Shown here: positions 1 through 64,000 of the stretch, piece after piece
Layout: every line of letters starts with the position of its first letter
How positions within the stretch are numbered: the stretch's first letter is position 1
Assembly: GCF_014395425.1 (NCBI RefSeq)
Contig: NZ_CP060711.1
Coordinates: forward strand, 124,001-188,000
Source: Thermomonas brevis
GTDB taxonomy: Bacteria; Pseudomonadota; Gammaproteobacteria; Xanthomonadales; Xanthomonadaceae
Direction of reading: 5' to 3'
Length of the DNA stretch: 64,000 nt
Position numbers and translations under genes: made by a program
The notes under the pieces: model-generated
The model's input: the letters and a program-made list of their open reading frames with translations, nothing else
The model's database searches: none
Told to the model about the DNA's origin: nothing

Positions 1-640
1 CCGTTTCCGCGCCGACCAGCGCGGCCAGCTGGCCGACGCGCAGGTCGCGCTGGTCGAGCAGGTCGGGCGAGACGTTGGCGCCGGCGGAGACGATGTCGCG
101 GTTGAGGTTGGCGATTTCCCCGGCCAGCCGGTTGGCGGAATCGACGCGGTCCTTGAGGCTGGATTCGACGTCGCTGCCGATCTGGCTCAGCTGGTTGTCC
201 AGCATGTTCCAGCGGGTGGTCAGCTGCTTGCCGGTGGTCAGCAGCTGGTCGCGGGCGGCGCTCGAGGTCGGATTCGCCACCAAGCCCTGGGCGGCGTTGA
301 AGAAGCCGGACCAGGCGCTGCCCAGGCCGGTATCGGCGCCGGTGATCAGCCCGTCCACCCGCGACGCCAGGCCGGACATCTGGGTCAGCCTGCCCATCTC
401 GCTGGAGCTGTCGAGCTGGCGCGCGTAGACCAGGCCGTCGGCGAGGCGGCGCAGGTTGTCGACATCGACGCCCTGGCCGATGTTGAGCAGGGAGGTCTGG
501 CCGGGGCGCGCCTCGAACTCCACGCGCTGGCGGCTGTAGCCGGGCGTGGCCGCGTTGGCGACGTTGTGGCCGACGGTCGCCAGCGCGCGCTGGAAGGCGA
601 TCAGAGCGGAGGTGCCGGTGCCGAGCACGTTGGTCGTCAT
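1..640 (-). CDS. flgK: FlgK, flagellar hook-associated protein 1 (5' part only)
   Basis: FlgK forms the junction between flagellar hook and filament outside the cell. About 213 N-terminal residues are visible, and the rest lies beyond the left edge. The start is the ATG at 638-640, giving MTTNVLGTGTSALIAF, the usual short helical N-terminus of axial proteins. The signature NVANAATPGYSRQ near residue 26 is diagnostic of the rod/hook/HAP superfamily, and its closeness to the N-terminus is typical of FlgK. It follows flgJ by three bases in the same minus-strand operon, in the canonical position for flgK. No defect is visible in the portion present. Confidence 0.95.
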   Translation of the reverse strand, partial: MTTNVLGTGTSALIAFQRALATVGHNVANAATPGYSRQRVEFEARPGQTSLLNIGQGVDVDNLRRLADGLVYARQLDSSSEMGRLTQMSGLASRVDGLITGADTGLGSAWSGFFNAAQGLVANPTSSAARDQLLTTGKQLTTRWNMLDNQLSQIGSDVESSLKDRVDSANRLAGEIANLNRDIVSAGANVSPDLLDQRDLRVGQLAALVGAET

Positions 641-643
641 CGT

Positions 644-1618
644 TTATCCCTCCAGCCCGGCCAGCGCGCGGCGCAGGGTGGCGCCGTCGGCGATGGCCAC
701 GATCTTGGCCGCGTAGGCCGGGTCGGTCGCGTAGCCGGCGCGTTGCAACGCCTTGGCGAAATGATGGACGTCGCCGCCGGTGCCGCGCGCCTGCGCGTAG
801 CGCGGGTTCTGCAACAGCCTGGTGTAGTCGGCGAAGCTGTCGGCGGGACTTCCGTAGCTGCGGAAGGCGGCGCGCGCGCTCACCCGCTGGCCGTCGACAT
901 ATTCGTGGGTGGCCGATTCGACCTTGCCGCCGCGCCAGCCGCCGCCGGCCTTGATGCCGAACAGGTTGTGCGAGGTGGCGGTGCCGTCGCGTCCGGCCAG
1001 GCGCCGGCCCCAGCCGGTTTCCAGCGCGGCCTGCGCCACCAGCGCCTTGGCCGGCACGCCCAGCTCCGCCGCCGCCTTCTGCGCGTGCGGCCAGACCGAG
1101 CGGGCGAAGGCTTCCGGGCTGCTGCAATCCAGCGGCGCGTTCTCGTCGCAGGTCTGGGTCGCCAGCATCGGCGGACGCGGCATCGCCATCGCCTGCATCG
1201 ACCTGCCGCTGCTGGCCGGGGCGAGGGTCAGGGAATCGCCGCGCAGGCCGGCCGGCAGCGGCAGGCCGGAGGGCGTGTCCGCCGCCGGCAGCGCCATCGA
1301 ACCGCCGGACGCGCGCAGCGGCAGCGGGCCGGCGGGCGCCTGCGCCGAGGCGTTCGCGCGGCCGTCCAGCTGGCGAACGATCATCGGTTGCAGGCCCAGC
1401 CCGCGGCCCTTGGTGAGTTCCTTCGCCAGCGCCTGGTCGTACATGTCGCGATAGGTGCTGTCGCCGCCGAACGGATCGCCCGGCGAGGCGCTGCGCATGC
1501 TCTTGATCAGCATCTGCGCGAACTGGCTTTCCAGCCCGCGCGCCGCTTCCTCCACCCGCGCGCGCGGCGTCGCTTCGGTGCGTTGCAGGGGCAGGGCGGT
1601 GGCGGCGGGCAGGCGCAT
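644..1618 (-). CDS. flgJ: FlgJ, rod cap protein with peptidoglycan hydrolase domain
   Basis: FlgJ caps the growing flagellar rod in the periplasm and opens the peptidoglycan. The 324-residue length matches the two-domain proteobacterial form. An N-terminal rod-binding region (about residues 20-85, with FAQMLIKSMRSASPGDPFGG) is joined by an Ala/Gly/Pro-rich linker to a C-terminal glucosaminidase-type domain (about residues 165-315). That domain carries AKALVAQAALETGWG, whose Glu is the expected catalytic acid. It sits between flgI and flgK, on the same strand, as in other Xanthomonadaceae. Confidence 0.95.
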   Translation of the reverse strand: MRLPAATALPLQRTEATPRARVEEAARGLESQFAQMLIKSMRSASPGDPFGGDSTYRDMYDQALAKELTKGRGLGLQPMIVRQLDGRANASAQAPAGPLPLRASGGSMALPAADTPSGLPLPAGLRGDSLTLAPASSGRSMQAMAMPRPPMLATQTCDENAPLDCSSPEAFARSVWPHAQKAAAELGVPAKALVAQAALETGWGRRLAGRDGTATSHNLFGIKAGGGWRGGKVESATHEYVDGQRVSARAAFRSYGSPADSFADYTRLLQNPRYAQARGTGGDVHHFAKALQRAGYATDPAYAAKIVAIADGATLRRALAGLEG

Positions 1619-1652
1619 GTCTAGCGGGGATGCAAACGGCGTGCCGTCGGCA

Positions 1653-2750
1653 TCAGATCACTTCCAGTTCGGCGCGCAGAGCGCCAGCCTGCTTGAGTGC
1701 TTCGAGGATGGCGACAATGTCGCCCGGCGCCGCACCCACCGCGTTCACCGCGCGCACGATCTCCTCCAGCGAGGTGCCGCCGCGGAACAGCACCATGTGG
1801 CTGCCCTCGGCGTTGGCGCTGACGCTGGACTGCGGCGCGACCACGGTGTCGCCGCGGCCGAACGCGCCCGGCTGGCTGACCTGGGTGGATTCGCTGATGG
1901 TGACGGTGAGTGAGCCGTGCGCCACCGCCGCCGGCAGCACGCTGACCTGGCCGCCCATCACCACGGTGCCGGAGCGGGCGTTGACGATGACCTTGGCCGC
2001 GGCGGTGCCCGGGTCCACGTCCAGCGCCTCCAGCGCGGCGAGGAAGCCGATGCGGTCGCCCGGCGGCGGGGTGATCTCGATGGTCACGCCATCCAGCGCG
2101 CGGGCGCGGCCGGGGCCGAAGGCGCGGTCCACCGCCGAGACGATCCGCGCGGCGGTGGTGAAGTCGGCCTCGTGCAGGTTGAGGGTGACGTTGCCGGCAT
2201 TGGCGGCGGCGGGAACGGAGCGCTCGACGATGGCGCCGGAGGGAATCCGCCCGCCGTTCGGCGCGTTGACCGAGATCCGCGAACCGTCGCGCCCGGAGGC
2301 GCCGAAGCCGCTGACCACCAGGTTGCCCTGGGCGATGGCATAGACCTCGCCGTCGGCGCCCTTGAGCTGGGTCATCAGCAGGCTGCCGCCGCGCAGCGAG
2401 CCGGCGTTGCCGATCGAGGACACGGTGACGTCGATCGGCTGGCCGGGCTTGGCGAACGGCGGCAGCTCGGCGTGCACGGCGACCGCCGCCACGTTCTTGA
2501 GCTGCGGGTTCACGCCGGGCGGGATCGCCACGCCCAGCTGGTCGAGCATGGTCTTCAGGCTCTGCACGGTGAACGGTGTCTGGCTGGTGCGGTCGCCGCT
2601 GCCGTCCAGGCCGACCACCAGGCCGTAGCCGATCAGCGGGTTGCCGCGCACGCCGGCCACCTGCGCCAGATCCTTGACGCGCTCGGCCTGCGCCGGGGAC
2701 AAGGCCAGCGTGCAGAGCAGGGCGGCAAGCGCGGTTGCAATACGTTTCAT
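1653..2750 (-). CDS. flgI: FlgI, flagellar P-ring protein
   Basis: FlgI builds the periplasmic P ring that acts as a bushing for the rod. The start is the ATG at 2748-2750, which opens a clear Sec signal peptide ([22 protein letters not shown]). The mature protein begins [31 protein letters not shown], whose first part is the family hallmark. The protein is 365 residues, normal for FlgI, and the conserved C-terminus ending in [14 protein letters not shown] is intact. It lies 11 bases after flgH in the operon. Confidence 0.96.
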
Positions 2751-2761
2751 CGTCGCCGGCC

Positions 2762-3481
2762 TCAGTACGGGAACAACGCGGAATTGAAGAAGCGGCCCAG
2801 CCAGCCCATCGCGTTGGAGCGGGCGATGGTGCCGCGGCCGCCGTAGACGATGCGCGCGTCGGCCACGCGGTCGGAGGTGATCCGGTTGTCGGTTCCGATA
2901 TCGGCCCGCCGCACGATCCCTTGAACCTGCACCAGCTCGTCGCCCTGGTTCAGGCGCAGCTGCTTGTCGCCGCGCACCAGCAGGTTGCCGTTGCCGAGGT
3001 CCTGGATCACCCGCACGGTCAGCTGGCCGGCCAGTTTGTTGCTCTGCGCGCTGTTGCCGGTGCCGGCGAAATCGCGCGCGCCGTCCACCGACGCCGACAG
3101 GCCCGGCACGACGGCGCCACCGATGCTGGGCGCGGCGAAGTCCAGCCCGCTCTTCTTGGTGACCGCGGTATTGGCCTGGGTGGTGGCGGTGGTGCTTTCG
3201 ACCAGCACGATGGTGAGCAGGTCGCCCACGTCGCCGGCCTTGTTGTCCTGGAACAGGCGCATGCCCTTGCCGGAACGCGAGGCGTAGATGGAGCCGCCGC
3301 CGTCGCCGGGGCTGGGGCCGTTCCGCGTCGGCAGCGGCGCGGGCTCCGCCGCGTACGCTGCGATGGGCGCGTCGAACGGGCGCACGTCGCCCTGCAGGCG
3401 GTTGACGCTGGCGCACGACGCCAGGCCGAGGACGGCGGCGGCGAGCGCGGCGGCGCGGGCAAAGGAAACGACGCGGTTCAT
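2762..3481 (-). CDS. flgH: FlgH, flagellar L-ring lipoprotein
   Basis: FlgH forms the outer-membrane L ring. The 239-residue product starts [19 protein letters not shown] and has the lipobox LASC, so it should be acylated at that cysteine and anchored in the outer membrane. Conserved stretches are [33 protein letters not shown] and the C-terminal [17 protein letters not shown] (all family features). It follows flgG by eight bases and precedes flgI by eleven, the standard flgGHI order. Confidence 0.96.
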
Positions 3482-3489
3482 CGCGGTGC

Positions 3490-4275
3490 TCACACGTTGT
3501 TGTTGAGGAAGCCCAGCATCTGGTCGGTGGTGGAGATCGCCTTGGCGTTGGTTTCGTAGGCGCGCTGGGTCTCGATCATCGACACCAGCTCCTCCACCAC
3601 GTTGACGTTGGAGGCTTCCAGCGAGCCCTGGATCAGCCGGCCCATGCCGCCGGTGCCGGGGCCGCCGGTCTGGGCCGGGCCGCTGGCGCCGGTTTCGGCG
3701 TAGAGGTTTTCGCCGAGCGACTGCAAGCCGGCCGGATTGACGAAATCGGCCAGGGTCAGCGCGCCGATCTGCACCGGCGCCGTCTGCCCGGCGATCTGCA
3801 CGCTGACCGTGCCGTCGGCGCCGATGGTCACGCTCTGCGCGCCCTCCGGCACCTGCAGGCCCGGCTGCACCGGGTAACCCTCGTTGGTGACCACTTCGCC
3901 CTGCGCATTGATCTGGAAGCTGCCGTCGCGGGTGTAGGCGGAGCTGCCGTCCGGCATCAGCACCTCGAAGAAGCCGCGGCCGTTGACCGCCACGTCCAGC
4001 GCGTTGCCGGTCTGGTTGAGGTTGCCCTGCGCGAACTGCTTGGCGGTGGCCGCCACCCGCACGCCGGTGCCGACCTGCAGGCCGGTGGGCAGCTGGGTCT
4101 GCTCGGAGGTCGCGCCGCCGGGCTGGCGGATGGTCTGGTACAGCAGATCCTCGAAGCTGGCGCGGTCGCGCTTGAAGCCGGTGGTGTTGGTGTTGGCGAG
4201 ATTGTTGGAAATCACCGCCATCTTGGTCTGCTGGGCGTCGAGGCCGGTCTTGGCGATCCACAGGGACTGGGTCAT
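3490..4275 (-). CDS. flgG: FlgG, distal rod protein
   Basis: FlgG forms the distal part of the flagellar rod. The 261 residues start [20 protein letters not shown], and the axial-protein motif [15 protein letters not shown] follows near residue 28. The C-terminal helix [18 protein letters not shown] is the family D0 signature, complete to the end. It lies 58 bases downstream of flgF in the same operon. Length and both terminal domains are normal, with no anomalies. Confidence 0.97.
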
Positions 4276-4333
4276 GGCGGCGTTCCTTTCGATTCAACGG
4301 TTCAACGGGGCGATCCGGACGGATCGGGAAACA

Positions 4334-5080
4334 TCAGCGCGACGACACCAGCGAGCTGCTCGCACGCGCGTTCTCGTCGGCACGCTGCAAGAGCTGTACC
4401 TGCATCTCGAACTTGCGCGACAGTTCGATCATCGACACCAGCGCGTCCGCCGCCTTCACGTTGCTGTCCTCCAGCGTGCCGGAGGTCAGCGAGGCACCGG
4501 TGGCGGGCTGCGGGACGAAGCCGGTGCGCGGGCGCATCAGGCCGTCGTCGCCGCGTTCCAGGTCGGTGGTCTTCGCCGCGATCACCTGCAGCCGGCCGGC
4601 CTCGGTGAGCGTGGAGGGCGGCTGGCCCTGCGGGACGATGGAGATCGTGCCGTCGGCGCCTATGTCCAGACTCTGGTTGGGCGGGATCGACAGCGGCGCG
4701 CCGTCCGCGCCCAGCACCAGCTGCCCACGCGAGGTGGTGAGCAGGCCGTTGGCGTTGATGGCGAGGTCGCCGGCGCGGGTGTAGGCGGTGCCGCCCGCGG
4801 CGTCCTGCACCGCCAGCCAGCGCTCCTGGTGCATCGCCACGTCCAGCGGGTTGCCGGTCTGGTGGATCGCGCCCATCCGCGCGTCCACGCCCAGCGTGCG
4901 CGCCTCGGTGGCGACGCGCGAGGGCAGGCCGGGCCCCGCCACCGGCGCGGCGACGGTCGCGTCCAGCGTGGCCTGGAAGCCGACGCTGTCGGCGTTCGCC
5001 AGGTTGTTGGCCACGGTGGCCTGGCCGCGCAGCATGGCGCTGGCGCCGGTCATCGCGATGTAGAGGGCTCGGTCGGTCAT
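4334..5080 (-). CDS. flgF: FlgF, proximal rod protein
   Basis: FlgF is a proximal rod component. The 248-residue product starts MTDRALYIAMTGASAMLRGQ and has the motif NNLANADSVGFQATLDA. The C-terminal helix LVSMIELSRKFEMQVQLLQ is typical of FlgF. It is placed between flgE and flgG. An upstream in-frame extension to 5126 is possible but would overlap the end of flgE, so the ATG at 5080 is preferred. Confidence 0.96.
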   Translation of the reverse strand: MTDRALYIAMTGASAMLRGQATVANNLANADSVGFQATLDATVAAPVAGPGLPSRVATEARTLGVDARMGAIHQTGNPLDVAMHQERWLAVQDAAGGTAYTRAGDLAINANGLLTTSRGQLVLGADGAPLSIPPNQSLDIGADGTISIVPQGQPPSTLTEAGRLQVIAAKTTDLERGDDGLMRPRTGFVPQPATGASLTSGTLEDSNVKAADALVSMIELSRKFEMQVQLLQRADENARASSSLVSSR

Positions 5081-5125
5081 GGCGTGCTCCGGTCGCCCCC
5101 GCGCGGGCGGGGGCGGGGCGGCTCA

Positions 5126-6340
5126 TCAGCGGATGTTGATCACCGTCTGGGTGATCTGGTCCTGGGTCTGGATCATCTGCGCGTTGGCCTGGTAGTTGCG
5201 CTGCGCGGTGATCATGTTGACCAACTGCTCGGTCAGGTCGACGTTGGAGGCTTCCAGCCCGCCGCCCTGGACCGCGCCGAAGTCGGCGGTGCCGGCCTGG
5301 CCGCGGCGCGGCTCGCCCGAGTTGTAGGTTTCCGCCCAGACGTTGTCGCCGATCGACTGCAGGCCCTGCGGATTGACGAAGTTGGTCATCGCCACCTGGC
5401 CCAGCGGCTGCACCACGCCGTTGGTGTAGCGCGCGGAAATCACGCCCTCGGGCGAGGTCTCGATGCCGGTCAGGCGGCCGGTGGAATGGCCGTTCTGGGT
5501 CACGCCCAGCACGCTGAAGTCCTCGCCGTACTGGGTGGAACGGCCCAGATCCATGGTGATGCTGAGCGGCGCCGACCCATTCGTGGTGGGCGTGGCGGGC
5601 AGGGTGACCTGGCCGGGCGAGGGCGAGGTCAGCGCGCCGGAGCTCGAATACTGCAGCAGCTGCGGGCCGCCGACCGCATTACCGTCGACGAAGGTGTGCA
5701 TCTCCCACTCGTTCGGGTTGGCGGTCTTCACGAAGTACATCGACTGGCTGTGCGAGGCGCCCAGCGAGTCGTACACCGTCACCGAGGTGGTCTCGTTGTA
5801 GCTGTTCGGGTCCAGCGGATCGAAGGCGATGGCCGGCTGCGCGGCGTCGGCCGGCAGGTTGGTCTCCACCGTGACGCTGCTGGTGGCGGCCGGCGGCGCG
5901 TCGCCGGTGGGCAGCTGCAGGTCGCTCATGCGGCCGGTGTCGAAGCCGCCAGCGGTGTTCGGCAGGAACACCTGCAGGCGGTGGCCGGCCGGGTTGGTCA
6001 CGTAGCCGTCGCGGTCCGCGCCGAAGTTGCCGGCGCGCGAATAGACCGTCGCGCCGTTGTTGGAGAGGGTGAAGAAGCCTTGCCCGGAGATCGCCAGGTC
6101 CAGCGAGCGGCCGGTGAAGTCGATGTTGCCCTGGCCGAACTGCTGGGCCACCGCCTGCAAACGGACGCCCGCGCCGGTGGCGACGTTGGACAGGCCGTAG
6201 GCCGACACCGCGAACAGGTCGCCGAACTCCGCGCGCGACTGCTTGAAGCCGGTCGTGTTGACGTTGGCGATGTTGTTGGAGGTGATGTTGAGGTCCTGGC
6301 TGGCGGCGTTCATGCCGCTGACGGAGATGCGAAAGCTCAT
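5126..6340 (-). CDS. flgE: FlgE, flagellar hook protein
   Basis: FlgE polymerises into the hook. The 404 residues fit the usual hook size. The N-terminus MSFRISVSGMNAASQDLNI leads into NNIANVNTTGFKQSRAEFGD, the hook/rod signature. The central variable domain contains SVTVETNLPADA and TSVTVYDSLG, as in other FlgE proteins. The C-terminus has LVNMITAQRNYQANAQMIQT. It follows flgD, the hook cap gene, by 34 bases. Confidence 0.97.
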   Translation of the reverse strand: MSFRISVSGMNAASQDLNITSNNIANVNTTGFKQSRAEFGDLFAVSAYGLSNVATGAGVRLQAVAQQFGQGNIDFTGRSLDLAISGQGFFTLSNNGATVYSRAGNFGADRDGYVTNPAGHRLQVFLPNTAGGFDTGRMSDLQLPTGDAPPAATSSVTVETNLPADAAQPAIAFDPLDPNSYNETTSVTVYDSLGASHSQSMYFVKTANPNEWEMHTFVDGNAVGGPQLLQYSSSGALTSPSPGQVTLPATPTTNGSAPLSITMDLGRSTQYGEDFSVLGVTQNGHSTGRLTGIETSPEGVISARYTNGVVQPLGQVAMTNFVNPQGLQSIGDNVWAETYNSGEPRRGQAGTADFGAVQGGGLEASNVDLTEQLVNMITAQRNYQANAQMIQTQDQITQTVINIR

Positions 6341-6374
6341 GGTGCGCTCCTGGGAAAAGGGGGTGCGGCGGCGG

Positions 6375-7049
6375 TCAGCTGCCGATGCGGCGGACGGAGG
6401 AAAGCGGCATGCTGCCGAGGCCGGCGAGGTTCAGCACCAGCCCTGTCGGTTCGATCGAAACGCTGTCGATGTGCGCGGCGAGGCGCACCGCGAGCGCCTC
6501 GCTGTCCTCGCCGCTGCCGCTGGTGGCGCGGAAGGTGTAGGTACCGGCCTTGGTCGGATCGCCGTTCGCGTCCTTGCCGTCCCAGCTGAACTGCACCGGC
6601 CCGCTGCCGGCGGCCTGCATGTCCACGCGGCGCACCACCTGGCCGGCGGCATCGACCACTTCGACGTGGATCGGCCCGGCCTGGGTGGCGACGATCTCGC
6701 CGCTGACGCCGGCGCCGGCCTGCAGCTGCACCTTGTCCACTTCCACCAGCGCGTCGCGGCCGACCAGATTGGCGGCGCGCAGCGACTGGTCGTTCTCCAT
6801 CACGCTGGCCATGGCGGACATGGCCTGCTGCATGTTCTCAATGCCCTGCACGGTGGAGAACTGCGCCAGCTGGCCCAGGAACTCGTTGCCCTTCAGCGGG
6901 TTGAGCGGGTCCTGGTTCTTCATCTGCTCGGTCATCAGGCGCAGGAAATCGGCCTGGCCCATGCCGTCCGACTGGCTGGCATTGGTGGTGGGGAACGCGT
7001 ACTGCGCGTACGCGCTGTCGGTATTGGTGGCGGAATTGACGGTGCTCAT
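6375..7049 (-). CDS. flgD: FlgD, hook-cap (basal-body rod modification) protein
   Basis: FlgD is the scaffold that caps the growing hook and is later replaced. The 224-residue protein has the conserved N-terminal segment DFLRLMTEQMKNQDPLNPL followed by LAQFSTVQGIENMQQ. An Ig-like/tudor C-terminal half follows, with VQFSWDGKDANGDPTKAGTY. It starts two bases after the flgC stop, so translation is probably coupled. Confidence 0.96.
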   Translation of the reverse strand: MSTVNSATNTDSAYAQYAFPTTNASQSDGMGQADFLRLMTEQMKNQDPLNPLKGNEFLGQLAQFSTVQGIENMQQAMSAMASVMENDQSLRAANLVGRDALVEVDKVQLQAGAGVSGEIVATQAGPIHVEVVDAAGQVVRRVDMQAAGSGPVQFSWDGKDANGDPTKAGTYTFRATSGSGEDSEALAVRLAAHIDSVSIEPTGLVLNLAGLGSMPLSSVRRIGS

Positions 7050-7051
7050 GC

Positions 7052-7459
7052 TCAGCGGCCCATGCTCAGGGTGGCGACGGCCAGTTCCTTGGCGCTGTTG
7101 AAGACCTCGACGTTGGCCTGGTAGCTGCGCGAGGCGGAGATCATGTCCACCATCTGCGCCACCGGATCGACGTCGGGCGCGTAGACGTAGCCCTGCGGGT
7201 CGGCCAGCGGATTGCCCGGGTCGTAGCGGCGGACCGGCGCGGCGTCGCTTTCGCGCACCTCCAGCACCTGCACGCCGGCCAGCGTCGGGTCGCCCTGCAC
7301 GGGCTCGGCGGAAAACACCGGCTGCTTGGCGCGGTAGGCGCCCTCGGCGGTGCCGGCGACGGTGTTGGCGTTGGCGAGGTTGCTGGCGACGGTGCTCAGG
7401 CGCACCGACTGCGCCTGCATCGCCGAACCGGCCACGTCGAAGATCGGGAGATTGCTCAT
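7052..7459 (-). CDS. flgC: FlgC, proximal rod protein
   Basis: FlgC is a small proximal rod subunit. The 135 residues start MSNLPIFDVAGSAMQAQ, with NLANANTVAGTAEGAYRAKQ near residue 27 and the C-terminal helix MVDMISASRSYQANVEVFN. Length and motifs are standard. It lies 23 bases after flgB and two bases before flgD. Confidence 0.96.
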   Translation of the reverse strand: MSNLPIFDVAGSAMQAQSVRLSTVASNLANANTVAGTAEGAYRAKQPVFSAEPVQGDPTLAGVQVLEVRESDAAPVRRYDPGNPLADPQGYVYAPDVDPVAQMVDMISASRSYQANVEVFNSAKELAVATLSMGR

Positions 7460-7482
7460 TCAGACGTCCTCACTGACCGGCG

Positions 7483-7845
7483 TCACTGACCGGTAATCGC
7501 GGTGAGCATGGTTCTCACCTTGGATTCGACGAAGGCCATCGAGGCGCGGTATTCCAGCGCCGCCTGGGCGTAGGTGGCCTGCTCGCGCTGGGTATCGACG
7601 GTGTTGCCGTCCATGCTCGGCTGCACGCCGGGACGGGCGTAGCGGGCTTGCGACGCGGCGGCCTCCAGCGCATTGGTCCCTTCGCCGGCGGCGGGGGACA
7701 GCGCCGCCTGCAGCGCGCTGGCGAAATCCAGGTCCTGCGCCTGGAAGCCGGGGGTGTCGGCGTTGGCCAGATTGGAGGCGAGCACCTGCAGGCGCTGCTC
7801 GCGCAGGACCAGTGCGGTGCCGTGGATGCCAAGGAAATCGCTCAT
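7483..7845 (-). CDS. flgB: FlgB, proximal rod protein
   Basis: FlgB is the first gene of the rod/hook operon and forms the base of the rod. The 120-residue product starts MSDFLGIHGTALVLREQRL, with ASNLANADTPGFQAQDLDF as the axial signature and a C-terminal YRASMAFVESKVRTMLTAITG helix. A longer in-frame start at 7930 is open, but it would run through the sigma-54 promoter at 7882-7897, so the ATG at 7845 is preferred. Confidence 0.96.
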   Translation of the reverse strand: MSDFLGIHGTALVLREQRLQVLASNLANADTPGFQAQDLDFASALQAALSPAAGEGTNALEAAASQARYARPGVQPSMDGNTVDTQREQATYAQAALEYRASMAFVESKVRTMLTAITGQ

Positions 7846-7881
7846 GCGCCCCTCCGTCGGGGGTGTGTTCGCATGTCGCGA

Positions 7882-7897
7882 TGCAATCGACGTGCCA
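7882..7897 (-). promoter_or_regulatory. Sigma-54 (RpoN) promoter of the flgB operon
   Basis: Read on the minus strand, TGGCAC at 7897-7892 and TTGCA at 7886-7882 are separated by five bases. This is an exact match to the -24/-12 consensus TGGCAC-N5-TTGCA, about 35 bases before the flgB ATG. In Xanthomonadaceae the class II flagellar genes are known to depend on RpoN and FleQ, which agrees with this placement. No enhancer site was identified by eye. Confidence 0.85.
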
Positions 7898-8044
7898 ATT
7901 ACCGTCGGGCCACCCTGTTGGCGCCCGCAAGGGCAGTCGCCAAGCGGCGGGCCTGGGCGGGAAATCCCGCGCCGGAGAGATGGCGGGATCAGCCCGACCT
8001 AAGGAACTTGATTTCCATCAAAATCAAGTTGATAGATGACTTTC

Positions 8045-8959
8045 TTAAGCCAGTTTGGAAAGCCTGCCCCGGATCCGGTCGGCCAACTCCTGCTGGGAGT
8101 ACTTCGGCACGAAGTCGTCCGCCCCCACGCGCTCCACCATCGCATGGTTGAACACGCCCGACAGCGAGGTGTGCAGCAGCACGTAGAGCCCGCTCAGGGC
8201 CGGGTCGCGACGGATTTCCGACGTGAGCGTGTAGCCGTCCATCGAGGGCATCTCGATGTCGGAGATCACCATCGCGTAGCGCGCCACCGGATCCTGCCCG
8301 CTGGCCACCAGCTGCTTGAGATGGTCCAGCGCCTGCCGCCCGTCGGAGAGCTGGGTGCAGGTCAGGCCGAGCTGGTCGAGCACGTTGCGGATCTGGTTGC
8401 GGGCCACCCGCGAGTCGTCCACCACCAGCACCTCGCGGCTGCCGGCGACGGCCACCGGGACGATCTCGACGGCCGTGGCCGGCGGCGGCAGGGCCTCGGC
8501 CAGCACGCTTTCCACGTCCACCAGCTGGATCAGCTCGTCGTGGTAGCGGGTCACGCCGGTCAGGTAGTGCGGGTCGCTGCCCAGCTCCGGCGGCGGCTGC
8601 ACGTCCTCGACCGCAATGTTGACGATGCGGTCCACCGCCGACACCAAGAAGCCCTGCACGGTGCGGTTGAACTCGGTCACCACCAGGTAGTTGGCCTGGC
8701 CGTCGCTGGGCTGGCCGATGGCGCTGGCCAGGTCCAGCACCGGCACGCTGCGGCCGCGGATGTCGGCCGCGCCGAGGAAGCCGCCCGGCAGCTGCGGCAT
8801 GGTGAACAGGGTCGGGCGCGGCAGGACTTCCTGCACCTTGAACACGTTCACGCCAAAAATCTGACGCCCTCCCAGCCGGAACAGCAGCAGGGCCAGCCGG
8901 TTGTGGCCGGCCAGGCGGATGCGTTGGTCGATGCGGTCGAGCAGTTGGTTGCGGTGCAT
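8045..8959 (-). CDS. cheV: CheV, CheW-receiver chemotaxis coupling protein
   Basis: CheV couples chemoreceptors to the CheA kinase and tunes the signal through a phosphorylatable receiver. The start is the ATG at 8957-8959, giving 304 residues. A CheW-like domain covers about residues 10-155 (GVNVFKVQEVLPRP, GAADIRGRSVPVLDLASAIG). A receiver domain covers about 170-295, with VLVVDDSRVARNQI and the phospho-acceptor Asp in VISDIEMPSMDGY. It is transcribed divergently from flgA, an arrangement usual in this family. An upstream extension is open but has no recognisable content. Confidence 0.93.
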   Translation of the reverse strand: MHRNQLLDRIDQRIRLAGHNRLALLLFRLGGRQIFGVNVFKVQEVLPRPTLFTMPQLPGGFLGAADIRGRSVPVLDLASAIGQPSDGQANYLVVTEFNRTVQGFLVSAVDRIVNIAVEDVQPPPELGSDPHYLTGVTRYHDELIQLVDVESVLAEALPPPATAVEIVPVAVAGSREVLVVDDSRVARNQIRNVLDQLGLTCTQLSDGRQALDHLKQLVASGQDPVARYAMVISDIEMPSMDGYTLTSEIRRDPALSGLYVLLHTSLSGVFNHAMVERVGADDFVPKYSQQELADRIRGRLSKLA

Positions 8960-8996
8960 GACGCCATTGTCGGCCCGGATCGCGCGAGCTTGAGCC

Positions 8997-9012
8997 CGGC
9001 ACGCTTCTTGCT
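8997..9012 (+). promoter_or_regulatory. Sigma-54 promoter candidate for flgA
   Basis: On the plus strand, GG at 8998-8999 and GC at 9010-9011 are separated by ten bases within CGGCACGCTTCTTGCT. This retains the invariant GG-N10-GC of sigma-54 promoters and most of the -24/-12 consensus. It ends about 45 bases before the flgA ATG, a plausible leader distance. One consensus base at -25 (T) is C, so the match is slightly weaker than at flgB. Confidence 0.65.
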
Positions 9013-9056
9013 GCAAGCGGGCGGACGCCACCGTTCCGGCGAATTGAAGAAGCACG

Positions 9057-9571
9057 ATGGGTTTTCCGCACAACAGCCTGATTTTCCTCGCGATGCTCGC
9101 CGCCTGCACCGGCGTACGGGCGCAGCAGGCGACGCAGCCGCTGCAGCCGATCCGCGACGCCGCCCTGGCCGCGCTGCAGGCCGATGCCAACGCCCAGGCC
9201 ATGGTCGCGCCGGGGCTGCGCCTCGCGCCGTGCGGCCAACCGCTGGCCGCGACCGCCAGCGGCCCGGCGGTGGCCGAGGTGCGCTGCCCGGACACGCCGG
9301 GCTGGCGGCTGTACGTGCCGGTGCGCCGGGCGACGGTCGCGGCCGCTCCCGCGCGGCCGGCCGCTGAGGAATCCCCGGAATCGGCCGTTATGGTGAAGCG
9401 GGGCGACCCGGTCGTGCTGCGCTCCGGCATCGGCGGCACCGAGGTCCGGATGGGGGCAGGGCGCTGGGACAGGCCCGCGCCGGCGGCATCCTGAACGTCG
9501 AGAACGACAGTTCGCACCGGATCATCCGCGGCCGGCTGGCCACCGACGGCACGGTCGAGGTGGTCAATTGA
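9057..9571 (+). pseudogene. flgA: FlgA, P-ring assembly chaperone, frameshifted in a G run
   Basis: FlgA is the periplasmic chaperone for FlgI polymerisation. The N-terminal frame starts MGFPHNSLIFLAMLAACTG (signal peptide) and keeps the family segment VMVKRGDPVVLRSGIGGTEVRM. It then runs into an unrelated tail and stops at 9494. The correct C-terminus continues in another frame as LGQARAGGILNVENDSSHR, then IIRGRLATDGTVEVVN, to the TGA at 9569-9571. Adding one G to the G5 run at 9452-9456 restores RMGGRALGQARAGG and a 171-residue protein, the normal size. The rest of the flagellar operon is intact, so a sequencing deletion is at least as likely as real loss. Two shorter downstream frames were considered and rejected. 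Confidence 0.85.
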
Positions 9572-9591
9572 AGTTTTTCCCGGTTTTCCCC

Positions 9592-9618
9592 TAAAGTCCG
9601 GCGTTGGCCGGCCGATAG
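9592..9618 (+). promoter_or_regulatory. Sigma-28 (FliA) promoter of flgM-flgN
   Basis: TAAAGTCC at 9592-9599 and GCCGATAG at 9611-9618 are separated by eleven bases. The flagellar sigma-28 consensus is TAAAGTTT-N11-GCCGATAA, so 13 of 16 positions match with exact spacing. It lies 36 bases before the flgM ATG. The site overlaps nothing and starts 20 bases after the flgA stop, so flgM can be transcribed both through flgA and from its own late promoter. Confidence 0.85.
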
Positions 9619-9654
9619 AACGTACGAAATCCCCCTGACCGGAGTCCCCCAGCC

Positions 9655-9960
9655 ATGACCACGAAAATCGAAGGCGGCCTGCCGGCGAAGCCCGTGGAGG
9701 CGTCCGTCGTCAGCGAATCCCAGGCCCGCGCCGGCAGCCCGCGCGAAGCCGCGACCGCAACGCCCCCCGTGGACAGCCTGCGCCTGACCGGCGAAGCCGT
9801 CGGCCTGAAGGCCATGGCCCGCGACCTAGCCACGCCGTCCAAGCTGGACATGGCGCGGATCAAGGAAATCCGCAACGCCATCGACTCCGGCAGCTACCAG
9901 ATCAACCCGCAGGACATCGCCAACCGCCTGCTGGCACTGGAACGCGAACTGCTGCAATGA
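9655..9960 (+). CDS. flgM: FlgM, anti-sigma-28 factor
   Basis: FlgM binds and holds FliA (sigma-28) until the hook-basal body is complete, then is exported. The 101-residue protein has the expected disordered N-terminal half and a C-terminal sigma-binding helical region, with SKLDMARIKEIRNAIDSGSY and INPQDIANRLLALERELL, close to the family consensus. The sigma-28 site upstream gives the classic feedback loop. Its stop overlaps the flgN start by four bases (ATGA). Confidence 0.93.
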   Translation: MTTKIEGGLPAKPVEASVVSESQARAGSPREAATATPPVDSLRLTGEAVGLKAMARDLATPSKLDMARIKEIRNAIDSGSYQINPQDIANRLLALERELLQ

Positions 9961-10295
9961 GCCTGCTGGCCGAGCATCCGCTTGACGCGCTGGAATCGGC
10001 CCTGCAGGCCGAGCGCCGCGCCCTGCTGGAACACGACGTGGACGCGCTGCTGCGCTCCACCCAGGCCAAGCTCGAAGCGCTGTCCGCCGCCGAACGCGTT
10101 GCCGGCAGCGCCGACATGGCCCGCGTCGGCGAACTGCACGAACTCAACCGCGCCAACGCGGTGCTGCTGGCCCGCCGCCGCCGCGAGGTGGCGTGGACGC
10201 TGCGCCACATCGGCCGCACCGAGGCCAGCGGCGTCTACGACGGCTCCGGCTACGCCAACGCACGGGCGCAGTCGCGATGGCTGGGTAGCGGATGA
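9957..10295 (+). CDS. flgN: FlgN, FlgK/FlgL export chaperone
   Basis: FlgN is the cytoplasmic chaperone for the hook-associated proteins FlgK and FlgL. The 112 residues are almost wholly helical (LDALESALQAERRALLEH, ALLRSTQAKLEALSAAE) and match the FlgN family in length and pattern. The start overlaps the flgM stop (ATGA), and its own stop overlaps the next gene in the same way. The assignment rests on context as much as on sequence, because FlgN proteins diverge quickly. Confidence 0.88.
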   Translation: MSLLAEHPLDALESALQAERRALLEHDVDALLRSTQAKLEALSAAERVAGSADMARVGELHELNRANAVLLARRRREVAWTLRHIGRTEASGVYDGSGYANARAQSRWLGSG

Positions 10296-11521
10296 CAGAC
10301 GACATCGCGCCGCCCTCGCTCTGGAGCGGCGACGCGGTCTGGGCCGCCAGCGCGATCAACTTCCCCGTCCTGTTCCTCGACGGCGATCGGCTCGTGCACG
10401 ACGCCAATCCGGCCGCTCGCGCGCTGGCGGAGAAGCTCGCCCCGGGCAGCGGCCCGGAAACCCTGGTGGGCATGGTGTCCGACACGGACTGGGCCACCGC
10501 AGTCCGGCAGGGGCACTGGCAGGGCGTGGTCCGGCCGGAGCACATGCCGCCGCTGGCGCTGGAGATCCACTGCGGCCACGCGCCGGACAGCCCGCACTGC
10601 ATCATGGTGGTGCTCGACATCAGCGAGCGCGGCGAGCGCAAGCGGCAGTACGAGGAGCTGCAGCGCACCGTCGACCGCCTGGCCAGCACGCAGGAACAGC
10701 TGCTGCAGTCGGAGAAAATGGCCTCCATCGGCCAGCTGGCGGCGGGCGTCGCCCACGAGATCAACAACCCGATCGGCTACGTCGGCTCCAACCTCGGCAC
10801 GCTGCAGGACTACGGCACCGCGCTGATCGCGCTGGTCGAGAAGTACCACGAAGCGCTGTTCTCGGACGACCCGGCCGCGCACCGCGACGAGCTGCTGCAG
10901 GCGCGCCAGCGGCTGGACATCGACTACATCGTCGGCGACCTGCCCAGCCTGCTGAACGAGTCGCGCGAGGGCATCGAGCGGGTCACCAAGATCGTGCAGG
11001 ACCTCAAGGGGTTCTCGCGAGTGGGCCGCGACCGCCAGATGCAGCCGGCCGACCTGCTGCAGGGGCTGGACTCCACCCTCAACATCGTCTGGAACGACCT
11101 CAAGTACAAGGTCCGGCTGGAAAAGCACTACACCGCGCTGCCGCCGGTGGAGTGCCTGGCCTCGGAGATCAACCAGGTCTTCCTCAACCTGCTGCTCAAC
11201 GCTGGCCAGGCCATCGAGCAGCGCGGCACCATCGTGCTGGCCAGCGGCTGCGACGACAGCGAGGCATGGATCAGCATCACCGACAGCGGCTGCGGCATTC
11301 CGCCGGAAGCGATGTCGCACCTGTTCGATCCGTTCTTCACCACCAAGCCGATCGGCCGCGGCACCGGCCTCGGGCTGGCGATCTCCTACGGCATCGTGGC
11401 CAAGCACCACGGCCGCATCGACGTGTCCAGCCGGGTGGGGCAGGGCAGCACCTTCCGCGTGGTGCTGCCGATTCGGCAGCCGCGCGACGGGCAGGAAGAG
11501 GGCGCCGACCGCGCCGGCTAG
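10292..11521 (+). CDS. PAS-domain sensor histidine kinase
   Basis: This soluble 409-residue histidine kinase has no visible membrane segment. A PAS-like domain covers about residues 15-115 (INFPVLFLDGDRLVHDANPA). A coiled linker is followed by a HisKA box with His155 in KMASIGQLAAGVAHEINNP, the form typical of HisKA proteins with a long helical insert. The HATPase domain (about 255-395) has the N box FLNLLLNAGQAI, the G1 box ITDSGCGIP and the G2 box GRGTGLGLAISYGI. It overlaps flgN by four bases (ATGA). Its stop codon overlaps that of the convergent receiver gene in the tetranucleotide CTAG at 11518-11521. A partner of the neighbouring receiver protein is a reasonable inference, not shown. 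Confidence 0.9.
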   Translation: MTDDIAPPSLWSGDAVWAASAINFPVLFLDGDRLVHDANPAARALAEKLAPGSGPETLVGMVSDTDWATAVRQGHWQGVVRPEHMPPLALEIHCGHAPDSPHCIMVVLDISERGERKRQYEELQRTVDRLASTQEQLLQSEKMASIGQLAAGVAHEINNPIGYVGSNLGTLQDYGTALIALVEKYHEALFSDDPAAHRDELLQARQRLDIDYIVGDLPSLLNESREGIERVTKIVQDLKGFSRVGRDRQMQPADLLQGLDSTLNIVWNDLKYKVRLEKHYTALPPVECLASEINQVFLNLLLNAGQAIEQRGTIVLASGCDDSEAWISITDSGCGIPPEAMSHLFDPFFTTKPIGRGTGLGLAISYGIVAKHHGRIDVSSRVGQGSTFRVVLPIRQPRDGQEEGADRAG

Positions 11522-13275
11522 GGCCGGTCGCTGTGGCTGCGGCGCTGCTCGACCAGCCGGAACGCCGCGCGCACGTGCTCGCGCAGGTCGGCATCGTCCC
11601 AGGGCTTGATCAGGAAGCGGTAGGCCGCGTCCTGGTTGATCGCCTGGCTGATCGTTTCGAGGTCGGTGTAGCCGGACAGCGCCAGCCGCACGGTGTCCGG
11701 GTAGAGGTCGCGCACGCGCGCCAGGAACTCGGTGCCGCTCATGTCCGGCATGCGCTGGTCGGACAGCACCACCTGCACGTCGTTGCGCGCCAGCAGGTCG
11801 AACGCCTCGCTCACGCTGCCGGCGGTCAGCAGGCGGTAGCCGTCACGGCGCAGCAGGCGCACCAGCGAGCGCAGCACGTTCTCCTCGTCGTCCAGCAGGA
11901 GCAGCGTGCGGGACGGCTGCATCGCCGCGCTGTCCTGGAATACGTGCGGCAGCAGGAAGCGGCGGCGCAGCAGTTCGTCGATGTCGGTGCCGGGCAGGGG
12001 CGGGCTGAACAGGTAGCCCTGGAAGAAGTCGCAGTGATGGCGGCGCAGGAAGCCCAGCTCGGCGTCGGTTTCCACGCCCTTGGCCACCAGGGTCATGCCC
12101 AGCTTGTGGCCCATCGCGATGATCCCGCGCACCAGCGCCGCGCTGCGCGGCTGGCTGGTGATGTTGCGCAGGAAGCTGCGGTCGATCTTCAGCCGGTCCA
12201 GCGGATGCTGCGCCAGCGCCGCCAGGCTCAGGCCGCGCATGCCGAAGTCGGCCAGGGTCAGCACCGACCCCAGCGCGCGCAGGCCGGCGAGGCTCTCGGC
12301 CACGTGCGGCGCGTCCAGCGACAGCACCGCTTCCGACACCTCGAACTCGATCGCGCTGCCGGACACGTCGTGCCGGTGCAGCAGCTCGCCGACCAGGTCC
12401 GGGCATTCCTTGCGGGTCAGCAGCGCGCCTTCCAGCGGCACCGACGCGTTGAGGTAGTCGATGCCCATGTCGCGCCAGCGATGCACCTGCCGGATCGCGG
12501 TTTCGATCGTCCACAGGCCCACCGCGCCGGCCAGCCCGGCGCGCTCCACGGCGGGCAGGATGCGGTTGGCGCGCAGCACGCCTTCCTGGGTGTTGTGCCA
12601 GCGCAGCAGCGAGCTGCAGGCGACGATGCTGCCGTCCTGCGCGCTCACCACCGGCTGGTAGTAGAGGCGGAATTCGCTCTGCGCGATGGCGTCCACGAAC
12701 CGGTGGCCCTGGTGCTCGCGGCCGGCGTCGGCCACCGCGTCCAGCGGCGCGTCCGGCACGTGCACGGCTTGGCCGCCAGGCCCGCTGCGCTTGGCGCGGC
12801 GCATCGCCTGCTCGGCGGCGACCAGCAGGCTGGCGGCATCGTGCGCATGCTCGGGATGGACCGCGATGCCGATCGACAGGGTCACGTCGAGCACGAACGG
12901 CGGCACCTGCACCGGCGCGTCGAACGCCTCGCGCAGCCGCTCTGCAAGAGCCTCGCCGTCCGGCTCGCCCTCGCGGTAGGCGACCGCCGCGACGAACTCC
13001 TCGCTGCCCAGCCGCCACAGCCAGGCATCGTCGGGCACCGCCTGCACCAGCCGGCGCGCCACCACCCGCAGCGCCTGCTCGACGATGTTCTCGCCCAGCG
13101 TCGCGTTGATCGTGCCGATGCCGTCGACGTCGATATGGAGCAGGGCCAGCTTGCGGTGCGCGCCGTCCACCGCGGCGATCACCGAGTTCAGACTCGGCCC
13201 GCTGGCGCCGAGTCGGTAGATGTCCGCCGGTGGGACGCCGCCGATCGTCTGGTCTTCGGCCGTCGCGATGTTCAA
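11518..13275 (-). CDS. Degenerate GGDEF-EAL protein with C-terminal receiver domain
   Basis: This 585-residue protein is read from the TTG at 13275, whose TTGA overlaps the HD-GYP stop. A degenerate GGDEF domain covers about residues 35-165, with GSEEF (90-94) in place of GGDEF. An EAL-like domain covers about 195-430, but the catalytic EAL is SSL (221-223), the DDFG motif is ADFG, and AEGVE reads AKGVE. A C-terminal receiver follows (about 455-580), with LDDEENV and Asp506 in LSDQRMPDMSG. Loss of the metal-binding acids argues against c-di-GMP turnover, so a binding or protein-interaction role is more likely. The convergent histidine kinase and adjacent HD-GYP gene suggest one signalling module. 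The upstream open frame to 14100 is a shadow of the HD-GYP gene. Confidence 0.85.
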   Translation of the reverse strand: MNIATAEDQTIGGVPPADIYRLGASGPSLNSVIAAVDGAHRKLALLHIDVDGIGTINATLGENIVEQALRVVARRLVQAVPDDAWLWRLGSEEFVAAVAYREGEPDGEALAERLREAFDAPVQVPPFVLDVTLSIGIAVHPEHAHDAASLLVAAEQAMRRAKRSGPGGQAVHVPDAPLDAVADAGREHQGHRFVDAIAQSEFRLYYQPVVSAQDGSIVACSSLLRWHNTQEGVLRANRILPAVERAGLAGAVGLWTIETAIRQVHRWRDMGIDYLNASVPLEGALLTRKECPDLVGELLHRHDVSGSAIEFEVSEAVLSLDAPHVAESLAGLRALGSVLTLADFGMRGLSLAALAQHPLDRLKIDRSFLRNITSQPRSAALVRGIIAMGHKLGMTLVAKGVETDAELGFLRRHHCDFFQGYLFSPPLPGTDIDELLRRRFLLPHVFQDSAAMQPSRTLLLLDDEENVLRSLVRLLRRDGYRLLTAGSVSEAFDLLARNDVQVVLSDQRMPDMSGTEFLARVRDLYPDTVRLALSGYTDLETISQAINQDAAYRFLIKPWDDADLREHVRAAFRLVEQRRSHSDRP

Positions 13276-14522
13276 AGCCAGAGCGCCTCGAGGTTGGCGA
13301 ACCCCCATTGCTCCGGATTCTCCGGCCCGACGATGCTGTCCGTGCAGCCCGGATCGGCGAGGTCCAGCGTCCGCACCAGGATCTTTTCCCGCGAACGCAG
13401 CGAATAGAACACGCGCACCTTCGGCTTGAGCAGTGAGTCCGCACCCGGCTCCACGACCACAGCCAGGTGCCCGGACGCCAGCCGCACCAACGCGCCCAGC
13501 GGATAGATGCCCACCGATTTGACGAAGGCGTTGAAGACCCGCTTGTCGAAATGCCCGTCCCAGCGCGCCATTTCGCGCATCGCCACGGCGGGATCCCAGG
13601 GGCGCTTGTACGGCCGGATCGACGTCACCGCGTCGTAGACGTCGCAGACTGCGCCCATGCGCGCCAGAAGCGAGATCTCCGGCTCCTTCAGCGCGTGCGG
13701 ATAGCCGCGGCCGTCCATCCGTTCGTGGTGGGACAGGGCGATGTCCACCACACCCGGCTCTGCGCCGCCTTCGCGCAGCGCCTGCGCGCCGGCCGCCGAG
13801 TGCGTCTTCATGATCGCGAATTCCTCGTCGGTCAGCTTGCCCGGCTTGTTGAGCACCTCCAGCGGCATGAACGCCTTGCCGAGGTCGTGCATCAATCCGC
13901 CGATCCCGGCCAGCCGGGTCTGCTCCTCGTCCAGCCCCAGTTGCCGCGCCAGCGCCAGCATCAGCGCCGACACCGCGACCGAATGCAGGTAGCTGTAGTC
14001 GTCGTGGCTTTTCAGCCGCGCCACGCTGAGCAGCGCCACCGGATTGCGCCACACCGACGCCGCGATCTCCTCGACCAGCGGCACCACCGTCTGCTGGCAC
14101 ACCGTATTCCCCAGCCGCAGCTCGCCGAACATCTCCTGGATCTGCTGCTTGCCGATCAGGCAGATGTTGCGCGCCCGCTCGAGTTCGGCGGCGAGCGCCA
14201 CGGTTCCGGCAGCGACCGGCACGGCGCGGCGACCGGGGAGGGGATCGGCGTCCACGGCAGCATCGGGCAGCTCGACGGCTGCGCCGCTGAACGACGTGTC
14301 ATTGGGTTCGCCGGCCGGATTCCCGTCCGGCAGCGGCGCACCCTTGGACTCGTCGATCCAGACGCTTTCGATGCCGGCGTCGAGAATGCGCCGGACGTCA
14401 TCCTCATCCGTCAGCAGGAAGCTGTTGCGGAGGAACGGATGCTGCAGCCAAGAGCCGCCGATCTTGTACAGATACATGCCGACTTGCAGGCGCGCTGCCG
14501 GGATGCATCGGATCGAGGACAT
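13272..14522 (-). CDS. HD-GYP cyclic-di-GMP phosphodiesterase with DUF3391 domain
   Basis: This 416-residue protein should hydrolyse cyclic di-GMP. The N-terminal region (about residues 1-75, RLQVGMYLYKIGGSW) is DUF3391-like, common in Xanthomonadaceae HD-GYP proteins. The HD-GYP domain (about 165-330) is complete, with HD at 212-213 in GLMHDLGK, HHE at 265-267 and GRGYP at 271-275. Its end overlaps the start of the EAL-receiver gene. The accessory region begins just upstream of its start, so the original promoter may have been displaced. Confidence 0.93.
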   Translation of the reverse strand: MSSIRCIPAARLQVGMYLYKIGGSWLQHPFLRNSFLLTDEDDVRRILDAGIESVWIDESKGAPLPDGNPAGEPNDTSFSGAAVELPDAAVDADPLPGRRAVPVAAGTVALAAELERARNICLIGKQQIQEMFGELRLGNTVCQQTVVPLVEEIAASVWRNPVALLSVARLKSHDDYSYLHSVAVSALMLALARQLGLDEEQTRLAGIGGLMHDLGKAFMPLEVLNKPGKLTDEEFAIMKTHSAAGAQALREGGAEPGVVDIALSHHERMDGRGYPHALKEPEISLLARMGAVCDVYDAVTSIRPYKRPWDPAVAMREMARWDGHFDKRVFNAFVKSVGIYPLGALVRLASGHLAVVVEPGADSLLKPKVRVFYSLRSREKILVRTLDLADPGCTDSIVGPENPEQWGFANLEALWL

Positions 14523-14781
14523 TACTGGCCAGTTAGGAAGAAGAAGTTGAGCGGATGCAGTCTATGCGAGTGAGGATGGCTTGGGCAGGCGTGCTGGCAG
14601 CTCATAGGCAATCGGTGATTGACGCGGAGCATTCGCCCTGAAGCTAACTGGCTGATATCAAAAGAGAAGCGCGAACTAGCTGGGCGTTTCGTCGGAGATT
14701 TTCTTGCCAACAACACGCCCGGAACTCACAGAACTACCAGTAACCGCCCATAATTTCCTCGAACTGCCGACGATCTGCCCG
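14523..14781. other. Intergenic junction between core genes and the Tn7-like operon
   Basis: No gene is visible. The stretch must hold the HD-GYP promoter and probably one transposon end, which should lie just after the tniQ stop. Loosely similar elements near 14,730-14,790 (CGCCCATAATTTC and TGCCCGCTATTTC) could be TnsB binding repeats. No terminal TGT and no target duplication could be paired with the other side, so the boundary is unresolved. Confidence 0.4.
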
Positions 14782-16293
14782 CTATTTCTTCTGTCGTACT
14801 TTGCGAGCTCGGCGCGCCAGTCGGTTCCGGGTCCGCAGCTGCGTTGCCGACGGCTTGGATCCAGTCTTGTGCTTTGGCGCGGGTGAAATGGACGTCGGGA
14901 TATCGACTGTACGCCTGGAAGGGGGTGGACGTGTTGGCGTCCAGCATACCCTGACCGAACGAACCACCTCGTTCCCGATTACGATCTCTGCGGTGGGCAA
15001 GACCCAGCGTTGTCGCGCAGGCGCCTTCCCGCCGGTCATCATAGACCTGAGTACATTCTCCAAACCTTGGGAATACGCCCGGGCAAGGATGGCTTCCAGC
15101 GCTCTAGTCACGTGGCGTCGCCCCGAGACCCCATCCAACGCATGGGATCGGGCAGCCTGAAGGGATCGGCTACATCCATCGTCGCGCACATCCAGACCTG
15201 AGATCACCCTGTCCAGCAACTCGCCGCAGAAACTGGCTGCCGTTGGGTCGACTGCAGAGAGGTTGAGCCAAGTGTTCTGGTCGCTGGACAACCCATGCGG
15301 AGCGATCAGGTATTCGGGGCGGTTGACGAGGTTCTGTTGGAGGGTCTGTCCTTCCTCCAGACCATTCAAGGTGGCGAGCTCGTGTGGGGTGGGAGTATCG
15401 GCAGGAAACGCTGCCACGGCATCTAGGGTTGCCTGAGCGAGCTTGGCGTGCATCGAGGCGGGGAGCGGCACGAACGTCAGTGGACGCTCGCCCCCCAGAA
15501 GGCTCCAGCTCCAGAACTCGCCTTCGGGTGGTTCCTCCCCAGCATCGGAAAACTCTTCCAGCTCGGCCGTGGGCTTGGCGGTTGTGAGCATGCCCTCGAG
15601 GTCAAGCGATTGGCGGGCCAGTGCAGCGTATCCAGGCATCCAGTCGGTATGCGGCGCGGGGACTACGAGCAGGCGGGACTTCCGCTCTTCGGCGGCCCAG
15701 TGCAGAAATCGGCTGGCCCATGCGTCGACTTCCGCCGCCGGGAAATGCCACATGTTGATCGAAGCCGTCCTGACCTCGAATGCGTCGTACCCGCACTCGC
15801 ACCGACCAAGACGAAGATCCGGGTGAAAGCGTGCCCAGCAGGTTCGACCACACTGAGGACAGCCTGCGTGCAGCTTGGCGGCATGCCATGGACAGCGATC
15901 GATGAAAGGCAACTGGAAAAGCGCACAGTGGTAGCCATGGGCCGCGCAGAGAGGGCAATCGCGCAGTGGGAGGTTGTGGCGTTCTAATACACCCCCCGTG
16001 CGTAACGGGCTCCACACTTCTGGTGACCAATAGTCACCGACGCGCGTCGCTCGCAACCCAAGTGCGTGAAGCAGCCCCGATTTGGGGGCGCCAGGCCTTT
16101 GGGTCGCGGTCAGTGCGTCGGATGTCACTCGGTTGCGAATCCCTAGTGCCGTCAGCTCACCGCCCATCAGCCGGCCCAATTGCGTCATCCTCCGAAGCAG
16201 CCCGTAGCCGGAAATATAGGGATAGGGTTCGAGATCAGCGCCAAGGAGAGCCGGCAATGCCGGCCCTCCTTGAATGACGTCACGCCAGGCCAT
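14782..16293 (-). CDS. tniQ: TniQ/TnsD-family target-selection protein
   Basis: TniQ-family proteins choose the insertion site and recruit the AAA+ regulator. The 503-residue product has the family N-terminus with ISGYGLLRRMTQLG. A dense zinc-binding block covers residues 113-167 (CPLC at 113-116, CPWH at 134-137, CPQC at 145-148, CEC at 165-167), as in TniQ/TnsD. The basic C-terminus ends KVRQKK. Its length fits TnsD-like proteins that read a fixed attachment site rather than the short CRISPR-linked TniQ. Its ATG overlaps the tnsC stop. Confidence 0.9.
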   Translation of the reverse strand: MAWRDVIQGGPALPALLGADLEPYPYISGYGLLRRMTQLGRLMGGELTALGIRNRVTSDALTATQRPGAPKSGLLHALGLRATRVGDYWSPEVWSPLRTGGVLERHNLPLRDCPLCAAHGYHCALFQLPFIDRCPWHAAKLHAGCPQCGRTCWARFHPDLRLGRCECGYDAFEVRTASINMWHFPAAEVDAWASRFLHWAAEERKSRLLVVPAPHTDWMPGYAALARQSLDLEGMLTTAKPTAELEEFSDAGEEPPEGEFWSWSLLGGERPLTFVPLPASMHAKLAQATLDAVAAFPADTPTPHELATLNGLEEGQTLQQNLVNRPEYLIAPHGLSSDQNTWLNLSAVDPTAASFCGELLDRVISGLDVRDDGCSRSLQAARSHALDGVSGRRHVTRALEAILARAYSQGLENVLRSMMTGGKAPARQRWVLPTAEIVIGNEVVRSVRVCWTPTRPPPSRRTVDIPTSISPAPKHKTGSKPSATQLRTRNRLARRARKVRQKK

Positions 16294-17321
16294 TACGAGG
16301 CCTCGTCATGGCGCATGTCGGGCATGCGCATCTTGGCGCGGACGAACTCCAGGCGGAGATAGCCGCTGGCCAGGAGGACGTGCCTGACCTGCTCAGGCGT
16401 GAAACCGTTGAAGTCCGATTTCTCGTGGGCAATGTCGGCGAGGAGCGAGTGCACGACCAAGGTAAACGTTGCCATCGGCCACGCGTCAGTTTCGGGCAGC
16501 TTGTACTCCGTGCGCAGCGATCGGACGCCCTCGAAGATCACCGGCGCATCCTTCGACAGGCACCAGCCGCGGTCGAACGCGTTCTTGGCGAAGTAGCGCG
16601 AGAACGGCATGTCCGGCGTCGGCCAGGCGACCGAACGGTCGTAACGCCCCAAGGCATGGGTGATTTCCGCAATCCCCATCAGCGGCCGGAACGGAGCAGT
16701 GTCCATGAACCAGCGGCGCACGGTATGGGACGGGCGTTCCAGCCAGTCGTCGCCGACATCGACACCCTCGGCATCACTCTGGCGAACCAGGACGAGGAAC
16801 AGACTGAGGTTCTCGTCGAGCACCAAACCATCCAGATCCTCGAGGTACTGGTACTCGGCCTCGGTGATGCGCTGGGCGTTGTCGATGAAGAGCACCATGC
16901 GGCGTTGCCGCGCTTGGCCACAACGGGTGCGAATGAAATTCACCAAGCGTTCGAGGCCCAGGCCGGGATCCATGCGGATGGCGTTGACGAGCTTCAGGCG
17001 CCGGTTCATAGCGGTCCAGAACGCACGGTCTGAGCGACGAATGCCGCTGGGCATCACCATGCGCGCCGCGACGCCGATCTGCTGTTTCGTCTTGTTGTTC
17101 ACCAGCCAGCGCGACGCATTGCCGGTCAGGTACTGCTGCGCAGTCGTCTTGCCGAGCCCGCCACCGCCGTACACCGAGCAACCGTGATGACCTTGACTGA
17201 TATTGGAGAGGATGAAATTGGCGAGGTATTCGGTCGGCTTAGTATAGATCTGGTAGCTGTTGGGGATGAAAATGGGATGTTCGTTGTTGTCCATGAGGTC
17301 TTTTGGGCGCTTGCGCACCAT
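16293..17321 (-). CDS. tnsC: TnsC/TniB-family AAA+ transposition regulator
   Basis: This ATPase should link the target selector to the transposase. The 342 residues contain the Walker A motif GGGGLGKTT (52-60) and a Walker B at VLFIDNAQ with Asp147, preceded by the basic stretch CGQARQRRM. The N-terminus resembles TnsC/TniB proteins. It begins 24 bases after tnsB and overlaps tniQ. No other AAA+ protein of this type is nearby. Confidence 0.9.
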   Translation of the reverse strand: MVRKRPKDLMDNNEHPIFIPNSYQIYTKPTEYLANFILSNISQGHHGCSVYGGGGLGKTTAQQYLTGNASRWLVNNKTKQQIGVAARMVMPSGIRRSDRAFWTAMNRRLKLVNAIRMDPGLGLERLVNFIRTRCGQARQRRMVLFIDNAQRITEAEYQYLEDLDGLVLDENLSLFLVLVRQSDAEGVDVGDDWLERPSHTVRRWFMDTAPFRPLMGIAEITHALGRYDRSVAWPTPDMPFSRYFAKNAFDRGWCLSKDAPVIFEGVRSLRTEYKLPETDAWPMATFTLVVHSLLADIAHEKSDFNGFTPEQVRHVLLASGYLRLEFVRAKMRMPDMRHDEAS

Positions 17322-17345
17322 GCGGGAAGGTGGAAAACCGGAGCT

Positions 17346-19205
17346 TCAGAAGTCGTTTTCGTCGTCGAGGCTGATCCAGCCACCCGGAGGGATCTTCATG
17401 GGGGCATTGATCGTCGGCGGACGTGAGCTAGGTGGCGTGCCGTTGTGGACCTGCTCCATGCGAGCAAGTTGATCCACTGCCTGCTGGGAGGTTGGCGCCT
17501 GTGCACGCAGGAATGCGACGTATGCTGCGATTGCGCAATCCGCGCCGGTGATGGAGAAGCCTGCCCTCAACTTCGACCACTTCATGACCATGGCCCGTGT
17601 GGTCTCATCGTGCGCTGTGCGGTTCCAGGGCGCGGCCGCCCGGACGGCGCACAGGGGCGTGGTGGCGGTGCGCATCAGCACGAACGATCGAAGGTCGTGG
17701 CGACGGACGCGGGCTAGCACCTTTTTACCGACCAGTTCCCACTTATGGTCCAAATCCGGACTGCGATAGCGCACGTACATGTAATTGACGTGTGGCATGA
17801 CGCCTTCGTTGCGATTGCCGTGAACCGTTAGCGGCACCAGCACGCTCCCCATGTCGCTGGCATCTTCCTCGGCCGTGTCAGGCATGAAAGCGAAGGCCTT
17901 CGGCCCTTGCATCTGCAGGAACTGCAGCGGACTCAGGTCGCCCAGCGCGGGGTGGGGCGTTGCGTTGTAGTTCGCGATGATGACGTCCAGCAATTCTTCG
18001 AACGCATGCAACTGGATCGGATAGTCGTTCGGCGCGAAATTGCTGATACGGATCTTGTTCTCGCCCAGGCGCTTGGCGGGCTCGAAACCTCCCGGCACAT
18101 CGCGGAGTGCGCCGCGCTCCAGGCGCGAGAAGAACTGCTCAACGATCGGGCGGGAACGTGGCTCGTGTGCACGCCCATAAAACAACATGCCGCCGCGGGC
18201 GCGGCAGAACGCCTGCTCAAAGTCCAAGGCCGAATGCGCCTTCGCGTTGTCCAGGGCCAGCAAGCGCGAACGCCATGACGAGTGTGCGCCCAGTGAGCCT
18301 GAGGGGAGGCCGGCGCCCGGTGCGTACTCCAAGCCAGGGATCGTCAGTTCCCGGCGTTTCCACGGCTGCAGGGAATTCGTGATGCAGGAGCCGAGATCGA
18401 GGTTGTTGTACGCCCTGCCGACGCGCAGGACCCAACCGACGATGACGCGGGATTCAACCTCGATCTCCACCAGCAGCCACATCGAAGTGATCTGACGCTT
18501 GACCGAACCGCCATTGGGCAATGCCACGCCGAGGACGGCCTCGATATCGATGCGATGTCCGTCGATTTCCGTACGGGCGAACGGGCTTCCCCGGAAAATT
18601 CCCGACAAGGTGGAGGGCGGGGCATCGGCGGTGTCGAGATTGCCGACATCGGAGTGATCGATGCGGCGCTGGCGGATAAAGCGGAGCAGGGCACGACGCC
18701 CCTGATCCGCTTGATTCAGGGGATAGAAATCCCGCAAGTCCAAGCGTTTGAGCTCGGCCACGATCTTCGCGTGCAACCGATCGAAGGCCTTCGGCGGTCG
18801 CCCCGGTGGCAAGGGCTGCCCGAATTCGTCGATCCAGATCGCAATTTCGGGGCGCGCCGAGAGGAGCTGACTCATCGCATGCGGACCGGCCAGCCGCGGC
18901 ATTTCCGCATCGCCTTTCTGTTCGCCGCGCTGATAGGTGCCCCATGGCACGCACACCCTGAACCCGTACGGTTGCCCGTCGTGCGCCAGTTGCGGGGCGC
19001 GCTTCACCATGGCGCGCAGGCGTTTATGGCACAACCCGTGCGCGTCAGCCGCACGGGTAATGCCCATGTCACCTGTCAGGACCGCCGTCAAGGCAGCGCA
19101 CGCTTCCTTGAAGCGCGACCGGATCGATTCGGTGAGATCCGATTCCTTCGGTTTGTACCAGGCAGCAAGCTCCTCACTGGGGTAGCACGTGTAGAGGCTA
19201 CGCAC
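17346..19205 (-). CDS. tnsB: TnsB/Mu-type DDE transposase
   Basis: TnsB cuts and joins the 3' ends of the element. The 619-residue protein has an N-terminal helix-turn-helix region. The RNase H-fold integrase core runs from about residue 205 to 385. The acidic residues are a first Asp in TEIDGHRIDIE (215 or 220), Asp319 in LALDNAKAH and Glu356 in RPIVEQFFSRLE. A beta-barrel-like and basic C-terminal part follows. The core looks complete. The gene overlaps tnsA by eight bases. Confidence 0.92.
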   Translation of the reverse strand: MRSLYTCYPSEELAAWYKPKESDLTESIRSRFKEACAALTAVLTGDMGITRAADAHGLCHKRLRAMVKRAPQLAHDGQPYGFRVCVPWGTYQRGEQKGDAEMPRLAGPHAMSQLLSARPEIAIWIDEFGQPLPPGRPPKAFDRLHAKIVAELKRLDLRDFYPLNQADQGRRALLRFIRQRRIDHSDVGNLDTADAPPSTLSGIFRGSPFARTEIDGHRIDIEAVLGVALPNGGSVKRQITSMWLLVEIEVESRVIVGWVLRVGRAYNNLDLGSCITNSLQPWKRRELTIPGLEYAPGAGLPSGSLGAHSSWRSRLLALDNAKAHSALDFEQAFCRARGGMLFYGRAHEPRSRPIVEQFFSRLERGALRDVPGGFEPAKRLGENKIRISNFAPNDYPIQLHAFEELLDVIIANYNATPHPALGDLSPLQFLQMQGPKAFAFMPDTAEEDASDMGSVLVPLTVHGNRNEGVMPHVNYMYVRYRSPDLDHKWELVGKKVLARVRRHDLRSFVLMRTATTPLCAVRAAAPWNRTAHDETTRAMVMKWSKLRAGFSITGADCAIAAYVAFLRAQAPTSQQAVDQLARMEQVHNGTPPSSRPPTINAPMKIPPGGWISLDDENDF

Positions 19206-19920
19206 GGGCTATCTCCAAGACGGCGTCGGCAGCGCCCGGCAAGTAGTCCACCAACCGCAACTCGCCGTGATGGATCATGCCGGCCACGACTGCACGCACG
19301 CTTGCAGGCGTGAAATCGAGTGTCTTGATGAGGTTCGACAGTGAGACACGTTCGCTGTTGGCGAGGCGAGCTCGGACCTGGTTCCGAATAAGCGAGCGCG
19401 TCGCCAGCCGGCCGTATTCCCACACCAACGGCAACAGTTCGAAGCCCGTCGCAAGCCAAGCCCGTGCGGAAAGCAATTCCAGCTCAGTGACATAGTGCAG
19501 CCGGATGCCATTGCGCTGGGCGGCGTCGTCGAGTTCGTTTCGATCCCGAACGGAGACGGTGCCCGTCGTGCTGCCAACGGCGCCTGCTTCGGGAACCACC
19601 AAGAAGAAGCGCTCCTCGCCCGACGTGTCGCGTGTCCAGAACGACACATCAATCTGTCGTTTGGCGGTGAATTGGATGCGCCGCGGACGCTCGACGTATT
19701 TCTGGATGGCGGGATCGAATTCGAGCTTGAGTGCCACTGCGGCGTTGACCGCGTCGGCGATCGTGACGACTCGCTGGTTGCGTGGCGAAAAGAAGACGAA
19801 TACTTCGCGACGATTACGTTCGCCACGGGTCAGCTTGCGAGGGGTGTAGGACAGGTTCGGATCAATGGCATGCGATGCCACGGACGAAGCGCCCGCGGTC
19901 GCGGTGGTTCCAGCAGTCAT
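19198..19920 (-). CDS. tnsA: TnsA-like endonuclease, catalytic lysine apparently replaced
   Basis: TnsA cuts the 5' strands in heteromeric Tn7-like transposition. The ATG at 19918-19920 is chosen because AAGGAG precedes it by seven bases; an upstream ATG at 19956 has no such site. The 240 residues start MTAGTTATAGASS, and the nuclease half has Glu67 in KLEFDPAIQKY and Asp91 in KRQIDVSFW. Where Tn7 TnsA has Q-x-K, this sequence reads FFLVVPEA, so the lysine seems missing. A winged-helix C-terminal half (NSERVSLSNLIKTLDFTP) follows, as in TnsA. Nuclease activity is therefore uncertain. Confidence 0.8.
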   Translation of the reverse strand: MTAGTTATAGASSVASHAIDPNLSYTPRKLTRGERNRREVFVFFSPRNQRVVTIADAVNAAVALKLEFDPAIQKYVERPRRIQFTAKRQIDVSFWTRDTSGEERFFLVVPEAGAVGSTTGTVSVRDRNELDDAAQRNGIRLHYVTELELLSARAWLATGFELLPLVWEYGRLATRSLIRNQVRARLANSERVSLSNLIKTLDFTPASVRAVVAGMIHHGELRLVDYLPGAADAVLEIARA

Positions 19921-20061
19921 GACAGCTCCTTCGCGCGCCGCTAAGGCGCACGGCAAGGGACCGGGGATTTCCCGGTCGAGTGGCAGTGAGAAAAGGCACA
20001 GCTCGCGCTCGCGAACGGCGCCTCGGCGCTCAGTGCACGGGTTCGGGCTCGAACCGGTAGC

Positions 20062-20247
20062 TCAGAACCATGCGGACAACGGACTGATGTACAGGTGGCA
20101 GCGGTATGCCGGTCCGCCCGGTACCTTCAAGTGGGTCTGGTAGTGGACGGGACGGAGCCGCTCGTTGTGCCTGTCGACGGCCTCGTCAAGGGCGGAGGTC
20201 ACGGCGACCAACGGCATGCTGTTGGCCTCTTTGCGGTTGTTTTTCAT
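20062..20247 (-). CDS. Small hypothetical protein upstream of tnsA
   Basis: A 61-residue frame starts MKNNRKEANSMPLVAVTSAL and ends CHLYISPLSAWF. The start has AAGGA about nine bases before the ATG, a good ribosome binding site, and the coding texture is unlike the shadow frames around it. It is the first open frame before tnsA on the same strand, so it may belong to the transposition operon. No domain is recognised. Confidence 0.5.
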   Translation of the reverse strand: MKNNRKEANSMPLVAVTSALDEAVDRHNERLRPVHYQTHLKVPGGPAYRCHLYISPLSAWF

Positions 20248-20338
20248 CTGGGGATGTCCTTCATTAGGCTGCCAGAGGTAGCAGTTGACAATGCCCAGGA
20301 AAAGAACGATGCTGCGGGTGAGCGCCCTATGGCATCGC

Positions 20339-20369
20339 GGGACCCTGGCAGGGGTCCCGTTTCTTTTTC
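20339..20369 (+). terminator. Rho-independent terminator
   Basis: GGGACCC at 20339-20345 pairs with GGGTCCC at 20352-20358 around a six-base loop and is followed by GTTTCTTTTT. It points right on the plus strand, but no plus-strand gene lies just upstream. A TTGACA at 20285-20290 with a weak -10 seventeen bases on could start a short transcript ending here, so a small RNA is possible. Otherwise it insulates the transposition genes. Confidence 0.65.
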
Positions 20370-20575
20370 CGGGATTGGAAAGTTCGGCAATTAGTGAGTC
20401 GGGCGTTGGTCGGCGCGTAGTTCCTCCTGGTTAGTTTCTTTAGTTTCTGTTGTTCCAGTTCGTAGCATCAGATTCGGTGCGCACGCCCATCGGCGGTGCT
20501 CGCTCCGAGGTCATGGCATCGGTTAGAGAGTGGGGAGTTGTTCTGCCCTAGAGCCAGACACCAAATCGCTCACGG

Positions 20576-20779
20576 TTAACCCGACTCCCGGCCGAGTGTG
20601 GCCAACCACAGCGCCACGTCCCTCGTCCGCGCGAACCTTCCGCGCCTTCCGGGTAGCAAAAAGGTGTCCACCGGCAGGTTCCCAGCCTGCAGAGCCCGCT
20701 GAAACGACCTCGCGCTGCGGAAGCCCAGGCAGTGTTGAAGAGACGTTCCCCCGACCAATTCCCCGTGGATGTCGACCAT
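20576..20779 (-). CDS. Small helix-turn-helix (AlpA/excisionase-like) protein
   Basis: A 67-residue frame from the ATG at 20777-20779 reads MVDIHGELVGG, then LQHCLGFRSARSFQRAL, then VDTFLLPGRRGRFARTRDV and ALWLATLG. The pattern of a helix-turn-helix followed by a basic wing is that of small MerR/AlpA-like excisionases common on integrative elements. A longer frame from 20827 is open, but its first 16 residues do not fit. The gene lies between the transposition operon and the unknown 406-residue gene and may regulate either. Confidence 0.55.
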   Translation of the reverse strand: MVDIHGELVGGTSLQHCLGFRSARSFQRALQAGNLPVDTFLLPGRRGRFARTRDVALWLATLGRESG

Positions 20780-20875
20780 GGACCTGGCCACGTCGGGCGG
20801 TTGTGTGAGATGCGTCCGACTTCGCATGGCTTGTGGCGCCTAGTGACACGTGGTGGCCGATAGTGGCAGGCTAAC

Positions 20876-20918
20876 TGGAGTGTCACTGACATGTCATTTC
20901 GGCTCATATGACACTCCA
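20876..20918. repeat. 10-bp inverted repeat spanning the start of the next gene
   Basis: TGGAGTGTCA at 20876-20885 is the exact reverse complement of TGACACTCCA at 20909-20918. Between them lies the palindrome TGACATGTCA (20887-20896). Related elements TAGTGACAC (20841) and TAGTGGCAG (20861) sit twenty bases apart just upstream. The right arm overlaps the ATG at 20908. It could be an autoregulatory operator or part of a transposon end with transposase-binding repeats. The sequence alone does not decide. Confidence 0.6.
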
Positions 20919-22128
20919 AGACCATAGTGATCAGGATTCAGCTGAGAAGCAGGTGCGCGCAAACCGGGCCGACGACATCGCCGTCCGCGTGCGATCTCGC
21001 CTTTGGGCCTGCGTGGTCTACGAATTGATGGCTGGGGCACGGTCCTGGGATGACCTCGATGCCTACTGGCTGCCGGAGATCGACCGCCACTACCCGACCG
21101 AAGACCTGACCACAGACAGCCGCGGCCGGCGACGGCTCTTCCATCGCATCTACTATTCAGGGAGCAACCCGGGGGTCATTCGTGGCCTCAATGGACAACG
21201 TCTCATCGACGTTGTTCACGCCGATGCGGTTTTCCAGCTCGCGAAAGAACTCTATGAGTCGCCTTTCTGGACGCTCGCCGGAAAGCAGGAGATCCCCGGC
21301 GCCCTCGTGCGCCCGCTTCAGTTGGCCTTGATGGAGCGCCTAGGGTTGCTTCGATTGACTCCCACCGAACGCATCCTGGCTCGACGGGCTGGCCTCCCGA
21401 AAGCGATTCATGAGCACAGGAATCTCGGGCATACAAAACGAGCAGCGCTGGACGTGGCGCAGATCGGATCACTCGACGCCATCGCGCTGCTTTCGTGTGC
21501 GTTCTGTCTGGCCAAGGACGCTCTTTCGTTCAGGGAGGCGGATGTTTACCTTGATGCGATCCGCCGCGCCATTGGTGCTTTTGTCCGAAGATGGCGGATG
21601 GGGGAGGAAGCCCGCACGAGCCTTGTGGCGCTAGTTGAACGGCGAATAGTTAGGCGGACTGACGAACCCATCAAACCGCAGCACTTCGGATTTTGGGTGC
21701 GAAAACGCGCCAAAGACTACGATCCGGAATGGGGCAAAGATGGCTTCATGTCCACCGACAGGCTCCGACACCCAGCCCAGCCAGAGTCGCCCATCGTTCG
21801 CGTCGACAATTCACTCTCCAGCTTCCTCGCGGCGTTTGAAGACCACTACAGTGTGTTGCGGACTGAACTCCTGGATGCGCTGCGAGCCTCGACAGCCAAG
21901 CACCAAGAGACCGACGACATAGCGTCATCGCCTATGGGGAACCTGACCGGGGTGGAACAGATCCGAGCTCGGATGATTGATAAGTTCATGCTTGATCTTC
22001 TCAATTCGCACGACGAAAACGCAGTAGACATGCTGACTCACATTCGGCAATTCCGCGTTGGTGGTGGGCTACCTCGAATGATCGGCGACCTCCTCGACCC
22101 TCCTCGGAGACTTAAGCGAGAGCGCTAA
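20908..22128 (+). CDS. Hypothetical protein, 406 residues, family not recognised
   Basis: The product starts MTLQDHSDQDSAEKQVRA and is soluble, charged and mostly helical. I see no nuclease, ATPase or helix-turn-helix signature. Segments such as VRSRLWACVVYELM, RLFHRIYYSGSNPGV and MGNLTGVEQIRARMIDKFM look like a real, selected protein rather than a shadow frame. The next in-frame ATG is 40 codons in, so the start inside the inverted repeat is kept. Codon use is less GC-rich than in the flagellar genes, in line with transfer. It lies just before an attC site, but at 1.2 kb is large for a cassette gene. Confidence 0.7.
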   Translation: MTLQDHSDQDSAEKQVRANRADDIAVRVRSRLWACVVYELMAGARSWDDLDAYWLPEIDRHYPTEDLTTDSRGRRRLFHRIYYSGSNPGVIRGLNGQRLIDVVHADAVFQLAKELYESPFWTLAGKQEIPGALVRPLQLALMERLGLLRLTPTERILARRAGLPKAIHEHRNLGHTKRAALDVAQIGSLDAIALLSCAFCLAKDALSFREADVYLDAIRRAIGAFVRRWRMGEEARTSLVALVERRIVRRTDEPIKPQHFGFWVRKRAKDYDPEWGKDGFMSTDRLRHPAQPESPIVRVDNSLSSFLAAFEDHYSVLRTELLDALRASTAKHQETDDIASSPMGNLTGVEQIRARMIDKFMLDLLNSHDENAVDMLTHIRQFRVGGGLPRMIGDLLDPPRRLKRER

Positions 22129-22348
22129 CTGCCTAGTCGGGTGTTCGATCTGATGCGCTGTTTCTGCTCCCAGGATCGCCACGGGGCCAAGATTGACCTC
22201 TTGGAGCAATAGGCACAGACCACTGATCGCCTTTACGGGCTCGCTTCTGGCCGAAAGGTCGTTTTCCCGCTGATGCCGGAGGTAACGTTCTTGCTTCCGG
22301 AGCCCGAGGTGTTTCCCATTCCGCCGTGGTTACAGCAATTAGCGTGCC

Positions 22349-22408
22349 CCCTAACAATTCGTCCAAGCCGACGCCGCTTCGCGGCGCGGCTTAAATCAGG
22401 TGTTAGGC
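22349..22408 (+). other. attC recombination site (integron cassette)
   Basis: The 60-bp site runs from CCCTAAC (22349-22355) to GTTAGGC (22402-22408), the outer R'' and R' boxes of an attC. Inside, AAGCCG...GCCGC and GCGGC...GCGGCTT form the imperfect palindrome around a TTC apex that folds the bottom strand. Size and sequence closely resemble attC sites known from Xanthomonas-type integrons. The first base of the left box deviates from RYYYAAC. Confidence 0.82.
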
Positions 22409-22414
22409 CCCAGC

Positions 22415-22735
22415 ATGCAGATCCACCGCCCTTGGAGTGTTGCTACTGGCATTGCAGGCACGGTCGGGCATCTCCTCCTCGTTGCCATCGCATGGGATCC
22501 ATCCGTGCGGGTCGTTAGGACCCATATCGGAGCCCTGGCCGCACCCCTGGTGCGGGGCCGACACTCGACAGGGTCAACTCCCGTAAGAGTTCGGCTGGCC
22601 ACTAATAGCATGGTCGTCGCGCAGGGTTCCTTTGAACTGTATGGGTCACCTGCCGGCCAACCTGTGCAGGTCCAAGAGTTTCAAACCCTCGTCTTCCGCC
22701 GGCCGTCGTTTGAAGCTGTGCGGTTGTCGCAGTAG
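22415..22735 (+). CDS. Gene-cassette protein, unknown function
   Basis: A 106-residue frame from the ATG at 22415 ends at the TAG at 22735. It starts seven bases after one attC and stops seven bases before the next, the tight fit expected of an integron cassette. The product starts MQIHRPWSVATGIAGTVGH with a hydrophobic stretch near residues 14-28 that could be a membrane anchor or signal. No family is recognised. A GTG six codons earlier is possible but lies inside the attC. Confidence 0.65.
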   Translation: MQIHRPWSVATGIAGTVGHLLLVAIAWDPSVRVVRTHIGALAAPLVRGRHSTGSTPVRVRLATNSMVVAQGSFELYGSPAGQPVQVQEFQTLVFRRPSFEAVRLSQ

Positions 22736-22741
22736 GCTGGG

Positions 22742-22795
22742 GCCTAACAAGACGTCCAAGCCGACGCCGCGCCGCGGCTTAACCCAGGTGGTAGC
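22742..22795 (+). other. Degenerate attC site
   Basis: GCCTAAC at 22742-22748 opens the site. GTCCAAGCCGACGCCGC and GCCGCGGCTTAA then repeat the inner arms of the first attC almost exactly. The right end reads GGTGGTAGC instead of GTTRRRY, so the recombination box is damaged or the site is decayed. With the first site it defines one complete cassette (about 22,403-22,790). Confidence 0.7.
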
Positions 22796-22799
22796 AGTC

Positions 22800-22985
22800 A
22801 TGAAAGCATCCGATATTGCCGCTTGGTGGGGGGCTCGACTTGCCACCCTCGTCTTCGGATGGGACATCTACATGTGGGCAATGTCGGGGCCACGCCTCGT
22901 GGTAAAGGGTGAGGCGAATCCGAAAGCAACGGAAGACGAGCTGCTGGCGCTCGCTCAACGCATTCATCCGAACCCGGCTCATTGA
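22800..22985 (+). CDS. Small hypothetical cassette-like protein
   Basis: A 61-residue frame starts MKASDIAAWWGARLATLVFG and ends LALAQRIHPNPAH. It starts five bases after the degenerate attC and stops eight bases before the SRAP gene. A hydrophobic N-terminal half (AAWWGARLATLVFGWDIYMW) suggests a single membrane helix. No function is recognised. Confidence 0.5.
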   Translation: MKASDIAAWWGARLATLVFGWDIYMWAMSGPRLVVKGEANPKATEDELLALAQRIHPNPAH

Positions 22986-22992
22986 GAACGAC

Positions 22993-23967
22993 ATGTGCTA
23001 CTCCGCTGAAGCTTGGACTCTGTACGACCAGTATGTGAAACGGTTTGGCGCAGACATCGACATCAGGGCATTCTGGGAGTTGTACCTTCGCCGGGACGAT
23101 CGTTATCGGGTCCGAAACAAGCTTTCCGATGGCACCAAAATCCCCAAAGGAATGGATCTCAACTTCCTTCTACCCAAGACCGAGGTGGAGCGAAGGATCC
23201 AGGATCTGATCGGTACTTGGAATGGACGCAAGTTGGCTGAAAGCGAGGTGGAGTTGGAAAAACAAAAGGCACGCCTGCAAGCGGCGGAAGCGAAGCTGGC
23301 GACCAAGCCAACGAAAGCCGCAGCCAATGACAAGCGAATCGCATCCAACAAGATCAAGCAGATGGAGCGTTGGATTGCCGATGCCAAACGCACAAGCCAC
23401 CACCCGACGCATGACGACCGAATCTTCCCCTTGTGGTACGCCCCGGTTCTCCTAGTCGAGGACGGGAAGCCCATCGTCCGGCCAATGCGATACCTGTGCC
23501 GTCCCCAAGGCATGGATTCCACGACCGACTACACGAAAACGGGCCAGGTTTCCGGCAAGTACAACGCGCGACGGGACAATCTTCAGAAGTTCTGGCGTCG
23601 CCAATTTGGACACACTCATGCGCTCATGCTCGCCGAGACGTTCTACGAGAACGTGGACGACGGTCACGGTGGGTCAAAGGAAATCCACTTCCAGCCAAGG
23701 TCCGGCGGCACAATGTTCATCGCGTGTCTGTACTCCCACTGGGTAGATCCCACTGGTACAGAGCCTGACTTGTGGTCGTTCGCCGCCATTACCGATGAGC
23801 CTGAACCGGAAGTCGCCGCGCAGGGGCATGACCGCACGGTCATCAACATCAAGCCTGAGAATGCTATTGCGTGGCTGACACCCCAGGGCCGGTCAGACGA
23901 AGACCTGCTTGCAATCTTGGACGACAAGCGACATCCCTTCTATGAGCTGGTCAGGGAGGCTGCATGA
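22993..23967 (+). CDS. SRAP family (YedK/HMCES-like) abasic-site protein
   Basis: SRAP proteins shield abasic sites in single-stranded DNA by covalent linkage through Cys2. The 324-residue product starts MCYSAEAWTLY, so Cys2 is present. It also has the N-A-R segment KYNARRDN, the catalytic Glu region LMLAETFYEN, LWSFAAIT and the His region GHDRTVINIKPE. It is longer than E. coli YedK (222 residues) because of a lysine-rich helical insert near residues 75-135 (VELEKQKARLQAAEAKL). Its stop overlaps the next start (ATGA). With the SOS-type umuDC operon nearby it fits a DNA-damage theme. Confidence 0.85.
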   Translation: MCYSAEAWTLYDQYVKRFGADIDIRAFWELYLRRDDRYRVRNKLSDGTKIPKGMDLNFLLPKTEVERRIQDLIGTWNGRKLAESEVELEKQKARLQAAEAKLATKPTKAAANDKRIASNKIKQMERWIADAKRTSHHPTHDDRIFPLWYAPVLLVEDGKPIVRPMRYLCRPQGMDSTTDYTKTGQVSGKYNARRDNLQKFWRRQFGHTHALMLAETFYENVDDGHGGSKEIHFQPRSGGTMFIACLYSHWVDPTGTEPDLWSFAAITDEPEPEVAAQGHDRTVINIKPENAIAWLTPQGRSDEDLLAILDDKRHPFYELVREAA

Positions 23968-24218
23968 CCGATCCGCGCCTTCGTGAATTGTCGAACTACC
24001 TCACCCAAACCGACCGTTCAGTGCCCCATGCCGTTTTTTGGGTGGGCTGGGCCAACATCGCGGGCGACCTATGTGAGCATGTGTGGGCTGCCGACGTCGC
24101 CCCTGAACTGAGAGAGGCCTACACGGAGCTACTCGCTGAGGCGGATGAGCGTGGTTGGATGGTGCCGCTGGATCAGTGTCAGCCATGCGCTGGAAGCTCA
24201 ACTGATCAACTCGATTGA
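23964..24218 (+). CDS. Hypothetical protein coupled to the SRAP gene
   Basis: The 84-residue product starts MTDPRLRELSNYLTQTDRSV and ends PCAGSSTDQLD. It is acidic and helical with several tryptophans. The four-base ATGA overlap with the SRAP gene indicates translational coupling and a shared role. No domain is recognised. Confidence 0.6.
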   Translation: MTDPRLRELSNYLTQTDRSVPHAVFWVGWANIAGDLCEHVWAADVAPELREAYTELLAEADERGWMVPLDQCQPCAGSSTDQLD

Positions 24219-24657
24219 GCCGACACCTGAACGCTGACGTTTGGCGCAGGAGATTAGGGATGCTTATCGTGGGTAGGCTTGCGATGCGTAACACCTCCAC
24301 AATTTCACACCGTATAGCGACGCCAAGAGACACCTGATGTCGGTTCGACGCGTTGATCTACGGTCCTTAGGAAAACTCCTACGCGTTCGTGCGCAACATT
24401 CCTATCGCATCGCGTGCTCCAACGGCGCACCATCTCTTCGTGGTGAAGCAATGGCACCCGGCAAGGAATCAGATCGGATCACGCACTCTGTCATCACGGA
24501 GCGCGCCGTGAAGGGGGCAGCGGGAGTAACAGCTCGCACAACAATGCGTCACCATCAGCGCCGCCCCACGGGCGGCGCTGCCATTTTGCAGGTTGCTAAA
24601 CGCATTCCAGACGTGCACCCTGACTTCCCTTCGCAACCGTGCAGTGGCAGCCGTTCT
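24219..24657. other. Intergenic stretch without a convincing gene
   Basis: The 439 bases hold only weak frames. The open frame running into the antitoxin from 24337 has no conserved content before 24658. The one clear structure is the GC-rich hairpin at 24556-24580. Otherwise I see nothing. Confidence 0.5.
24556..24587 (+). terminator. Strong GC hairpin, possible terminator
   Basis: CAGCGCCGCCC at 24556-24566 pairs perfectly with GGGCGGCGCTG at 24570-24580 around a three-base loop. The downstream tail CCATTTTG has only four consecutive T, so termination would be modest. It could end the SRAP transcript or act as an attenuator before the antitoxin. Confidence 0.5.
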
Positions 24658-25023
24658 ATGACCGAGCAAGGGCTGTTGGGCCCCGGCCTCCGGACGTTTT
24701 TCCGCATAGCCGAAAAGTGGCAAATATCCCACGCCCAACAGTGCTTCCTGTTGGGCTGCCAAGATCAACAGGCTCTAGATTCATTGCTAGACGGCGACTT
24801 TGCAGAGATGCCTCGTGATGTACTCGTCCGCATCAGCTACTTTCTTGGCATCTATAAGGCCCTGCACACCATCTTCCCCAATGAACACCAGGCTGACAGT
24901 TGGATGATCCGCCCAAACAGTGCGCCGCTATTTGCCGGGCGATCCGCGATCAACTTTGTAGCGGAAGAGGGCGTCGATGGATTGGCCGCTTTGCGAAAAT
25001 ATCTGGATGAGCAACTAGGTTAG
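24658..25023 (+). CDS. MbcA/ParS/Xre-type antitoxin without visible toxin
   Basis: The 121-residue protein starts MTEQGLLGPGLRTFFRIAEKW. It has an Xre-like N-terminal half (QCFLLGCQDQQALDSLL). The C-terminal toxin-binding domain includes RISYFLGIYKALHTIFP, then ADSWMIRPNSAPLFAGRSA and LAALRKYLDEQLG. The last part is the DUF2384 signature shared by MbcA and ParS. These antitoxins normally pair with an adjacent RES-domain NAD-degrading toxin, but none is found on either side. It is an orphan here, or acts as a stand-alone regulator. Confidence 0.8.
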   Translation: MTEQGLLGPGLRTFFRIAEKWQISHAQQCFLLGCQDQQALDSLLDGDFAEMPRDVLVRISYFLGIYKALHTIFPNEHQADSWMIRPNSAPLFAGRSAINFVAEEGVDGLAALRKYLDEQLG

Positions 25024-25115
25024 TCGCGCAGGGCGGCTTGGTGAGCCATCGGAGACATTGGTGTGTAGATGAGGCTAGCCGGTCCTCCAGCTAAAGTACG
25101 GTCCGGTATCCATGG

Positions 25116-26378
25116 TCATCTGGCGATCGCCAGCTCATGCCAGCTCGTCGTATACCGTCCTGATAACGCCGTCTGGTTCATCCCCCACAATGGTCTCTCC
25201 AGCGCCCCCTTGCGCGGGCGCCACGCACTCGACGCCAACCCCAGCGCCCCTCTCCCGAAGCGGGCATTGGCTCGATCCATGACCTCCATCAGGCTCTTCG
25301 AGCGCGGATCGGCCAGTGCGAAGAGATCCCCTTGTTGGTGGTCGCCGTGAGTCAGATCCAGCAGGCCGACGCCTGCCTTCTTGTAGCGATAGCCCTCCCG
25401 ATACATCGCCCGCACGAGGTGCTGCGCAAGGCGCAGCACCTCGCGGGTGTCGGACGTCGGGGTGATCAGCGGCATGGCGCCGGATGGGTGGTATTGCGGC
25501 GCATCCGGCTTGAAGGGGTTGGTGTTGCACCAGACCCAGACGCCGTTGGCATGCAGGGAGCGAGCGCGTAGCTTCTCGCAGGCCCGCTGGGAGAAGGTCG
25601 CCACGGCCTGCTGCAGGTCGTCCAGCGCAACGACCTCACTGCCAAACGAGCGGCTGACCACGATCTGCTTCCGGTCCGGCTCGCTCTCTTCCAGATTCGC
25701 GCAGGCGATGCCCTGCAGCTCGCGCTGGGTGCGGGCCAGTACGACGCCGTAGCGCGCCCGCAGTGTTTCGGGATCGGCGCGGCTCAGGTCTGCCGCGGTC
25801 AGGATGCCCTCGGCACCCAGCCGCGCCGTGAGACGGCGGCCGACGCCCCAGACATCCTCTGCGGGAAACTTCTCCAGCACCGCATCACCGGGCAGCACTG
25901 TCACGACGCCGTGGGGCGTCTTCTTGGCGAGCTTGTTGGCCAGCTTCGCCAGTGTCTTGGTTGGCCCGATTCCCACGCAGCAGGGAATGCCCACCCACTG
26001 CCGGATCCGGGCCCGCACCCCGGCGGCGACTTGCTCGCGCTGCTCTGCCGGGATGCCTTGGAAGTCCACGAAGGACTCGTCGATGGAGTAGACCGCCACC
26101 CGGGCGAACTGGTCGCGCAGGATCGACACTACTCGGCCCGACAGGTCGCCGTAGAGGGCGAAGTTGGCCGAGAAGATCCGCAGCCGCCGACGCAACGCTG
26201 GCGACACCTCATGGATTGGCTGGCCCATCCCAATCCCGAGGTCTTTGCACTCCTGGCTACGCGCGATCACGCAGCCGTCGTTGTTGGACAGCACGCAGAC
26301 AGGCTCGCCCTGCAGCTCGGGCTTGAACGCCCGCTCGCAGGAGGCATAGAAGTTGTTGCCGTCGACCAGGCCAAACAT
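25116..26378 (-). CDS. umuC: UmuC-like Y-family translesion DNA polymerase subunit
   Basis: UmuC is the catalytic subunit of DNA polymerase V. The 420-residue length matches E. coli UmuC (422). Catalytic motifs are intact: FGLVDGNNFYASCERAF at the N-terminus and YSIDESFVDF for the second metal-binding pair. GIGPTKTLAKLANKLAKK is the helix-hairpin-helix region, and a little-finger domain follows. It is the last gene of the umuD-X-umuC operon, 22 bases after X. Confidence 0.93.
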   Translation of the reverse strand: MFGLVDGNNFYASCERAFKPELQGEPVCVLSNNDGCVIARSQECKDLGIGMGQPIHEVSPALRRRLRIFSANFALYGDLSGRVVSILRDQFARVAVYSIDESFVDFQGIPAEQREQVAAGVRARIRQWVGIPCCVGIGPTKTLAKLANKLAKKTPHGVVTVLPGDAVLEKFPAEDVWGVGRRLTARLGAEGILTAADLSRADPETLRARYGVVLARTQRELQGIACANLEESEPDRKQIVVSRSFGSEVVALDDLQQAVATFSQRACEKLRARSLHANGVWVWCNTNPFKPDAPQYHPSGAMPLITPTSDTREVLRLAQHLVRAMYREGYRYKKAGVGLLDLTHGDHQQGDLFALADPRSKSLMEVMDRANARFGRGALGLASSAWRPRKGALERPLWGMNQTALSGRYTTSWHELAIAR

Positions 26379-26400
26379 GCACGTCGCTCCGCCAGACCCT

Positions 26401-26799
26401 TCAGTCCACGGGCAGGTGGACGATCGATTCCGCCTCGCTGCGCAGCTGGCGGATCAGGCTCAAGACGCCCTCGAAGCGCTGCAATTCGGCCTCCTCGGTA
26501 GTGGCTCGCGCATAGGTCTCCGGCTCATCCAGCACGTCCAGCATCAGGGCGGTAGCCGAACCGTCAGCGTGTGGGGTCAGGCGGGCCTCGTAGATGCAGG
26601 TGCCAGTCCAGGAACGCCAGCACCGCAGCACATCGCCGTCCAGCCAGATCGCCCAGCGGTCGTCCATGTCGCGCGGCCACAGGCCTGCCTGCAGCCGCAG
26701 GACATCTTCGATGGCAAACACGTGGCGGCACCGCAGCGGCCAGCGGGGGCCTTCCATCGGCTTCAGCTTGTGCTTCCAGCTCTGCGGGATGTCGCTCAT
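26401..26799 (-). CDS. Hypothetical protein between umuD and umuC
   Basis: The 132-residue product starts MSDIPQSWKHKLKPMEGPRW. The ATG at 26797-26799 overlaps the umuD stop (ATGA), so co-translation is likely. The middle reads WAIWLDGDVLRCWRSWTGTC and the C-terminus LSLIRQLRSEAESIVHL. I do not recognise a domain. Position inside an SOS-controlled polymerase V operon implies an accessory role in translesion synthesis or its control, which is inference from context only. Confidence 0.75.
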   Translation of the reverse strand: MSDIPQSWKHKLKPMEGPRWPLRCRHVFAIEDVLRLQAGLWPRDMDDRWAIWLDGDVLRCWRSWTGTCIYEARLTPHADGSATALMLDVLDEPETYARATTEEAELQRFEGVLSLIRQLRSEAESIVHLPVD

Positions 26800-27272
26800 C
26801 GCCTGCGCCCCAGGAGTTGACGGAAGTTCCAAGTCACCACGCCCCAGATCTCCAGCTCCATGTCGGGGGGAACCAGGATCGGGGGATAGTCCGGATGCCC
26901 GGAATGCAGCTCGAACCGCCTGCCGCGCCGTTGCAGCTGCTTGCAGGTGAAGCCACTGTCCCAGATGGCGATCACGATGTGGCCGTGTCGCGGTGTGATG
27001 CTGCGATCCACGATCAGCGTGTCGTCGGGGTAGATGCCGAAGTTGATCATCGAGACCCCGGTGTCGGCCCGCATGAAGAAGGTCGAGACGGGATTGAGGA
27101 TGCAGTGCCGGTTGAGGTCCAGCGCGTCGTTCTCGCCATAGAAGTCCTCGGCCGGCGACGGGAAGCCGCAGGTCACCCGGTTCGACAGCAAAGGCAGCGC
27201 AAGCTCTGGCGCGTCAGCATCGGCAGGTCCGATGACGCCAGGCGGCAGGAGGGCGGGCGGGAGATCGAGCAT
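26796..27272 (-). CDS. umuD: UmuD-like self-cleaving S24 peptidase
   Basis: UmuD is cleaved after RecA activation and then joins UmuC as polymerase V. The 158-residue protein has the cleavage dipeptide Cys35-Gly36 in VTCGFPSPAED, the nucleophile Ser74 in DTGVSMINFGI and the general base Lys111 in GFTCKQLQRR. Spacing matches UmuD (about 140 residues in E. coli). A LexA-type box lies upstream, and the hypothetical gene and umuC follow in one operon. Confidence 0.93.
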   Translation of the reverse strand: MLDLPPALLPPGVIGPADADAPELALPLLSNRVTCGFPSPAEDFYGENDALDLNRHCILNPVSTFFMRADTGVSMINFGIYPDDTLIVDRSITPRHGHIVIAIWDSGFTCKQLQRRGRRFELHSGHPDYPPILVPPDMELEIWGVVTWNFRQLLGRRR

Positions 27273-27327
27273 GGCGGCAGTCTCGGAGACGGTGGGCTCA
27301 CCGTTTGAGACGGGCCATGATAGTTGG

Positions 27328-27346
27328 TTAGTAGTAATACTACTAA
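27328..27346 (-). promoter_or_regulatory. SOS box (LexA site) of the umuD operon
   Basis: TTAGTAGTA-A-TACTACTAA is a 9-bp perfect palindrome around one base. It contains TTAG-N6-TACTA exactly, the LexA recognition motif described for Xanthomonas. It lies 56 bases before the umuD ATG. Damage-inducible control of the polymerase V operon is therefore very likely. Confidence 0.85.
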
Positions 27347-27587
27347 TGTTCTTCCGGCGGGCACTTCCGCCCTACAGCTCAAGAGCTTCCTGAGGCGGAA
27401 CCGCTGGTCTAGGCGCGGTCGGCGGCCCCGTCATCCCTGGCGGGGCGCGCGACGGGTGGATGTCCTAGCCGGTGGCCGGTCCCGTGCGTTGCCAACGAGT
27501 ACAGTTTCGCCTGTGGCCCGGAGTGAGGGCATCAGCCAATATCCATCCGACGGGTCAGAAAAGTCTGGTTCTAGGCGTGGGAAGCGC

Positions 27588-28124
27588 TCAGCCTTGTTGG
27601 GCGTCTTTCCACGCCCTGTAGATATCCGGCTCAAGGCTGATCGGCGCGTGCTGGATGTCCATGGACTGGTCCGCGAACGGCTTGGCCAGGTCGGTGTAGA
27701 TCGCGGCGGTGGAGAGCCCGAAGGGCTCTGCGTCCTCATTGGAGTAGGCGTAACGCACCCGCGTGATCCCGGCCATCCGCATTGCTGCCATGCACATGGG
27801 GCAGGGCTGGCCGCTGGCATAGACCTCGCAACCGGCAAGGTTGGGTGTCCCGAGCGCCCGGCTGGCGGCTCGAAGGGCGTTCAGCTCGGCATGCGATGTC
27901 GGGTCGTTCGTGGCCAGGATCTCATTCACGCCCCGAGAGATGACGAGTCCGTCACGAACCACAACGGCGCCGAAGGGCCGTCCACCACCTCGCACGTTGT
28001 CGTTGGCTAGCTGGATTGCTTCCGCAAGGAAGTGGGTAGTGGTGTTCAACAGCTGCCTCCATGCTTGGTCATTGACGGGAAGAGAAGTTTGCCAGTGACC
28101 TCTGACGACCCGAAGCGGACTCAT
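27588..28124 (-). CDS. Nucleoside/guanine deaminase (CMP/dCMP deaminase fold)
   Basis: This zinc-dependent deaminase converts an amino group on a base or nucleoside to a keto group. The 178 residues hold the His-Ala-Glu motif (78-80, TSHAELNALR) and PCPMC (107-111), the two halves of the zinc site. The segment AIYTDLAKPFADQSM resembles guanine deaminase (GuaD-like) proteins. The true start may be near residue 26-31, where family similarity begins. The neighbouring genes are SOS and defence cargo, with no operon partner. The substrate cannot be fixed by eye. Confidence 0.82.
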   Translation of the reverse strand: MSPLRVVRGHWQTSLPVNDQAWRQLLNTTTHFLAEAIQLANDNVRGGGRPFGAVVVRDGLVISRGVNEILATNDPTSHAELNALRAASRALGTPNLAGCEVYASGQPCPMCMAAMRMAGITRVRYAYSNEDAEPFGLSTAAIYTDLAKPFADQSMDIQHAPISLEPDIYRAWKDAQQG

Positions 28125-28169
28125 TGAGCGCCTAAAGATGAGGCCTAGCTAATTGTCCTGACATCAGTG

Positions 28170-28189
28170 GGACCTTAAGCCTAAGGTCC
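28170..28189. repeat. 8-bp inverted repeat in the divergent promoter region
   Basis: GGACCTTA and TAAGGTCC flank a four-base centre between the deaminase (minus strand) and the defence genes (plus strand). No T tract follows on either strand, so it is more likely a protein-binding site than a terminator. No regulator gene is adjacent. Confidence 0.4.
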
Positions 28190-28266
28190 AAAACGAAATC
28201 CCTGCCTTGCACGACGCGGCTTGCTAGTCGAAACTGGACCGCAGGGGCAAAGGGGGCTGTCTAATA

Positions 28267-29397
28267 ATGGCAGGAGAAGCGCTGAAGGAGCTCGTGCACG
28301 TTGCCACCTCCTCGGAGTATGCCGAGGTTGGCGGAAGCCATAACCAGAAGGGAATTGAGTTCCAACGCCATTGGGGCCTCATGCGAATGTTCGAACTGGC
28401 CGAAGCCGGTCAGACGGACTTCTTGGTGCTGTTCGAAGCCATTCAAGACATAGCGGTCCTTGATTCGACAACGTCACCAACGGCGATTGCGGTCTATCAA
28501 GTCAAGAAGAAGGACCGCAAAGAGTGGGGCTGGGGCGAGCTCACCGGGCTGCATGCTCCTTCCGCCAAGGCAAAGCCACTTGACGGAGTTAAGGGCAGCC
28601 CAATCGGAAAGCTGTACGAAACGGTAAGTGCCATCACTACTATCGCGAGCTCTGGTCGGTTTCTATCCAATGCGGGCTGCGACGTACCCCTCGCCAATGG
28701 ACAGAATGCCGCGGTTCATGCATCGGTTCCCTTGTCAGTGCTGGCGGACGCGCAGCGAGAATTGCTTACCAGTGGTCTAGTCACGTTGCATGCTGGCGGC
28801 GGTTCCGGGCCGGACCTATCAAAGATATTTTTCGAGCGCACTGACCTGCCGGTGAACTCCCCTGGTCCGCATGTTGTAGGTATTGCTCATGGCTTTCTTG
28901 CGAAGCGCAGTCCACGCCATGCGGGTCAGGCTCAGTCGCTGGTCGAATCGCTGCTGACGAAGATAGCGCCACTAGGGGCGAGGACTGAGCCATGCGCGGA
29001 CTTCGACGAAGTCAAAGCTCGGCACGGCTATTCACTTGCGGAGTTCTCCGCCGCACTTGGTGAGCTTGAAAAGATTCCAGATGTCATCGAGCTGCTAACT
29101 GCGTGGGTGGCGCAACTGTCGAACGAAGGAATGGACTTCCTTGAGCTGACGAGGATGCAGGTGGCCGCTGCCTCCATCTATCAACGCCAAGTAATGGGCA
29201 CCGTCTCGTCGGCTGAGACCGCGCTTGCGCACGATTGCGACGCCTACCTGTCGAAAGTGGAGCCATCGGCGAAGCTGCTTCCCTTCTTTGACGAGGCCTA
29301 TGAGGCGCTTACGCCGAATCATTCCGACTTTCGTAAGGCGGAAATTCTTGCCCATTTTGCATTGAGAGCAATAACAAAATGCGCGGCCCAGACCTAA
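28267..29397 (+). CDS. DUF4297/Cap4-type nuclease, candidate anti-phage effector
   Basis: The 376-residue product has an N-terminal PD-(D/E)xK-type nuclease region. KGIEFQRHW (about 28-36) supplies an acidic residue, LFEAIQDIAVLD has Asp61, and IAVYQVKKK carries Q78-x-K80. This is the arrangement of DUF4297, the nuclease domain of Cap4 and of Lamassu LmuA effectors. The C-terminal part (about 220-370) is helical. A gene for a zinc-hook ABC ATPase follows 33 bases later, the pairing seen in Lamassu-like and related ABC-containing defence systems. A third small component is not visible. The DNA is poorer in GC than the core genes, which fits cargo. Confidence 0.78.
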   Translation: MAGEALKELVHVATSSEYAEVGGSHNQKGIEFQRHWGLMRMFELAEAGQTDFLVLFEAIQDIAVLDSTTSPTAIAVYQVKKKDRKEWGWGELTGLHAPSAKAKPLDGVKGSPIGKLYETVSAITTIASSGRFLSNAGCDVPLANGQNAAVHASVPLSVLADAQRELLTSGLVTLHAGGGSGPDLSKIFFERTDLPVNSPGPHVVGIAHGFLAKRSPRHAGQAQSLVESLLTKIAPLGARTEPCADFDEVKARHGYSLAEFSAALGELEKIPDVIELLTAWVAQLSNEGMDFLELTRMQVAAASIYQRQVMGTVSSAETALAHDCDAYLSKVEPSAKLLPFFDEAYEALTPNHSDFRKAEILAHFALRAITKCAAQT

Positions 29398-29430
29398 AGA
29401 AGCTCATCAGGAGTCTTCGAACTAAAGCCT

Positions 29431-31145
29431 ATGAAAAGCTTCCAATTCGAAAGTATCAGGCTCATGTCGCACCGCGACGGAAGAGCGCGGAACATTCACT
29501 TCCACCCGACGAGCACACTCGTAGTCGGGCGAAATCACACGGGAAAGTCGAGCCTGATTAAGGCTCTCTTCCGGACCTTGGGGCAAGGCCGCAAGGTGGT
29601 CTGACGGAATGGGACGAGAGCACGGTATCCGTAGTCGACTTTTCTGTCGGCGGGGTTAGGTACAGTGCTCTTCATCAGCAGGGCCATAGGGCATTGTTTT
29701 CAGCCGATGGCGAGCTGTTGACGGTTGCAAATAGCCACGGAGAGTGGACTCGTGCCCTCACGCAAACCCTAGGGTTCAACCTCGTCTTGACCGACAAGAA
29801 CGCAGCGACGGTGTCGGCGGATGCCAATTGCTTCTTTCTTCCGTTCTACATCAATCAGGATGGTAGTTGGCAATCGACATGGGACACTTTCGTTGGCCTA
29901 AAGCAGTTCCGCGCTCCTGTGGGACCGATTCTCGAATATTTCTCGGGCATCAAGCCGCCTGCGTACTACTCGTTAAGCGCGGAGCGAGCTCTGTTGCAGC
30001 GAGCCGTCGATGAACTTGAACGCGAAAGGCGCGCTTTGGAGCGCACGAAAGCTCGCTTCCAAGAAAGCGCTCCCCAACGAATGCCGAAAGTGAATCCCGA
30101 CAACTTCCAAGCAGAAGTGGGGGAACTCACTAAGGAAGTTTCCAAGCTGAACGCCGAACAAGAAAAGGTTCGGGAGAAGCTTGTTCGCGAGCAGGAAGCT
30201 CTGGAAGGTATTGAGAACCAAGTCAAGGCAGCAAACGCCGCCTTGGAGACCTACTCCAAAGATTCCACGTACCTGCGGCAGGAGCCGAGAGAGGTTCTGG
30301 TTTGCCCAACCTGTAACGCCGAGCACAAGGAATCTTTCCTTGAGCTGCTGGACTACGCCGAAGACGCCCGCGTACTGCGGGAGCTTGTCGCGCAATTACG
30401 CATAAGCGCCACCAAGCTACGGGAGCAAACGGCGCAGACCCGCGCTCAATTGTCCGAGCTCAAATCGAGCTACAACCGGGTAGCCGAAATTCTTGCCACG
30501 AGGCGAGGGGAACTGGCGTTCAGTGATGTCGTCAACAGCATTGGCGCCGAGAACGCTATTCGTTCGTTCGATGACGAGAGCGCCAAGCTCAAGGGTGAAA
30601 TTGATTCGAAGCTGGGTAGGTTGCAGGACATGGAGCGCACCCTAAAAGAGCTGACCAGTGCAGCCCGTTCAAAGGAAATCTTGGCTGAGTTCCGAGCCGC
30701 CTATGCGGCGGCGCTGGTAAAGCTAAACCTCCATGCACTAGACACGAGCCGCCTTCGTCTCGCTAGTAGGCCCGACTTGTCGGGAAGCAGTGGGCCCCGT
30801 TCAATCTTGGCGTATTACGCCGCCATCTGGACAGTGTGCTTGGGCAAGCACGGCTCATTCGCCGTTCCTCTAGTGATTGACTCGCCAAATCAGCAGGGGC
30901 AAGACGACATCAATTTGCCCAAAGTACTTCAGTTTCTCGCCAATGACTTGCCCGCTGGCGCACAAGTCATTGTCAGTACCGAAATGGAGACGGATAACAA
31001 ATTCGCGCAGACGATTGAGCTTACGGATCCTTACAAGTTGCTTCGAGAGGACGATTTTCCTGAAGTGGCGAGTTCGATAGAGCCAATGCTGTCCGCGATG
31101 TATGGCATTTTGGACGGCGCGTCGTCATCGAGATGGCCTAAATGA
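29431..31145 (+). pseudogene. Rad50/SMC-like zinc-hook ABC ATPase of the defence pair, frameshifted
   Basis: The first frame starts at the ATG at 29431 with MKSFQFESIRLMSHRDGRAR. It contains the Walker A motif GRNHTGKSS (33-41), then stops at 29604. The remaining protein is read in another frame from GGLTEWDESTVSVVDFSV onward to 31145. Adding one G to the G4 run at 29580-29583 joins them as TLGARPQGGLTEWDE, giving 571 residues. The later part has two long coiled coils around a zinc-hook CPTC. It ends with the ABC signature region SGSSGPRSILAYYAAIW and Walker B VPLVIDSPNQQGQD. All elements but the frame are intact. The break may be a sequencing deletion, phase variation or true inactivation. 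Confidence 0.8.
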
Positions 31146-31287
31146 TTTTCCTCATGCATATTACGTCTTGGCGCTGAAGTCGGAATTTGGACGAGAGTAC
31201 CTGCCGGATTGGCGTGTCAGTGGAACTCCTTCGTCCGCTCTTGGCCGCTCCCCGACCCTCTACGGTCGAGGAGCGAGCCTTATGGCT

Positions 31288-31917
31288 TCAGACATCCGTC
31301 TGCTCGGCGATCTCCAGGGCGTCATCGACCTCTATACCTAGGTAACGCACGGTGCTCTCTAGCTTCGTATGCCCAAGCAATAGCTGAACCGCCCTGAGGT
31401 TTCGCGTCCGGCGGTAGATCAACGAAGCTTTGGTCCTGCGCATCGTGTGCGTGCCGTAGGAACCCGACTCGAGGCCAGCATCTTCTACCCAGCGATGGAC
31501 GATGCGGGCGTACTGCCTCGTCGACAGGTGGGGCGAGTCCGAAATACGGCTTCTAAATAGAAAATCCGACTGCTTGAGCTCAGCGTGGGTGATCCAAGCC
31601 TGCACGGCCTCGCGAGTCGATTGGGTGATCTCGAACTGGACGGGTCGGCCGGTCTTCTGCTGCATCACGATGGCGCGGGATGCCATTTGACCGCTATGGG
31701 AAACATCCGATACCCGCAGCTTCACCAAGTCGCAGGCGCGTAGCTTGGAATCGATCGCAAGGTTGAAGAGGGCGAGGTCACGGACCTTGTGGCCGAGCTG
31801 AAGGCGAATGCGAATAGCCCAGATGTCTTTCAGCTTGAGCGGTGCCTTCTGCCCGATCAGCTTGCCCTTGTTCCAGGGCTCGTGGTGCTGAGATGTGTGA
31901 AGAATTGCCATGCCCAA
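31288..31917 (-). CDS. Short tyrosine recombinase/integrase
   Basis: The 209-residue product is a short catalytic-domain integrase lacking the usual N-terminal arm-binding domain. Catalytic residues are Arg60 (DSKLRACDLVKLR), His157-x-x-Arg160 (GTHTMRRTKASL), Gly-His at 182-183 (LLGHTKLE) and Tyr192 (TVRYLGIE). Complete sets of this length are common on Proteobacteria islands. It faces leftward toward the defence genes and may mark another island boundary. No attachment repeats were found. Confidence 0.88.
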   Translation of the reverse strand: MGMAILHTSQHHEPWNKGKLIGQKAPLKLKDIWAIRIRLQLGHKVRDLALFNLAIDSKLRACDLVKLRVSDVSHSGQMASRAIVMQQKTGRPVQFEITQSTREAVQAWITHAELKQSDFLFRSRISDSPHLSTRQYARIVHRWVEDAGLESGSYGTHTMRRTKASLIYRRTRNLRAVQLLLGHTKLESTVRYLGIEVDDALEIAEQTDV

Positions 31918-32291
31918 CTCCTGATGAAGGGTTGGTCAGGCTTCTCCTACACCCAGAAGCAAGGCGTGATGCGACCCAAAGCGGACGATGTGTCGTGGCC
32001 CTCTGCAATTCTGTCGGGACGCCCACGGAGACGTGACTCACGCCAACGAGCCTCCGGGAATCCCGGGGCGATTCAGGCTTACGCTACACCGGGGCCAAGG
32101 AACTGCGGTCAAGACAGGAGGGCCTCCGCGCTGGGAAGAACTCCCAGGCGTATCGTGCGCACAGCTACCATACGAAAGTCCCACCCGAGGCTATTGAGAA
32201 ACTCATTCGTCATCACACGAATGAGGGGTCGCACGTAGGGCTGTGTGACCCCCATCCTGCAGCGTGAGCTGATTGGGTCAAGGCCGAGTTG
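31918..32291. other. Intergenic stretch, nothing recognised
   Basis: The 374 bases between the integrase and the monooxygenase show no frame with protein-like texture, RNA or repeat that I can support. It may contain an attachment site, but no direct repeats were seen. Confidence 0.4.
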
Positions 32292-32594
32292 TCATGCAGG
32301 CAGTTTGGCTGCAAGAAGTTCGACCTTCTCGATATTGGGCGGAGAACTGAGCAAGGTCGCTGCGTTTGCCATCAAGGCCGCGGCGATCTGGCCGTTCAGA
32401 TGCGCCTGGCGACCTGCCTCATCGGCAAAGGCATCGAACACACCAAACGTCGAAGGGCCAAACTTCAATGCGAACCAGGCCGTGGTGCCGGACTCGGCGT
32501 TGGCGAGCGGCAGTGCGCTGGCCAGGAAGTCGGCAAGCGCAGCTTCCTGGCCGGGTTTAGCTTCGAGGCGAACAAACAGGGCGAGCTTGGTCAT
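32292..32594 (-). CDS. Antibiotic biosynthesis monooxygenase family protein (YgiN-like)
   Basis: The 100-residue protein starts at the ATG at 32592-32594 with MTKLALFVRLEAKPGQE and folds as a ferredoxin-like ABM domain (PGQEAALADFLASALPLANA, AFADEAGRQAHLNG). Members such as YgiN oxidise quinols or act on small aromatics. It is divergent from a GlxA-type regulator and near an Old Yellow Enzyme, so a role in quinone or electrophile stress is likely. The upstream extension to 32723 is not needed. Confidence 0.85.
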   Translation of the reverse strand: MTKLALFVRLEAKPGQEAALADFLASALPLANAESGTTAWFALKFGPSTFGVFDAFADEAGRQAHLNGQIAAALMANAATLLSSPPNIEKVELLAAKLPA

Positions 32595-32711
32595 GCTGTA
32601 TTCCTTTGGGTAAATGGAAAAGTGGGTAAAGGGATCGACGAGACTGCAGTCTGAGTCTTCATGACAGACATCTCTATTGGCAATAATGACAACATTGATA
32701 TCATTGCTGCC

Positions 32712-33674
32712 ATGAAACTCCACCTCCTTGTTTGTGATGGCGTGTTTGATCTGGGGCTTGCGGCGTTCACTGACACAGTGGGCTTAGCCAATGCGATGGC
32801 GGGCTCGCTGCCACAGGCTCCCGCGCACATAGAGCTCACGCTGGTGGGCGTGCGGCGTCGCATCCGAACTGCGCAAGGCTTGACGGTCCCCGTGGTCACT
32901 GCGCATGGTGTGCCCGAACCAGACGTCGTGCTCGTGCCGGCGTTTGGCGACAAGATGCCTGACACGCTCTCGGCTCGACTCACACGCCCCGATGTGCCCG
33001 ACGCGGTCGCGGCGCTACAGCAGTGGTGCACCGCTGGCGCGCACCTTGGTGCCGCTTGCTCCGGTAGTTTCTTGCTTGCAGAGAGTGGCCTGCTTGATGG
33101 GCATCGTGCGACGACGTCATGGTGGCTGGGGCCGATGTTTCGGCAGCGCTATCCGAACGTCACTCTGGACGAGTCACGCATGATCGTGAACTCGACACGC
33201 TTCACCACCGCGGGTGCCGCTTTGGCGCACGTCGACTTGGCCTTGCGCATCATCCGAGGGCGCAGTCCGGCGCTGGCGGCCCTGGTGGCACGCTATCTGC
33301 TGGTCGAGACACGCAGTTCGCAAGCCGAGTTCGTGATTCCCGACCACCTTGCGCATGCCGACCCGATGGTGGAGCGCTTCGAGTGCTGGGCCAGACGTCG
33401 GCTCGCGCAGGGTTTCTCGCTGGCCGAGGCGGCCAGTGCCGCGGGCACAAGCGAGCGCACCTTGGCGCGGCGGCTGCAAAGCGTTTTGGGAAAGACACCG
33501 CTGTCGTATTTCCAGGACCTGCGCGTGGAGCATGCCGTCCATCTCTTGCGCACCGGGAACGCCAGCGTCGACCAGGTCGCCGCACAGGTCGGGTACTCGG
33601 ATGGGGTGACCCTGCGGGCCCTGTTGCGCCGCAAGCTTGGCCGGGGTGTCAGGGAGTTGCGACGCGGTGGATGA
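32712..33674 (+). CDS. GlxA-family AraC-type transcriptional regulator
   Basis: The protein has a DJ-1/PfpI-like ligand domain (about residues 1-185) with GAACSGSFLLAESGLLDGHR at the nucleophile-elbow position. A C-terminal AraC helix-turn-helix pair (about 215-315) follows, with FSLAEAASAAGTSERTLARR and ASVDQVAAQVGYSDGVTLRA. The ATG at 32712 (MKLHLLVCDGVFDLG) matches the family start, though 32661 is also open. It is divergent from the YgiN-like gene and upstream of the alkene reductase, and probably controls one or both. Confidence 0.9.
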   Translation: MKLHLLVCDGVFDLGLAAFTDTVGLANAMAGSLPQAPAHIELTLVGVRRRIRTAQGLTVPVVTAHGVPEPDVVLVPAFGDKMPDTLSARLTRPDVPDAVAALQQWCTAGAHLGAACSGSFLLAESGLLDGHRATTSWWLGPMFRQRYPNVTLDESRMIVNSTRFTTAGAALAHVDLALRIIRGRSPALAALVARYLLVETRSSQAEFVIPDHLAHADPMVERFECWARRRLAQGFSLAEAASAAGTSERTLARRLQSVLGKTPLSYFQDLRVEHAVHLLRTGNASVDQVAAQVGYSDGVTLRALLRRKLGRGVRELRRGG

Positions 33675-33804
33675 CCAAAGGCGTTTGGTGCATGTACGGC
33701 TGGAGACCGCCGCGAAACTGTCGGAAGCAAAGGCCTACCCACTTGCGTCTACTACATCGTGCGTTGGGTGCAAAATCACCAGCCGTGCCAAAGCAGTCTT
33801 CAGT

Positions 33805-33837
33805 GACCTTTCAAAGTTCAGAGACCTTTCAAAGTTC
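33805..33837 (+). repeat. Tandem 15-bp direct repeat before the alkene reductase gene
   Basis: GACCTTTCAAAGTTC occurs twice, at 33805-33819 and 33823-33837, with an 18-bp period. It lies about 65 bases before the alkene reductase ATG and could be a paired operator for the GlxA-like regulator. A slippage duplication is the simpler explanation. The rest of the 228-base gap shows nothing. Confidence 0.55.
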
Positions 33838-33902
33838 TGAGTATTGGGAAAACTGTTAGCTTTACCACTGTTTTCTGTTCACTAATCTGGGTTTTCATCC
33901 AC

Positions 33903-34967
33903 ATGCTATTCAATCCACTTCAAGTAGGTTCTCTCACCCTGCCCAACCGCATCCTTCTGGCACCGCTGACCCGCACCCGTGCCGACGCTGGCCACATGCC
34001 CAACGCGCTGATGGCCGAGTACTACAGCCAGCGAGCCACCGGCGGCCTGCTGATTTCCGAATGCACCATGGTGGCGCCCGGTACATCGGCCTTCGTCAAT
34101 GAGCCTGGCATCTACAACGACGCGCAGATTGCAGCCTGGAGGCAGGTGACCGACGCGGTGCACGCCAAGGGCGGACGCATCTTCATGCAGATCTGGCACG
34201 CTGGCCGCGCAGCCTACCCTGGCGCTGCCGATGGCGCCCCCATTGTCTCCAGCAGCGCCACCGCTATTGAGGGTGAGATTCACACGCCCCAAGGCAAGGT
34301 GCTGCACGCGGTGCCCCGCCCCCTGACCGTCGAAGAGATTCCCGGCATCGTGGCTGCGTTTGCCCAAGGCGCACGCAACGCCATTGCCGCCGGCTTTGAT
34401 GGTGTGGAAGTGCACGGCGCCAACGGCTACCTGATCGACCAGTTTCTGCGCGATACGCCCAACCAGCGTACCGATGCTTACGGCGGATCGCTGGAAAACC
34501 GTGCACGTTTGCTGTTCGAGGTACTCACTGCCGTGACCCAGGCGATCGGTTCCGAGCGTGTGGGTCTGCGCCTGTCGCCACTCAACAGCTACAACAGCAT
34601 GAAAGACAGCGACCCGCTGGCCCTCATCGGCTTCGTGGCCGATAGGCTCAATGCCTTCAAGCTAGCCTACCTGCACGTGATGCGCGCCGATTTCTTCGGC
34701 GTGCAGAAGGCCGATGTCATGCCCGTAGCGCGTGAAAAGTACAAGGGTGTGTTGGTGGGCAATATGGGTTACAGCGCTGATGAGGCAGAGGCAGCTATTG
34801 CCGAAGGTAAGCTTGACGCTGTGGCCTTTGGCACCGCCTTCCTGGCTAACCCGGACCTGCCCGCACGCATCAGGGCCAAGGCACCGCTGAACGCGCCTGA
34901 CTCCAACACGTTCTACGCAGGTGGCGCCAAGGGCTATACAGACTATCCGACACTGCAGGTCGCGTAA
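33903..34967 (+). CDS. Old Yellow Enzyme family alkene reductase
   Basis: This FMN-dependent NAD(P)H enzyme reduces activated C=C bonds and related electrophiles. The 354-residue TIM barrel starts MLFNPLQVGSLTLPNRILLA, has QIWHAGRAA, then GFDGVEVHGANGYLIDQFL with the His-Asn substrate pair, then YGGSLENRARLLFEV. It ends with an FMN-phosphate site (VGNMGYSADEAEAAI) and a Tyr-rich tail. Length and motifs match NemA/XenA-type reductases. It completes the module begun by the YgiN-like and GlxA-like genes. Confidence 0.94.
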   Translation: MLFNPLQVGSLTLPNRILLAPLTRTRADAGHMPNALMAEYYSQRATGGLLISECTMVAPGTSAFVNEPGIYNDAQIAAWRQVTDAVHAKGGRIFMQIWHAGRAAYPGAADGAPIVSSSATAIEGEIHTPQGKVLHAVPRPLTVEEIPGIVAAFAQGARNAIAAGFDGVEVHGANGYLIDQFLRDTPNQRTDAYGGSLENRARLLFEVLTAVTQAIGSERVGLRLSPLNSYNSMKDSDPLALIGFVADRLNAFKLAYLHVMRADFFGVQKADVMPVAREKYKGVLVGNMGYSADEAEAAIAEGKLDAVAFGTAFLANPDLPARIRAKAPLNAPDSNTFYAGGAKGYTDYPTLQVA

Positions 34968-35029
34968 ATCACCGCCCCAGAAGACCGAAGAATCGAGCCA
35001 CTTTATACCCAAGGCTCTACCCTTCGATC

Positions 35030-35330
35030 TTGCGAAGCTGTGAGCTGCGAACACGTCATCAACGTGCCGGCACGCTTGCAGGCACAGCCCCTGCCCGAGA
35101 CAGTTGCGACCATCCTGCAGGTGAGCCAGGCCCCCCTGGCCGACACGGCGCGCTACGACAGCCTGCGCACAGACATTGTCGTGCAGGAGGCCGATCATGC
35201 GTGAGTTGGACAAAGAGCTCAAAGATCTGCGCCTGTATGGCATGGCGGGGGCCTAGGAGGATCTGGTCAAGCAAGGCAGTCATGCGACATTGGACAGCTC
35301 GCGCTGGTTGCTGAAGGCGAATTGCAGTAG
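35030..35330 (+). mobile_element. IS21-family remnant (istA 3' end and istB 5' end)
   Basis: A plus-strand frame reads SCEHVINVPARLQAQPLPET and continues to RYDSLRTDIVVQEADHA with a stop at 35202-35204, the C-terminus of an IstA transposase. Overlapping it, the ATG at 35197 opens MRELDKELKDLRLYGMAGA, the start of the IstB helper ATPase. It meets an in-frame TAG and then loses similarity near 35330. The element is a dead fragment: most of istA, the istB Walker motifs and both ends are absent. Confidence 0.8.
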
Positions 35331-35456
35331 GCCGCGCGGGGGCTGGAGCAGCGGATGCGGGCGCGCATGCACTTCGTCCACGGCCGCGGCCCGGTCGGCG
35401 TAGGCCGGCATGCCGTACACAATGGTGGCCTCTGGCGTGCTTCCAATGGTGGCCAT
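35280..35456 (-). pseudogene. DUF3422-like gene fragment
   Basis: From the ATG at 35454-35456 the minus strand reads MATIGSTPEATIVYGMPAYA and then AVDEVHARPHPLLQPPRG. The EVHARP segment is characteristic of the N-terminus of DUF3422 membrane proteins. Similarity ends where the IS21 remnant begins, so only about 45 residues of a usual 400 or more remain. Assignment rests on one motif. Confidence 0.45.
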
Positions 35457-35514
35457 GCGGCGGCTTCCCGGTCGTTGCACGAGGGCGGGGCGTGCACGCC
35501 CGTTGTGGCTCAAC

Positions 35515-36257
35515 TTACCGCTTTCGCACCGGGGGCAGGGTCACCTTGTCCTCGGTTCCGCCACACATCGGGTGTTTGAAGCCATTGGCCTGCTCGGCCT
35601 TGTCGAGATAGACGATGTTGTCGTCCTTCGCGGGACTGACGCCGGCCGGCACGTAGTCCAGCGCGAGCGGGTGGCGGGCCTTCCACGCGATGTTGTGGTC
35701 GGCGCAAGAGGAATCGCCGCTGACGCCGAGCGCGCCCACCCGCGCTCCCTTCGCGTCGTAAAGCGCAAGGCCGCCGCCGAACACGTTCACGCCGCCGATC
35801 CGCGCGCCCACCAGCGGATCCTTCGCCGTGCCGAAGTCCGCGGTACTGCCGGCGTAGGCTACCTGCGTATCGACCGGGTTGGAAAACTGCAGGCCGAACA
35901 GGCTGCCGCCCGGCTGCGTGGGCGAATAGAGGTTGGCGGTGGACAGGGCGAGGCCCGGCAGGCTGAAGGCGTTCGCGGTGTTCGCCTTCTGCTCGGAAAT
36001 CACCCGGCTGCCGAGCCACTGGTCGCCGACCTTGGCACCGGTATGCGCCACTGCGCAGACCGTGCCGTCGGTCGCCACCACGGTGCCCACCTGTCGAGGT
36101 TGAAGCTTCCGTTGGCGTCCTTGCGGGCATTGGCGAGGGCCTGCTTGAGCTGCTGCCAGTTCGGCAGGCCGTCGCATCCATCGCCGGCATGGGCGGCGAG
36201 GGGCAGTAACAGCGAAGAGCACAGTAGGGCGGGTACCGGGAGTTTTGTCATGGTCAT
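35515..36257 (-). pseudogene. GlcG/HbpS-family secreted protein, frameshifted
   Basis: The gene starts at 36257 (MTMTKLPVPALLCSSLLLPL), with a signal peptide and then GCDGLPNWQQLKQALANARK and GSFNLDRW. At that point the frame is lost. The rest, from GTVVATDGTVCAVAHTG through DKAEQANGFKHPMCGG, is in another frame to the stop at 35515. Adding one G in the run complementary to CCC at 36086-36088 gives NLDRWGTVVATDG, which fits the family, and 247 residues. GlcG/HbpS proteins bind haem or cobalamin-like ligands in the periplasm. The break may be a sequencing deletion. Confidence 0.78.
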
Positions 36258-36336
36258 GCCTCGGGTTGGAGTGAACCTGACGGCGGGCTTTCCGCTTCGG
36301 GTTCGGGGTGGTGTGCGGGGTGAAAGGAATTGCCGG

Positions 36337-37212
36337 TCACGAATGCCGGGCCTGCCGGAATGCCGGCGCCTTCTGGCCATCCCAATCGAGGTCGACGGCC
36401 ACCTGGGCCTGCGCGCGGTGGCGTTCGAGCGCGTCGATGTCGAGATCGGCGATCGCCCACGTTTGCCCGCCGCGGGTCGTCGCGAGGATGCCGTCATCGG
36501 GAAAGCCGTGGTCCATCGGCGCGTAGATCGTGGCCTCGCCGGTATTCGTATCCAGAGCCGGACTCCAGTCGGCGGTCCCGGTGGTTACCGCCTGCGCGAC
36601 GAATATCCGGTTCTCCAGTGCGCGCGCCATGCAGCCGACGCGCACCCGGGTCGCGCCCGCCTGCGTATCCGTGCAGCTCGGCACCAACAGCAGACGGGCG
36701 CCGGCTTCGCGTTGGGCGCGCACGGGCAAGGGGAATTCGCTGTCGTAGCAGATGGCGATGCCGGCGCGCACGCCCGCCAAGTCGAAGACTTTGAGTTCGT
36801 CGCCGCCCTCGATGACGCCAGCGTCCCGTTCGAATCCGGTCAACTGCAGCTTGTCCTGATAGCCGCGCGTGCCGTCCGGGGCGAACCACCACGCGCGGTT
36901 GCGATAGCGTCCCGGGGCGACTTCGGTCAGGAACGTGCCGGCCTGGATGACCAGGCGCAGCTCGCGCGACAGGTCGGCGTACAGCGCCAGCCACTCGGAT
37001 TGCAGCGTTTGCAGCGCGGCGAGCGAAGCGTTCAAGTCGCGGCTGATTTCGGGCGCGAACGTTGACGCCAGTTCGAGCGACAGGTATTCGGGCAGCACGG
37101 CCAGTTCGACGCCGGCACCGCATGCTTCTCTCAGGATCTGGCGCTGGCGTGCGGCAAAGGCCTCGAAGTCGGCGGGGTTGCCAACCGCGTACTTGGCGAC
37201 GGCGATCTTCAT
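36337..37212 (-). CDS. Carbon-nitrogen hydrolase (nitrilase superfamily)
   Basis: The 291-residue protein starts at the ATG at 37210-37212 (MKIAVAKYAVGNPADFEAF). It has the Glu-Lys-Cys triad: ELAVLPEYLSLE, GYQDKLQLTGFE and AGIAICYDSEFPLPV. It should hydrolyse an amide or nitrile, with substrate unknown. Its start overlaps the GNAT stop (ATGA), so the two are coupled. It is the last gene of the small operon divergent from the LysR gene. Confidence 0.92.
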   Translation of the reverse strand: MKIAVAKYAVGNPADFEAFAARQRQILREACGAGVELAVLPEYLSLELASTFAPEISRDLNASLAALQTLQSEWLALYADLSRELRLVIQAGTFLTEVAPGRYRNRAWWFAPDGTRGYQDKLQLTGFERDAGVIEGGDELKVFDLAGVRAGIAICYDSEFPLPVRAQREAGARLLLVPSCTDTQAGATRVRVGCMARALENRIFVAQAVTTGTADWSPALDTNTGEATIYAPMDHGFPDDGILATTRGGQTWAIADLDIDALERHRAQAQVAVDLDWDGQKAPAFRQARHS

Positions 37213-37817
37213 TGCCCGGCCTCCAGCGGACGCAGCCACATCGTCAGCGTCTGCTCGGATTCTTGCGCTTCGCCGAGTTGTTTCCACGGCAGGCTTACCT
37301 GCATGTCCGGCTGCCGCGTGTACCCACGGCGGGTCCAGAACACGTCGTTGCCGCGATAATCGGCCGGCCGCCGTGGATCATCGCTTGCCCGATTCACCGA
37401 TGCGAACGAGGTCCAGCGGATGCCACCCAGCGAACGGGCATGCGCCTCACGCTCATCGAAGAAGCGATGCCCAAGGCCCTGTCCGCGGAACGCCGGGAGC
37501 AGGACGGATTCACCGCAGTAGAACACCTCCTCCACCGGGATGCCTCGGTCGAGGAACGGCGCCTGGAAGGCCGGTTCGGCTTCGCCTAGCGGCAATCCGG
37601 TGGATGCCCCCACCACCGTGTCGCCGGCGAGCACGAGCACCAGCACGCTGCCTGCCGAGCGGGCATAGGTGGCGAGGTAATGCTTCTCGTACTCGGCGTC
37701 GCCCTCGTAGAGGTAGGGAAAAGCGCGGAAGACCTCGGCGCGCAGGCGCGCCACGTCGTCGAACCACTCGACCATGTCGGCGCCGCGGCGGACCAGCACG
37801 CGAATGTCACCCGCCAT
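37209..37817 (-). CDS. GNAT-family N-acetyltransferase
   Basis: The start is the ATG at 37815-37817 (MAGDIRVLVRRGADMVEW), giving 202 residues. The acetyl-CoA binding motif is VLLPAFRGQGLGHRFFDE, preceded by a beta strand VLVLVLAGDTVVGAS, both typical of GNAT enzymes. It follows the NTF2-like gene by one base and overlaps the nitrilase gene. A pair of GNAT and nitrilase genes suggests modification and hydrolysis of the same small amide, which is inference. Confidence 0.88.
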   Translation of the reverse strand: MAGDIRVLVRRGADMVEWFDDVARLRAEVFRAFPYLYEGDAEYEKHYLATYARSAGSVLVLVLAGDTVVGASTGLPLGEAEPAFQAPFLDRGIPVEEVFYCGESVLLPAFRGQGLGHRFFDEREAHARSLGGIRWTSFASVNRASDDPRRPADYRGNDVFWTRRGYTRQPDMQVSLPWKQLGEAQESEQTLTMWLRPLEAGQ

Positions 37818-37818
37818 G

Positions 37819-38226
37819 TCAGCGGTTCCCGCCAACCTGGGCGATCCAGTCGTCCAGGTTGTAGTAGTTGGTGACGCGCGCGATTTTGCCGTCACGGACG
37901 TCGAAGAACGCGCCGCCCGGCAGCACGTAGCGCTGGCCTTCGGCTTCCGGCAGCCCCTCGTCGGTCACCTTGTATTCGCCGTGCACCACGTATTCGGCGC
38001 CCGCGCGCAGGCCGTCGGCGCTGACCATCACCACGATGTCGCGCAACTGCTCGCCGTAGCAGCGATCCATGCGTTGCAGGAAAGCGCGGAACGCATCGCG
38101 GCCGGTTTCGCGCGCCCCTTGGTTCAGGTCGTGGGCGACGTCATCGGTCAGCATCGACAACATGGCCTCGCGGTCGCCGCGATTGAAGGCGTCGTAGTAG
38201 GCGGCAATCAGATTCGAAGTGTTCAT
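37819..38226 (-). CDS. NTF2-like/SnoaL-type protein
   Basis: The 135-residue protein starts MNTSNLIAAYYDAFNRGDRE and has the cone-like NTF2 pattern with MLTDDVAHDLNQG, then GGAFFDVRDGKIARVTNYYN and LDDWIAQVGG. Such proteins bind or isomerise small molecules and are often annotated ketosteroid isomerase-like. The ATG at 38226 fits better than an upstream one at 38277. It is the first gene of the operon read away from the LysR gene. Confidence 0.85.
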   Translation of the reverse strand: MNTSNLIAAYYDAFNRGDREAMLSMLTDDVAHDLNQGARETGRDAFRAFLQRMDRCYGEQLRDIVVMVSADGLRAGAEYVVHGEYKVTDEGLPEAEGQRYVLPGGAFFDVRDGKIARVTNYYNLDDWIAQVGGNR

Positions 38227-38379
38227 TCGGGCTCCGTGTGCAGTGGGAGGATCCGGGGCATCCCGGAATGAGGGCAAGTTTGGGAGACGGATCAGGCTAT
38301 GTATATGGAATTATTGCGATTTCATAATTCCTCGATATGGAATAAAGTCGAGCATCGCAACCGGCCGAGCAGACGCACT

Positions 38380-39285
38380 GTGAACAAGGAATTCGAGCTG
38401 CTACGTATCTTCCGAGTGACGGCAGAGAGCAGCAGTTTTCGTGACGCGGCGGTCCGGCTCGGAACGTCTCCACAAGGCGTCACGCGTGCCATTCAGCGAC
38501 TGGAGCAGCACTACGGCGAGATGTTGTTCCATCGAACCACACGGCAGGTGCGCATCACGGCTTTTGGCGAGGGCTTGCTGGAACAGGTGCGTCCTGCCCT
38601 GGAGCGCTTCGAAGACCTGTGGCGGATACCTGGTGCGGATCAGCAGGCTTCCCTGTCGGGCACGGTTCGGATCACCGCGCCACACAGCCTCGGCACCAGG
38701 GCAGTTCTACCCGCATTGGAGCGCGTTGCCGCGCGCCATCCCGGCATCACGCTGGACGTGCGCCTATCCGATCGCGTCAGCAACCCCGTTGACGAAGGAA
38801 TCGACGTCGGGATCAGGGTCGGATTCATGCGTGACAGCCGCTTCGTTGCGCGAAAGGCGGCCGACATGCGGCTTCCGATCGTTGCGGCTCCGCGCCTGAT
38901 CAAGAAAGTGGGCGTACCTGAAGGGATCGAATCGCTAGCAAGGTTGCCGGTTACAGCTGCCGTGGATATCAATACCGGCCGCCCTTGGCCTTGGCACTTC
39001 AAGGCGGGACACCAGTGGACGCCCACTTCGCCGGCCTTCATCGCAGATAACGCCGATATGGAAATGGGGGCGGCGTTGGCCGGGATTGCCTTCGCTCAAC
39101 TGGCCGACTACATGGCGGCTCCTTACATCGCCAGCGGAAAGCTCGTGCAGGTACTGGAGCAGGAGGGACCTCCTGCATGGGGGTTGTACGTCTACCGGCC
39201 TCAGCGCGGGCCCGTATCAGGCAGGGTTCGGGTGGTGTTTGATGAGTTGCGCGCCGCGGTTGGATCGCTACCTGTTTTGCGCTAA
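38380..39285 (+). CDS. LysR-type transcriptional regulator
   Basis: The N-terminal winged helix-turn-helix (about residues 1-60) reads ELLRIFRVTAESSSFRDAAV, then TSPQGVTRAIQRLEQHYGEM, then LFHRTTRQVRITAFGE. A periplasmic-binding-like effector domain follows (about 90-295). The GTG at 38380 gives the usual 301 residues, and an ATG at 38299 is also open. It is divergent from the NTF2-GNAT-nitrilase operon and most likely regulates it. Confidence 0.92.
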   Translation: MNKEFELLRIFRVTAESSSFRDAAVRLGTSPQGVTRAIQRLEQHYGEMLFHRTTRQVRITAFGEGLLEQVRPALERFEDLWRIPGADQQASLSGTVRITAPHSLGTRAVLPALERVAARHPGITLDVRLSDRVSNPVDEGIDVGIRVGFMRDSRFVARKAADMRLPIVAAPRLIKKVGVPEGIESLARLPVTAAVDINTGRPWPWHFKAGHQWTPTSPAFIADNADMEMGAALAGIAFAQLADYMAAPYIASGKLVQVLEQEGPPAWGLYVYRPQRGPVSGRVRVVFDELRAAVGSLPVLR

Positions 39286-39564
39286 CACACAATCAAAGCG
39301 CCCAAGGAATGAGTTGGTGCGGAGACAACAGACAGAATGTCCGCTTCTGACCGCATGCGGACGTTGCCCGGGGAGGGCAGGGCGGCGGATAAGGGCCCGT
39401 TATCGGGGGTAGGCAGGCCAGCTTGCCGACCCGGAGACGCCCTACGTCTGTAGCCTTCCTGAAGCGGCGCTTGTTCCGAGAGCGGATACCAGACTGCTTG
39501 GGTACCCTGACGCAGCGGCGCAGCAATTAGGCCGCGTCGAGGCGTAGATCCAAGGAGCCCGGTA
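39286..39564. other. Intergenic stretch at the edge of the metal island
   Basis: The 279 bases contain no supported gene. A short segment around 39,335-39,370 (AATGTCCGCTTCTGACC, CATGCGGACGTTGCCC) is partly self-complementary and resembles dispersed intergenic sequences, but no full repeat was found. The AAGGAG before the next gene lies at 39552-39557. Confidence 0.4.
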
Positions 39565-40842
39565 GTGATTGGTCAGTCAGGGTGCGATATCAACTGTGCC
39601 ACCTCGATGGATGCATCGCTCAATCAGCGGTGCGCATGCGAGGTGGTCGACGTCTTGAGGTTGCACGAGTCGATCAGGTCCGACTTTCCGGAGTTTACGA
39701 CTGATCCATCCGTGCACGCGCACCTGTTTTCCCCCTACGCGCTGTTCGTCGACCGTGCGGCGTTGGAGGCTATGGGGCGCGTGGCGGCGGCGCTCTTCGA
39801 CGTTGCGAGCAATCCGCAATACCGCCAACACGTCCTGCAATGGGCTCCGAACATCGGCAGCCATGATCCGGGGTCGGCGGGTGGCGTCCTAGGCCTAGAC
39901 TTCCACCTGACCGTCGACGGTGCGCGGTTGATCGAGGTCAACACCAATCCCGGCGGGCTGCTTCTCAATGCAGTGCTGCTCGATGCTGTGCAGACCTGCG
40001 CGCCGGCTGCGTGGACCACCTGGACAACGGCGGCGAAGGCCGGCGACGCGGCCATCGCCGCGTGGCTGGACGATGCGCGGCAGCAGTCCGGCCGCGCGCC
40101 TGCGCGCTTGGCCATCGTGGACAGCGTCCCATGGGAGCAGTTCCTTTACCCTGAGTTCGAACTGTACGCTGCCGCATTCCGGGAGCATGGCGTGGACTGC
40201 GTGATACGCGCGCCGGAAGAACTCCGCTTTGGGCCAGGCGGGCTTGCAGATGCCAACGGTCGGATCGACCTGGTCTACAACCGGCTGACTGATTTCGCCC
40301 TTGAAGAAGCCTCGCATGCAGACCTTCGGCAGGCTTACCTAGCGGGGAGCGTCGCACTCACCCCGCATCCGCGTGCGCACGCGCTTTTCGCGGACAAGCG
40401 CAACCTTACCGTGCTCGGAGATCCAGCTCTGCTCGAAGGATTTGGGGTTGATGCAGATTCGACGACTCTGCTGGCCCAAGTAATTCCGCCCACGTTTGAA
40501 GTCGTGCCTGGGAACCGAGATGCGCTATGGGCAGCCCGCAACAGTTACTTTTTCAAGCCTGCGGCAGGGTTCGGCAGTCGCGGCAGCTATCGAGGTGACA
40601 AGCTCACCAAGCGAACGTGGGAGTCGATGGCGTCGGCGACCTACATCGCACAAACCTTCGCGCCACCGAGCATGCGGATCGTGCATGGGGGCCAGTCCCT
40701 CAAGGCGGATGTGCGCTGCTTCGCGTCCGAGGCGGGTGTGCTGTTGTTCGCGGCCCGGCTTTATCAGGGCCAAACCACGAACATGCGCACCCCGGGTGGT
40801 GGATTCGCAGCGGTGCTCACGACGCCCCTAATCGACGAGTAA
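39565..40842 (+). CDS. ATP-grasp-like protein, substrate unknown
   Basis: The GTG at 39565 is chosen because AAGGAG precedes it by seven bases; an ATG at 39607 is an alternative. The 425-residue product has LGLDFHLTVDGARLIEVNTNPGG, whose latter part (LIEVNTNPGG) is the metal-binding end typical of ATP-grasp ligases. SYFFKPAAGFGSRGSYRG is a glycine-rich loop of the ATP-binding fold, and SLKADVRCFAS follows. The order, with the acidic-Asn motif early and the Lys/Gly loop late, suggests circular permutation or a divergent family. It faces the acetate kinase gene tail to tail. Confidence 0.7.
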   Translation: MIGQSGCDINCATSMDASLNQRCACEVVDVLRLHESIRSDFPEFTTDPSVHAHLFSPYALFVDRAALEAMGRVAAALFDVASNPQYRQHVLQWAPNIGSHDPGSAGGVLGLDFHLTVDGARLIEVNTNPGGLLLNAVLLDAVQTCAPAAWTTWTTAAKAGDAAIAAWLDDARQQSGRAPARLAIVDSVPWEQFLYPEFELYAAAFREHGVDCVIRAPEELRFGPGGLADANGRIDLVYNRLTDFALEEASHADLRQAYLAGSVALTPHPRAHALFADKRNLTVLGDPALLEGFGVDADSTTLLAQVIPPTFEVVPGNRDALWAARNSYFFKPAAGFGSRGSYRGDKLTKRTWESMASATYIAQTFAPPSMRIVHGGQSLKADVRCFASEAGVLLFAARLYQGQTTNMRTPGGGFAAVLTTPLIDE

Positions 40843-40877
40843 TCCTGACTGGAGCCGCCCTGGAGATATGCCGTGGA

Positions 40878-41981
40878 CTACAGCCAGGCCAGTGCCGATT
40901 CAGCCAGCTCGCGTTCCTCATCGATCGCGACGTTCCAGATCGCCGGCCCACTCCCGCCATCGATCCGTATGGCTCCTGCATCGTTGTCGCGAGACGCCAG
41001 CGCCAGACCAAGCCAGCCCAGGCGCGCGACGATGCGAGCACGCAGGCCGGGCGCGCGATGGCCGATGCCGCCGGAAAAGACCACATGGTCAACGCCCCCG
41101 ATTGCCGTGGCCATGGCCGCAATGGCCTGCGCAATCCGGACTGCGAACAGCTCCACGGCAAGCTGCGCCTGGGGGTCGGGGTCGGCGAGCAGCATGCGCA
41201 TGTCGCCATGCCCGGCAATGCCGGCAAGGCCGGCAGCGCGGGACAGACCCTCTTCAAGCGTCTGCGCATCCAGACCTTCGTGCCGGAGCAGATAAAGCAA
41301 CGCACCGGGATCGAGATCCCCGGAGCGGGTAGGGCTCGGGATTCCACCCAGCGGAGTGAGCGCCATGGTGGTGTCGCGGCTCCTACCATCTTCGACGGCG
41401 CAGACGCTGCAGCCACCGCCCAGATGCGCGAAGACGGCGCGGCTCTGCAGGATTCCGGCGTCGTGGCTGGCGACGATCCGCAGCGCGGAGGCAAAGGCAA
41501 GCCCATGGAAACCGTAGCGGCGGATACCCAGCGCATCCCATGCTTCGGGGATGGGTAGACGCCGGCTCCAGGGGGCGAGTGAGGCGTGAAAGTCGGTGTC
41601 GAAGGCCACGCCCTGGCGGGCTTGCAGCCATCGCAGCCGCGCGGCGCGCGCGAAGGCGAGTGCGAGCGGCTGGTGCAAGGGCGCGAACGGCACCAATGCA
41701 TCCAGTTTCGCGAGCACAGCTTCGTCGAGCTCACGGGACTCGTGAAGGTCACCGCCGTGCACGATCCGGTGGACCACCACCTCAGGGCCGGCCGCCGTTT
41801 CCGACAAGGTTTCGAGCAGGGTGGCAAGGCGCTCTTGCGCATCCGGGCCGACTGAAATCTCGACCCGGGAGCGCTCGACGACGCGAGGCTGTGCGCCCGG
41901 CACCTCAGCGTTCAACAGGTAGGACGCGCCCTTGAGGGTGGACGAGCCAACGTTGAGTGCCAGAAGCCGGCGCGTGGTCAT
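40878..41981 (-). CDS. ackA: Acetate kinase
   Basis: Acetate kinase makes ATP from acetyl phosphate. The ATG at 41979-41981 gives 367 residues starting MTTRRLLALNVGSSTLKGAS, with NVGSSTLK as the phosphate motif. It has VVHRIVHGGDLHES, VAFDTDFHASLAPW, RYGFHGLAFASAL and DHVVFSGGIGHRAPGLR. It is slightly shorter than the usual 400. It is the last gene of the minus-strand island operon, 19 bases after the CPH-type ATPase gene. The upstream phosphoketolase gene would supply acetyl phosphate. Confidence 0.92.
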   Translation of the reverse strand: MTTRRLLALNVGSSTLKGASYLLNAEVPGAQPRVVERSRVEISVGPDAQERLATLLETLSETAAGPEVVVHRIVHGGDLHESRELDEAVLAKLDALVPFAPLHQPLALAFARAARLRWLQARQGVAFDTDFHASLAPWSRRLPIPEAWDALGIRRYGFHGLAFASALRIVASHDAGILQSRAVFAHLGGGCSVCAVEDGRSRDTTMALTPLGGIPSPTRSGDLDPGALLYLLRHEGLDAQTLEEGLSRAAGLAGIAGHGDMRMLLADPDPQAQLAVELFAVRIAQAIAAMATAIGGVDHVVFSGGIGHRAPGLRARIVARLGWLGLALASRDNDAGAIRIDGGSGPAIWNVAIDEERELAESALAWL

Positions 41982-42000
41982 AGTTGTCGCCAGGTCATGT

Positions 42001-44076
42001 TCATCGGGACCGTACCGCCCGGCGCAACAGCTGCGCATTGATGGCGACAACTATCGTGCTTAGCGACATGAGCACCGCCCCGAGCGCAGGTTGCAGCAGG
42101 ATCCCCCATGCGGCGAGAACCCCTGCGGCCAGAGGGATGGCGACGATGTTGTAGCCGGCGGCCCACCACAAGTTCTGGATCATCTTGCGGTAGGTTGCCT
42201 TGCTCAATGCAATGATCGCCGGCACGTCGCGCGGGTCGCTGCGCACGAGGACGACGTCACCGGCCTCGACGGCGACGTCCGTCCCTGTGCCGATGGCGAT
42301 GCCGACATCGGCCGTGAGCAGCGCCGGCGCGTCGTTGACGCCGTCGCCCACCATTGCAACGCGCTTGCCCTGGGCCTGCAGCTCCTCGATTTTCGCCACC
42401 TTGTCCTCGGGCAGGACTTCGGCGAAGACGGCGTCGATGGCGAGTTCCTTCGCGACCGCATTGCCGACCGCCGTGGAATCACCCGTCAGCAGCACCACCT
42501 CCAGTCCGTTATCGTGCAGCCGCTTGACCGCATCGAAAGACTCCGGGCGGATGGCATCGGCGATGGCGAACACGGCGAGCACCTGGTTGCCCTCCACCAG
42601 GTAGGTTGCCGACTGGCCGTCGGCTGCCGCTGATTCGGCGGCCCGCCGCAACGTCTCCGGCAGTTCGGCGGCGAGCATTTTCAGTAGCGCTGGCCCACCG
42701 ACATGAAGCCGGCGCCCCTCGACGAGTGCGCGTACGCCGCGACCTGGCATGGACTCGAAGTCCTGCGAAAGCGGGACTTCGATGCCATGTTCCTTGGCGC
42801 TGGTCATCAGTGCCTGCGCGATCGGATGTTCGGCATCCCGCTGGACGGACGCGGCCACGCGAAGCACCTCGTCGTCGGGGAATCCATCAGCGGCGGTGGT
42901 CTTCACCACGCGATGCGAACCGAGGGTGAGCGTACCTGTCTTGTCAAACACGACCGTGTTCAGCAGGCGGGCCTCTTCGAGGCCGCGTCGATCGCGCACG
43001 AGCAGGCCGTTGCGTGCGCCGATCGTGGTCGAGATGGCGGTCACCAGCGGGATGGCCAGACCCAGCGCATGGGGGCAGGCGATCACGAGAACCGTCACTA
43101 CGCGCTCGATCGTGAAGCCCCACGGTCGGCCCAGGAGTGGCCAGACGATAGCGGTGATGGCGGCGGAGACGATGGCGATGATCGTGAGGTAGAACGCCGC
43201 GCGATCCGCCAGGGCCTGGGCGCGCGAGCGCGACGTCTGGGCCTGTTCGACGAGCCGCATGATGCCCGCGAGTGCCGTCTCGTCGCCGGTCCCCGTCACT
43301 TCGACACGCAGCGAGCCCTGTCCGTTGACGGTGCCGGCGATCACCCGGTCGCCCGCCGACTTGTCCATCGGCTTGGACTCGCCGGTGATCATCGCTTCGT
43401 TGACGGCGCTGGTCCCTTCCTTCACTACGCCGTCGGCAGGAATGCTGGCGCCGGGCCGGATGAGCAGCAGGTCGCCGCGCCTCAGTTCCGCGACGGGGAT
43501 TTCCTTCGTGGTACCGGCCTCATCCAACCGCACCGCCATGTCAGGCAGCAGCTTCGCGAGCTCCTTGAGCGCGCCCTGTGCCTGGTTGATCGAACGCATC
43601 TCGATCCAGTGGCCGAGCAACATGATCGCCACCAGCGTCGCCAGCTCCCACCACAGATCCAGTCCCTCGACAAGGCCGAGCGTGACCACGGCGCTGTAAA
43701 CAAAGGCGACGGTGATCGCAAGCGAGATCAGCGTCATCATCCCCGGCAAACGACTGCGCAGTTCCTGGTATCCGCCGCGGAGGAACGGCGAGCCGCCGTA
43801 GAAGTACACGACCGTGCCGAACATCGCGGGGATGTACGCCGCGCCCGGGAACTGCGGTGCGGTGTAGTCGAACCAATGCTGGATCATCCCGCTCCAGATC
43901 AACGTGGGGATGGTCAGCAGCAGCGTGAGCCAGAACTTGTCGCGGAAGCCCGCCGCGCTGTGGCCGGCATGCTTATCGTGCCCGGCATGGGCGTCGCCAT
44001 CGCCACGCTTGCGGGAAACAAGCGATTGTTCGCTATGTGCCTGGTGATCTTGATGATGGTGGTTGTGTTGCGTCAT
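42001..44076 (-). CDS. copB: CopB-type (CPH) copper P1B ATPase
   Basis: This 691-residue inner-membrane pump has a His-rich N-terminus (HNHHHQDHQAHSEQS, HAGHDKHAGHS). The transmembrane metal motif is CPHALGLAIP, which marks the P1B-3 group linked to Cu(II)/Cu(I) export. P-type ATPase motifs are complete: [19 protein letters not shown] and MVGDGVNDAPALL. The ATG at 44074-44076 is preferred to one ten codons earlier. It sits between the UbiB-like and acetate kinase genes, an odd location that ties metabolism and copper genes together. Confidence 0.93.
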   Translation of the reverse strand: MTQHNHHHQDHQAHSEQSLVSRKRGDGDAHAGHDKHAGHSAAGFRDKFWLTLLLTIPTLIWSGMIQHWFDYTAPQFPGAAYIPAMFGTVVYFYGGSPFLRGGYQELRSRLPGMMTLISLAITVAFVYSAVVTLGLVEGLDLWWELATLVAIMLLGHWIEMRSINQAQGALKELAKLLPDMAVRLDEAGTTKEIPVAELRRGDLLLIRPGASIPADGVVKEGTSAVNEAMITGESKPMDKSAGDRVIAGTVNGQGSLRVEVTGTGDETALAGIMRLVEQAQTSRSRAQALADRAAFYLTIIAIVSAAITAIVWPLLGRPWGFTIERVVTVLVIACPHALGLAIPLVTAISTTIGARNGLLVRDRRGLEEARLLNTVVFDKTGTLTLGSHRVVKTTAADGFPDDEVLRVAASVQRDAEHPIAQALMTSAKEHGIEVPLSQDFESMPGRGVRALVEGRRLHVGGPALLKMLAAELPETLRRAAESAAADGQSATYLVEGNQVLAVFAIADAIRPESFDAVKRLHDNGLEVVLLTGDSTAVGNAVAKELAIDAVFAEVLPEDKVAKIEELQAQGKRVAMVGDGVNDAPALLTADVGIAIGTGTDVAVEAGDVVLVRSDPRDVPAIIALSKATYRKMIQNLWWAAGYNIVAIPLAAGVLAAWGILLQPALGAVLMSLSTIVVAINAQLLRRAVRSR

Positions 44077-44191
44077 GGGTCTGCCTTCCTGGATGCACTG
44101 ATGCACTGGGCGTCAGCGGGGAGATAGATCAGGGGTTCTGTAACAGACTGTCGGGAAATCGGCCATTCCCGATGTTCGTTGCTCCGGCTGA

Positions 44192-45784
44192 TCACAGGTG
44201 CCCCGATCTGGCGATGGCCATTACCAGCCGCAGGGATAGCAGGCCCGCTGCAGTGAAGGCCAGCACCGCCATGACAGGCAGGTGACCGAACACTTGCGGG
44301 CCGTCGGAATGCAGGCTCAGCAGGGCGCCGCTGACGTACAAGCCCAGGGTGACCAGGGCCAATGCCAGCCGGTTGCCGGTGCGCGCGAGCGCCTCGTGCG
44401 TGGGCGCCAGACCGTGGTGGTGCACCGAGAGCGCGGGCCGTCCGTCGCTCAGCTGTGCCTGTCGCAACAGGTCGGTGGCGATCTGTGGCAGCTGGCGGGC
44501 GGTGCGGGCCAGCCGCATGGCAAGCGGCCTGTTGCCGCCGGGGCGACTGGCATCGGCGATGTCGGCGATGTCGGATGCCTGCGCCGACAGCGACCCCATC
44601 AGGTCCAGATCCGGATCCAGGGCGCGCAGCGTGTTCTCGACCAGAAACAGCGTGCGAATCAGCGCCAGCAGGTGGGAAGGAAGCCGAAAGCCCGCGCCCT
44701 GCCCAATCCGCGCCACGCGCCAGATCGCCTCGGCGATGGACCACTCCGCCAGCGGACGGCTGGCCATCTCGGCCAGGATCAGGTGGATCTCGCGCACGTG
44801 CGAGCGCCGTTCGACCTGCGGCGGGAAGAAGCCCAGGGCGATTGCCGCATCCAGCACGCCCTCGGCATCGTCGGCCGCGATGGCCTCGACCATGCCGCCC
44901 AGCGCGAGCCGGGAAGCCGGGTCGAGCACGCCGATCGAGCCGAAATCATGCAGGCACAGGCGACCGTCGTCGAAGAAGAACAGATTCCCTGGATGGGGAT
45001 CTGCATGGAATACGCCGGCGCCGAACAGCTGATGCACGTAGGCATCCAGCAGCTCCCTCGCCAGCGCGGGAGCGGCCGCTGTTCCGTAGGCGGCCTCGAG
45101 GCGGGTGCCGTGGCTTCGATCCTGGACCATCACGTCTCGGGCGGCGTAAGGTTCGACGACGTGTGGCTGGGTGATGCCGGGCAGGGCGTCAAGCACCCTG
45201 GCCATGCGACGCATGTTCTGTGCTTCGTGGCGCATGTCGATCTCGTCGCGCAGGAAGGCACCCAGTTCGTCGACGAGCTCGAGCGGGCGGTGCCGCGTGA
45301 GCGGCGGCCACAGCCACTGGGCCACGCGCACCGTGCGCCGCAGCAGCCGCAGGTCGGCCTGCACCTGGGCATGGATGCCGGGGCGGGTGATCTTGACGAC
45401 CACGTCGCGTCCGTCATGCATGCGCGCCGGGTGGATCTGGGCGACTGAAGCCGCGGCCAGCGCCCTGTCATCGAAGCTGGCGAAGAGCGCGTCGACCGGT
45501 GCGCCGAACGCCTGCTCGACGCTGCGCCTCGCCTGCTCCGCAGGAAACGCCGGCACATCGCTGTGCAGTCGCGACAGCGCCTCCCGATAGGGCACCGGCA
45601 GTAGGTCCCAACGCAGGCTCAAGCCCTGGCCCAGCTTGACGAAGGTGGTGCCCAGCCCGACCAAGGTGGCGCTGACGTACGCGGGAAGCCGTTCGGGTGC
45701 GCGCCGGCGCAGGCGCAGCACGGCGACTCCGAGCTTCAGTCCGGCCCAGGCGATCTGACCTCCGCGGCGCACCGTGCCGGCCAT
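44192..45784 (-). CDS. UbiB/ABC1-family atypical kinase
   Basis: The ATG at 45782-45784 gives 530 residues. The family KxGQ motif appears in TFVKLGQGLSLRWDLLP. The ATP-site lysine is in DVVVKITRPGI, and the metal-binding Asp in CLHDFGSIGVLDP. Two C-terminal hydrophobic helices (LALALVTLGLYVSGALLSL and MAVLAFTAAGLLSLRLVMAI) should anchor it in the inner membrane. UbiB proteins support ubiquinone synthesis or lipid homeostasis; this copy lies in the phosphoketolase island, so it may be a specialised paralogue. The larger open frame running to 46279 overlaps the phosphoketolase and is not coding. Confidence 0.88.
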   Translation of the reverse strand: MAGTVRRGGQIAWAGLKLGVAVLRLRRRAPERLPAYVSATLVGLGTTFVKLGQGLSLRWDLLPVPYREALSRLHSDVPAFPAEQARRSVEQAFGAPVDALFASFDDRALAAASVAQIHPARMHDGRDVVVKITRPGIHAQVQADLRLLRRTVRVAQWLWPPLTRHRPLELVDELGAFLRDEIDMRHEAQNMRRMARVLDALPGITQPHVVEPYAARDVMVQDRSHGTRLEAAYGTAAAPALARELLDAYVHQLFGAGVFHADPHPGNLFFFDDGRLCLHDFGSIGVLDPASRLALGGMVEAIAADDAEGVLDAAIALGFFPPQVERRSHVREIHLILAEMASRPLAEWSIAEAIWRVARIGQGAGFRLPSHLLALIRTLFLVENTLRALDPDLDLMGSLSAQASDIADIADASRPGGNRPLAMRLARTARQLPQIATDLLRQAQLSDGRPALSVHHHGLAPTHEALARTGNRLALALVTLGLYVSGALLSLHSDGPQVFGHLPVMAVLAFTAAGLLSLRLVMAIARSGHL

Positions 45785-45809
45785 CAGCGCGAGGTCCTGA
45801 CCGGCACGC

Positions 45810-48273
45810 TCACGAGGCCTGTCCCGTTTCCGGGCGCAGGACGGTGGCCGGATCGCCGCGACCATCCACTGCCGCCAACTCCGCTTCCGACAACAGACTG
45901 CCACGGGACTCGCCGAGGACGCCCGCAGCCGCATCGACCACGTGCGCCCAGGTGCTGCGGTTGGCGAACAGCAGGCCGGGCACGTCCAGCGTGCCGCCGC
46001 GGTTGACGAAGCCCAGCGCCGCAGTGGTGGCCGGGCCGGTGTCGAGTCGGCGCAGGGCGCCGAGGAAGGGTTCGGGGCGGGTGTGGGTGACGAATACGCG
46101 CGGTCGGCCCACCGGGAACAGCGCCTGGACCGCGCTGTCGGAGTGCACGTACCGCGCCTCCTCCGGATCGCGCGGCGTGCGGAACCGGCCGGGCTCGCCG
46201 AGATAGACGATCGCCGCCGCGACACCACCTTCGACGAGGCGCGCGTGGGCGCGACGAACTTCCTGCAATTGGTAGGCACCGGTGGCGACCAGCAGGACCG
46301 CCGCCGACGCCGGATCTCCGGCCAGGCACGTTGCCCCGGTCTCGGCCAGCGCCTGGGCCTGCTGTGACGTCAGCTCATGGGGCACCGGGCGCTTGGGGAC
46401 GACCAGGGTGGTGACCGTGCCGCGTTGCGCGTAGGCGTGGGTGAGGGCTGCGGCGGCGCCGTTGGCATCGGGCGGAAACACCACGCGCGAGATGTCGGCC
46501 ATCTCGCCCATGAGCGCCTCGGCCATGGTCGGATCCTGGTGCGACTGCTCGTTCTTCGAGTTTTCCCACGTGTGCGAAGTCAGCACCAGCGGCACGCCCA
46601 GCCAGCCGGGCGGGCGTCCGGCCTGCTTCTGATGGCGGGCAAAGATCAGTTCCTGGCGCACGGCGCCGAGCATCTTCGGCGCGAACGCCTCGTAGGTGAC
46701 CACCAGGTTCAGGCCGCCCTTGTTGCCGAGCGCGGCGCAGACCACGGCCTCCTCGTTGAGCGCGGTGATGACCGCGCCGGTCGTCGATTCGGCAATGCCG
46801 GGCTCGGGCTCGTGCACCCGGTGCTTCATCGCGTCCAGGGTGCGGTCGAGCTTGTTGCTGCGCAGCTCGTCGGGATTGCCCACGCGCACGCGCAGGCCCG
46901 GGTTCGCTTCGGCGATCGCGACGAACTGCTCGTCCAGCGCGGTCATCGGCGAGCTCTCGCCGCCGGCACCGCGGTCGGCGATCGCCGGCACGCGGGGTGG
47001 TTCCATCTGGCGATCGGCCAGCGCATGGTCGCGTTCGCGCACCCGCTGCTGGTCATCGTGGCTGTTGAGTGCGGCGACGGCCTCCTCGAGTTCGGGGAAG
47101 GTCACGAACAGAGCTGCAGCGCCCTCATTGAAGAGCGTGCGCGCCTCTGCATCCACCGCCGGATTTCCGGGCAGGGGAAGATTGTGCGAGGCGTTGGTCC
47201 CGGCGCCGGGAAGCCGAAGCCCTTCACGGTTTCGGCGATGCCATAGGGCAGCCGCACGTCGGTATCGGGGACGGCGGCGCCCGCTTGCAGGCGCGATTCC
47301 ATCACGTGGATGCCCCACGCGATGCTGGCCGGATCGCGCCCGTCCAGCGCGATCGGATCAAAGCCGTTCAAGCGCAGGTGCCGGTCCAACCAGCGCTCGC
47401 CGCCTTGCTGGGTGATCTGGCTGCGCTGTTCGATACGCCGCCCGTTGAGGATGATGATCGGGCTGACCAGCCCGCTGTCTTCGGCACGCCACCAGCGCGG
47501 CGCCCAATCGCTGCCGCGCTGTTCTTCGAACGCACCGTCGCTGAGGAACGCCACCAGGCGTTCGTCCTTGAGCGGCGCATGCACGTACTGAAGCTCGGCA
47601 AAGCCGAGATAGCCACCTTCCATCACGCCCCGGCGGTATGCGCATTGACGTGGGAGCCCAGCGGCGACGCCGGCGTCCCGTCCGGATTGAGCGTGTAGGC
47701 GTAGAAGTCGCCGACGAACCGGCTCAGTCCGGCGTCGGAGCGGTCATAGCGTTCGGCGTGCCTGTCGGTCATGTTGCCAACCAACACGTTCAGCGCGTCG
47801 ATCGCGGCCACGCAGTGCCCTTGGCCCATCATCCAAGCGCGGGTGACACCATCCAGGGCGTCCATCAGGAGGTAGCCAGCGTAGGCGGGCACCATGTTGA
47901 GGGACCCGCCGGTGTGGCCTTCAGGCGTGAGCTTGAAATCGTCGGCCTCAAGGACCGTGCCGTCGGTACGGACCCGCTGGCTGTAGGTCATGTGCGCCAC
48001 CAGCCACATGCCGGCACTGGCGACGCGATCGGCCGCGGCGAGCCGCTGCCAAGCAGTGCCGGTATTGGGCGTGCGGCCCAGGGCCACCAGTTCGTCCACC
48101 ATCTGGCGGACCCGCAGCTGGGTGAGCGGGTCATGCCGGATCACGCCGTAGCCGGCTGCCCAATGTGCGAACGCGCGATCAGCCTGCCGGTGGGCATCGG
48201 CCAGTTCAAGGATCCGCTGGCGCTCGGCGGCTGACAGCTGGTCGGCGGTGCAGCAGTTCAGATGCAGGTTCAT
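45810..48273 (-). pseudogene. xfp: Phosphoketolase (Xfp-like), two frameshifts
   Basis: Phosphoketolase splits xylulose 5-phosphate or fructose 6-phosphate with phosphate to acetyl phosphate. The gene reads in three frames. MNLHLNCCTADQLSAAERQR to SHVNAHTAGA covers 48273-47623, then MEGGYLGFAELQYVHAPLKD, then GAGTNASHNLPLPGNPAVDA to the end at 45810. Adding one G near 47626 and one at 47206-47207 restores a single 821-residue protein close to family size. LTPEGHTGGSLNMVPAYAGY and VTYEAFAPKMLGAVRQEL are strong family segments. The ATG overlaps the PRPP synthase-like stop. Both breaks cost one G/C, so they may be sequencing deletions. Confidence 0.85.
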
Positions 48274-49184
48274 GGGTCCTCCGGGGAATTGGTCGAAGCA
48301 GCCATCAGTGTCGAGGCCGCAGCGGCAAGGTCCGCGCCGAGCGCAATTGCGTTCGACGGGTGGGAAATGGTGTCGGTGCTGACGATACGAGCCAGGCCCG
48401 CCTCCTGCAGGCGGGCATAGGCATCGCCGGCAAACACCGGATGGATGGCGACCAGCAGCGGTGGCGGCAGCGACAGCTGGCGCAGGTGCGCGAGGGTCTC
48501 CAGGATCGTATGGCCGGACGACACGATGTCGTCGATCAGCACCTGGGTCCGGCCGGCCACGGCCGCCGGGTCAGGCAGGCTCACGCGCACGTCGTAGTCG
48601 CCGTGGCGTTCCTTGGCGAGGACCTGGTAGGGCATGCCGGAGCGGGCGGCGATGTCGGCGACCCATTGCTCGCTCTCGCTGTCGGGTCCGATCAGCACCG
48701 CATCGGGGACGGTTTCCGCGATCCAGCGGGCCACGGCCGGCGTCGCCGACACGTGGGCCGTCGGAATCCGGTAGAGCGACTGCAGGCGCTCGACGCGGTG
48801 CAGGTGCGGGTCGACGGTCACAAGCCAGTCGAACGTCTCCTCCAGGAACTGGGCAAACAGCGGCGTGCTGACCGCTTCACCACCATGGAAACGCTTGTCC
48901 TGGCGCATGTACCCGAGGTAGGGCGCGATCAGGCCGACCGAGCGCGCCCCGAACTCGCGCGCCGTTCGGGCGGCGAAACGCAACGGGAGGGCCAAAGCAT
49001 CGGCGTGGCGCAGGCTGGCCAGGATGGCCACATCCGCGCCAGCCAGCGAGTCCTCCAGGGTCACCAGCGACTCGCCATCGGGAAAGTGCCGCCAAGCCAC
49101 AGGTGCAATGCGCGCCTGCATAGCCTGGTTCATGGTGCTGGCCAATGCTGCATCGGCCGGGAAAGGCATCAGCACACGGGTCAT
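48270..49184 (-). CDS. Ribose-phosphate pyrophosphokinase-like protein
   Basis: The 304-residue product resembles PRPP synthase. It has GLIAPYLGYMRQDKRFHGGE, AKERHGDYDVRVSLPDP at the flexible catalytic loop, and the PRPP-binding motif VLIDDIVSSGHTILETLAHL. It overlaps the genes on both sides by four bases. It is too divergent from housekeeping Prs to be the primary enzyme. A role in making or breaking PRPP next to AMP phosphorylase is inferred. Confidence 0.88.
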   Translation of the reverse strand: MTRVLMPFPADAALASTMNQAMQARIAPVAWRHFPDGESLVTLEDSLAGADVAILASLRHADALALPLRFAARTAREFGARSVGLIAPYLGYMRQDKRFHGGEAVSTPLFAQFLEETFDWLVTVDPHLHRVERLQSLYRIPTAHVSATPAVARWIAETVPDAVLIGPDSESEQWVADIAARSGMPYQVLAKERHGDYDVRVSLPDPAAVAGRTQVLIDDIVSSGHTILETLAHLRQLSLPPPLLVAIHPVFAGDAYARLQEAGLARIVSTDTISHPSNAIALGADLAAAASTLMAASTNSPEDP

Positions 49185-50698
49185 GGAACCTCTCCAAGGA
49201 CGAAGGGTTGCAAGGTGGCGGCGTGCTCCAGCGCATAGGCCAGCTCGCCCGGAGACTCCGCATGCAGGGTCAGCAGAGGCTGTCCGCGCTCGACCGCATC
49301 GCCGACGCGCAGACTCGTTTCCAAGCCGGCGGTGGGGGATGTGGGTGCGCCGGCCAACTTGGCCAGCTTGGCCAGCCTGCGGTTGTCGATTTCCGTGATG
49401 CGGCCCGACGCGGATGCCGGAACGTCGGCGGTGAATGGCGCCCGCGCCGGTTCGCGGAAGCCTCCCTGGGCTTCGCAGATCGCCAGGAACTTGGCCAGCG
49501 CCCTCCCGGAATCCAGCACGCTGCGCGCGCGCTCCAGTCCGGTGCCGGCGCTGCTGCCCGGTGCCATGTCCAGCAGCGCCGCCGACAGCGCAAGCGCGCG
49601 TTCGCGCAGGTCGGCCGGTGCGTCGGTGGCGTTGCGCAGCACCTTGAGCACATCGTGCGCCTCGAGCGCCGGGCCGATGCCCCGACCCACCGGCTGGGTG
49701 CCGTCGGAGCGATGGATGGCCAGCTGCAATCCAAGCGCGCTGGCGGTGTGTGCAAGCCGCGAGCCGAGGCTGTCCGCCGCAGCCTCACTGCGCACCTTGG
49801 CGGTCGGACCCACCGGCATGTCGATCAGCACGTGGGTGGAGCCCGCCGCGATCTTCTTCGACAGCACGCTGGCTACCAGTTGTCCGTCGCTATCGAAGTC
49901 CAGCGGGCGCTGGACCCGGATCAGGATGTCGTCGGCCGGGCTCAGGCGCACGTTGCCGCCCCAGACGATGCAGCCGCCCTCGCGCTCCACCACCCGCCGC
50001 ATCGCCGCCAGGTCGAGCGCCACCGGCGCCATCACTTCCATGGTGTCGGCGGTGCCCGCGGGCGATGTGATGGCGCGCGAGGACGTCTTCGGGATGCGGT
50101 AGCCCAGCGCGGCCACGATGGCCACCACGATCGGGGTGGTGCGATTGCCCGGCAGGCCGCCGACGCAGTGCTTGTCCAGCACCGGCCCATCGCCCCAGTC
50201 CAGGCGCTGGCCAACCGCGATCATGGCCCGCGTCAGCGCGGTCGTCTCGACGTTGTCGAGGCGGTCGCCCGCGCTGGCCGTGACGAAGGCGGCAAGCTCC
50301 AGGTCCGACAGCCTGCTTTCCATCACGTCCTGCACCAGGGCGAGGTACTGCGCGTCGTCCAGCCGTGCCCCGAACACCTTGGCGCGGAGCGCGCCTGCCG
50401 ACGCCGCGGGTTCCGTGTGCCGGACCCGGGCAAGGACATCGGGCATGGGATCGAGCAGCGTCCACGCGGTCTCCGAGAGCGCCACCTCGTCCAGGCCGAG
50501 CCGATCGTCCACGACCACGTTCAGCGTCGCCACCAGCGTGCGCGAACCCACGTCTAGCCTCACGCGAGTCATCGCGGCAAAGCCTTCCGAGCGGCAGACT
50601 TCACAGTCGCGGTGCATGTACACCACCGGCTGCTGGTAGGTGTCGATGCCGGCACGGGTGACGCGCAGCAGGGTGTGAGCAGCGGCCAGCTCGCTCAT
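49181..50698 (-). CDS. AMP phosphorylase-like (thymidine phosphorylase family) protein
   Basis: The 505-residue product has an extra N-terminal domain (about residues 1-85) before the nucleoside phosphorylase fold, as in archaeal AMP phosphorylase rather than ordinary DeoA. The phosphate site reads DKHCVGGLPGNRTTP and the next conserved block is PKTSSRAITSPAGTADTME, both closer to AMP phosphorylase. The predicted reaction is AMP plus phosphate to ribose 1,5-bisphosphate plus adenine. It overlaps the metallo-hydrolase and PRPP synthase-like genes by four bases. No ribose 1,5-bisphosphate isomerase or RuBisCO gene is near, so the fate of the product is open. Confidence 0.87.
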   Translation of the reverse strand: MSELAAAHTLLRVTRAGIDTYQQPVVYMHRDCEVCRSEGFAAMTRVRLDVGSRTLVATLNVVVDDRLGLDEVALSETAWTLLDPMPDVLARVRHTEPAASAGALRAKVFGARLDDAQYLALVQDVMESRLSDLELAAFVTASAGDRLDNVETTALTRAMIAVGQRLDWGDGPVLDKHCVGGLPGNRTTPIVVAIVAALGYRIPKTSSRAITSPAGTADTMEVMAPVALDLAAMRRVVEREGGCIVWGGNVRLSPADDILIRVQRPLDFDSDGQLVASVLSKKIAAGSTHVLIDMPVGPTAKVRSEAAADSLGSRLAHTASALGLQLAIHRSDGTQPVGRGIGPALEAHDVLKVLRNATDAPADLRERALALSAALLDMAPGSSAGTGLERARSVLDSGRALAKFLAICEAQGGFREPARAPFTADVPASASGRITEIDNRRLAKLAKLAGAPTSPTAGLETSLRVGDAVERGQPLLTLHAESPGELAYALEHAATLQPFVLGEVP

Positions 50699-52080
50699 CG
50701 CGCATCCTCCAGCCCAACGCGCTCCAGGTGCTCCGGAACGCGTGCGCGCCAGCCCAGCTCGCGCTGCACGCGCCCGCGCAACGTGTCGGCTGCATCGGGC
50801 TCGCCGTGGGTGAGGTAGACGACGCGCGGCGCGGACGGCGCGGTGCGCATCCAGTCCAGCAGTTCCCCGGCGTCGGCGTGGCCAGAAAAGCCTTCCAGCT
50901 GCACTACCTCGGCGCGAATGGGGACCTCGCGGCCAAACATGCGCAAGGTTCGCTTTCCTGCCGCCAGCGCGGCACCGCGTGTTCCGCCGGCCTGGTAGCC
51001 CGCGAGCAGGATCGCGTTTCGGTCATCCGGACCGAACGCCTCGATGTGGTGCAACACGCGCCCCCCGGTCGCCATCCCGCTGGCGGAGATGATGATCATC
51101 GGTCCGCGCTGGCGGTTGAGCGCCTTCGACTCTTCCACCGTGTTGACGAAGGTGGCCACGTCGAACATCCGCTGGCAGTCCTCTTCGGACACGTGGTGCT
51201 CGGAATGGTGGGCGTGGTAGTGCCGGGTCGCGTTGATCGCCATCGGGCTGTTGAGGTACACCGGCACGCGAGGGATCTCCTTGCGCTCACGCAGCCGGGC
51301 GATATGCAGCATGAGCGCCTGGGCGCGTCCGACAGCAAAGGCGGGGATGACGATAACGCCCCCGCGCGCGGCAACACGGCGGATGATCGGGGCCAATTCC
51401 GCTTCCTGGTCGATCGGGACGTGTTCGCGATTGCCGTAAGTGGACTCGCAGACCAGTACGTCGCAGGCGGGCAGGGGCGTCGGCGGATTCATCAGCGATT
51501 CCTGCTGCCGTCCCAAGTCGCCGCTGAAGTGCAGGCGCTGGCCCTGGACATCCAGGCTGACGTGGGCGGCGCCCAGGATGTGACCTGCGGGGTGGAAGCG
51601 CACCGTGAAGCCGGGCGCGACCTCGATGTCGCGTTCATGGTCATGTCCCTGCAGCTGCTTCAGGCTGCGACGGGCGTCATCTTCCGTATAGAGCGGTCGC
51701 GGCTCCTTGTGCTTCGAGTAGCCCTTGCGCGCGGCGTACTTCGCCTCTTCTTCCAGCAGGTGCCCGCTGTCGGGAAGCAGCAGTCCGCACAGCGCCACGC
51801 TGCCGTGGGTGCAGTGGATCCGGCCGCGGAACCCCTGCTTGACGAGTGCGGGCAGGTAGCCCGAATGGTCCAAGTGGGCGTGGGTCAGGATCACCGCATC
51901 GATTGATGCCGCGTCGACGGGAAACGGTGCCCAGTTGCGCTCGCGCAGCTGTTTGTAGCCCTGGAACAGGCCGCAGTCGACCAGCACGCGCTGGCCGTTG
52001 GCCTCGACCAGGTAGCGCGAGCCGGTGACTGTGCCCGCGGCGCCGAGGAAATGCAGGGTGGGGTTGGAAGACGCTGTCAT
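50695..52080 (-). CDS. MBL-fold/beta-CASP RNA-processing-type hydrolase
   Basis: The 461-residue protein has the metallo-beta-lactamase motif HAHLDHSGYLP after DAVILT. It also has VLVCESTYGNREH, HPAGHILGAAHVSLD, and beta-CASP motifs such as IIISASGMATGGRVLHHI and EGFSGHADAGELLDWM. These match the RNA exonuclease/CPSF-like group that degrades or trims RNA. As the first gene of the coupled set with AMP phosphorylase and PRPP synthase-like genes it could supply nucleotides from RNA, which is inference. Confidence 0.9.
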   Translation of the reverse strand: MTASSNPTLHFLGAAGTVTGSRYLVEANGQRVLVDCGLFQGYKQLRERNWAPFPVDAASIDAVILTHAHLDHSGYLPALVKQGFRGRIHCTHGSVALCGLLLPDSGHLLEEEAKYAARKGYSKHKEPRPLYTEDDARRSLKQLQGHDHERDIEVAPGFTVRFHPAGHILGAAHVSLDVQGQRLHFSGDLGRQQESLMNPPTPLPACDVLVCESTYGNREHVPIDQEAELAPIIRRVAARGGVIVIPAFAVGRAQALMLHIARLRERKEIPRVPVYLNSPMAINATRHYHAHHSEHHVSEEDCQRMFDVATFVNTVEESKALNRQRGPMIIISASGMATGGRVLHHIEAFGPDDRNAILLAGYQAGGTRGAALAAGKRTLRMFGREVPIRAEVVQLEGFSGHADAGELLDWMRTAPSAPRVVYLTHGEPDAADTLRGRVQRELGWRARVPEHLERVGLEDAR

Positions 52081-52160
52081 GACGTGACTCCTGTCTCGGA
52101 AGGAAGCGATTGCGGGAGGCGTTGGAAGGGCCGATGCGCATCCCCGTGCGACGCGCCTGG

Positions 52161-52574
52161 TCAGGGGCGAACGAGCTCCACCGTGTCGTTGACCTTGGGG
52201 CTGCCGGAGATCACTTCGGCATCCGCGTAGTGACCGTCGAACAGTTCAACGATCCGCACTTGGCCGACGTTTTCACGGCGGTAGCGTGGACCGCCGGTCC
52301 GCGAATGCCGGATGCGGCGCTTGTGCCGGATCACATCCAGCACCTGCCCGACCTGAGCGCCGTCGGCCTGTCCGACGCAGACGACGAGCGTTTCGTCCTG
52401 CTTCTCCAACACTTGGCCGCGCATCAGTACGTTGTGACGGAACCCACCTTCACTCGCCGAGGCGACACCCGGCAGTGCGAAGGCGAACAGAGCAGCCAAG
52501 GCCAGCGCGGCATGCCAGCGGCGGGGATACGTGCCTCGGGCCCTTGGGTGGGCAAGGTGCGTCGCGGGATTCAT
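52161..52574 (-). CDS. Secreted hypothetical protein of the copper island
   Basis: The 137-residue product has an N-terminal twin-arginine-like but probably Sec signal ([20 protein letters not shown]) cut near VASASEGG. The mature part ([40 protein letters not shown]) has a repeating beta-strand pattern like SH3-type or FlgT-like beta domains. Its ATG overlaps the P1B ATPase stop, so it is translated with that pump. Function is unknown. Confidence 0.7.
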
Positions 52575-54961
52575 GGCGTGGACTCCTTGGACTGGATGCG
52601 AGGGGAGGCGGCAACGTCCGCCAGTGGAAGGCGTTTGAGAAGCAAGGCATTGAGGGCCACGATCACCGAACTTCCCGACATCGACAGGGCGGCGATTTCC
52701 GGCGACAGCACGAACGGATAGAACACGCCGGCCGCGAGCGGGAAGGCCAGCACGTTGTAACCCACGGCCCAGCCGAGGTTCTGGTGCATCTTGCGCAGGG
52801 TGGCCCGGGCGATGGAGGTCGCGCGCACGACGTCGTAGGGGTCGCTGTGCATGAGCACGATGTCGGCGCTCTCGATGGCGACGTCCGTGCCGGCGCCGAT
52901 CGCGAAGCCGACGTCGGCCTGCGTCAGCGCCGGTGCGTCGTTGATGCCGTCGCCCACCATGCCGACCTTGAGGCCCTGCGACTGCAGCTTGATGACCTCG
53001 TCGGACTTGCCGCCAGGCAACACGTCTGCCAGCACGATGTCGATCCCCAGATCCTGAGCTACGCGTTCGGCGGTGGGGCGATTGTCGCCGGTGATCATCG
53101 CCACTTTGATGTTGCGACGATGCAGTTCGTCGATGGCGGCGCGCGAGGTCTCGCGGATCGCATCAGCGATGGCGAAGAAGCCCGCAAGCTCGCCGCCTAC
53201 CCCTGCATAGATCACGGTGCGACCCGCGCCGGTGAGGCGCGCGGCCTCCGCTTCCAGCACGGATAGATCGATTCCGTGTTCGACCATCAGGATGCGATTG
53301 CCCAGCAGGACCTGCACCCCGTCAACCACCCCGGTGGCGCCCTGGCCGTCGATGTTGGTGAAGGCCGTAGCGCGTTCGGCTGCCGGACCGGCGCGCTTGA
53401 GGATCGCTTGCGCCAGCGGGTGCTCCGAATGCGCCTCGACCGCAGCGGCCGTGGCCAGTAGCCGCTCCTGCGTCCAGCCCGGTGCGACCGCCATGTCGAC
53501 CACCTCCGGTGCACCGACCGTCAGGGTTCCAGTCTTGTCAAAGATCACAACGTCCAGCCGGGCGCTCTTCTCGATGGCTTCGGCGTGTTTGAACAGAATG
53601 CCGTGTCGAGCGCCCAGGCCCGTGCCGATCATGATCGCCATCGGGGTGGCCAAACCCAGTGCGTCGGGACAGGCAATGACGAAGACGGTGATCGTCAGCG
53701 TGAGCGCGAACATGAGCGGCTGTCCCAGCCACCAGAACCAGACCGCGAAGGTCAGCAGCCCGATCACGATCGCGGCCAGCACCAGCCACTGCGAAGCGCG
53801 GTCGGCGAGCAGTTGCGCAGGCGCCTTGGAGTTCTGTGCGGTCTGGACCAGCTTGATGATCTGCGCCAGCGCGGTATCGCTGCCGATCTTGGTGGCGGTG
53901 TAGGCAAATGCACCGCTCTTGTTGATCGATCCGCCGACAACGGAGGCCCCTGGGTCTTTGCGCACGGGCATCGACTCGCCGGTCAGCATGGATTCGTCGA
54001 CCTGGGAGCTGCCTTCAGCGACGGTGCCGTCGACGGGGATCTTCGCCCCCGGCCGCACCACGACCATATCGCCGACCAGGACTTCGGCGGTCGGGATGTC
54101 GAGCTCCTGTCCGTCACGGCGCACCACCGCGCGGGGCGGGGACAGCTTCAACAACGCCTTCATCGCGTCCGAAGCGCCGGCGCGTGCCCGCATCTCGAGC
54201 CAGTGGCCGAGCAGGACGAAGGTCAGCAGGACCGCCGAGGCCTCGTAGAAGTTCGGTCCGTCGAAGAAGAACGTCGACGCGATGCTGAACCCGTAGCCGG
54301 TGCCCACGCTCAGCAGCACCAGCACCGCCATGTCCAGCACGCCGCGGCGCAGCGAACGAATCGCCGCACTGAAGAACGGCCAGCCCGGATACAGCACGGC
54401 GCCGGTCGCCAGCAGGAACAACCAGACGTTCTCGCGCAGTCCAAACGGCACCGGCGGCGGCTCCATCAGGCCGCCCATGGGCGACCACACGAATACCGGG
54501 ATCGCGAAGGCGAGAGCGACCAGGAAGCGGCGGCCCATGTCGCGCGCCGCGGCGTGCAGATCGCTGCCGTGGTTCATGCCCGCATGGGCGTCGTGACCCC
54601 CGGCATCCTTGGCGTCATCGCCGTGGCCGGCGTGGGCGTCGGCAGGGTGCTCCGCGGTGGTACCCGGTCCGTGCCGGGCATGCGCAGCGTGGGCGTGCGC
54701 GCCTGCGCCCGGGCCGGCAGCGGGCATCGAGGCGTCGCATTGGAAGCCGCAGTCGCGGATCGCGGTGGCGACCGCGCCCGACGACAGGCGGGCCGGGTCG
54801 TAGGACACCTGCAGGGTCGCGGTGGCGAAATTCGCGATGGTGGCGTTGACTCCGGGCAACGCGGCTACGGCCCTCTCCAGCGTGCGCGCGCAGCCGGCAC
54901 TCACCATGTCGCCGATGGGCCAGGTGCGCGTGCGCACTGGCGGTTCGTGGACGTGTGTCAT
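52571..54961 (-). CDS. P1B-type metal ATPase with CPD motif and degenerate HMA domain
   Basis: The 796-residue pump has an N-terminal HMA-like domain (about residues 8-75) in which the usual GMxCxxC reads DMVSAGC, leaving one cysteine. A His-rich linker follows ([31 protein letters not shown]). The transmembrane motif is [13 protein letters not shown], with Asp where CopA has Cys and CopB has His. Catalytic motifs [19 protein letters not shown] and [13 protein letters not shown] are intact. It overlaps the ICMT-family gene by four bases. Copper or a related metal is likely from the neighbourhood, but the CPD motif leaves specificity open. Confidence 0.9.
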
Positions 54962-55623
54962 CGGACTTCTCCCTGGGATGGGGCGGGGCCGCGCCTGCGT
55001 CGCGGAATGAAGGCCGGCACCTGCTGCATGTAGCGGACGTACTCGTCGCCGAAGCGGCCCAGGCAGTCCTTTTCCTCACGGCGCGCCAGGCGGGCATAGG
55101 CCCACACGAGCACCGGATAGCTGGCGAGCGTGAGCAGCGTGGGCCACTGCAGCAGGAAACCGGTCAGCACCAACACGAAAGCGACGTACTGCGGGTGGCG
55201 CATGCGCGCATACACGCCGTCTCGGGCCATCCGGCCCTCACGCTGCGCCCGATACAACACTGGCCAGGCGGCCGACAGCAGCCAGAAGCCACCGCCGATC
55301 AGGACGAAGCTCGCCATGTGGAATGGACCAAAATGCGGATTGGCGCGCCAGCCGAACCACATCTCCAGCAGATGGCCCGCGTCATGGCTGAGCCAGTTCA
55401 CTTGCGGATAATTGGCACTGAGCCACCCGCCCAGGACGTACAACGTCAGCGGGAAGCCATACATTTCCGCGAACAGGGCCACGACGAAGGCGGAGAACAT
55501 CCCGAACCCCCGCCAGTCCCAGCGGGTCAAGGGCTTGTAGAAGCTCCAGGCGAAGAAGATGAAGAACGCGGTGTTGATGGCGGCCAGCAGCCAAAGGCCG
55601 TAGCCGGAGTCGGGTGCCTGCAT
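54958..55623 (-). CDS. Isoprenylcysteine methyltransferase (ICMT)-family membrane protein
   Basis: The 221-residue product has five or so hydrophobic segments ([78 protein letters not shown]). It also has the C-terminal cofactor-binding signature [16 protein letters not shown] and [20 protein letters not shown], as in ICMT/phospholipid methyltransferase families. Bacterial members occur in metal islands without a proven substrate. It overlaps the CPD-type pump by four bases and follows the DUF2933 gene by one base. Confidence 0.85.
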
Positions 55624-55624
55624 G

Positions 55625-55939
55625 TCAGTGCCCTCCGTTCGAGGTGTCGGACGTTTCGTCGTTCAGTGCCCGCTTGCTACGGCTCTCATGCTGGCCATGG
55701 GGTGTGTCGTCGGCATTGCCGTCGCGCCCATGACTTCCGGAACCTCCATGACCGCCATGCCCCTTGTGCATGAACACATGCATCAAGGGACATAGCAGCA
55801 GGATGGCCAGGGGCAACCAGCGAAGAGTCCCCCCAAGGTGGGCGCGGTGCTCGACGGCGAGATAGAACACGGCCAGCGCCAGGAAGATCCAGAAGACCCA
55901 GCGTCGGGAGCCTGAGGGGGCAGGACTGGAGGCTGTCAT
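55625..55939 (-). CDS. DUF2933 family small membrane protein
   Basis: The 104-residue protein has two hydrophobic segments (WVFWIFLALAVFYLAVEH and WLPLAILLLCPLMHVFMHKG). Between the second and the C-terminus lies the family hallmark CPLMHVFMHKGHGGHGG, a His-rich tail that may bind metal. DUF2933 proteins are common in copper islands. Its ATG overlaps the merR stop. Confidence 0.85.
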   Translation of the reverse strand: MTASSPAPSGSRRWVFWIFLALAVFYLAVEHRAHLGGTLRWLPLAILLLCPLMHVFMHKGHGGHGGSGSHGRDGNADDTPHGQHESRSKRALNDETSDTSNGGH

Positions 55940-56448
55940 GGCAAATTCTCCTCTGTGGGGCGGCGTCCAAGAAGTCGCCGCGGGGTGGACTTGACGAACC
56001 CGCCGCCTTCAGCAGCGGCAACAGATTCGATCAATGCGCAGACTTCGTTGCCAGTTGGAATGGAGTCCGGCAGCGAAGCCCAGGCGCGCACGGCATGCTC
56101 CATCCGTCCGTGCATGGCGAGCAGCGTGTCCAGCTGGTGACGGGTGTCGTCGAGCCTGCGTCGGATGATGTCCCTCACCAGTGGGCAAGGGCTGTGCCGC
56201 AGCAGGCTGTGGTGGATGATTTCCTCGATTTCCCCCAGCGTGAAGCCAAGGTGTTGCGCCGTGCGAATGAAGTGCAGGCGAAGGAGCTCCGAGGTGGAGA
56301 ACAACTGGTAGCCGCCCTCGGTATGCGTGGCCGCTTGCAACAGACCGCGCCGCAGGTAGTTGCGCACCACATGCACCGTGACATCGCCCTGCCGTGCCAG
56401 CTGGCGGACCGTCATCAGCGGCAGCGTCACTTCTTCCTTGGTCGTCAT
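55936..56448 (-). CDS. MerR-family metal-responsive regulator
   Basis: The 170-residue protein has an N-terminal winged helix-turn-helix (LMTVRQLARQGDVTVHVVRN, LRRGLLQAATHTEGGYQLFS) and a dimerisation helix (RRRLDDTRHQLDTLLAMHGR). Cysteines in RHSPCPLVRDIIRR and NEVCALIES are placed as in metal sensors of the ZntR/CueR group. It heads the leftward genes and has a 19-bp-spacer promoter just upstream. The inducer is probably a metal ion, likely copper. Confidence 0.88.
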   Translation of the reverse strand: MTTKEEVTLPLMTVRQLARQGDVTVHVVRNYLRRGLLQAATHTEGGYQLFSTSELLRLHFIRTAQHLGFTLGEIEEIIHHSLLRHSPCPLVRDIIRRRLDDTRHQLDTLLAMHGRMEHAVRAWASLPDSIPTGNEVCALIESVAAAEGGGFVKSTPRRLLGRRPTEENLP

Positions 56449-56475
56449 CGGCTTGCTCCCGGCGAGGTGTTGATC

Positions 56476-56506
56476 AGGCTAGACCTGTGTCTCGCACACA
56501 GGTCAA
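56476..56506 (-). promoter_or_regulatory. MerR-type promoter/operator upstream of merR
   Basis: On the minus strand TTGACC (56506-56501) and TAGCCT (56481-56476) are separated by 19 bases, the long spacer typical of MerR-controlled promoters. The spacer carries the inverted repeat GACCTGTGT/ACACAGGTC (56482-56490 and 56496-56504), the likely operator. It lies about 28 bases before the merR ATG and should drive merR and the downstream copper genes. Confidence 0.82.
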
Positions 56507-56620
56507 CCGGCCTTGCGGTGGGCGAAGCCAGTAACGCGCGAATTGGCCGTAGACGGACGGATGTTCGCGGCCACAGTTGCATGAACCGTCGGTCCCTGCC
56601 TGCGTTGAACGGCCCCATCA

Positions 56621-59600
56621 CTACTTCTCCTTGGGTAGTGCGGAGGAGGGGTGCGGCTTCCTGGCCAGTTGCCGCTGCTTGATCAGCGAGTACAGCGCCG
56701 GAATCACCGCCAACGTCAGGATGGTCGACGAGACCATCCCGCCCACCATCGGTGCGGCGATGCGGCGCATGACCTCGGAGCCGGTGCCGCTGCTCCACAT
56801 GATCGGCAGCAAGCCGGCCATGATCGCGACCACGGTCATCATCTTCGGGCGCACGCGGTCGACCGCGCCTTCAATGATCGCTTCGCGCAGGTCCCGTGCA
56901 TCCAGCGGGCGGCCTTCGGCCTGCCGCTGCGCGGCACGCGCCTCGAGCGCGTGGTCGAGGTAGATCAACATAATCACGCCGGTTTCCGCGGCGACGCCAG
57001 CCAGCGCGATGAAGCCCACGATCACCGCGACGCTGACGTTGTAGTCGAGCATCCACATCAGCCAGATGCCGCCGACGAGCGCGAAAGGCACCGACAGCAT
57101 CACGATCAGCGACTCGGTGACGCGGCGGAAGTTGAGGTACAGCAGCAGGAAAATCAGCGCCAGGGTCACCGGGATGACGACGCGCATCTTCTCGGCGGCA
57201 CGCTGCATGTACTCGTACTGCCCGCTCCAGGAGACGTAGTAGCCCGGCGGGAACTGCACCCGCTCGGCGACCGCATCCTGCGCCGCCTTCACGTAGCGGC
57301 CCAAGTCGCTTTCGCGCGTATCGACGTAGATGTAGGCGGCCAGCATCGCGTTCTCAGTGCGGATGCTCGGCGCCCCCTTCTTAACTTCGATCTGCGCCAG
57401 CTCACCCAATGGCACCTGGGCGCCGCCGGGCACCGGGACCAGCACCTGGGTGCCGATCCGGTGCGGATCGTCGCGCAGTTCGCGCGGATAGCGCACGATC
57501 GCGCTGAAGCGCTCGCGTCCCTGGAGGATGGTGGAGACCATCTCGCCGCCCAGCGCGGCCGCCACCAGGTCCTGCACCTCACCCAGGCTAACGCCGTACT
57601 GGGCCAGGCTGCCGAGGTCCGGGACGACATCCAGATAGTACGCCCCGGTCAGACGTTCAGCGAAGGCGCTGGTCGTTCCTGGCACGCCGCGCACGACCCC
57701 TTCGATCTCGGTCGCCAAGGCGTCCAACTGCTCCAGGTCGTTGCCGAACACCTTGATCCCCACCGGCGTGCGGATGCCGGTGGCCAGCATGTCGGTGCGT
57801 GCCTTGATCGGCATGGTCCAGGAGTTGGCGACGCCGGGGAACTTCAGCGCCGCGTCCAACTCGGCGATGAGCTTGTCGGTGGTCATGCCGTCGCGCCACT
57901 GGTCCTCGGGCTTGAGGTTGATGACCGTCTCGAACATCTCCAGCGGCGCCGGGTCGGTCGCGGTCAGGGCACGACCGGCCTTGCCGAAGACCGACTCCAC
58001 CTCCGGGAAGCTCTTGATGATCCGGTCCTGCTGCTGCAACAGCTCAGAGGCCTTGGTCACCGACATGCCAGGCAACGAAGCAGGCATGTATAGGAGCGTG
58101 CCCTCGTTGAGGGTCGGCATGAACTCACTTCCCACGCGCGATGCCGGCCACAGGCTGGCAAACAGCGCGACGAGCGCGAGGAGGATCGTCGCCACGCGGT
58201 GCCGCAGCACGATGTCGATCGCGGGCCGGTAGGCTGCGATCAGGAACCGGTTCACCGGGTTCTTGTGCTCGGGAACGATCTTGCCTCGAACGAACAGGAG
58301 CATCAGCACCGGGACTAGTGTCACAGATAGCAGCGCGCCACCGGCCATCGCGAACGTCTTGGTGAACGCCAGTGGCTTGAATAGACGTCCTTCCTGCGCC
58401 TCGAGCGCGAACACCGGCAGGAACGAGACGGTGATGATCAACAGGCTGAAGAACAGCGCCGGCCCGACCTCGCGGCAGGCGTCGATGATCAGCTGGATAC
58501 GGCTGCGGGAGCCATCGTCGCGTTCGATGTGCTTGTGCGCGTTCTCGATCATCACGATCGCCGCGTCGACCATCACGCCGATCGAGATCGCGATGCCGCC
58601 CAGGCTCATGATGTTGGAATTCATGCCGAGCGCACGCATCGCGATGACCGCGATCAGCACGCCGACGGGCAGCATGACGATCGCGACCAGCGCGCTGCGC
58701 GCATGGAACAGGAACACCAGGCACACCAGCGCGACGATCAGGCTCTCCTCGATCAGTGTCATGCGCAGGGTTTTGATGGCGCGCTTGATCAGATCGGAGC
58801 GGTCGTAGACCGCCTGGATGCTGACCCCTTCGGGAAGACCGCTTGCAAGCTGGGTGATCTTGTCCTTGAGGCCTCCGATCACGGCCAGCGCGTTCTCGCC
58901 GTAGCGGGCGATAGCGATGCCGGCCACCACATCGCCTTCGCCGTCGAGGTCGGCGATGCCACGGCGCTCGTCGGGCACGAGTTCCACCCGCGCGACATCG
59001 CCGATGAGCACCGGCGCTCCACTCTCCGCGCGCAGAACCAGGTTCTCGATGTCCTCGATGCCTCGCAGGTAGCCACGGCCCCGCACCATGTACTCGGTCT
59101 CGGCCATCTCGATCACGCGGCCGCCAACGTCGCGGTTGCTTGCAGCGATCACCTCCGACACCCGCGAGATCGGAATGTCGAACTCGCGCAGCCGGACCGG
59201 ATCGACGGTGATCGAATACTGGCGCACGAAGCCGCCGACGCTGGCGATCTCGGCCACGCCGGGCGCGGTGTTGAGCTGGAAGCGCAGGTACCAGTCCTGC
59301 ATGGCGCGCAGTTCGTCCAGTGAGTGGCGGTCGCTTTTGAGCACGTACTGGTAGACCCAGCCCACGCCCGTGGCGTCGGGGCCCAGTGCGGGTGCCACGC
59401 CGGCCGGGAGGTTCTTCGACGCAACGTTCAGATTCTCGAGCACGCGCGAGCGCGCCCAGTACAGATCCGTCCCTTCCTCGAATATGACGTAGATGAAGGA
59501 CGCGCCGAAGAATGAGAAGCCGCGGACGTCCTTCGACTTGGGCACTGTGAGCAGGGCGCTGGTCAGTGGGTAGGTCACCTGGTCCTCGACCACCTGGGGC

Positions 59601-59770
59601 GCTTGCCCCGGGTACTCGGTAAACACGATCACCTGGACATCCGACAGGTCCGGTTGCGCGTCCAGCGGGGTCTTCATCAGCGCGTAGATGCCGCCGGCAA
59701 CGATCGCCAGCGTCATCAGCAGCACCAGGAAGACGTTGCGCACCGACCATTCAACGAGACGGCCAAGCAT
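56621..59770 (-). CDS. cusA: CusA/CzcA-family RND efflux pump
   Basis: The 1049-residue inner-membrane pump matches heavy-metal RND proteins in length. Landmarks are the N-terminal helix VFLVLLMTLAIVAGGIYALM, PDLSDVQVIVFTEYPGQAPQ and the proton-relay region SIGVMVDAAIVMIENAHKHI. RVGSEFMPTLNEGTLLYMP and GVAAETGVIMLIYLDHALEA are also family features. Methionine pairs and the HME signature point to monovalent ions such as Cu(I)/Ag(I), or to divalent ions, without certainty. It lies one base after the adaptor gene. The silver/copper symbol is a best guess. Confidence 0.93.
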   Translation of the reverse strand: MLGRLVEWSVRNVFLVLLMTLAIVAGGIYALMKTPLDAQPDLSDVQVIVFTEYPGQAPQVVEDQVTYPLTSALLTVPKSKDVRGFSFFGASFIYVIFEEGTDLYWARSRVLENLNVASKNLPAGVAPALGPDATGVGWVYQYVLKSDRHSLDELRAMQDWYLRFQLNTAPGVAEIASVGGFVRQYSITVDPVRLREFDIPISRVSEVIAASNRDVGGRVIEMAETEYMVRGRGYLRGIEDIENLVLRAESGAPVLIGDVARVELVPDERRGIADLDGEGDVVAGIAIARYGENALAVIGGLKDKITQLASGLPEGVSIQAVYDRSDLIKRAIKTLRMTLIEESLIVALVCLVFLFHARSALVAIVMLPVGVLIAVIAMRALGMNSNIMSLGGIAISIGVMVDAAIVMIENAHKHIERDDGSRSRIQLIIDACREVGPALFFSLLIITVSFLPVFALEAQEGRLFKPLAFTKTFAMAGGALLSVTLVPVLMLLFVRGKIVPEHKNPVNRFLIAAYRPAIDIVLRHRVATILLALVALFASLWPASRVGSEFMPTLNEGTLLYMPASLPGMSVTKASELLQQQDRIIKSFPEVESVFGKAGRALTATDPAPLEMFETVINLKPEDQWRDGMTTDKLIAELDAALKFPGVANSWTMPIKARTDMLATGIRTPVGIKVFGNDLEQLDALATEIEGVVRGVPGTTSAFAERLTGAYYLDVVPDLGSLAQYGVSLGEVQDLVAAALGGEMVSTILQGRERFSAIVRYPRELRDDPHRIGTQVLVPVPGGAQVPLGELAQIEVKKGAPSIRTENAMLAAYIYVDTRESDLGRYVKAAQDAVAERVQFPPGYYVSWSGQYEYMQRAAEKMRVVIPVTLALIFLLLYLNFRRVTESLIVMLSVPFALVGGIWLMWMLDYNVSVAVIVGFIALAGVAAETGVIMLIYLDHALEARAAQRQAEGRPLDARDLREAIIEGAVDRVRPKMMTVVAIMAGLLPIMWSSGTGSEVMRRIAAPMVGGMVSSTILTLAVIPALYSLIKQRQLARKPHPSSALPKEK

Positions 59771-59771
59771 G

Positions 59772-61265
59772 TCAGTGCCCCTCGTGGCTGGTGGCGGGAG
59801 CAGGTGTGCCGTGGTCGTTCATCGTTCCATGGTCGCCATGGCTGTCATGGCCGTCGGACGCGCCAGGATCGCTGGCGGCAGCCGGTGGATCTCCCGATGT
59901 CGCCGGTATGGCATGGCCCGCGTGGGGATCAGCGACCTCGTCAACATGACCTGCGTGCGGATCGACGGCGTCCTCACCGTGCCCGGCGTGTGGATCCTCA
60001 GTGGTGCCCGAAGGCGCGCCGTGTCCTGCATGACCCTCAAGCCCCTGGAGTGCCGACTGCAGGTTGCTTTCGGCGTCGATCAGGAAGTTGGCGGAGACCA
60101 CGACCTGTTCGCCTTCGGCGATCCCGTCGAGCACTTCGATGCGATCGCCGCCACGGCGACCCAGGGTGACGTCGCGCGGTGCAAAACGGCCCGCGCCGGT
60201 CTCAACCAGCACCATCTGGCGCGTGCCGCTGTCCAGCACGGCCGAACGCGGAACGGTGAGCACCGGGCCGGTCCCCGGCGCCTCGAGCAGCACAGTCCCG
60301 TAGAGCCCGGGCCGCAGGTCGCCGTTGGGATTGGGCAATGCGATGCGCACGTCCACGGTGCGCGTCATTGCATCGATGACGGGCTGCACGAAGGTGACCT
60401 TGCCCTTGGCCACCTGGCCTGGCAGGGCTACGGTTTCAAAGCGGGCGGGCTGGCCGATTGCTATGCCCGCGGCCTGCGCCGCCGGCACCTTGGCGACCAC
60501 CCACACCATCGACAGGTCGGCCAGGCGCAGGATGGTCTCGCCCGCCTCGAACCGGGCGCCCTGGACCACCGGTTTTTCGATCACCACCGCATTTGCCGGC
60601 GCGGTGAGAACCAGGGCCTTCTTGCCCATCTGCGCATTGCTGATTTCCCAGTTGCGAAGGCGGGTACGGGCGGCATCGCGTAGGCGGGTCATCGATGCCG
60701 CGCTGGCGGGATCGGATCCGGCCAGCCTGCGGGCGGTCTCGTCAGCGAGCCTGTATTCCTGCTGCGCCGCAGCCAACTGCGGGCTGTAGACGGATAGCAG
60801 CGGCTGCCCGGCGCGGACTCGCATGCCGGTCTGGTTCGCGTACAGCCGCTCCACCCAGCCTTCGAAGCGCGGGGCAATGACGTACTGTCGGGTCTCGTCG
60901 ACCTCGACCGTGCCGCTGGTGCGCACGGTGGCGGACAGTGCCCCGCGCGTAACCGCTTCCGTGCGCACGCCCAGCGCCTGCACCTTGTCCGGCGGCAGCA
61001 CCACCGTGCCCTGCGCCGCCGGCGGCGCGTCGTCGGCATAGACCGGAACGTAGTCCATGCCCATCGGATCCTTCTTCGGCACCGGCGAGGTGTCGGGGAG
61101 CCCCATGGGATTTCGGTAATAAAGCACCTTGCGCTCCGCGGCAGGCGCCTCGGCGGATGTAGCTGCGGTCGGCGAATCGTTGGTCGCGCGGCCGGCCATC
61201 CAGCCTGTGGTGAGGGCGGCGAGTGCGACGCCGATGGCGAGCGACAGGGTCTGGACACGGGTCAT
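59772..61265 (-). CDS. cusB: RND periplasmic adaptor (CusB-like) with His-rich tail
   Basis: The 497-residue protein has an N-terminal hydrophobic anchor (SLAIGVALAALTTGWMAGR), then VLYYRNPMGLPDTSPVPKKD, which is the metal-binding YHS-like motif of CusB-type adaptors. Barrel-sandwich and beta-barrel regions follow, with GQPARFETVALPGQVAKGKV. After residue 400 there is a run of DPHAGH repeats, a likely metal-binding tail beyond the usual domain. It overlaps the outer-membrane gene by four bases. Confidence 0.92.
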   Translation of the reverse strand: MTRVQTLSLAIGVALAALTTGWMAGRATNDSPTAATSAEAPAAERKVLYYRNPMGLPDTSPVPKKDPMGMDYVPVYADDAPPAAQGTVVLPPDKVQALGVRTEAVTRGALSATVRTSGTVEVDETRQYVIAPRFEGWVERLYANQTGMRVRAGQPLLSVYSPQLAAAQQEYRLADETARRLAGSDPASAASMTRLRDAARTRLRNWEISNAQMGKKALVLTAPANAVVIEKPVVQGARFEAGETILRLADLSMVWVVAKVPAAQAAGIAIGQPARFETVALPGQVAKGKVTFVQPVIDAMTRTVDVRIALPNPNGDLRPGLYGTVLLEAPGTGPVLTVPRSAVLDSGTRQMVLVETGAGRFAPRDVTLGRRGGDRIEVLDGIAEGEQVVVSANFLIDAESNLQSALQGLEGHAGHGAPSGTTEDPHAGHGEDAVDPHAGHVDEVADPHAGHAIPATSGDPPAAASDPGASDGHDSHGDHGTMNDHGTPAPATSHEGH

Positions 61266-62584
61266 CGGATATCTCCTTCGATGGCGCGCACGGCGGCGGC
61301 GCCCAACAGTTCGTCACGCAATGCATCGACCCGTGCGAGGTCGGCGCCCTGCCATTCATTGAGTGCTTCCAGCAGCGTCCCGAAGTCGACTTCGCCGACC
61401 TGGTAGCTCGCCAGCGCCGACTGCCAGGTGGCGTCGGCCTGCGGCAGCAGCGTGTTCTGGATCAGTTGCCGGCGTTCGCGGGCGCTGGTCCACTGCGACC
61501 AGGCGGAAGCGCCTCGCTCCTCGACGGCCCGCAGCGTGGCGTCCCTGCGGGCCAGCGCGGCTTCCTCGAGCAGGCGCGATTCGCGCTCGCGCTCGCGGCG
61601 GGCGCGCTGCTGGAACGGGATCTCCACCTCGAGCATCAGCTCGGTACTCTGGATGCCGTTGCCCAGCTGCATCGCACCCACGCCGACGGTGATGTCGGGA
61701 AAGCGGTTGCGACGCTGCAGCACCACATTCGTGCGCGCGGCCTCGGCGCGGGCCTGCTGCGAACGGACCGCGGGGTGCGTGTCGGCGGCGTCCAGAGCCT
61801 CGGCAAGCGAAGCGCTGCGGACGGCAAGGTGCGGCGCCTCGTCGGGAGCCGCCAGCGGCGCATCGGAACGGCGCCCCAGCACCGCGTTCAAGGTGGCGGC
61901 CGCCTCTTGCTTGGCGGCGAGGCGTTCGATCCGCTCGCGCTGCAGGGTGGTCTGCTCGACTTGGGCGCGGATGGCATCCTGCTGTGCCGCGCGGCCAAGG
62001 GCGTAGCGCACGCCCGCGATCTCTTCGATCTGGCGGAGCAGGGCGATGCGGCGATCGAGCACGTCTATCGCTTGATCGGCATGCCAATAGCGAGCGTAGG
62101 CCGCCTCGGCGTCGGACAGCAGCCCGCGCGTCGCAGTGACTCGATCAAGTCCGATCGCGACCGCGTCCTGGCTGGCCGCAGTCCGCGCCAGATCGCGCTT
62201 GCCCCAGAGCGGAAAGCGCTGGCGCACCGCGTAGTTGATCTCACGCTCGGCACCGACGGTGCGCCAGGGTCTGTCCGGATCGAGCCCGCGAAAGCCCATC
62301 GAGGCCATCGGATCGGGCAGGGCGCCCGCCGGCAGTATCCGCGCTTCAGCGGCCTGGGTTTCCAAGCCCATGGCCCGAAGCTCGGGGTTGTGTTCGAGCA
62401 CCCAGGTCCGGATCGACTCGAGACTGTGTCCCGGGATGGGCTCGGTTGCGGTCACCGGCAGCGCCAGCGCCCACAAGGCGCCGGCGAGCACGCAGGCGAG
62501 CACGCGCCGCCGCGGTGGCCGCTGGCAGGACAGCGGGTGGCAGTGCAGGCGGCTGGCCTGCCACAGGTAGAACGGAGATGCCAT
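61262..62584 (-). CDS. cusC: TolC-family outer membrane efflux protein
   Basis: The ATG at 62582-62584 gives 440 residues with a signal peptide (VLACVLAGALWALALPVTA). Long alpha-helical hairpins typical of TolC proteins follow (HNPELRAMGLETQAAEARIL; ALASYQVGEVDFGTLLEALN). INYAVRQRFPLWGKRDLART is a conserved segment in heavy-metal efflux members. Its stop overlaps the adaptor start. It is the outer-membrane channel of the CusCBA-type system. Confidence 0.92.
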   Translation of the reverse strand: MASPFYLWQASRLHCHPLSCQRPPRRRVLACVLAGALWALALPVTATEPIPGHSLESIRTWVLEHNPELRAMGLETQAAEARILPAGALPDPMASMGFRGLDPDRPWRTVGAEREINYAVRQRFPLWGKRDLARTAASQDAVAIGLDRVTATRGLLSDAEAAYARYWHADQAIDVLDRRIALLRQIEEIAGVRYALGRAAQQDAIRAQVEQTTLQRERIERLAAKQEAAATLNAVLGRRSDAPLAAPDEAPHLAVRSASLAEALDAADTHPAVRSQQARAEAARTNVVLQRRNRFPDITVGVGAMQLGNGIQSTELMLEVEIPFQQRARRERERESRLLEEAALARRDATLRAVEERGASAWSQWTSARERRQLIQNTLLPQADATWQSALASYQVGEVDFGTLLEALNEWQGADLARVDALRDELLGAAAVRAIEGDIR

Positions 62585-62709
62585 ATCAGTGTCCTTGGGC
62601 CGACGCGACGCAGTCGCTCGGCCGGGGCAGGAACACATGCCGTGACGCGCACGGCACGAACGCACAGCACTGCACCGCACAGGCGTGCGGCGCAGTCAGC
62701 ATTCGGGCA

Positions 62710-63129
62710 TCAGATCAGCAGGAGGGCCGCGGGATGCGCGGTGGGTCGGTGCCAGGCAGGCGTGGGTGGCGAATCGACCCATGTGGACGTGACCCCGGGG
62801 CCACCGTCTGCGACTTCGGCGGCCGCGAACCAGGAGAACCACACCCCGACCAGCAGCGGTGGAACCGGCGGGATGCGCCCGCTGTCGGCCGAGAGATCCC
62901 CTTCGCTGCAGTGCGCGGCACACAGTGCTTCATCAGCCGAGGGAAGCTCTTCACCACAATCGTGGCCGTGGTCGTGGCGGGTGTCCGCGTCGGCCGCGAC
63001 TGCGGCGGTTGTGGCCCTGAGATCCAGACAGCCGCCATGACCGGCCAGTGCGAACTGGGACCAGAGCAACGCCACCATCGCGAGGAGGGCAGTGCGCTGA
63101 AACCAGTTCCGATGGCGAAGGCGGATCAT
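62710..63129 (-). CDS. Secreted Cys/His-rich hypothetical protein
   Basis: The 139-residue product has a signal-like N-terminus (WFQRTALLAMVALLWSQFALA). The mature part is rich in His and Cys (DTRHDHGHDCGEE, ALCAAHCSEGD) with a tryptophan-rich hydrophobic stretch (GVWFSWFAAAEV). This resembles small secreted proteins found upstream of metal efflux operons. It precedes cusC by 125 bases on the same strand. A metal-binding role is inferred from composition only. Confidence 0.65.
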   Translation of the reverse strand: MIRLRHRNWFQRTALLAMVALLWSQFALAGHGGCLDLRATTAAVAADADTRHDHGHDCGEELPSADEALCAAHCSEGDLSADSGRIPPVPPLLVGVWFSWFAAAEVADGGPGVTSTWVDSPPTPAWHRPTAHPAALLLI

Positions 63130-63259
63130 GATCTGAGTTTACTCTTTTCTGATCCGGTGCAACTGATCCAGATCAATTTCTGGTCAGGAACAGAGACGGC
63201 GGGGGAGTTCGTGCCGATGCTCGGCGGGGAGGAACCATCAAGACTATGCGCCATCGCGC

Positions 63260-63895
63260 TCAGGCAGCCGCGGGGCTGAGCGTTCCCAGCACCGAAACGA
63301 CGATCAAGATCAGGATGGCCAGTGTGGCCTCAGCCGCGACACTCTGCCGCAGGGCCCGCACTTCCTGCACAGGATCGCCGCTGGCCAGGGCGCGTCCCAG
63401 ACGCGGCACCAGCGTCCAGCGGTGCAATGCACCCAGGCCCAGCATTCCTCCGAACAGGGCAAGCTTCACCAGCAGAAGGTTCCCGTACGTGCTCTGGAGC
63501 AGTGTCGACAACGACCATGCGGTGAGATCACCGTAGTGCGCGATGCCAGACACGATGAGCGCAGCAACGAAGATCGTGCCGAGCGTCGAGAATCCGTGCA
63601 GAAGATCATGCGTCGCTCGAAGGCGCCTACTGCCGGAGACCGCCTCCCTGCGCAGGAGCAGGCCCAGGAACACCAGTACCGCGGCAACCCAGCCGCCTGC
63701 CGCGAGCAGGTGGACCAGGCCCGCAGCAAGCCGCAGCGCACCGGACGCGCCTTCACCGGCGGCGGCGTGGCCGTTCCATGCCAGCGTAGCAAGTGCGCCG
63801 CCCGCCAGCATTGCCAGCCGCGGAAAGGCGGACTCCACCTTTCCGCGGCGGCGCTGCCATCCGAGCACGACGAGCGAGGCAAACACGAGCCCCAA
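63260..63895 (-). CDS. copD: CopD-family membrane protein, 5'-truncated
   Basis: The 211-residue frame begins at a TTG (63893-63895) and lacks the first part of the usual protein of about 300 residues. It has several transmembrane helices (LAAGLVHLLAAGGWVAAVLV, TIFVAALIVSGIAHYGDLTA, GNLLLVKLALFGGMLGLGAL) with conserved His, as in CopD/PcoD copper-uptake proteins. Upstream of 63896 the frame is open only for a few codons and meets an unrelated plus-strand gene fragment. Truncation by rearrangement is likely, but the true start could lie off the window in another frame. Confidence 0.75.
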   Translation of the reverse strand: MGLVFASLVVLGWQRRRGKVESAFPRLAMLAGGALATLAWNGHAAAGEGASGALRLAAGLVHLLAAGGWVAAVLVFLGLLLRREAVSGSRRLRATHDLLHGFSTLGTIFVAALIVSGIAHYGDLTAWSLSTLLQSTYGNLLLVKLALFGGMLGLGALHRWTLVPRLGRALASGDPVQEVRALRQSVAAEATLAILILIVVSVLGTLSPAAA

Positions 63896-64000
63896 CTCAA
63901 GACCGCGAAGCGGTTGGCGGAGGTGCTGGGGATTCCTCCCGCGTTCCTCTACACCGAAGACGATTTATTGGCCGCGCTGTTACTACGTTGGAATGAGTTG
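63888..64000 (+). pseudogene. XRE-type helix-turn-helix gene fragment (3' part, runs off the edge)
   Basis: A plus-strand frame reads PQLKTAKRLAEVLGIPPAFL followed by YTEDDLLAALLLRWNEL. This matches the last helices of a Cro/C1-type DNA-binding domain and what follows. No start codon or first helices precede it, because the DNA immediately upstream belongs to copD. The fragment therefore begins at a junction near 63,888-63,896 and continues past the window. Confidence 0.6.

Follow-up and report, generated by a model that had tools for sequence, protein, structure and literature searches.

Gene content and promoter of the locus

The window, the whole 64,000-nucleotide stretch of Thermomonas brevis DNA analysed here, carries on its minus strand a single directon of 12 genes that runs from merR to ackA (56448-40878), with intergenic distances of -4 to 115 bp. 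The first gene encodes a MerR-family metal regulator (55936..56448; Pfam MerR_1 and MerR-DNA-bind) and is followed by those for a small DUF2933 membrane protein (55625..55939; PF11666, 75.6 bits), an isoprenylcysteine methyltransferase-like (ICMT) membrane protein (54958..55623; PF04140) and the copper-type P1B ATPase CopA2 (52571..54961), which has HMA, E1-E2 ATPase and HAD domains and matches TIGR01511 with 598 bits at genome positions 176634-178385. The gene for a small protein of no Pfam family (52161..52574), whose N-terminus looks signal-like by eye, overlaps copA2 by 4 bp. The DUF2933 gene is found again next to the cluster on plasmids.

Downstream of copA2, four coding regions follow one another with successive 4-bp overlaps. 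They specify an MBL/beta-CASP/RMMBL hydrolase (50695..52080), a probable RNase by its Pfam domains and by its closest match of known structure, Ribonuclease TTHA0252 (E 1e-79); an AMP (NMP) phosphorylase-type protein (49181..50698); a diverged PRPP-synthase-like protein, PRS (48270..49184); and a divergent phosphoketolase, XFPdiv (45810..48273). Beyond these lie a UbiB/AarF-like kinase (44192..45784; PF03109, 194 bits, below the UbiB equivalog cut-off), a second copper-type P1B ATPase, CopA1 (42001..44076; TIGR01511, 584 bits, above the cut-off of 397) and acetate kinase (40878..41981; PF00871, 214 bits). The MBL, phosphorylase, PRS, ubiB-like, copA1 and ackA genes are single open frames in the window. 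The original prediction had placed acetate kinase and a UbiB-like kinase downstream, where we also find them, and had linked the set to two copper pumps, both of which lie inside the same directon. It had further described four genes made as one set through four-base overlaps; the overlaps are present at all three junctions and the set is real, but it comprises 12 genes rather than four, and 45810-48273, which had been read as one phosphoketolase gene, is spread over three frames in this assembly.

A MerR-type promoter lies 27 bp ahead of merR on the minus strand (56476..56506), with the elements TTGACC and TAGCCT and a 19-bp spacer that holds the dyad ACCTGTGT-N5-ACACAGGT; no occurrence was seen in 100 shuffles. 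The placing of copper ATPases behind such a promoter is that of a copper-resistance operon. Of 130 loci scanned, 31 retain the promoter with up to four mismatches, or 23 of 114 once duplicates are removed (16 of the 137 loci fetched from two collections were duplicates); every one of these is copper-linked, and the range extends to clusters of about 60-75% identity and to a Variovorax plasmid. The same scan found none in the plasmid loci with copper genes L071, L072, L074, L078, L079 and L080 (L078 gammaproteobacterial, the others alphaproteobacterial), and a strict MerR-promoter finder was positive in just 2 of 12 copper-linked phosphorylase clusters (p=0.125). The regulator itself scores below the metal-specific CueR, MerR, ZntR and CadR cut-offs, reaching 51 bits against 147 for CueR.

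The phosphorylase, its partners and the fate of R15P

The phosphorylase matches the AMP phosphorylase profile TIGR03327 over positions 3-492 of 500, including the N-terminal extension that is absent from DeoA; the host's own DeoA begins at position 89. Its score, 439 bits, falls below the equivalog cut-off of 535, compared with 446-487 bits for four other bacterial cluster members and 610 for a haloarchaeal one, while PRK04350 gives 647 bits and the nearest solved structures are 4ga5 and 4ga6 (312 bits). Nine sequences, a haloarchaeal AMP phosphorylase among them, share 101 invariant columns, of which 46 differ in host DeoA. An ordinary thymidine phosphorylase was rejected, host DeoA being a separate gene. 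These comparisons support a protein of the AMP-phosphorylase type, not of the DeoA or thymidine-phosphorylase type, and so agree in profile length and signature, with a score under the equivalog cut-off, with the AMP phosphorylase first proposed in preference to a thymidine-only enzyme. Family and signature are those of the first enzyme of the archaeal NMP shunt, or pentose bisphosphate pathway. That pathway comprises NMP phosphorylase, ribose 1,5-bisphosphate (R15P) isomerase and type III RuBisCO, whereas in the window the partners of the phosphorylase are a PRPP-synthase paralogue and a phosphoketolase.

What, then, might consume R15P? The original prediction noted that isomerase and RuBisCO are missing here, and this now extends to the whole host genome, which has no R15P isomerase above cut-off and no RuBisCO match. 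An isomerase elsewhere in the host was rejected, the one match being under the cut-off and, we presume, MtnA-like. None of 39 cluster-bearing genomes has an R15P isomerase above cut-off (38 have a sub-cut-off match); six match RuBisCO, one strongly (426 bits) and five as RuBisCO-like proteins at 60-73 bits. In E. coli, the PhnN route described in passages of PMC9700705 leads from R15P to PRPP and would solve the same problem; PhnN is above cut-off in one of the 39 genomes, and the host candidate was rejected at 50 bits against a cut-off of 156. Because the known R15P consumers are almost absent, the diverged PRS becomes a candidate for this link.

The PRS-like protein contains no cysteine, scores 364 bits against PRK07199 (cut-off 322) and is 27% identical to the host's housekeeping Prs. 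The RQD, DPH, K-R loop and DD motifs are present at 90% or more in 106 cluster PRS proteins (duplicates counted). Cluster PRS, however, read PDxES and SSxxT instead of the PDVGG and TAGT of the host's housekeeping enzyme, and the PDxGG and T-A/G-G-T motifs, which we take to form the ribose-phosphate side of PRPP synthase, are not kept in them.

The phosphoketolase region is 2464 bases long, which is no multiple of three, and falls into frames at 47623-48273, 47102-47626 and 45810-47318; the phosphoketolases of eight relatives each match it in three frames. Programmed frameshifting was rejected because the gene is a single frame in all 16 relatives examined; one such single-frame gene is that of Pseudoxanthomonas sp. 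J35 (locus L081, duplicated as L032). The two frame changes may reflect recent decay or an assembly artefact; omega is normal, with XFP under purifying selection (0.116), and the presence of a second gene that is apparently split in the window, lmuB, favours assembly indels as the cause. The intact relative P0004 shares with canonical phosphoketolase both the XFP (134 bits) and XFP_N (48 bits) domains, the window's own pieces showing XFP only, and ackA, the gene for the enzyme that accompanies canonical phosphoketolase, is a recurrent neighbour. Eight residues (H120, H153, H208, G221, H363, E507, N574 and H578) are invariant in 14 phosphoketolase sequences and, mapped by eye onto the canonical positions, are presumably the catalytic residues. 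XFPdiv differs from canonical XFP in score, with 114-128 bits compared with NCBIfam cut-offs of 777-1518, and most plasmid copies are annotated as xylulose 5-phosphate 3-epimerase.

Distribution, copper linkage and oxygen control

An arrangement peculiar to this strain was rejected, since the same set occurs in many other bacteria. The synteny check originally suggested gives conservation outside the strain: the phosphorylase-PRS pair is intact in 40 of 40 gene-order loci examined, drawn from about 80 near-full-length orthologous places listed, and extends to further classes and to a plasmid from Bacteroidota. XFPdiv is present in 16 of these 40 loci, and 23 XFPdiv groups include the phosphorylase in 17, PRS in 16, MBL in 15, ackA in 13 and a copper marker in 12. 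Some clusters have universal stress proteins nearby, some stand in hypoxia or NO contexts, and type II GAPDH matches are found inside the fetched flanks of 18 of 80 loci, the family being confirmed for two plasmid copies. The frequent beta-CASP partner (15 of 23 groups) and the nearby universal stress proteins would suit a set that serves dormancy by reducing the AMP and RNA of stressed cells, controlling nucleotide pools and RNA turnover with no energy feed, but we consider this very unlikely, since the recurrence of phosphoketolase (16 of 40 loci) and acetate kinase (13 of 23 groups) points to carbon and energy flow.

Linkage to copper genes is partial. A CopA ATPase of at least 40% identity occurs in 8 of the 15 groups that have at least 7 kb of flank on both sides, compared with an expectation of about 1% derived from 200 CopA matches summed over 101 genomes, and copA stands immediately after PRS on three plasmids. 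The copper marker is nonetheless missing in 11 of the 23 XFPdiv groups, a number of which come from short contigs, and of 18 phosphorylase-PRS loci that are more distant (L053-L070) all but one lack a CopA match at that identity. In the originally suggested check of whether the set tracks copper genes, linkage holds for 12 of the 23 groups and is not universal. With CopA missing near 17 of 18 distant loci and copper markers missing in those 11 groups, copper was probably not the module's original role.

Of 34 copper-unlinked loci, 15 have an exact FNR/FixK box heading the operon (12 of 31 without duplicates), compared with 2.6% of random windows. Comparison of FNR boxes in copper-linked and unlinked clusters gives p=0.36 (exact) and 0.20 (one mismatch) with clustering at 75%, and p=0.04 and 0.054 at 85%; in another version at 75% the values are 0.38 (FNR) and 0.125 (MerR). 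A clean division into FNR and MerR control by copper linkage was rejected, the FNR contrast being non-significant at 75%. Published Bradyrhizobium data support the link to oxygen limitation that the original prediction had approached through respiration. According to passages of PMC9104804 and PMC6515984, a B. diazoefficiens fixK2 mutant shows lowered expression of bll3117, bll3115, bll2518 and bll2517, the dependence of bll3116 following only from its place in the predicted operon bll3117-3116-3115; the data of PMC6515984 have the trio and phosphoketolase up under 0.5% O2, place them outside the direct FixK2 targets of Mesa 2008 and record no induction in soybean bacteroids. The resemblance lies in a phosphorylase-PRS-MBL trio and a phosphoketolase with acetate kinase, which appear in one FixK2-dependent gene table. 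In that organism, however, they lie in separate operons under FixK2 (bll3117-3116-3115 and bll2518-2517), whereas the window has one operon, headed by a MerR-type promoter, that also encodes copper pumps and whose phosphoketolase is divergent.

These observations bear on the possibility that the module is a general low-oxygen stress cassette of mobile islands and plasmids, which has copper neighbours because islands gather stress genes. The FNR/FixK boxes of the unlinked loci, the 116 plasmid records, including a few from archaea, with a phosphorylase match at E 1e-40 and the hypoxia or NO contexts are all consistent with it. In the window's lineage, however, the genes form part of the copper operon itself, with overlaps or short gaps between them and a single metal-type promoter, retained in divergent clusters, ahead of them, and copA directly follows PRS on three plasmids, so that such hitch-hiking seems quite unlikely.

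A possible nucleotide shunt under copper control

We propose, with a probability of just under one half, that the directon is a copper-inducible operon that couples copper export to a respiration-independent shunt from nucleotides to pentose phosphate, a chemistry read from the protein families. The MerR-type regulator would sense metal, presumably copper, and fire the promoter at the operon head. The beta-CASP enzyme may free 5'-NMPs from RNA, which the phosphorylase would convert with Pi to free base and R15P. The diverged PRPP-synthase paralogue could then form PRPP from R15P or from a product of R15P, and/or combine PRPP with AMP to give ribose 5-phosphate and ATP. Host isomerase and epimerase would supply xylulose 5-phosphate, from which the divergent phosphoketolase would release acetyl phosphate and glyceraldehyde 3-phosphate, a step broken in this assembly by the two frame changes; acetate kinase would finally yield ATP. 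Copper resistance is usually described in terms of export, sequestration and oxidation. In S. aureus, Cu(I) is reported to inhibit Prs and to lower PRPP, and Cu to inhibit GapDH; the set would therefore preserve PRPP and ATP while the pumps act.

The same poisoning of Prs and GapDH fits a different function, in which the operon supplies copper-tolerant stand-ins for Prs, GapDH and the lower pentose phosphate pathway; PRS would make PRPP from ribose 5-phosphate, the phosphorylase would recycle the AMP so produced, and energy from RNA would be incidental. The type II GAPDH matches in the flanks are consistent with this, as is the cysteine content of PRS. Cysteine is absent from all 36 fetched PRS of the window's clade (27 distinct loci), the housekeeping Prs having six, and averages 0.78% in PRS of 16 copper-linked clusters compared with 1.08% in 22 others (p=0.011, uncorrected for four tests). 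Total loss is limited to one clade, however, the acceptor-side motifs of PRS are altered, and in Bradyrhizobium the same trio is induced by microoxia, so that we regard this function as somewhat unlikely. A general copper signature of cysteine depletion was rejected, since PRS alone shows the contrast and none was found for the other three proteins.

The copper-inducible shunt can also be drawn in a more specific form, which we consider unlikely. Here the diverged PRS subfamily would consume R15P directly, to PRPP and/or ATP, replacing the isomerase-RuBisCO branch; XFPdiv would convert pentose to acetyl phosphate; and on mobile islands the module would have exchanged FNR/FixK oxygen control for MerR-type copper control, serving copper resistance as a metabolic arm. 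Such a conserved arm, if real, would tell which cytosolic copper targets cells bypass, in keeping with the poisoning of PRPP synthase by Cu(I), and would give a bacterial answer to the fate of R15P where RuBisCO is lacking. Among the papers listed in searches of the open-access PMC literature, none dealt by title or abstract with the copper linkage of this set. The proposal would also explain widespread genes labelled thymidine phosphorylase, ribose-phosphate pyrophosphokinase and xylulose 5-phosphate 3-epimerase. The same enzyme set is seen across many bacteria, in some beside copper genes and in others under low-oxygen control.

Operon layout and the promoter at its head

The cluster combines a putative NMP shunt with a copper operon, each of a known kind. 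Four genes overlapping successively by 4 bp had been proposed as one set inside a copper island. Three of them do form such a set on the minus strand, encoding a β-CASP hydrolase (MBL, 50695-52080), an AMP (NMP) phosphorylase-type protein (49181-50698) and a PRPP-synthase-like protein (PRS, 48270-49184), but the fourth, a divergent phosphoketolase (45810-48273), is not one open frame. The true unit exceeds four genes and runs from merR (56448) through ackA (40878): twelve co-directional genes, with intergenic distances of -4 to 115 bp, lie in the order merR, DUF2933, ICMT-like, copA2, a small protein, MBL, phosphorylase, PRS, phosphoketolase, ubiB-like, copA1 and ackA, a spacing that strongly suggests co-transcription.

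Upstream of merR, TTGACC and TAGCCT are separated by 19 bp with a perfect 8+5+8 dyad in between, which we take to be the layout of a MerR-family promoter; this promoter and dyad pattern occurred in none of 100 shuffles of the window. With at most 4 mismatches, the promoter is found at 31 of the 130 related loci scanned (L031-L160; 23 of 114 without duplicates), every one copper-linked. They include Arenimonas, a locus from another family of the Xanthomonadales (L064) and a Variovorax plasmid. A stricter dyad finder was positive for 27 of 70 copper-linked phosphorylase loci against 0 of 42 unlinked ones, duplicates counted, and for 2 of 12 copper-linked clusters after 75% clustering; the MerR-type promoter is thus strong evidence for the window's lineage but no general rule.

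Conservation, spread and copper linkage

Phosphorylase matches (E 1e-30) occur in 112 of 398 Xanthomonadales genomes. About 80 of these places hold near-full-length orthologues with at least 47% identity; the remainder are fragments, or matches at 31-39% identity taken for ordinary DeoA-like proteins, as checked for the host's own. Of the 40 orthologous places fetched (three short-contig ones near the top were passed over), all 40 have PRS in the cluster, 39 of them directly beside the phosphorylase, and 16 have the divergent phosphoketolase. Six loci are 92-99% identical across genera, one being in another family of the order, which implies that the gene set moves.

Plasmids carry it too: 116 plasmid records, a few of them archaeal, match the phosphorylase (E 1e-40), and in the regions opened copper pumps, multicopper oxidases or DUF2933 accompany the cluster (Agrobacterium, Paracoccus, Martelella, Roseovarius, Roseibium, Sulfitobacter, Sinorhizobium, Variovorax, Acidovorax, Sphingobium and Legionella adelaidensis). 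A Bacteroidota plasmid has MBL, phosphorylase and PRS, with no annotated copper gene within 12.7 kb. The four genes lie near NO- and hypoxia-type genes in Novosphingobium, and the same three adjoin universal stress proteins in Bradyrhizobium septentrionale. In Phenylobacterium and Alteromonas no phosphorylase lies within 13 kb of the phosphoketolase.

Copper linkage was measured around the phosphoketolase, using the best 80 of 561 confirmed relatives from a genome scan, a choice that over-represents close relatives, collapsed at 80% identity into 23 groups. Among these groups the phosphorylase is found in 17, PRS in 16, MBL in 15, ackA in 13 and any copper marker in 12; for the 15 groups whose flanks extend 7 kb or more in each direction, the counts are 12, 12, 11, 9 and 10. 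Of the synteny expected by the original prediction, the phosphorylase-PRS pair is indeed kept beyond this strain, while its tracking of copper genes is partial. A CopA ATPase (at least 40% identity) is present in 8 of those 15 groups, compared with about 1% of comparable stretches expected by chance from our sum of 200 matches in 101 genomes, a comparison in which observed and background thresholds differ and islands are non-random places. Co-location of the cluster with copper genes is well supported.

Variant clusters were also seen. Two Thermomonas loci (L096, L097) have MBL followed by the phosphoketolase, phosphorylase and PRS not being found in these cluster copies, so that the rest of the cluster can persist without its core pair. 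Four loci of the order (L055, its near duplicate L056, L057 and L070) have a 25-28% similar phosphoketolase-type match within the 20 kb of the phosphorylase-PRS pair, three of them with an acetate kinase match as well; the phosphoketolase association may therefore have arisen more than once. A 425-residue protein (39565-40842, plus strand), which matched no Pfam or NCBIfam family, is conserved in several close clusters (84-92%) and also occurs not far from the phosphorylase in L038 and L044 (49%).

Outside copper islands the regulation may differ. Of 34 unlinked loci, 15 have an exact FNR/FixK box where the phosphorylase operon begins, a box that 65 of 2520 random windows from these loci contain; among copper-linked loci 3 of 69 have it. 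Without duplicates the unlinked and copper-linked counts are 12 of 31 and 3 of 57. The contrast between the two classes is weak after clustering (p=0.36 at 75%; 9/26 versus 2/24, p=0.04, at 85%). Published Bradyrhizobium data agree in part with these boxes. In the table passage for a B. diazoefficiens fixK2 mutant (PMC9104804), bll3115 is down 30.6-fold and bll3117 6.6-fold, bll3116 of the predicted bll3117-bll3116-bll3115 operon having no entry of its own there, and the phosphoketolase bll2518 and acetate kinase bll2517 are down 10.0- and 10.2-fold. At 0.5% O2, as given in the relevant part of a second study (PMC6515984), protein levels increase by log2 2.1 for bll3117, 4.4 for bll3116 and 2.9 for bll3115, the corresponding transcripts going up 5.1-, 7.7- and 15.4-fold; for the phosphoketolase the increases are log2 4.3 and 8.2-fold. 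On the other side, bll3117-3115 and the phosphoketolase are marked there as not belonging to the direct FixK2 regulon in its 2008 definition, and as uninduced in soybean bacteroids. From names, gene order and a 46% match in B. septentrionale, we infer that the bll genes are orthologues.

Predicted chemistry and the broken phosphoketolase

In its N-terminal part and its signature the phosphorylase is of the AMP-phosphorylase type, and it scores below the equivalog cut-off. Across nine aligned sequences, including a haloarchaeal AMP phosphorylase, 101 columns are invariant, of which 46 differ in the host's DeoA. These features set it apart from DeoA and argue against a thymidine-only enzyme, the case that would have undone the proposed salvage of RNA or nucleotides to ATP; the archaeal enzyme is described as acting on AMP, CMP and UMP in the portion of PMC9700705 concerned. 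The divergent phosphoketolase retains histidines, a glutamate and an asparagine, aligned by eye to what we take to be the canonical catalytic positions, yet its scores of 114-128 bits fall short of the cut-offs, the lowest of which is 777. In the PRS paralogue RQD, the histidine, the K-R loop and DD are preserved, but at least 90% of the 106 cluster members, counting duplicates, carry PDxES instead of PDxGG and SSxxT instead of TAGT.

The predicted salvage chemistry is plausible. Among 39 cluster-bearing genomes, none has a ribose 1,5-bisphosphate (R15P) isomerase above cut-off, one has PhnN above cut-off, and six have RuBisCO matches, one of them strong. R15P, the expected phosphorylase product, would thus lack a known consumer in most hosts, and PRS, as the constant partner, is the best candidate for that role. 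On plasmids the divergent phosphoketolase is mostly annotated 'xylulose 5-phosphate 3-epimerase' (e.g. L074, L077, L079 and L080); one literature search on this name together with phosphoketolase gave only a Lactobacillus study.

The window's phosphoketolase is frame-broken in this assembly: its 2464 bases are read in three frames, a pattern that fits single-base losses near 47626 and near 47205. In a comparison of the window with the ORFs of ten related loci, the phosphoketolase from each of eight matched in three frames; the few other multi-frame matches were at the acetate kinase, itself a single frame in the window, or on the opposite strand. In every one of 16 relatives examined for an intact gene, the phosphoketolase is a single frame of 766-821 residues. 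Omega for the window copy is 0.116, compared with 0.065-0.122 for five other operon genes, and this normal substitution pressure implies that the breaks are recent or artefacts. Elsewhere in the window is a Lamassu-like anti-phage pair, LmuA (28267-29397, plus strand, 432 bits) and LmuB (29694-31145, plus strand, 639 bits), the latter covering profile positions 89-561 only. A Walker-A-like stretch just upstream is readable in a different frame, so LmuB also looks split in this assembly, which tilts the phosphoketolase breaks towards assembly error.

Why copper, and other features of the window

Why should such a pathway accompany copper genes? In S. aureus, according to the relevant section of PMC10249872, Cu(I) inhibits Prs, PRPP drops and extra prs helps; inhibition of GapDH by copper is cited there as well. 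Around the best 80 of the 561 phosphoketolase relatives, loci that include some short fragments, 60 have a PRS paralogue and 18 a match to type II GAPDH, the latter family being confirmed for two plasmid copies. Cysteine is absent from all 36 fetched members of the window's PRS clade (27 distinct loci) and is lower in copper-linked than in unlinked PRS clusters (p=0.011, uncorrected); it is not lower in the other three proteins of copper-linked clusters. As a reason for the copper link, these observations are suggestive only.

A four-gene block beside flagellar genes (14782-19956, minus strand) may be a Tn7-like transposition set. One of its products is an AAA ATPase and another weakly resembles TniQ (E 9e-4), family searches giving no match for the other two genes. 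The stretch before the copper operon also encodes, both on the minus strand, a Y-family (impB/mucB/samB) polymerase with DUF4113 (25116-26378) and a cytidine-deaminase-family protein (27588-28124).
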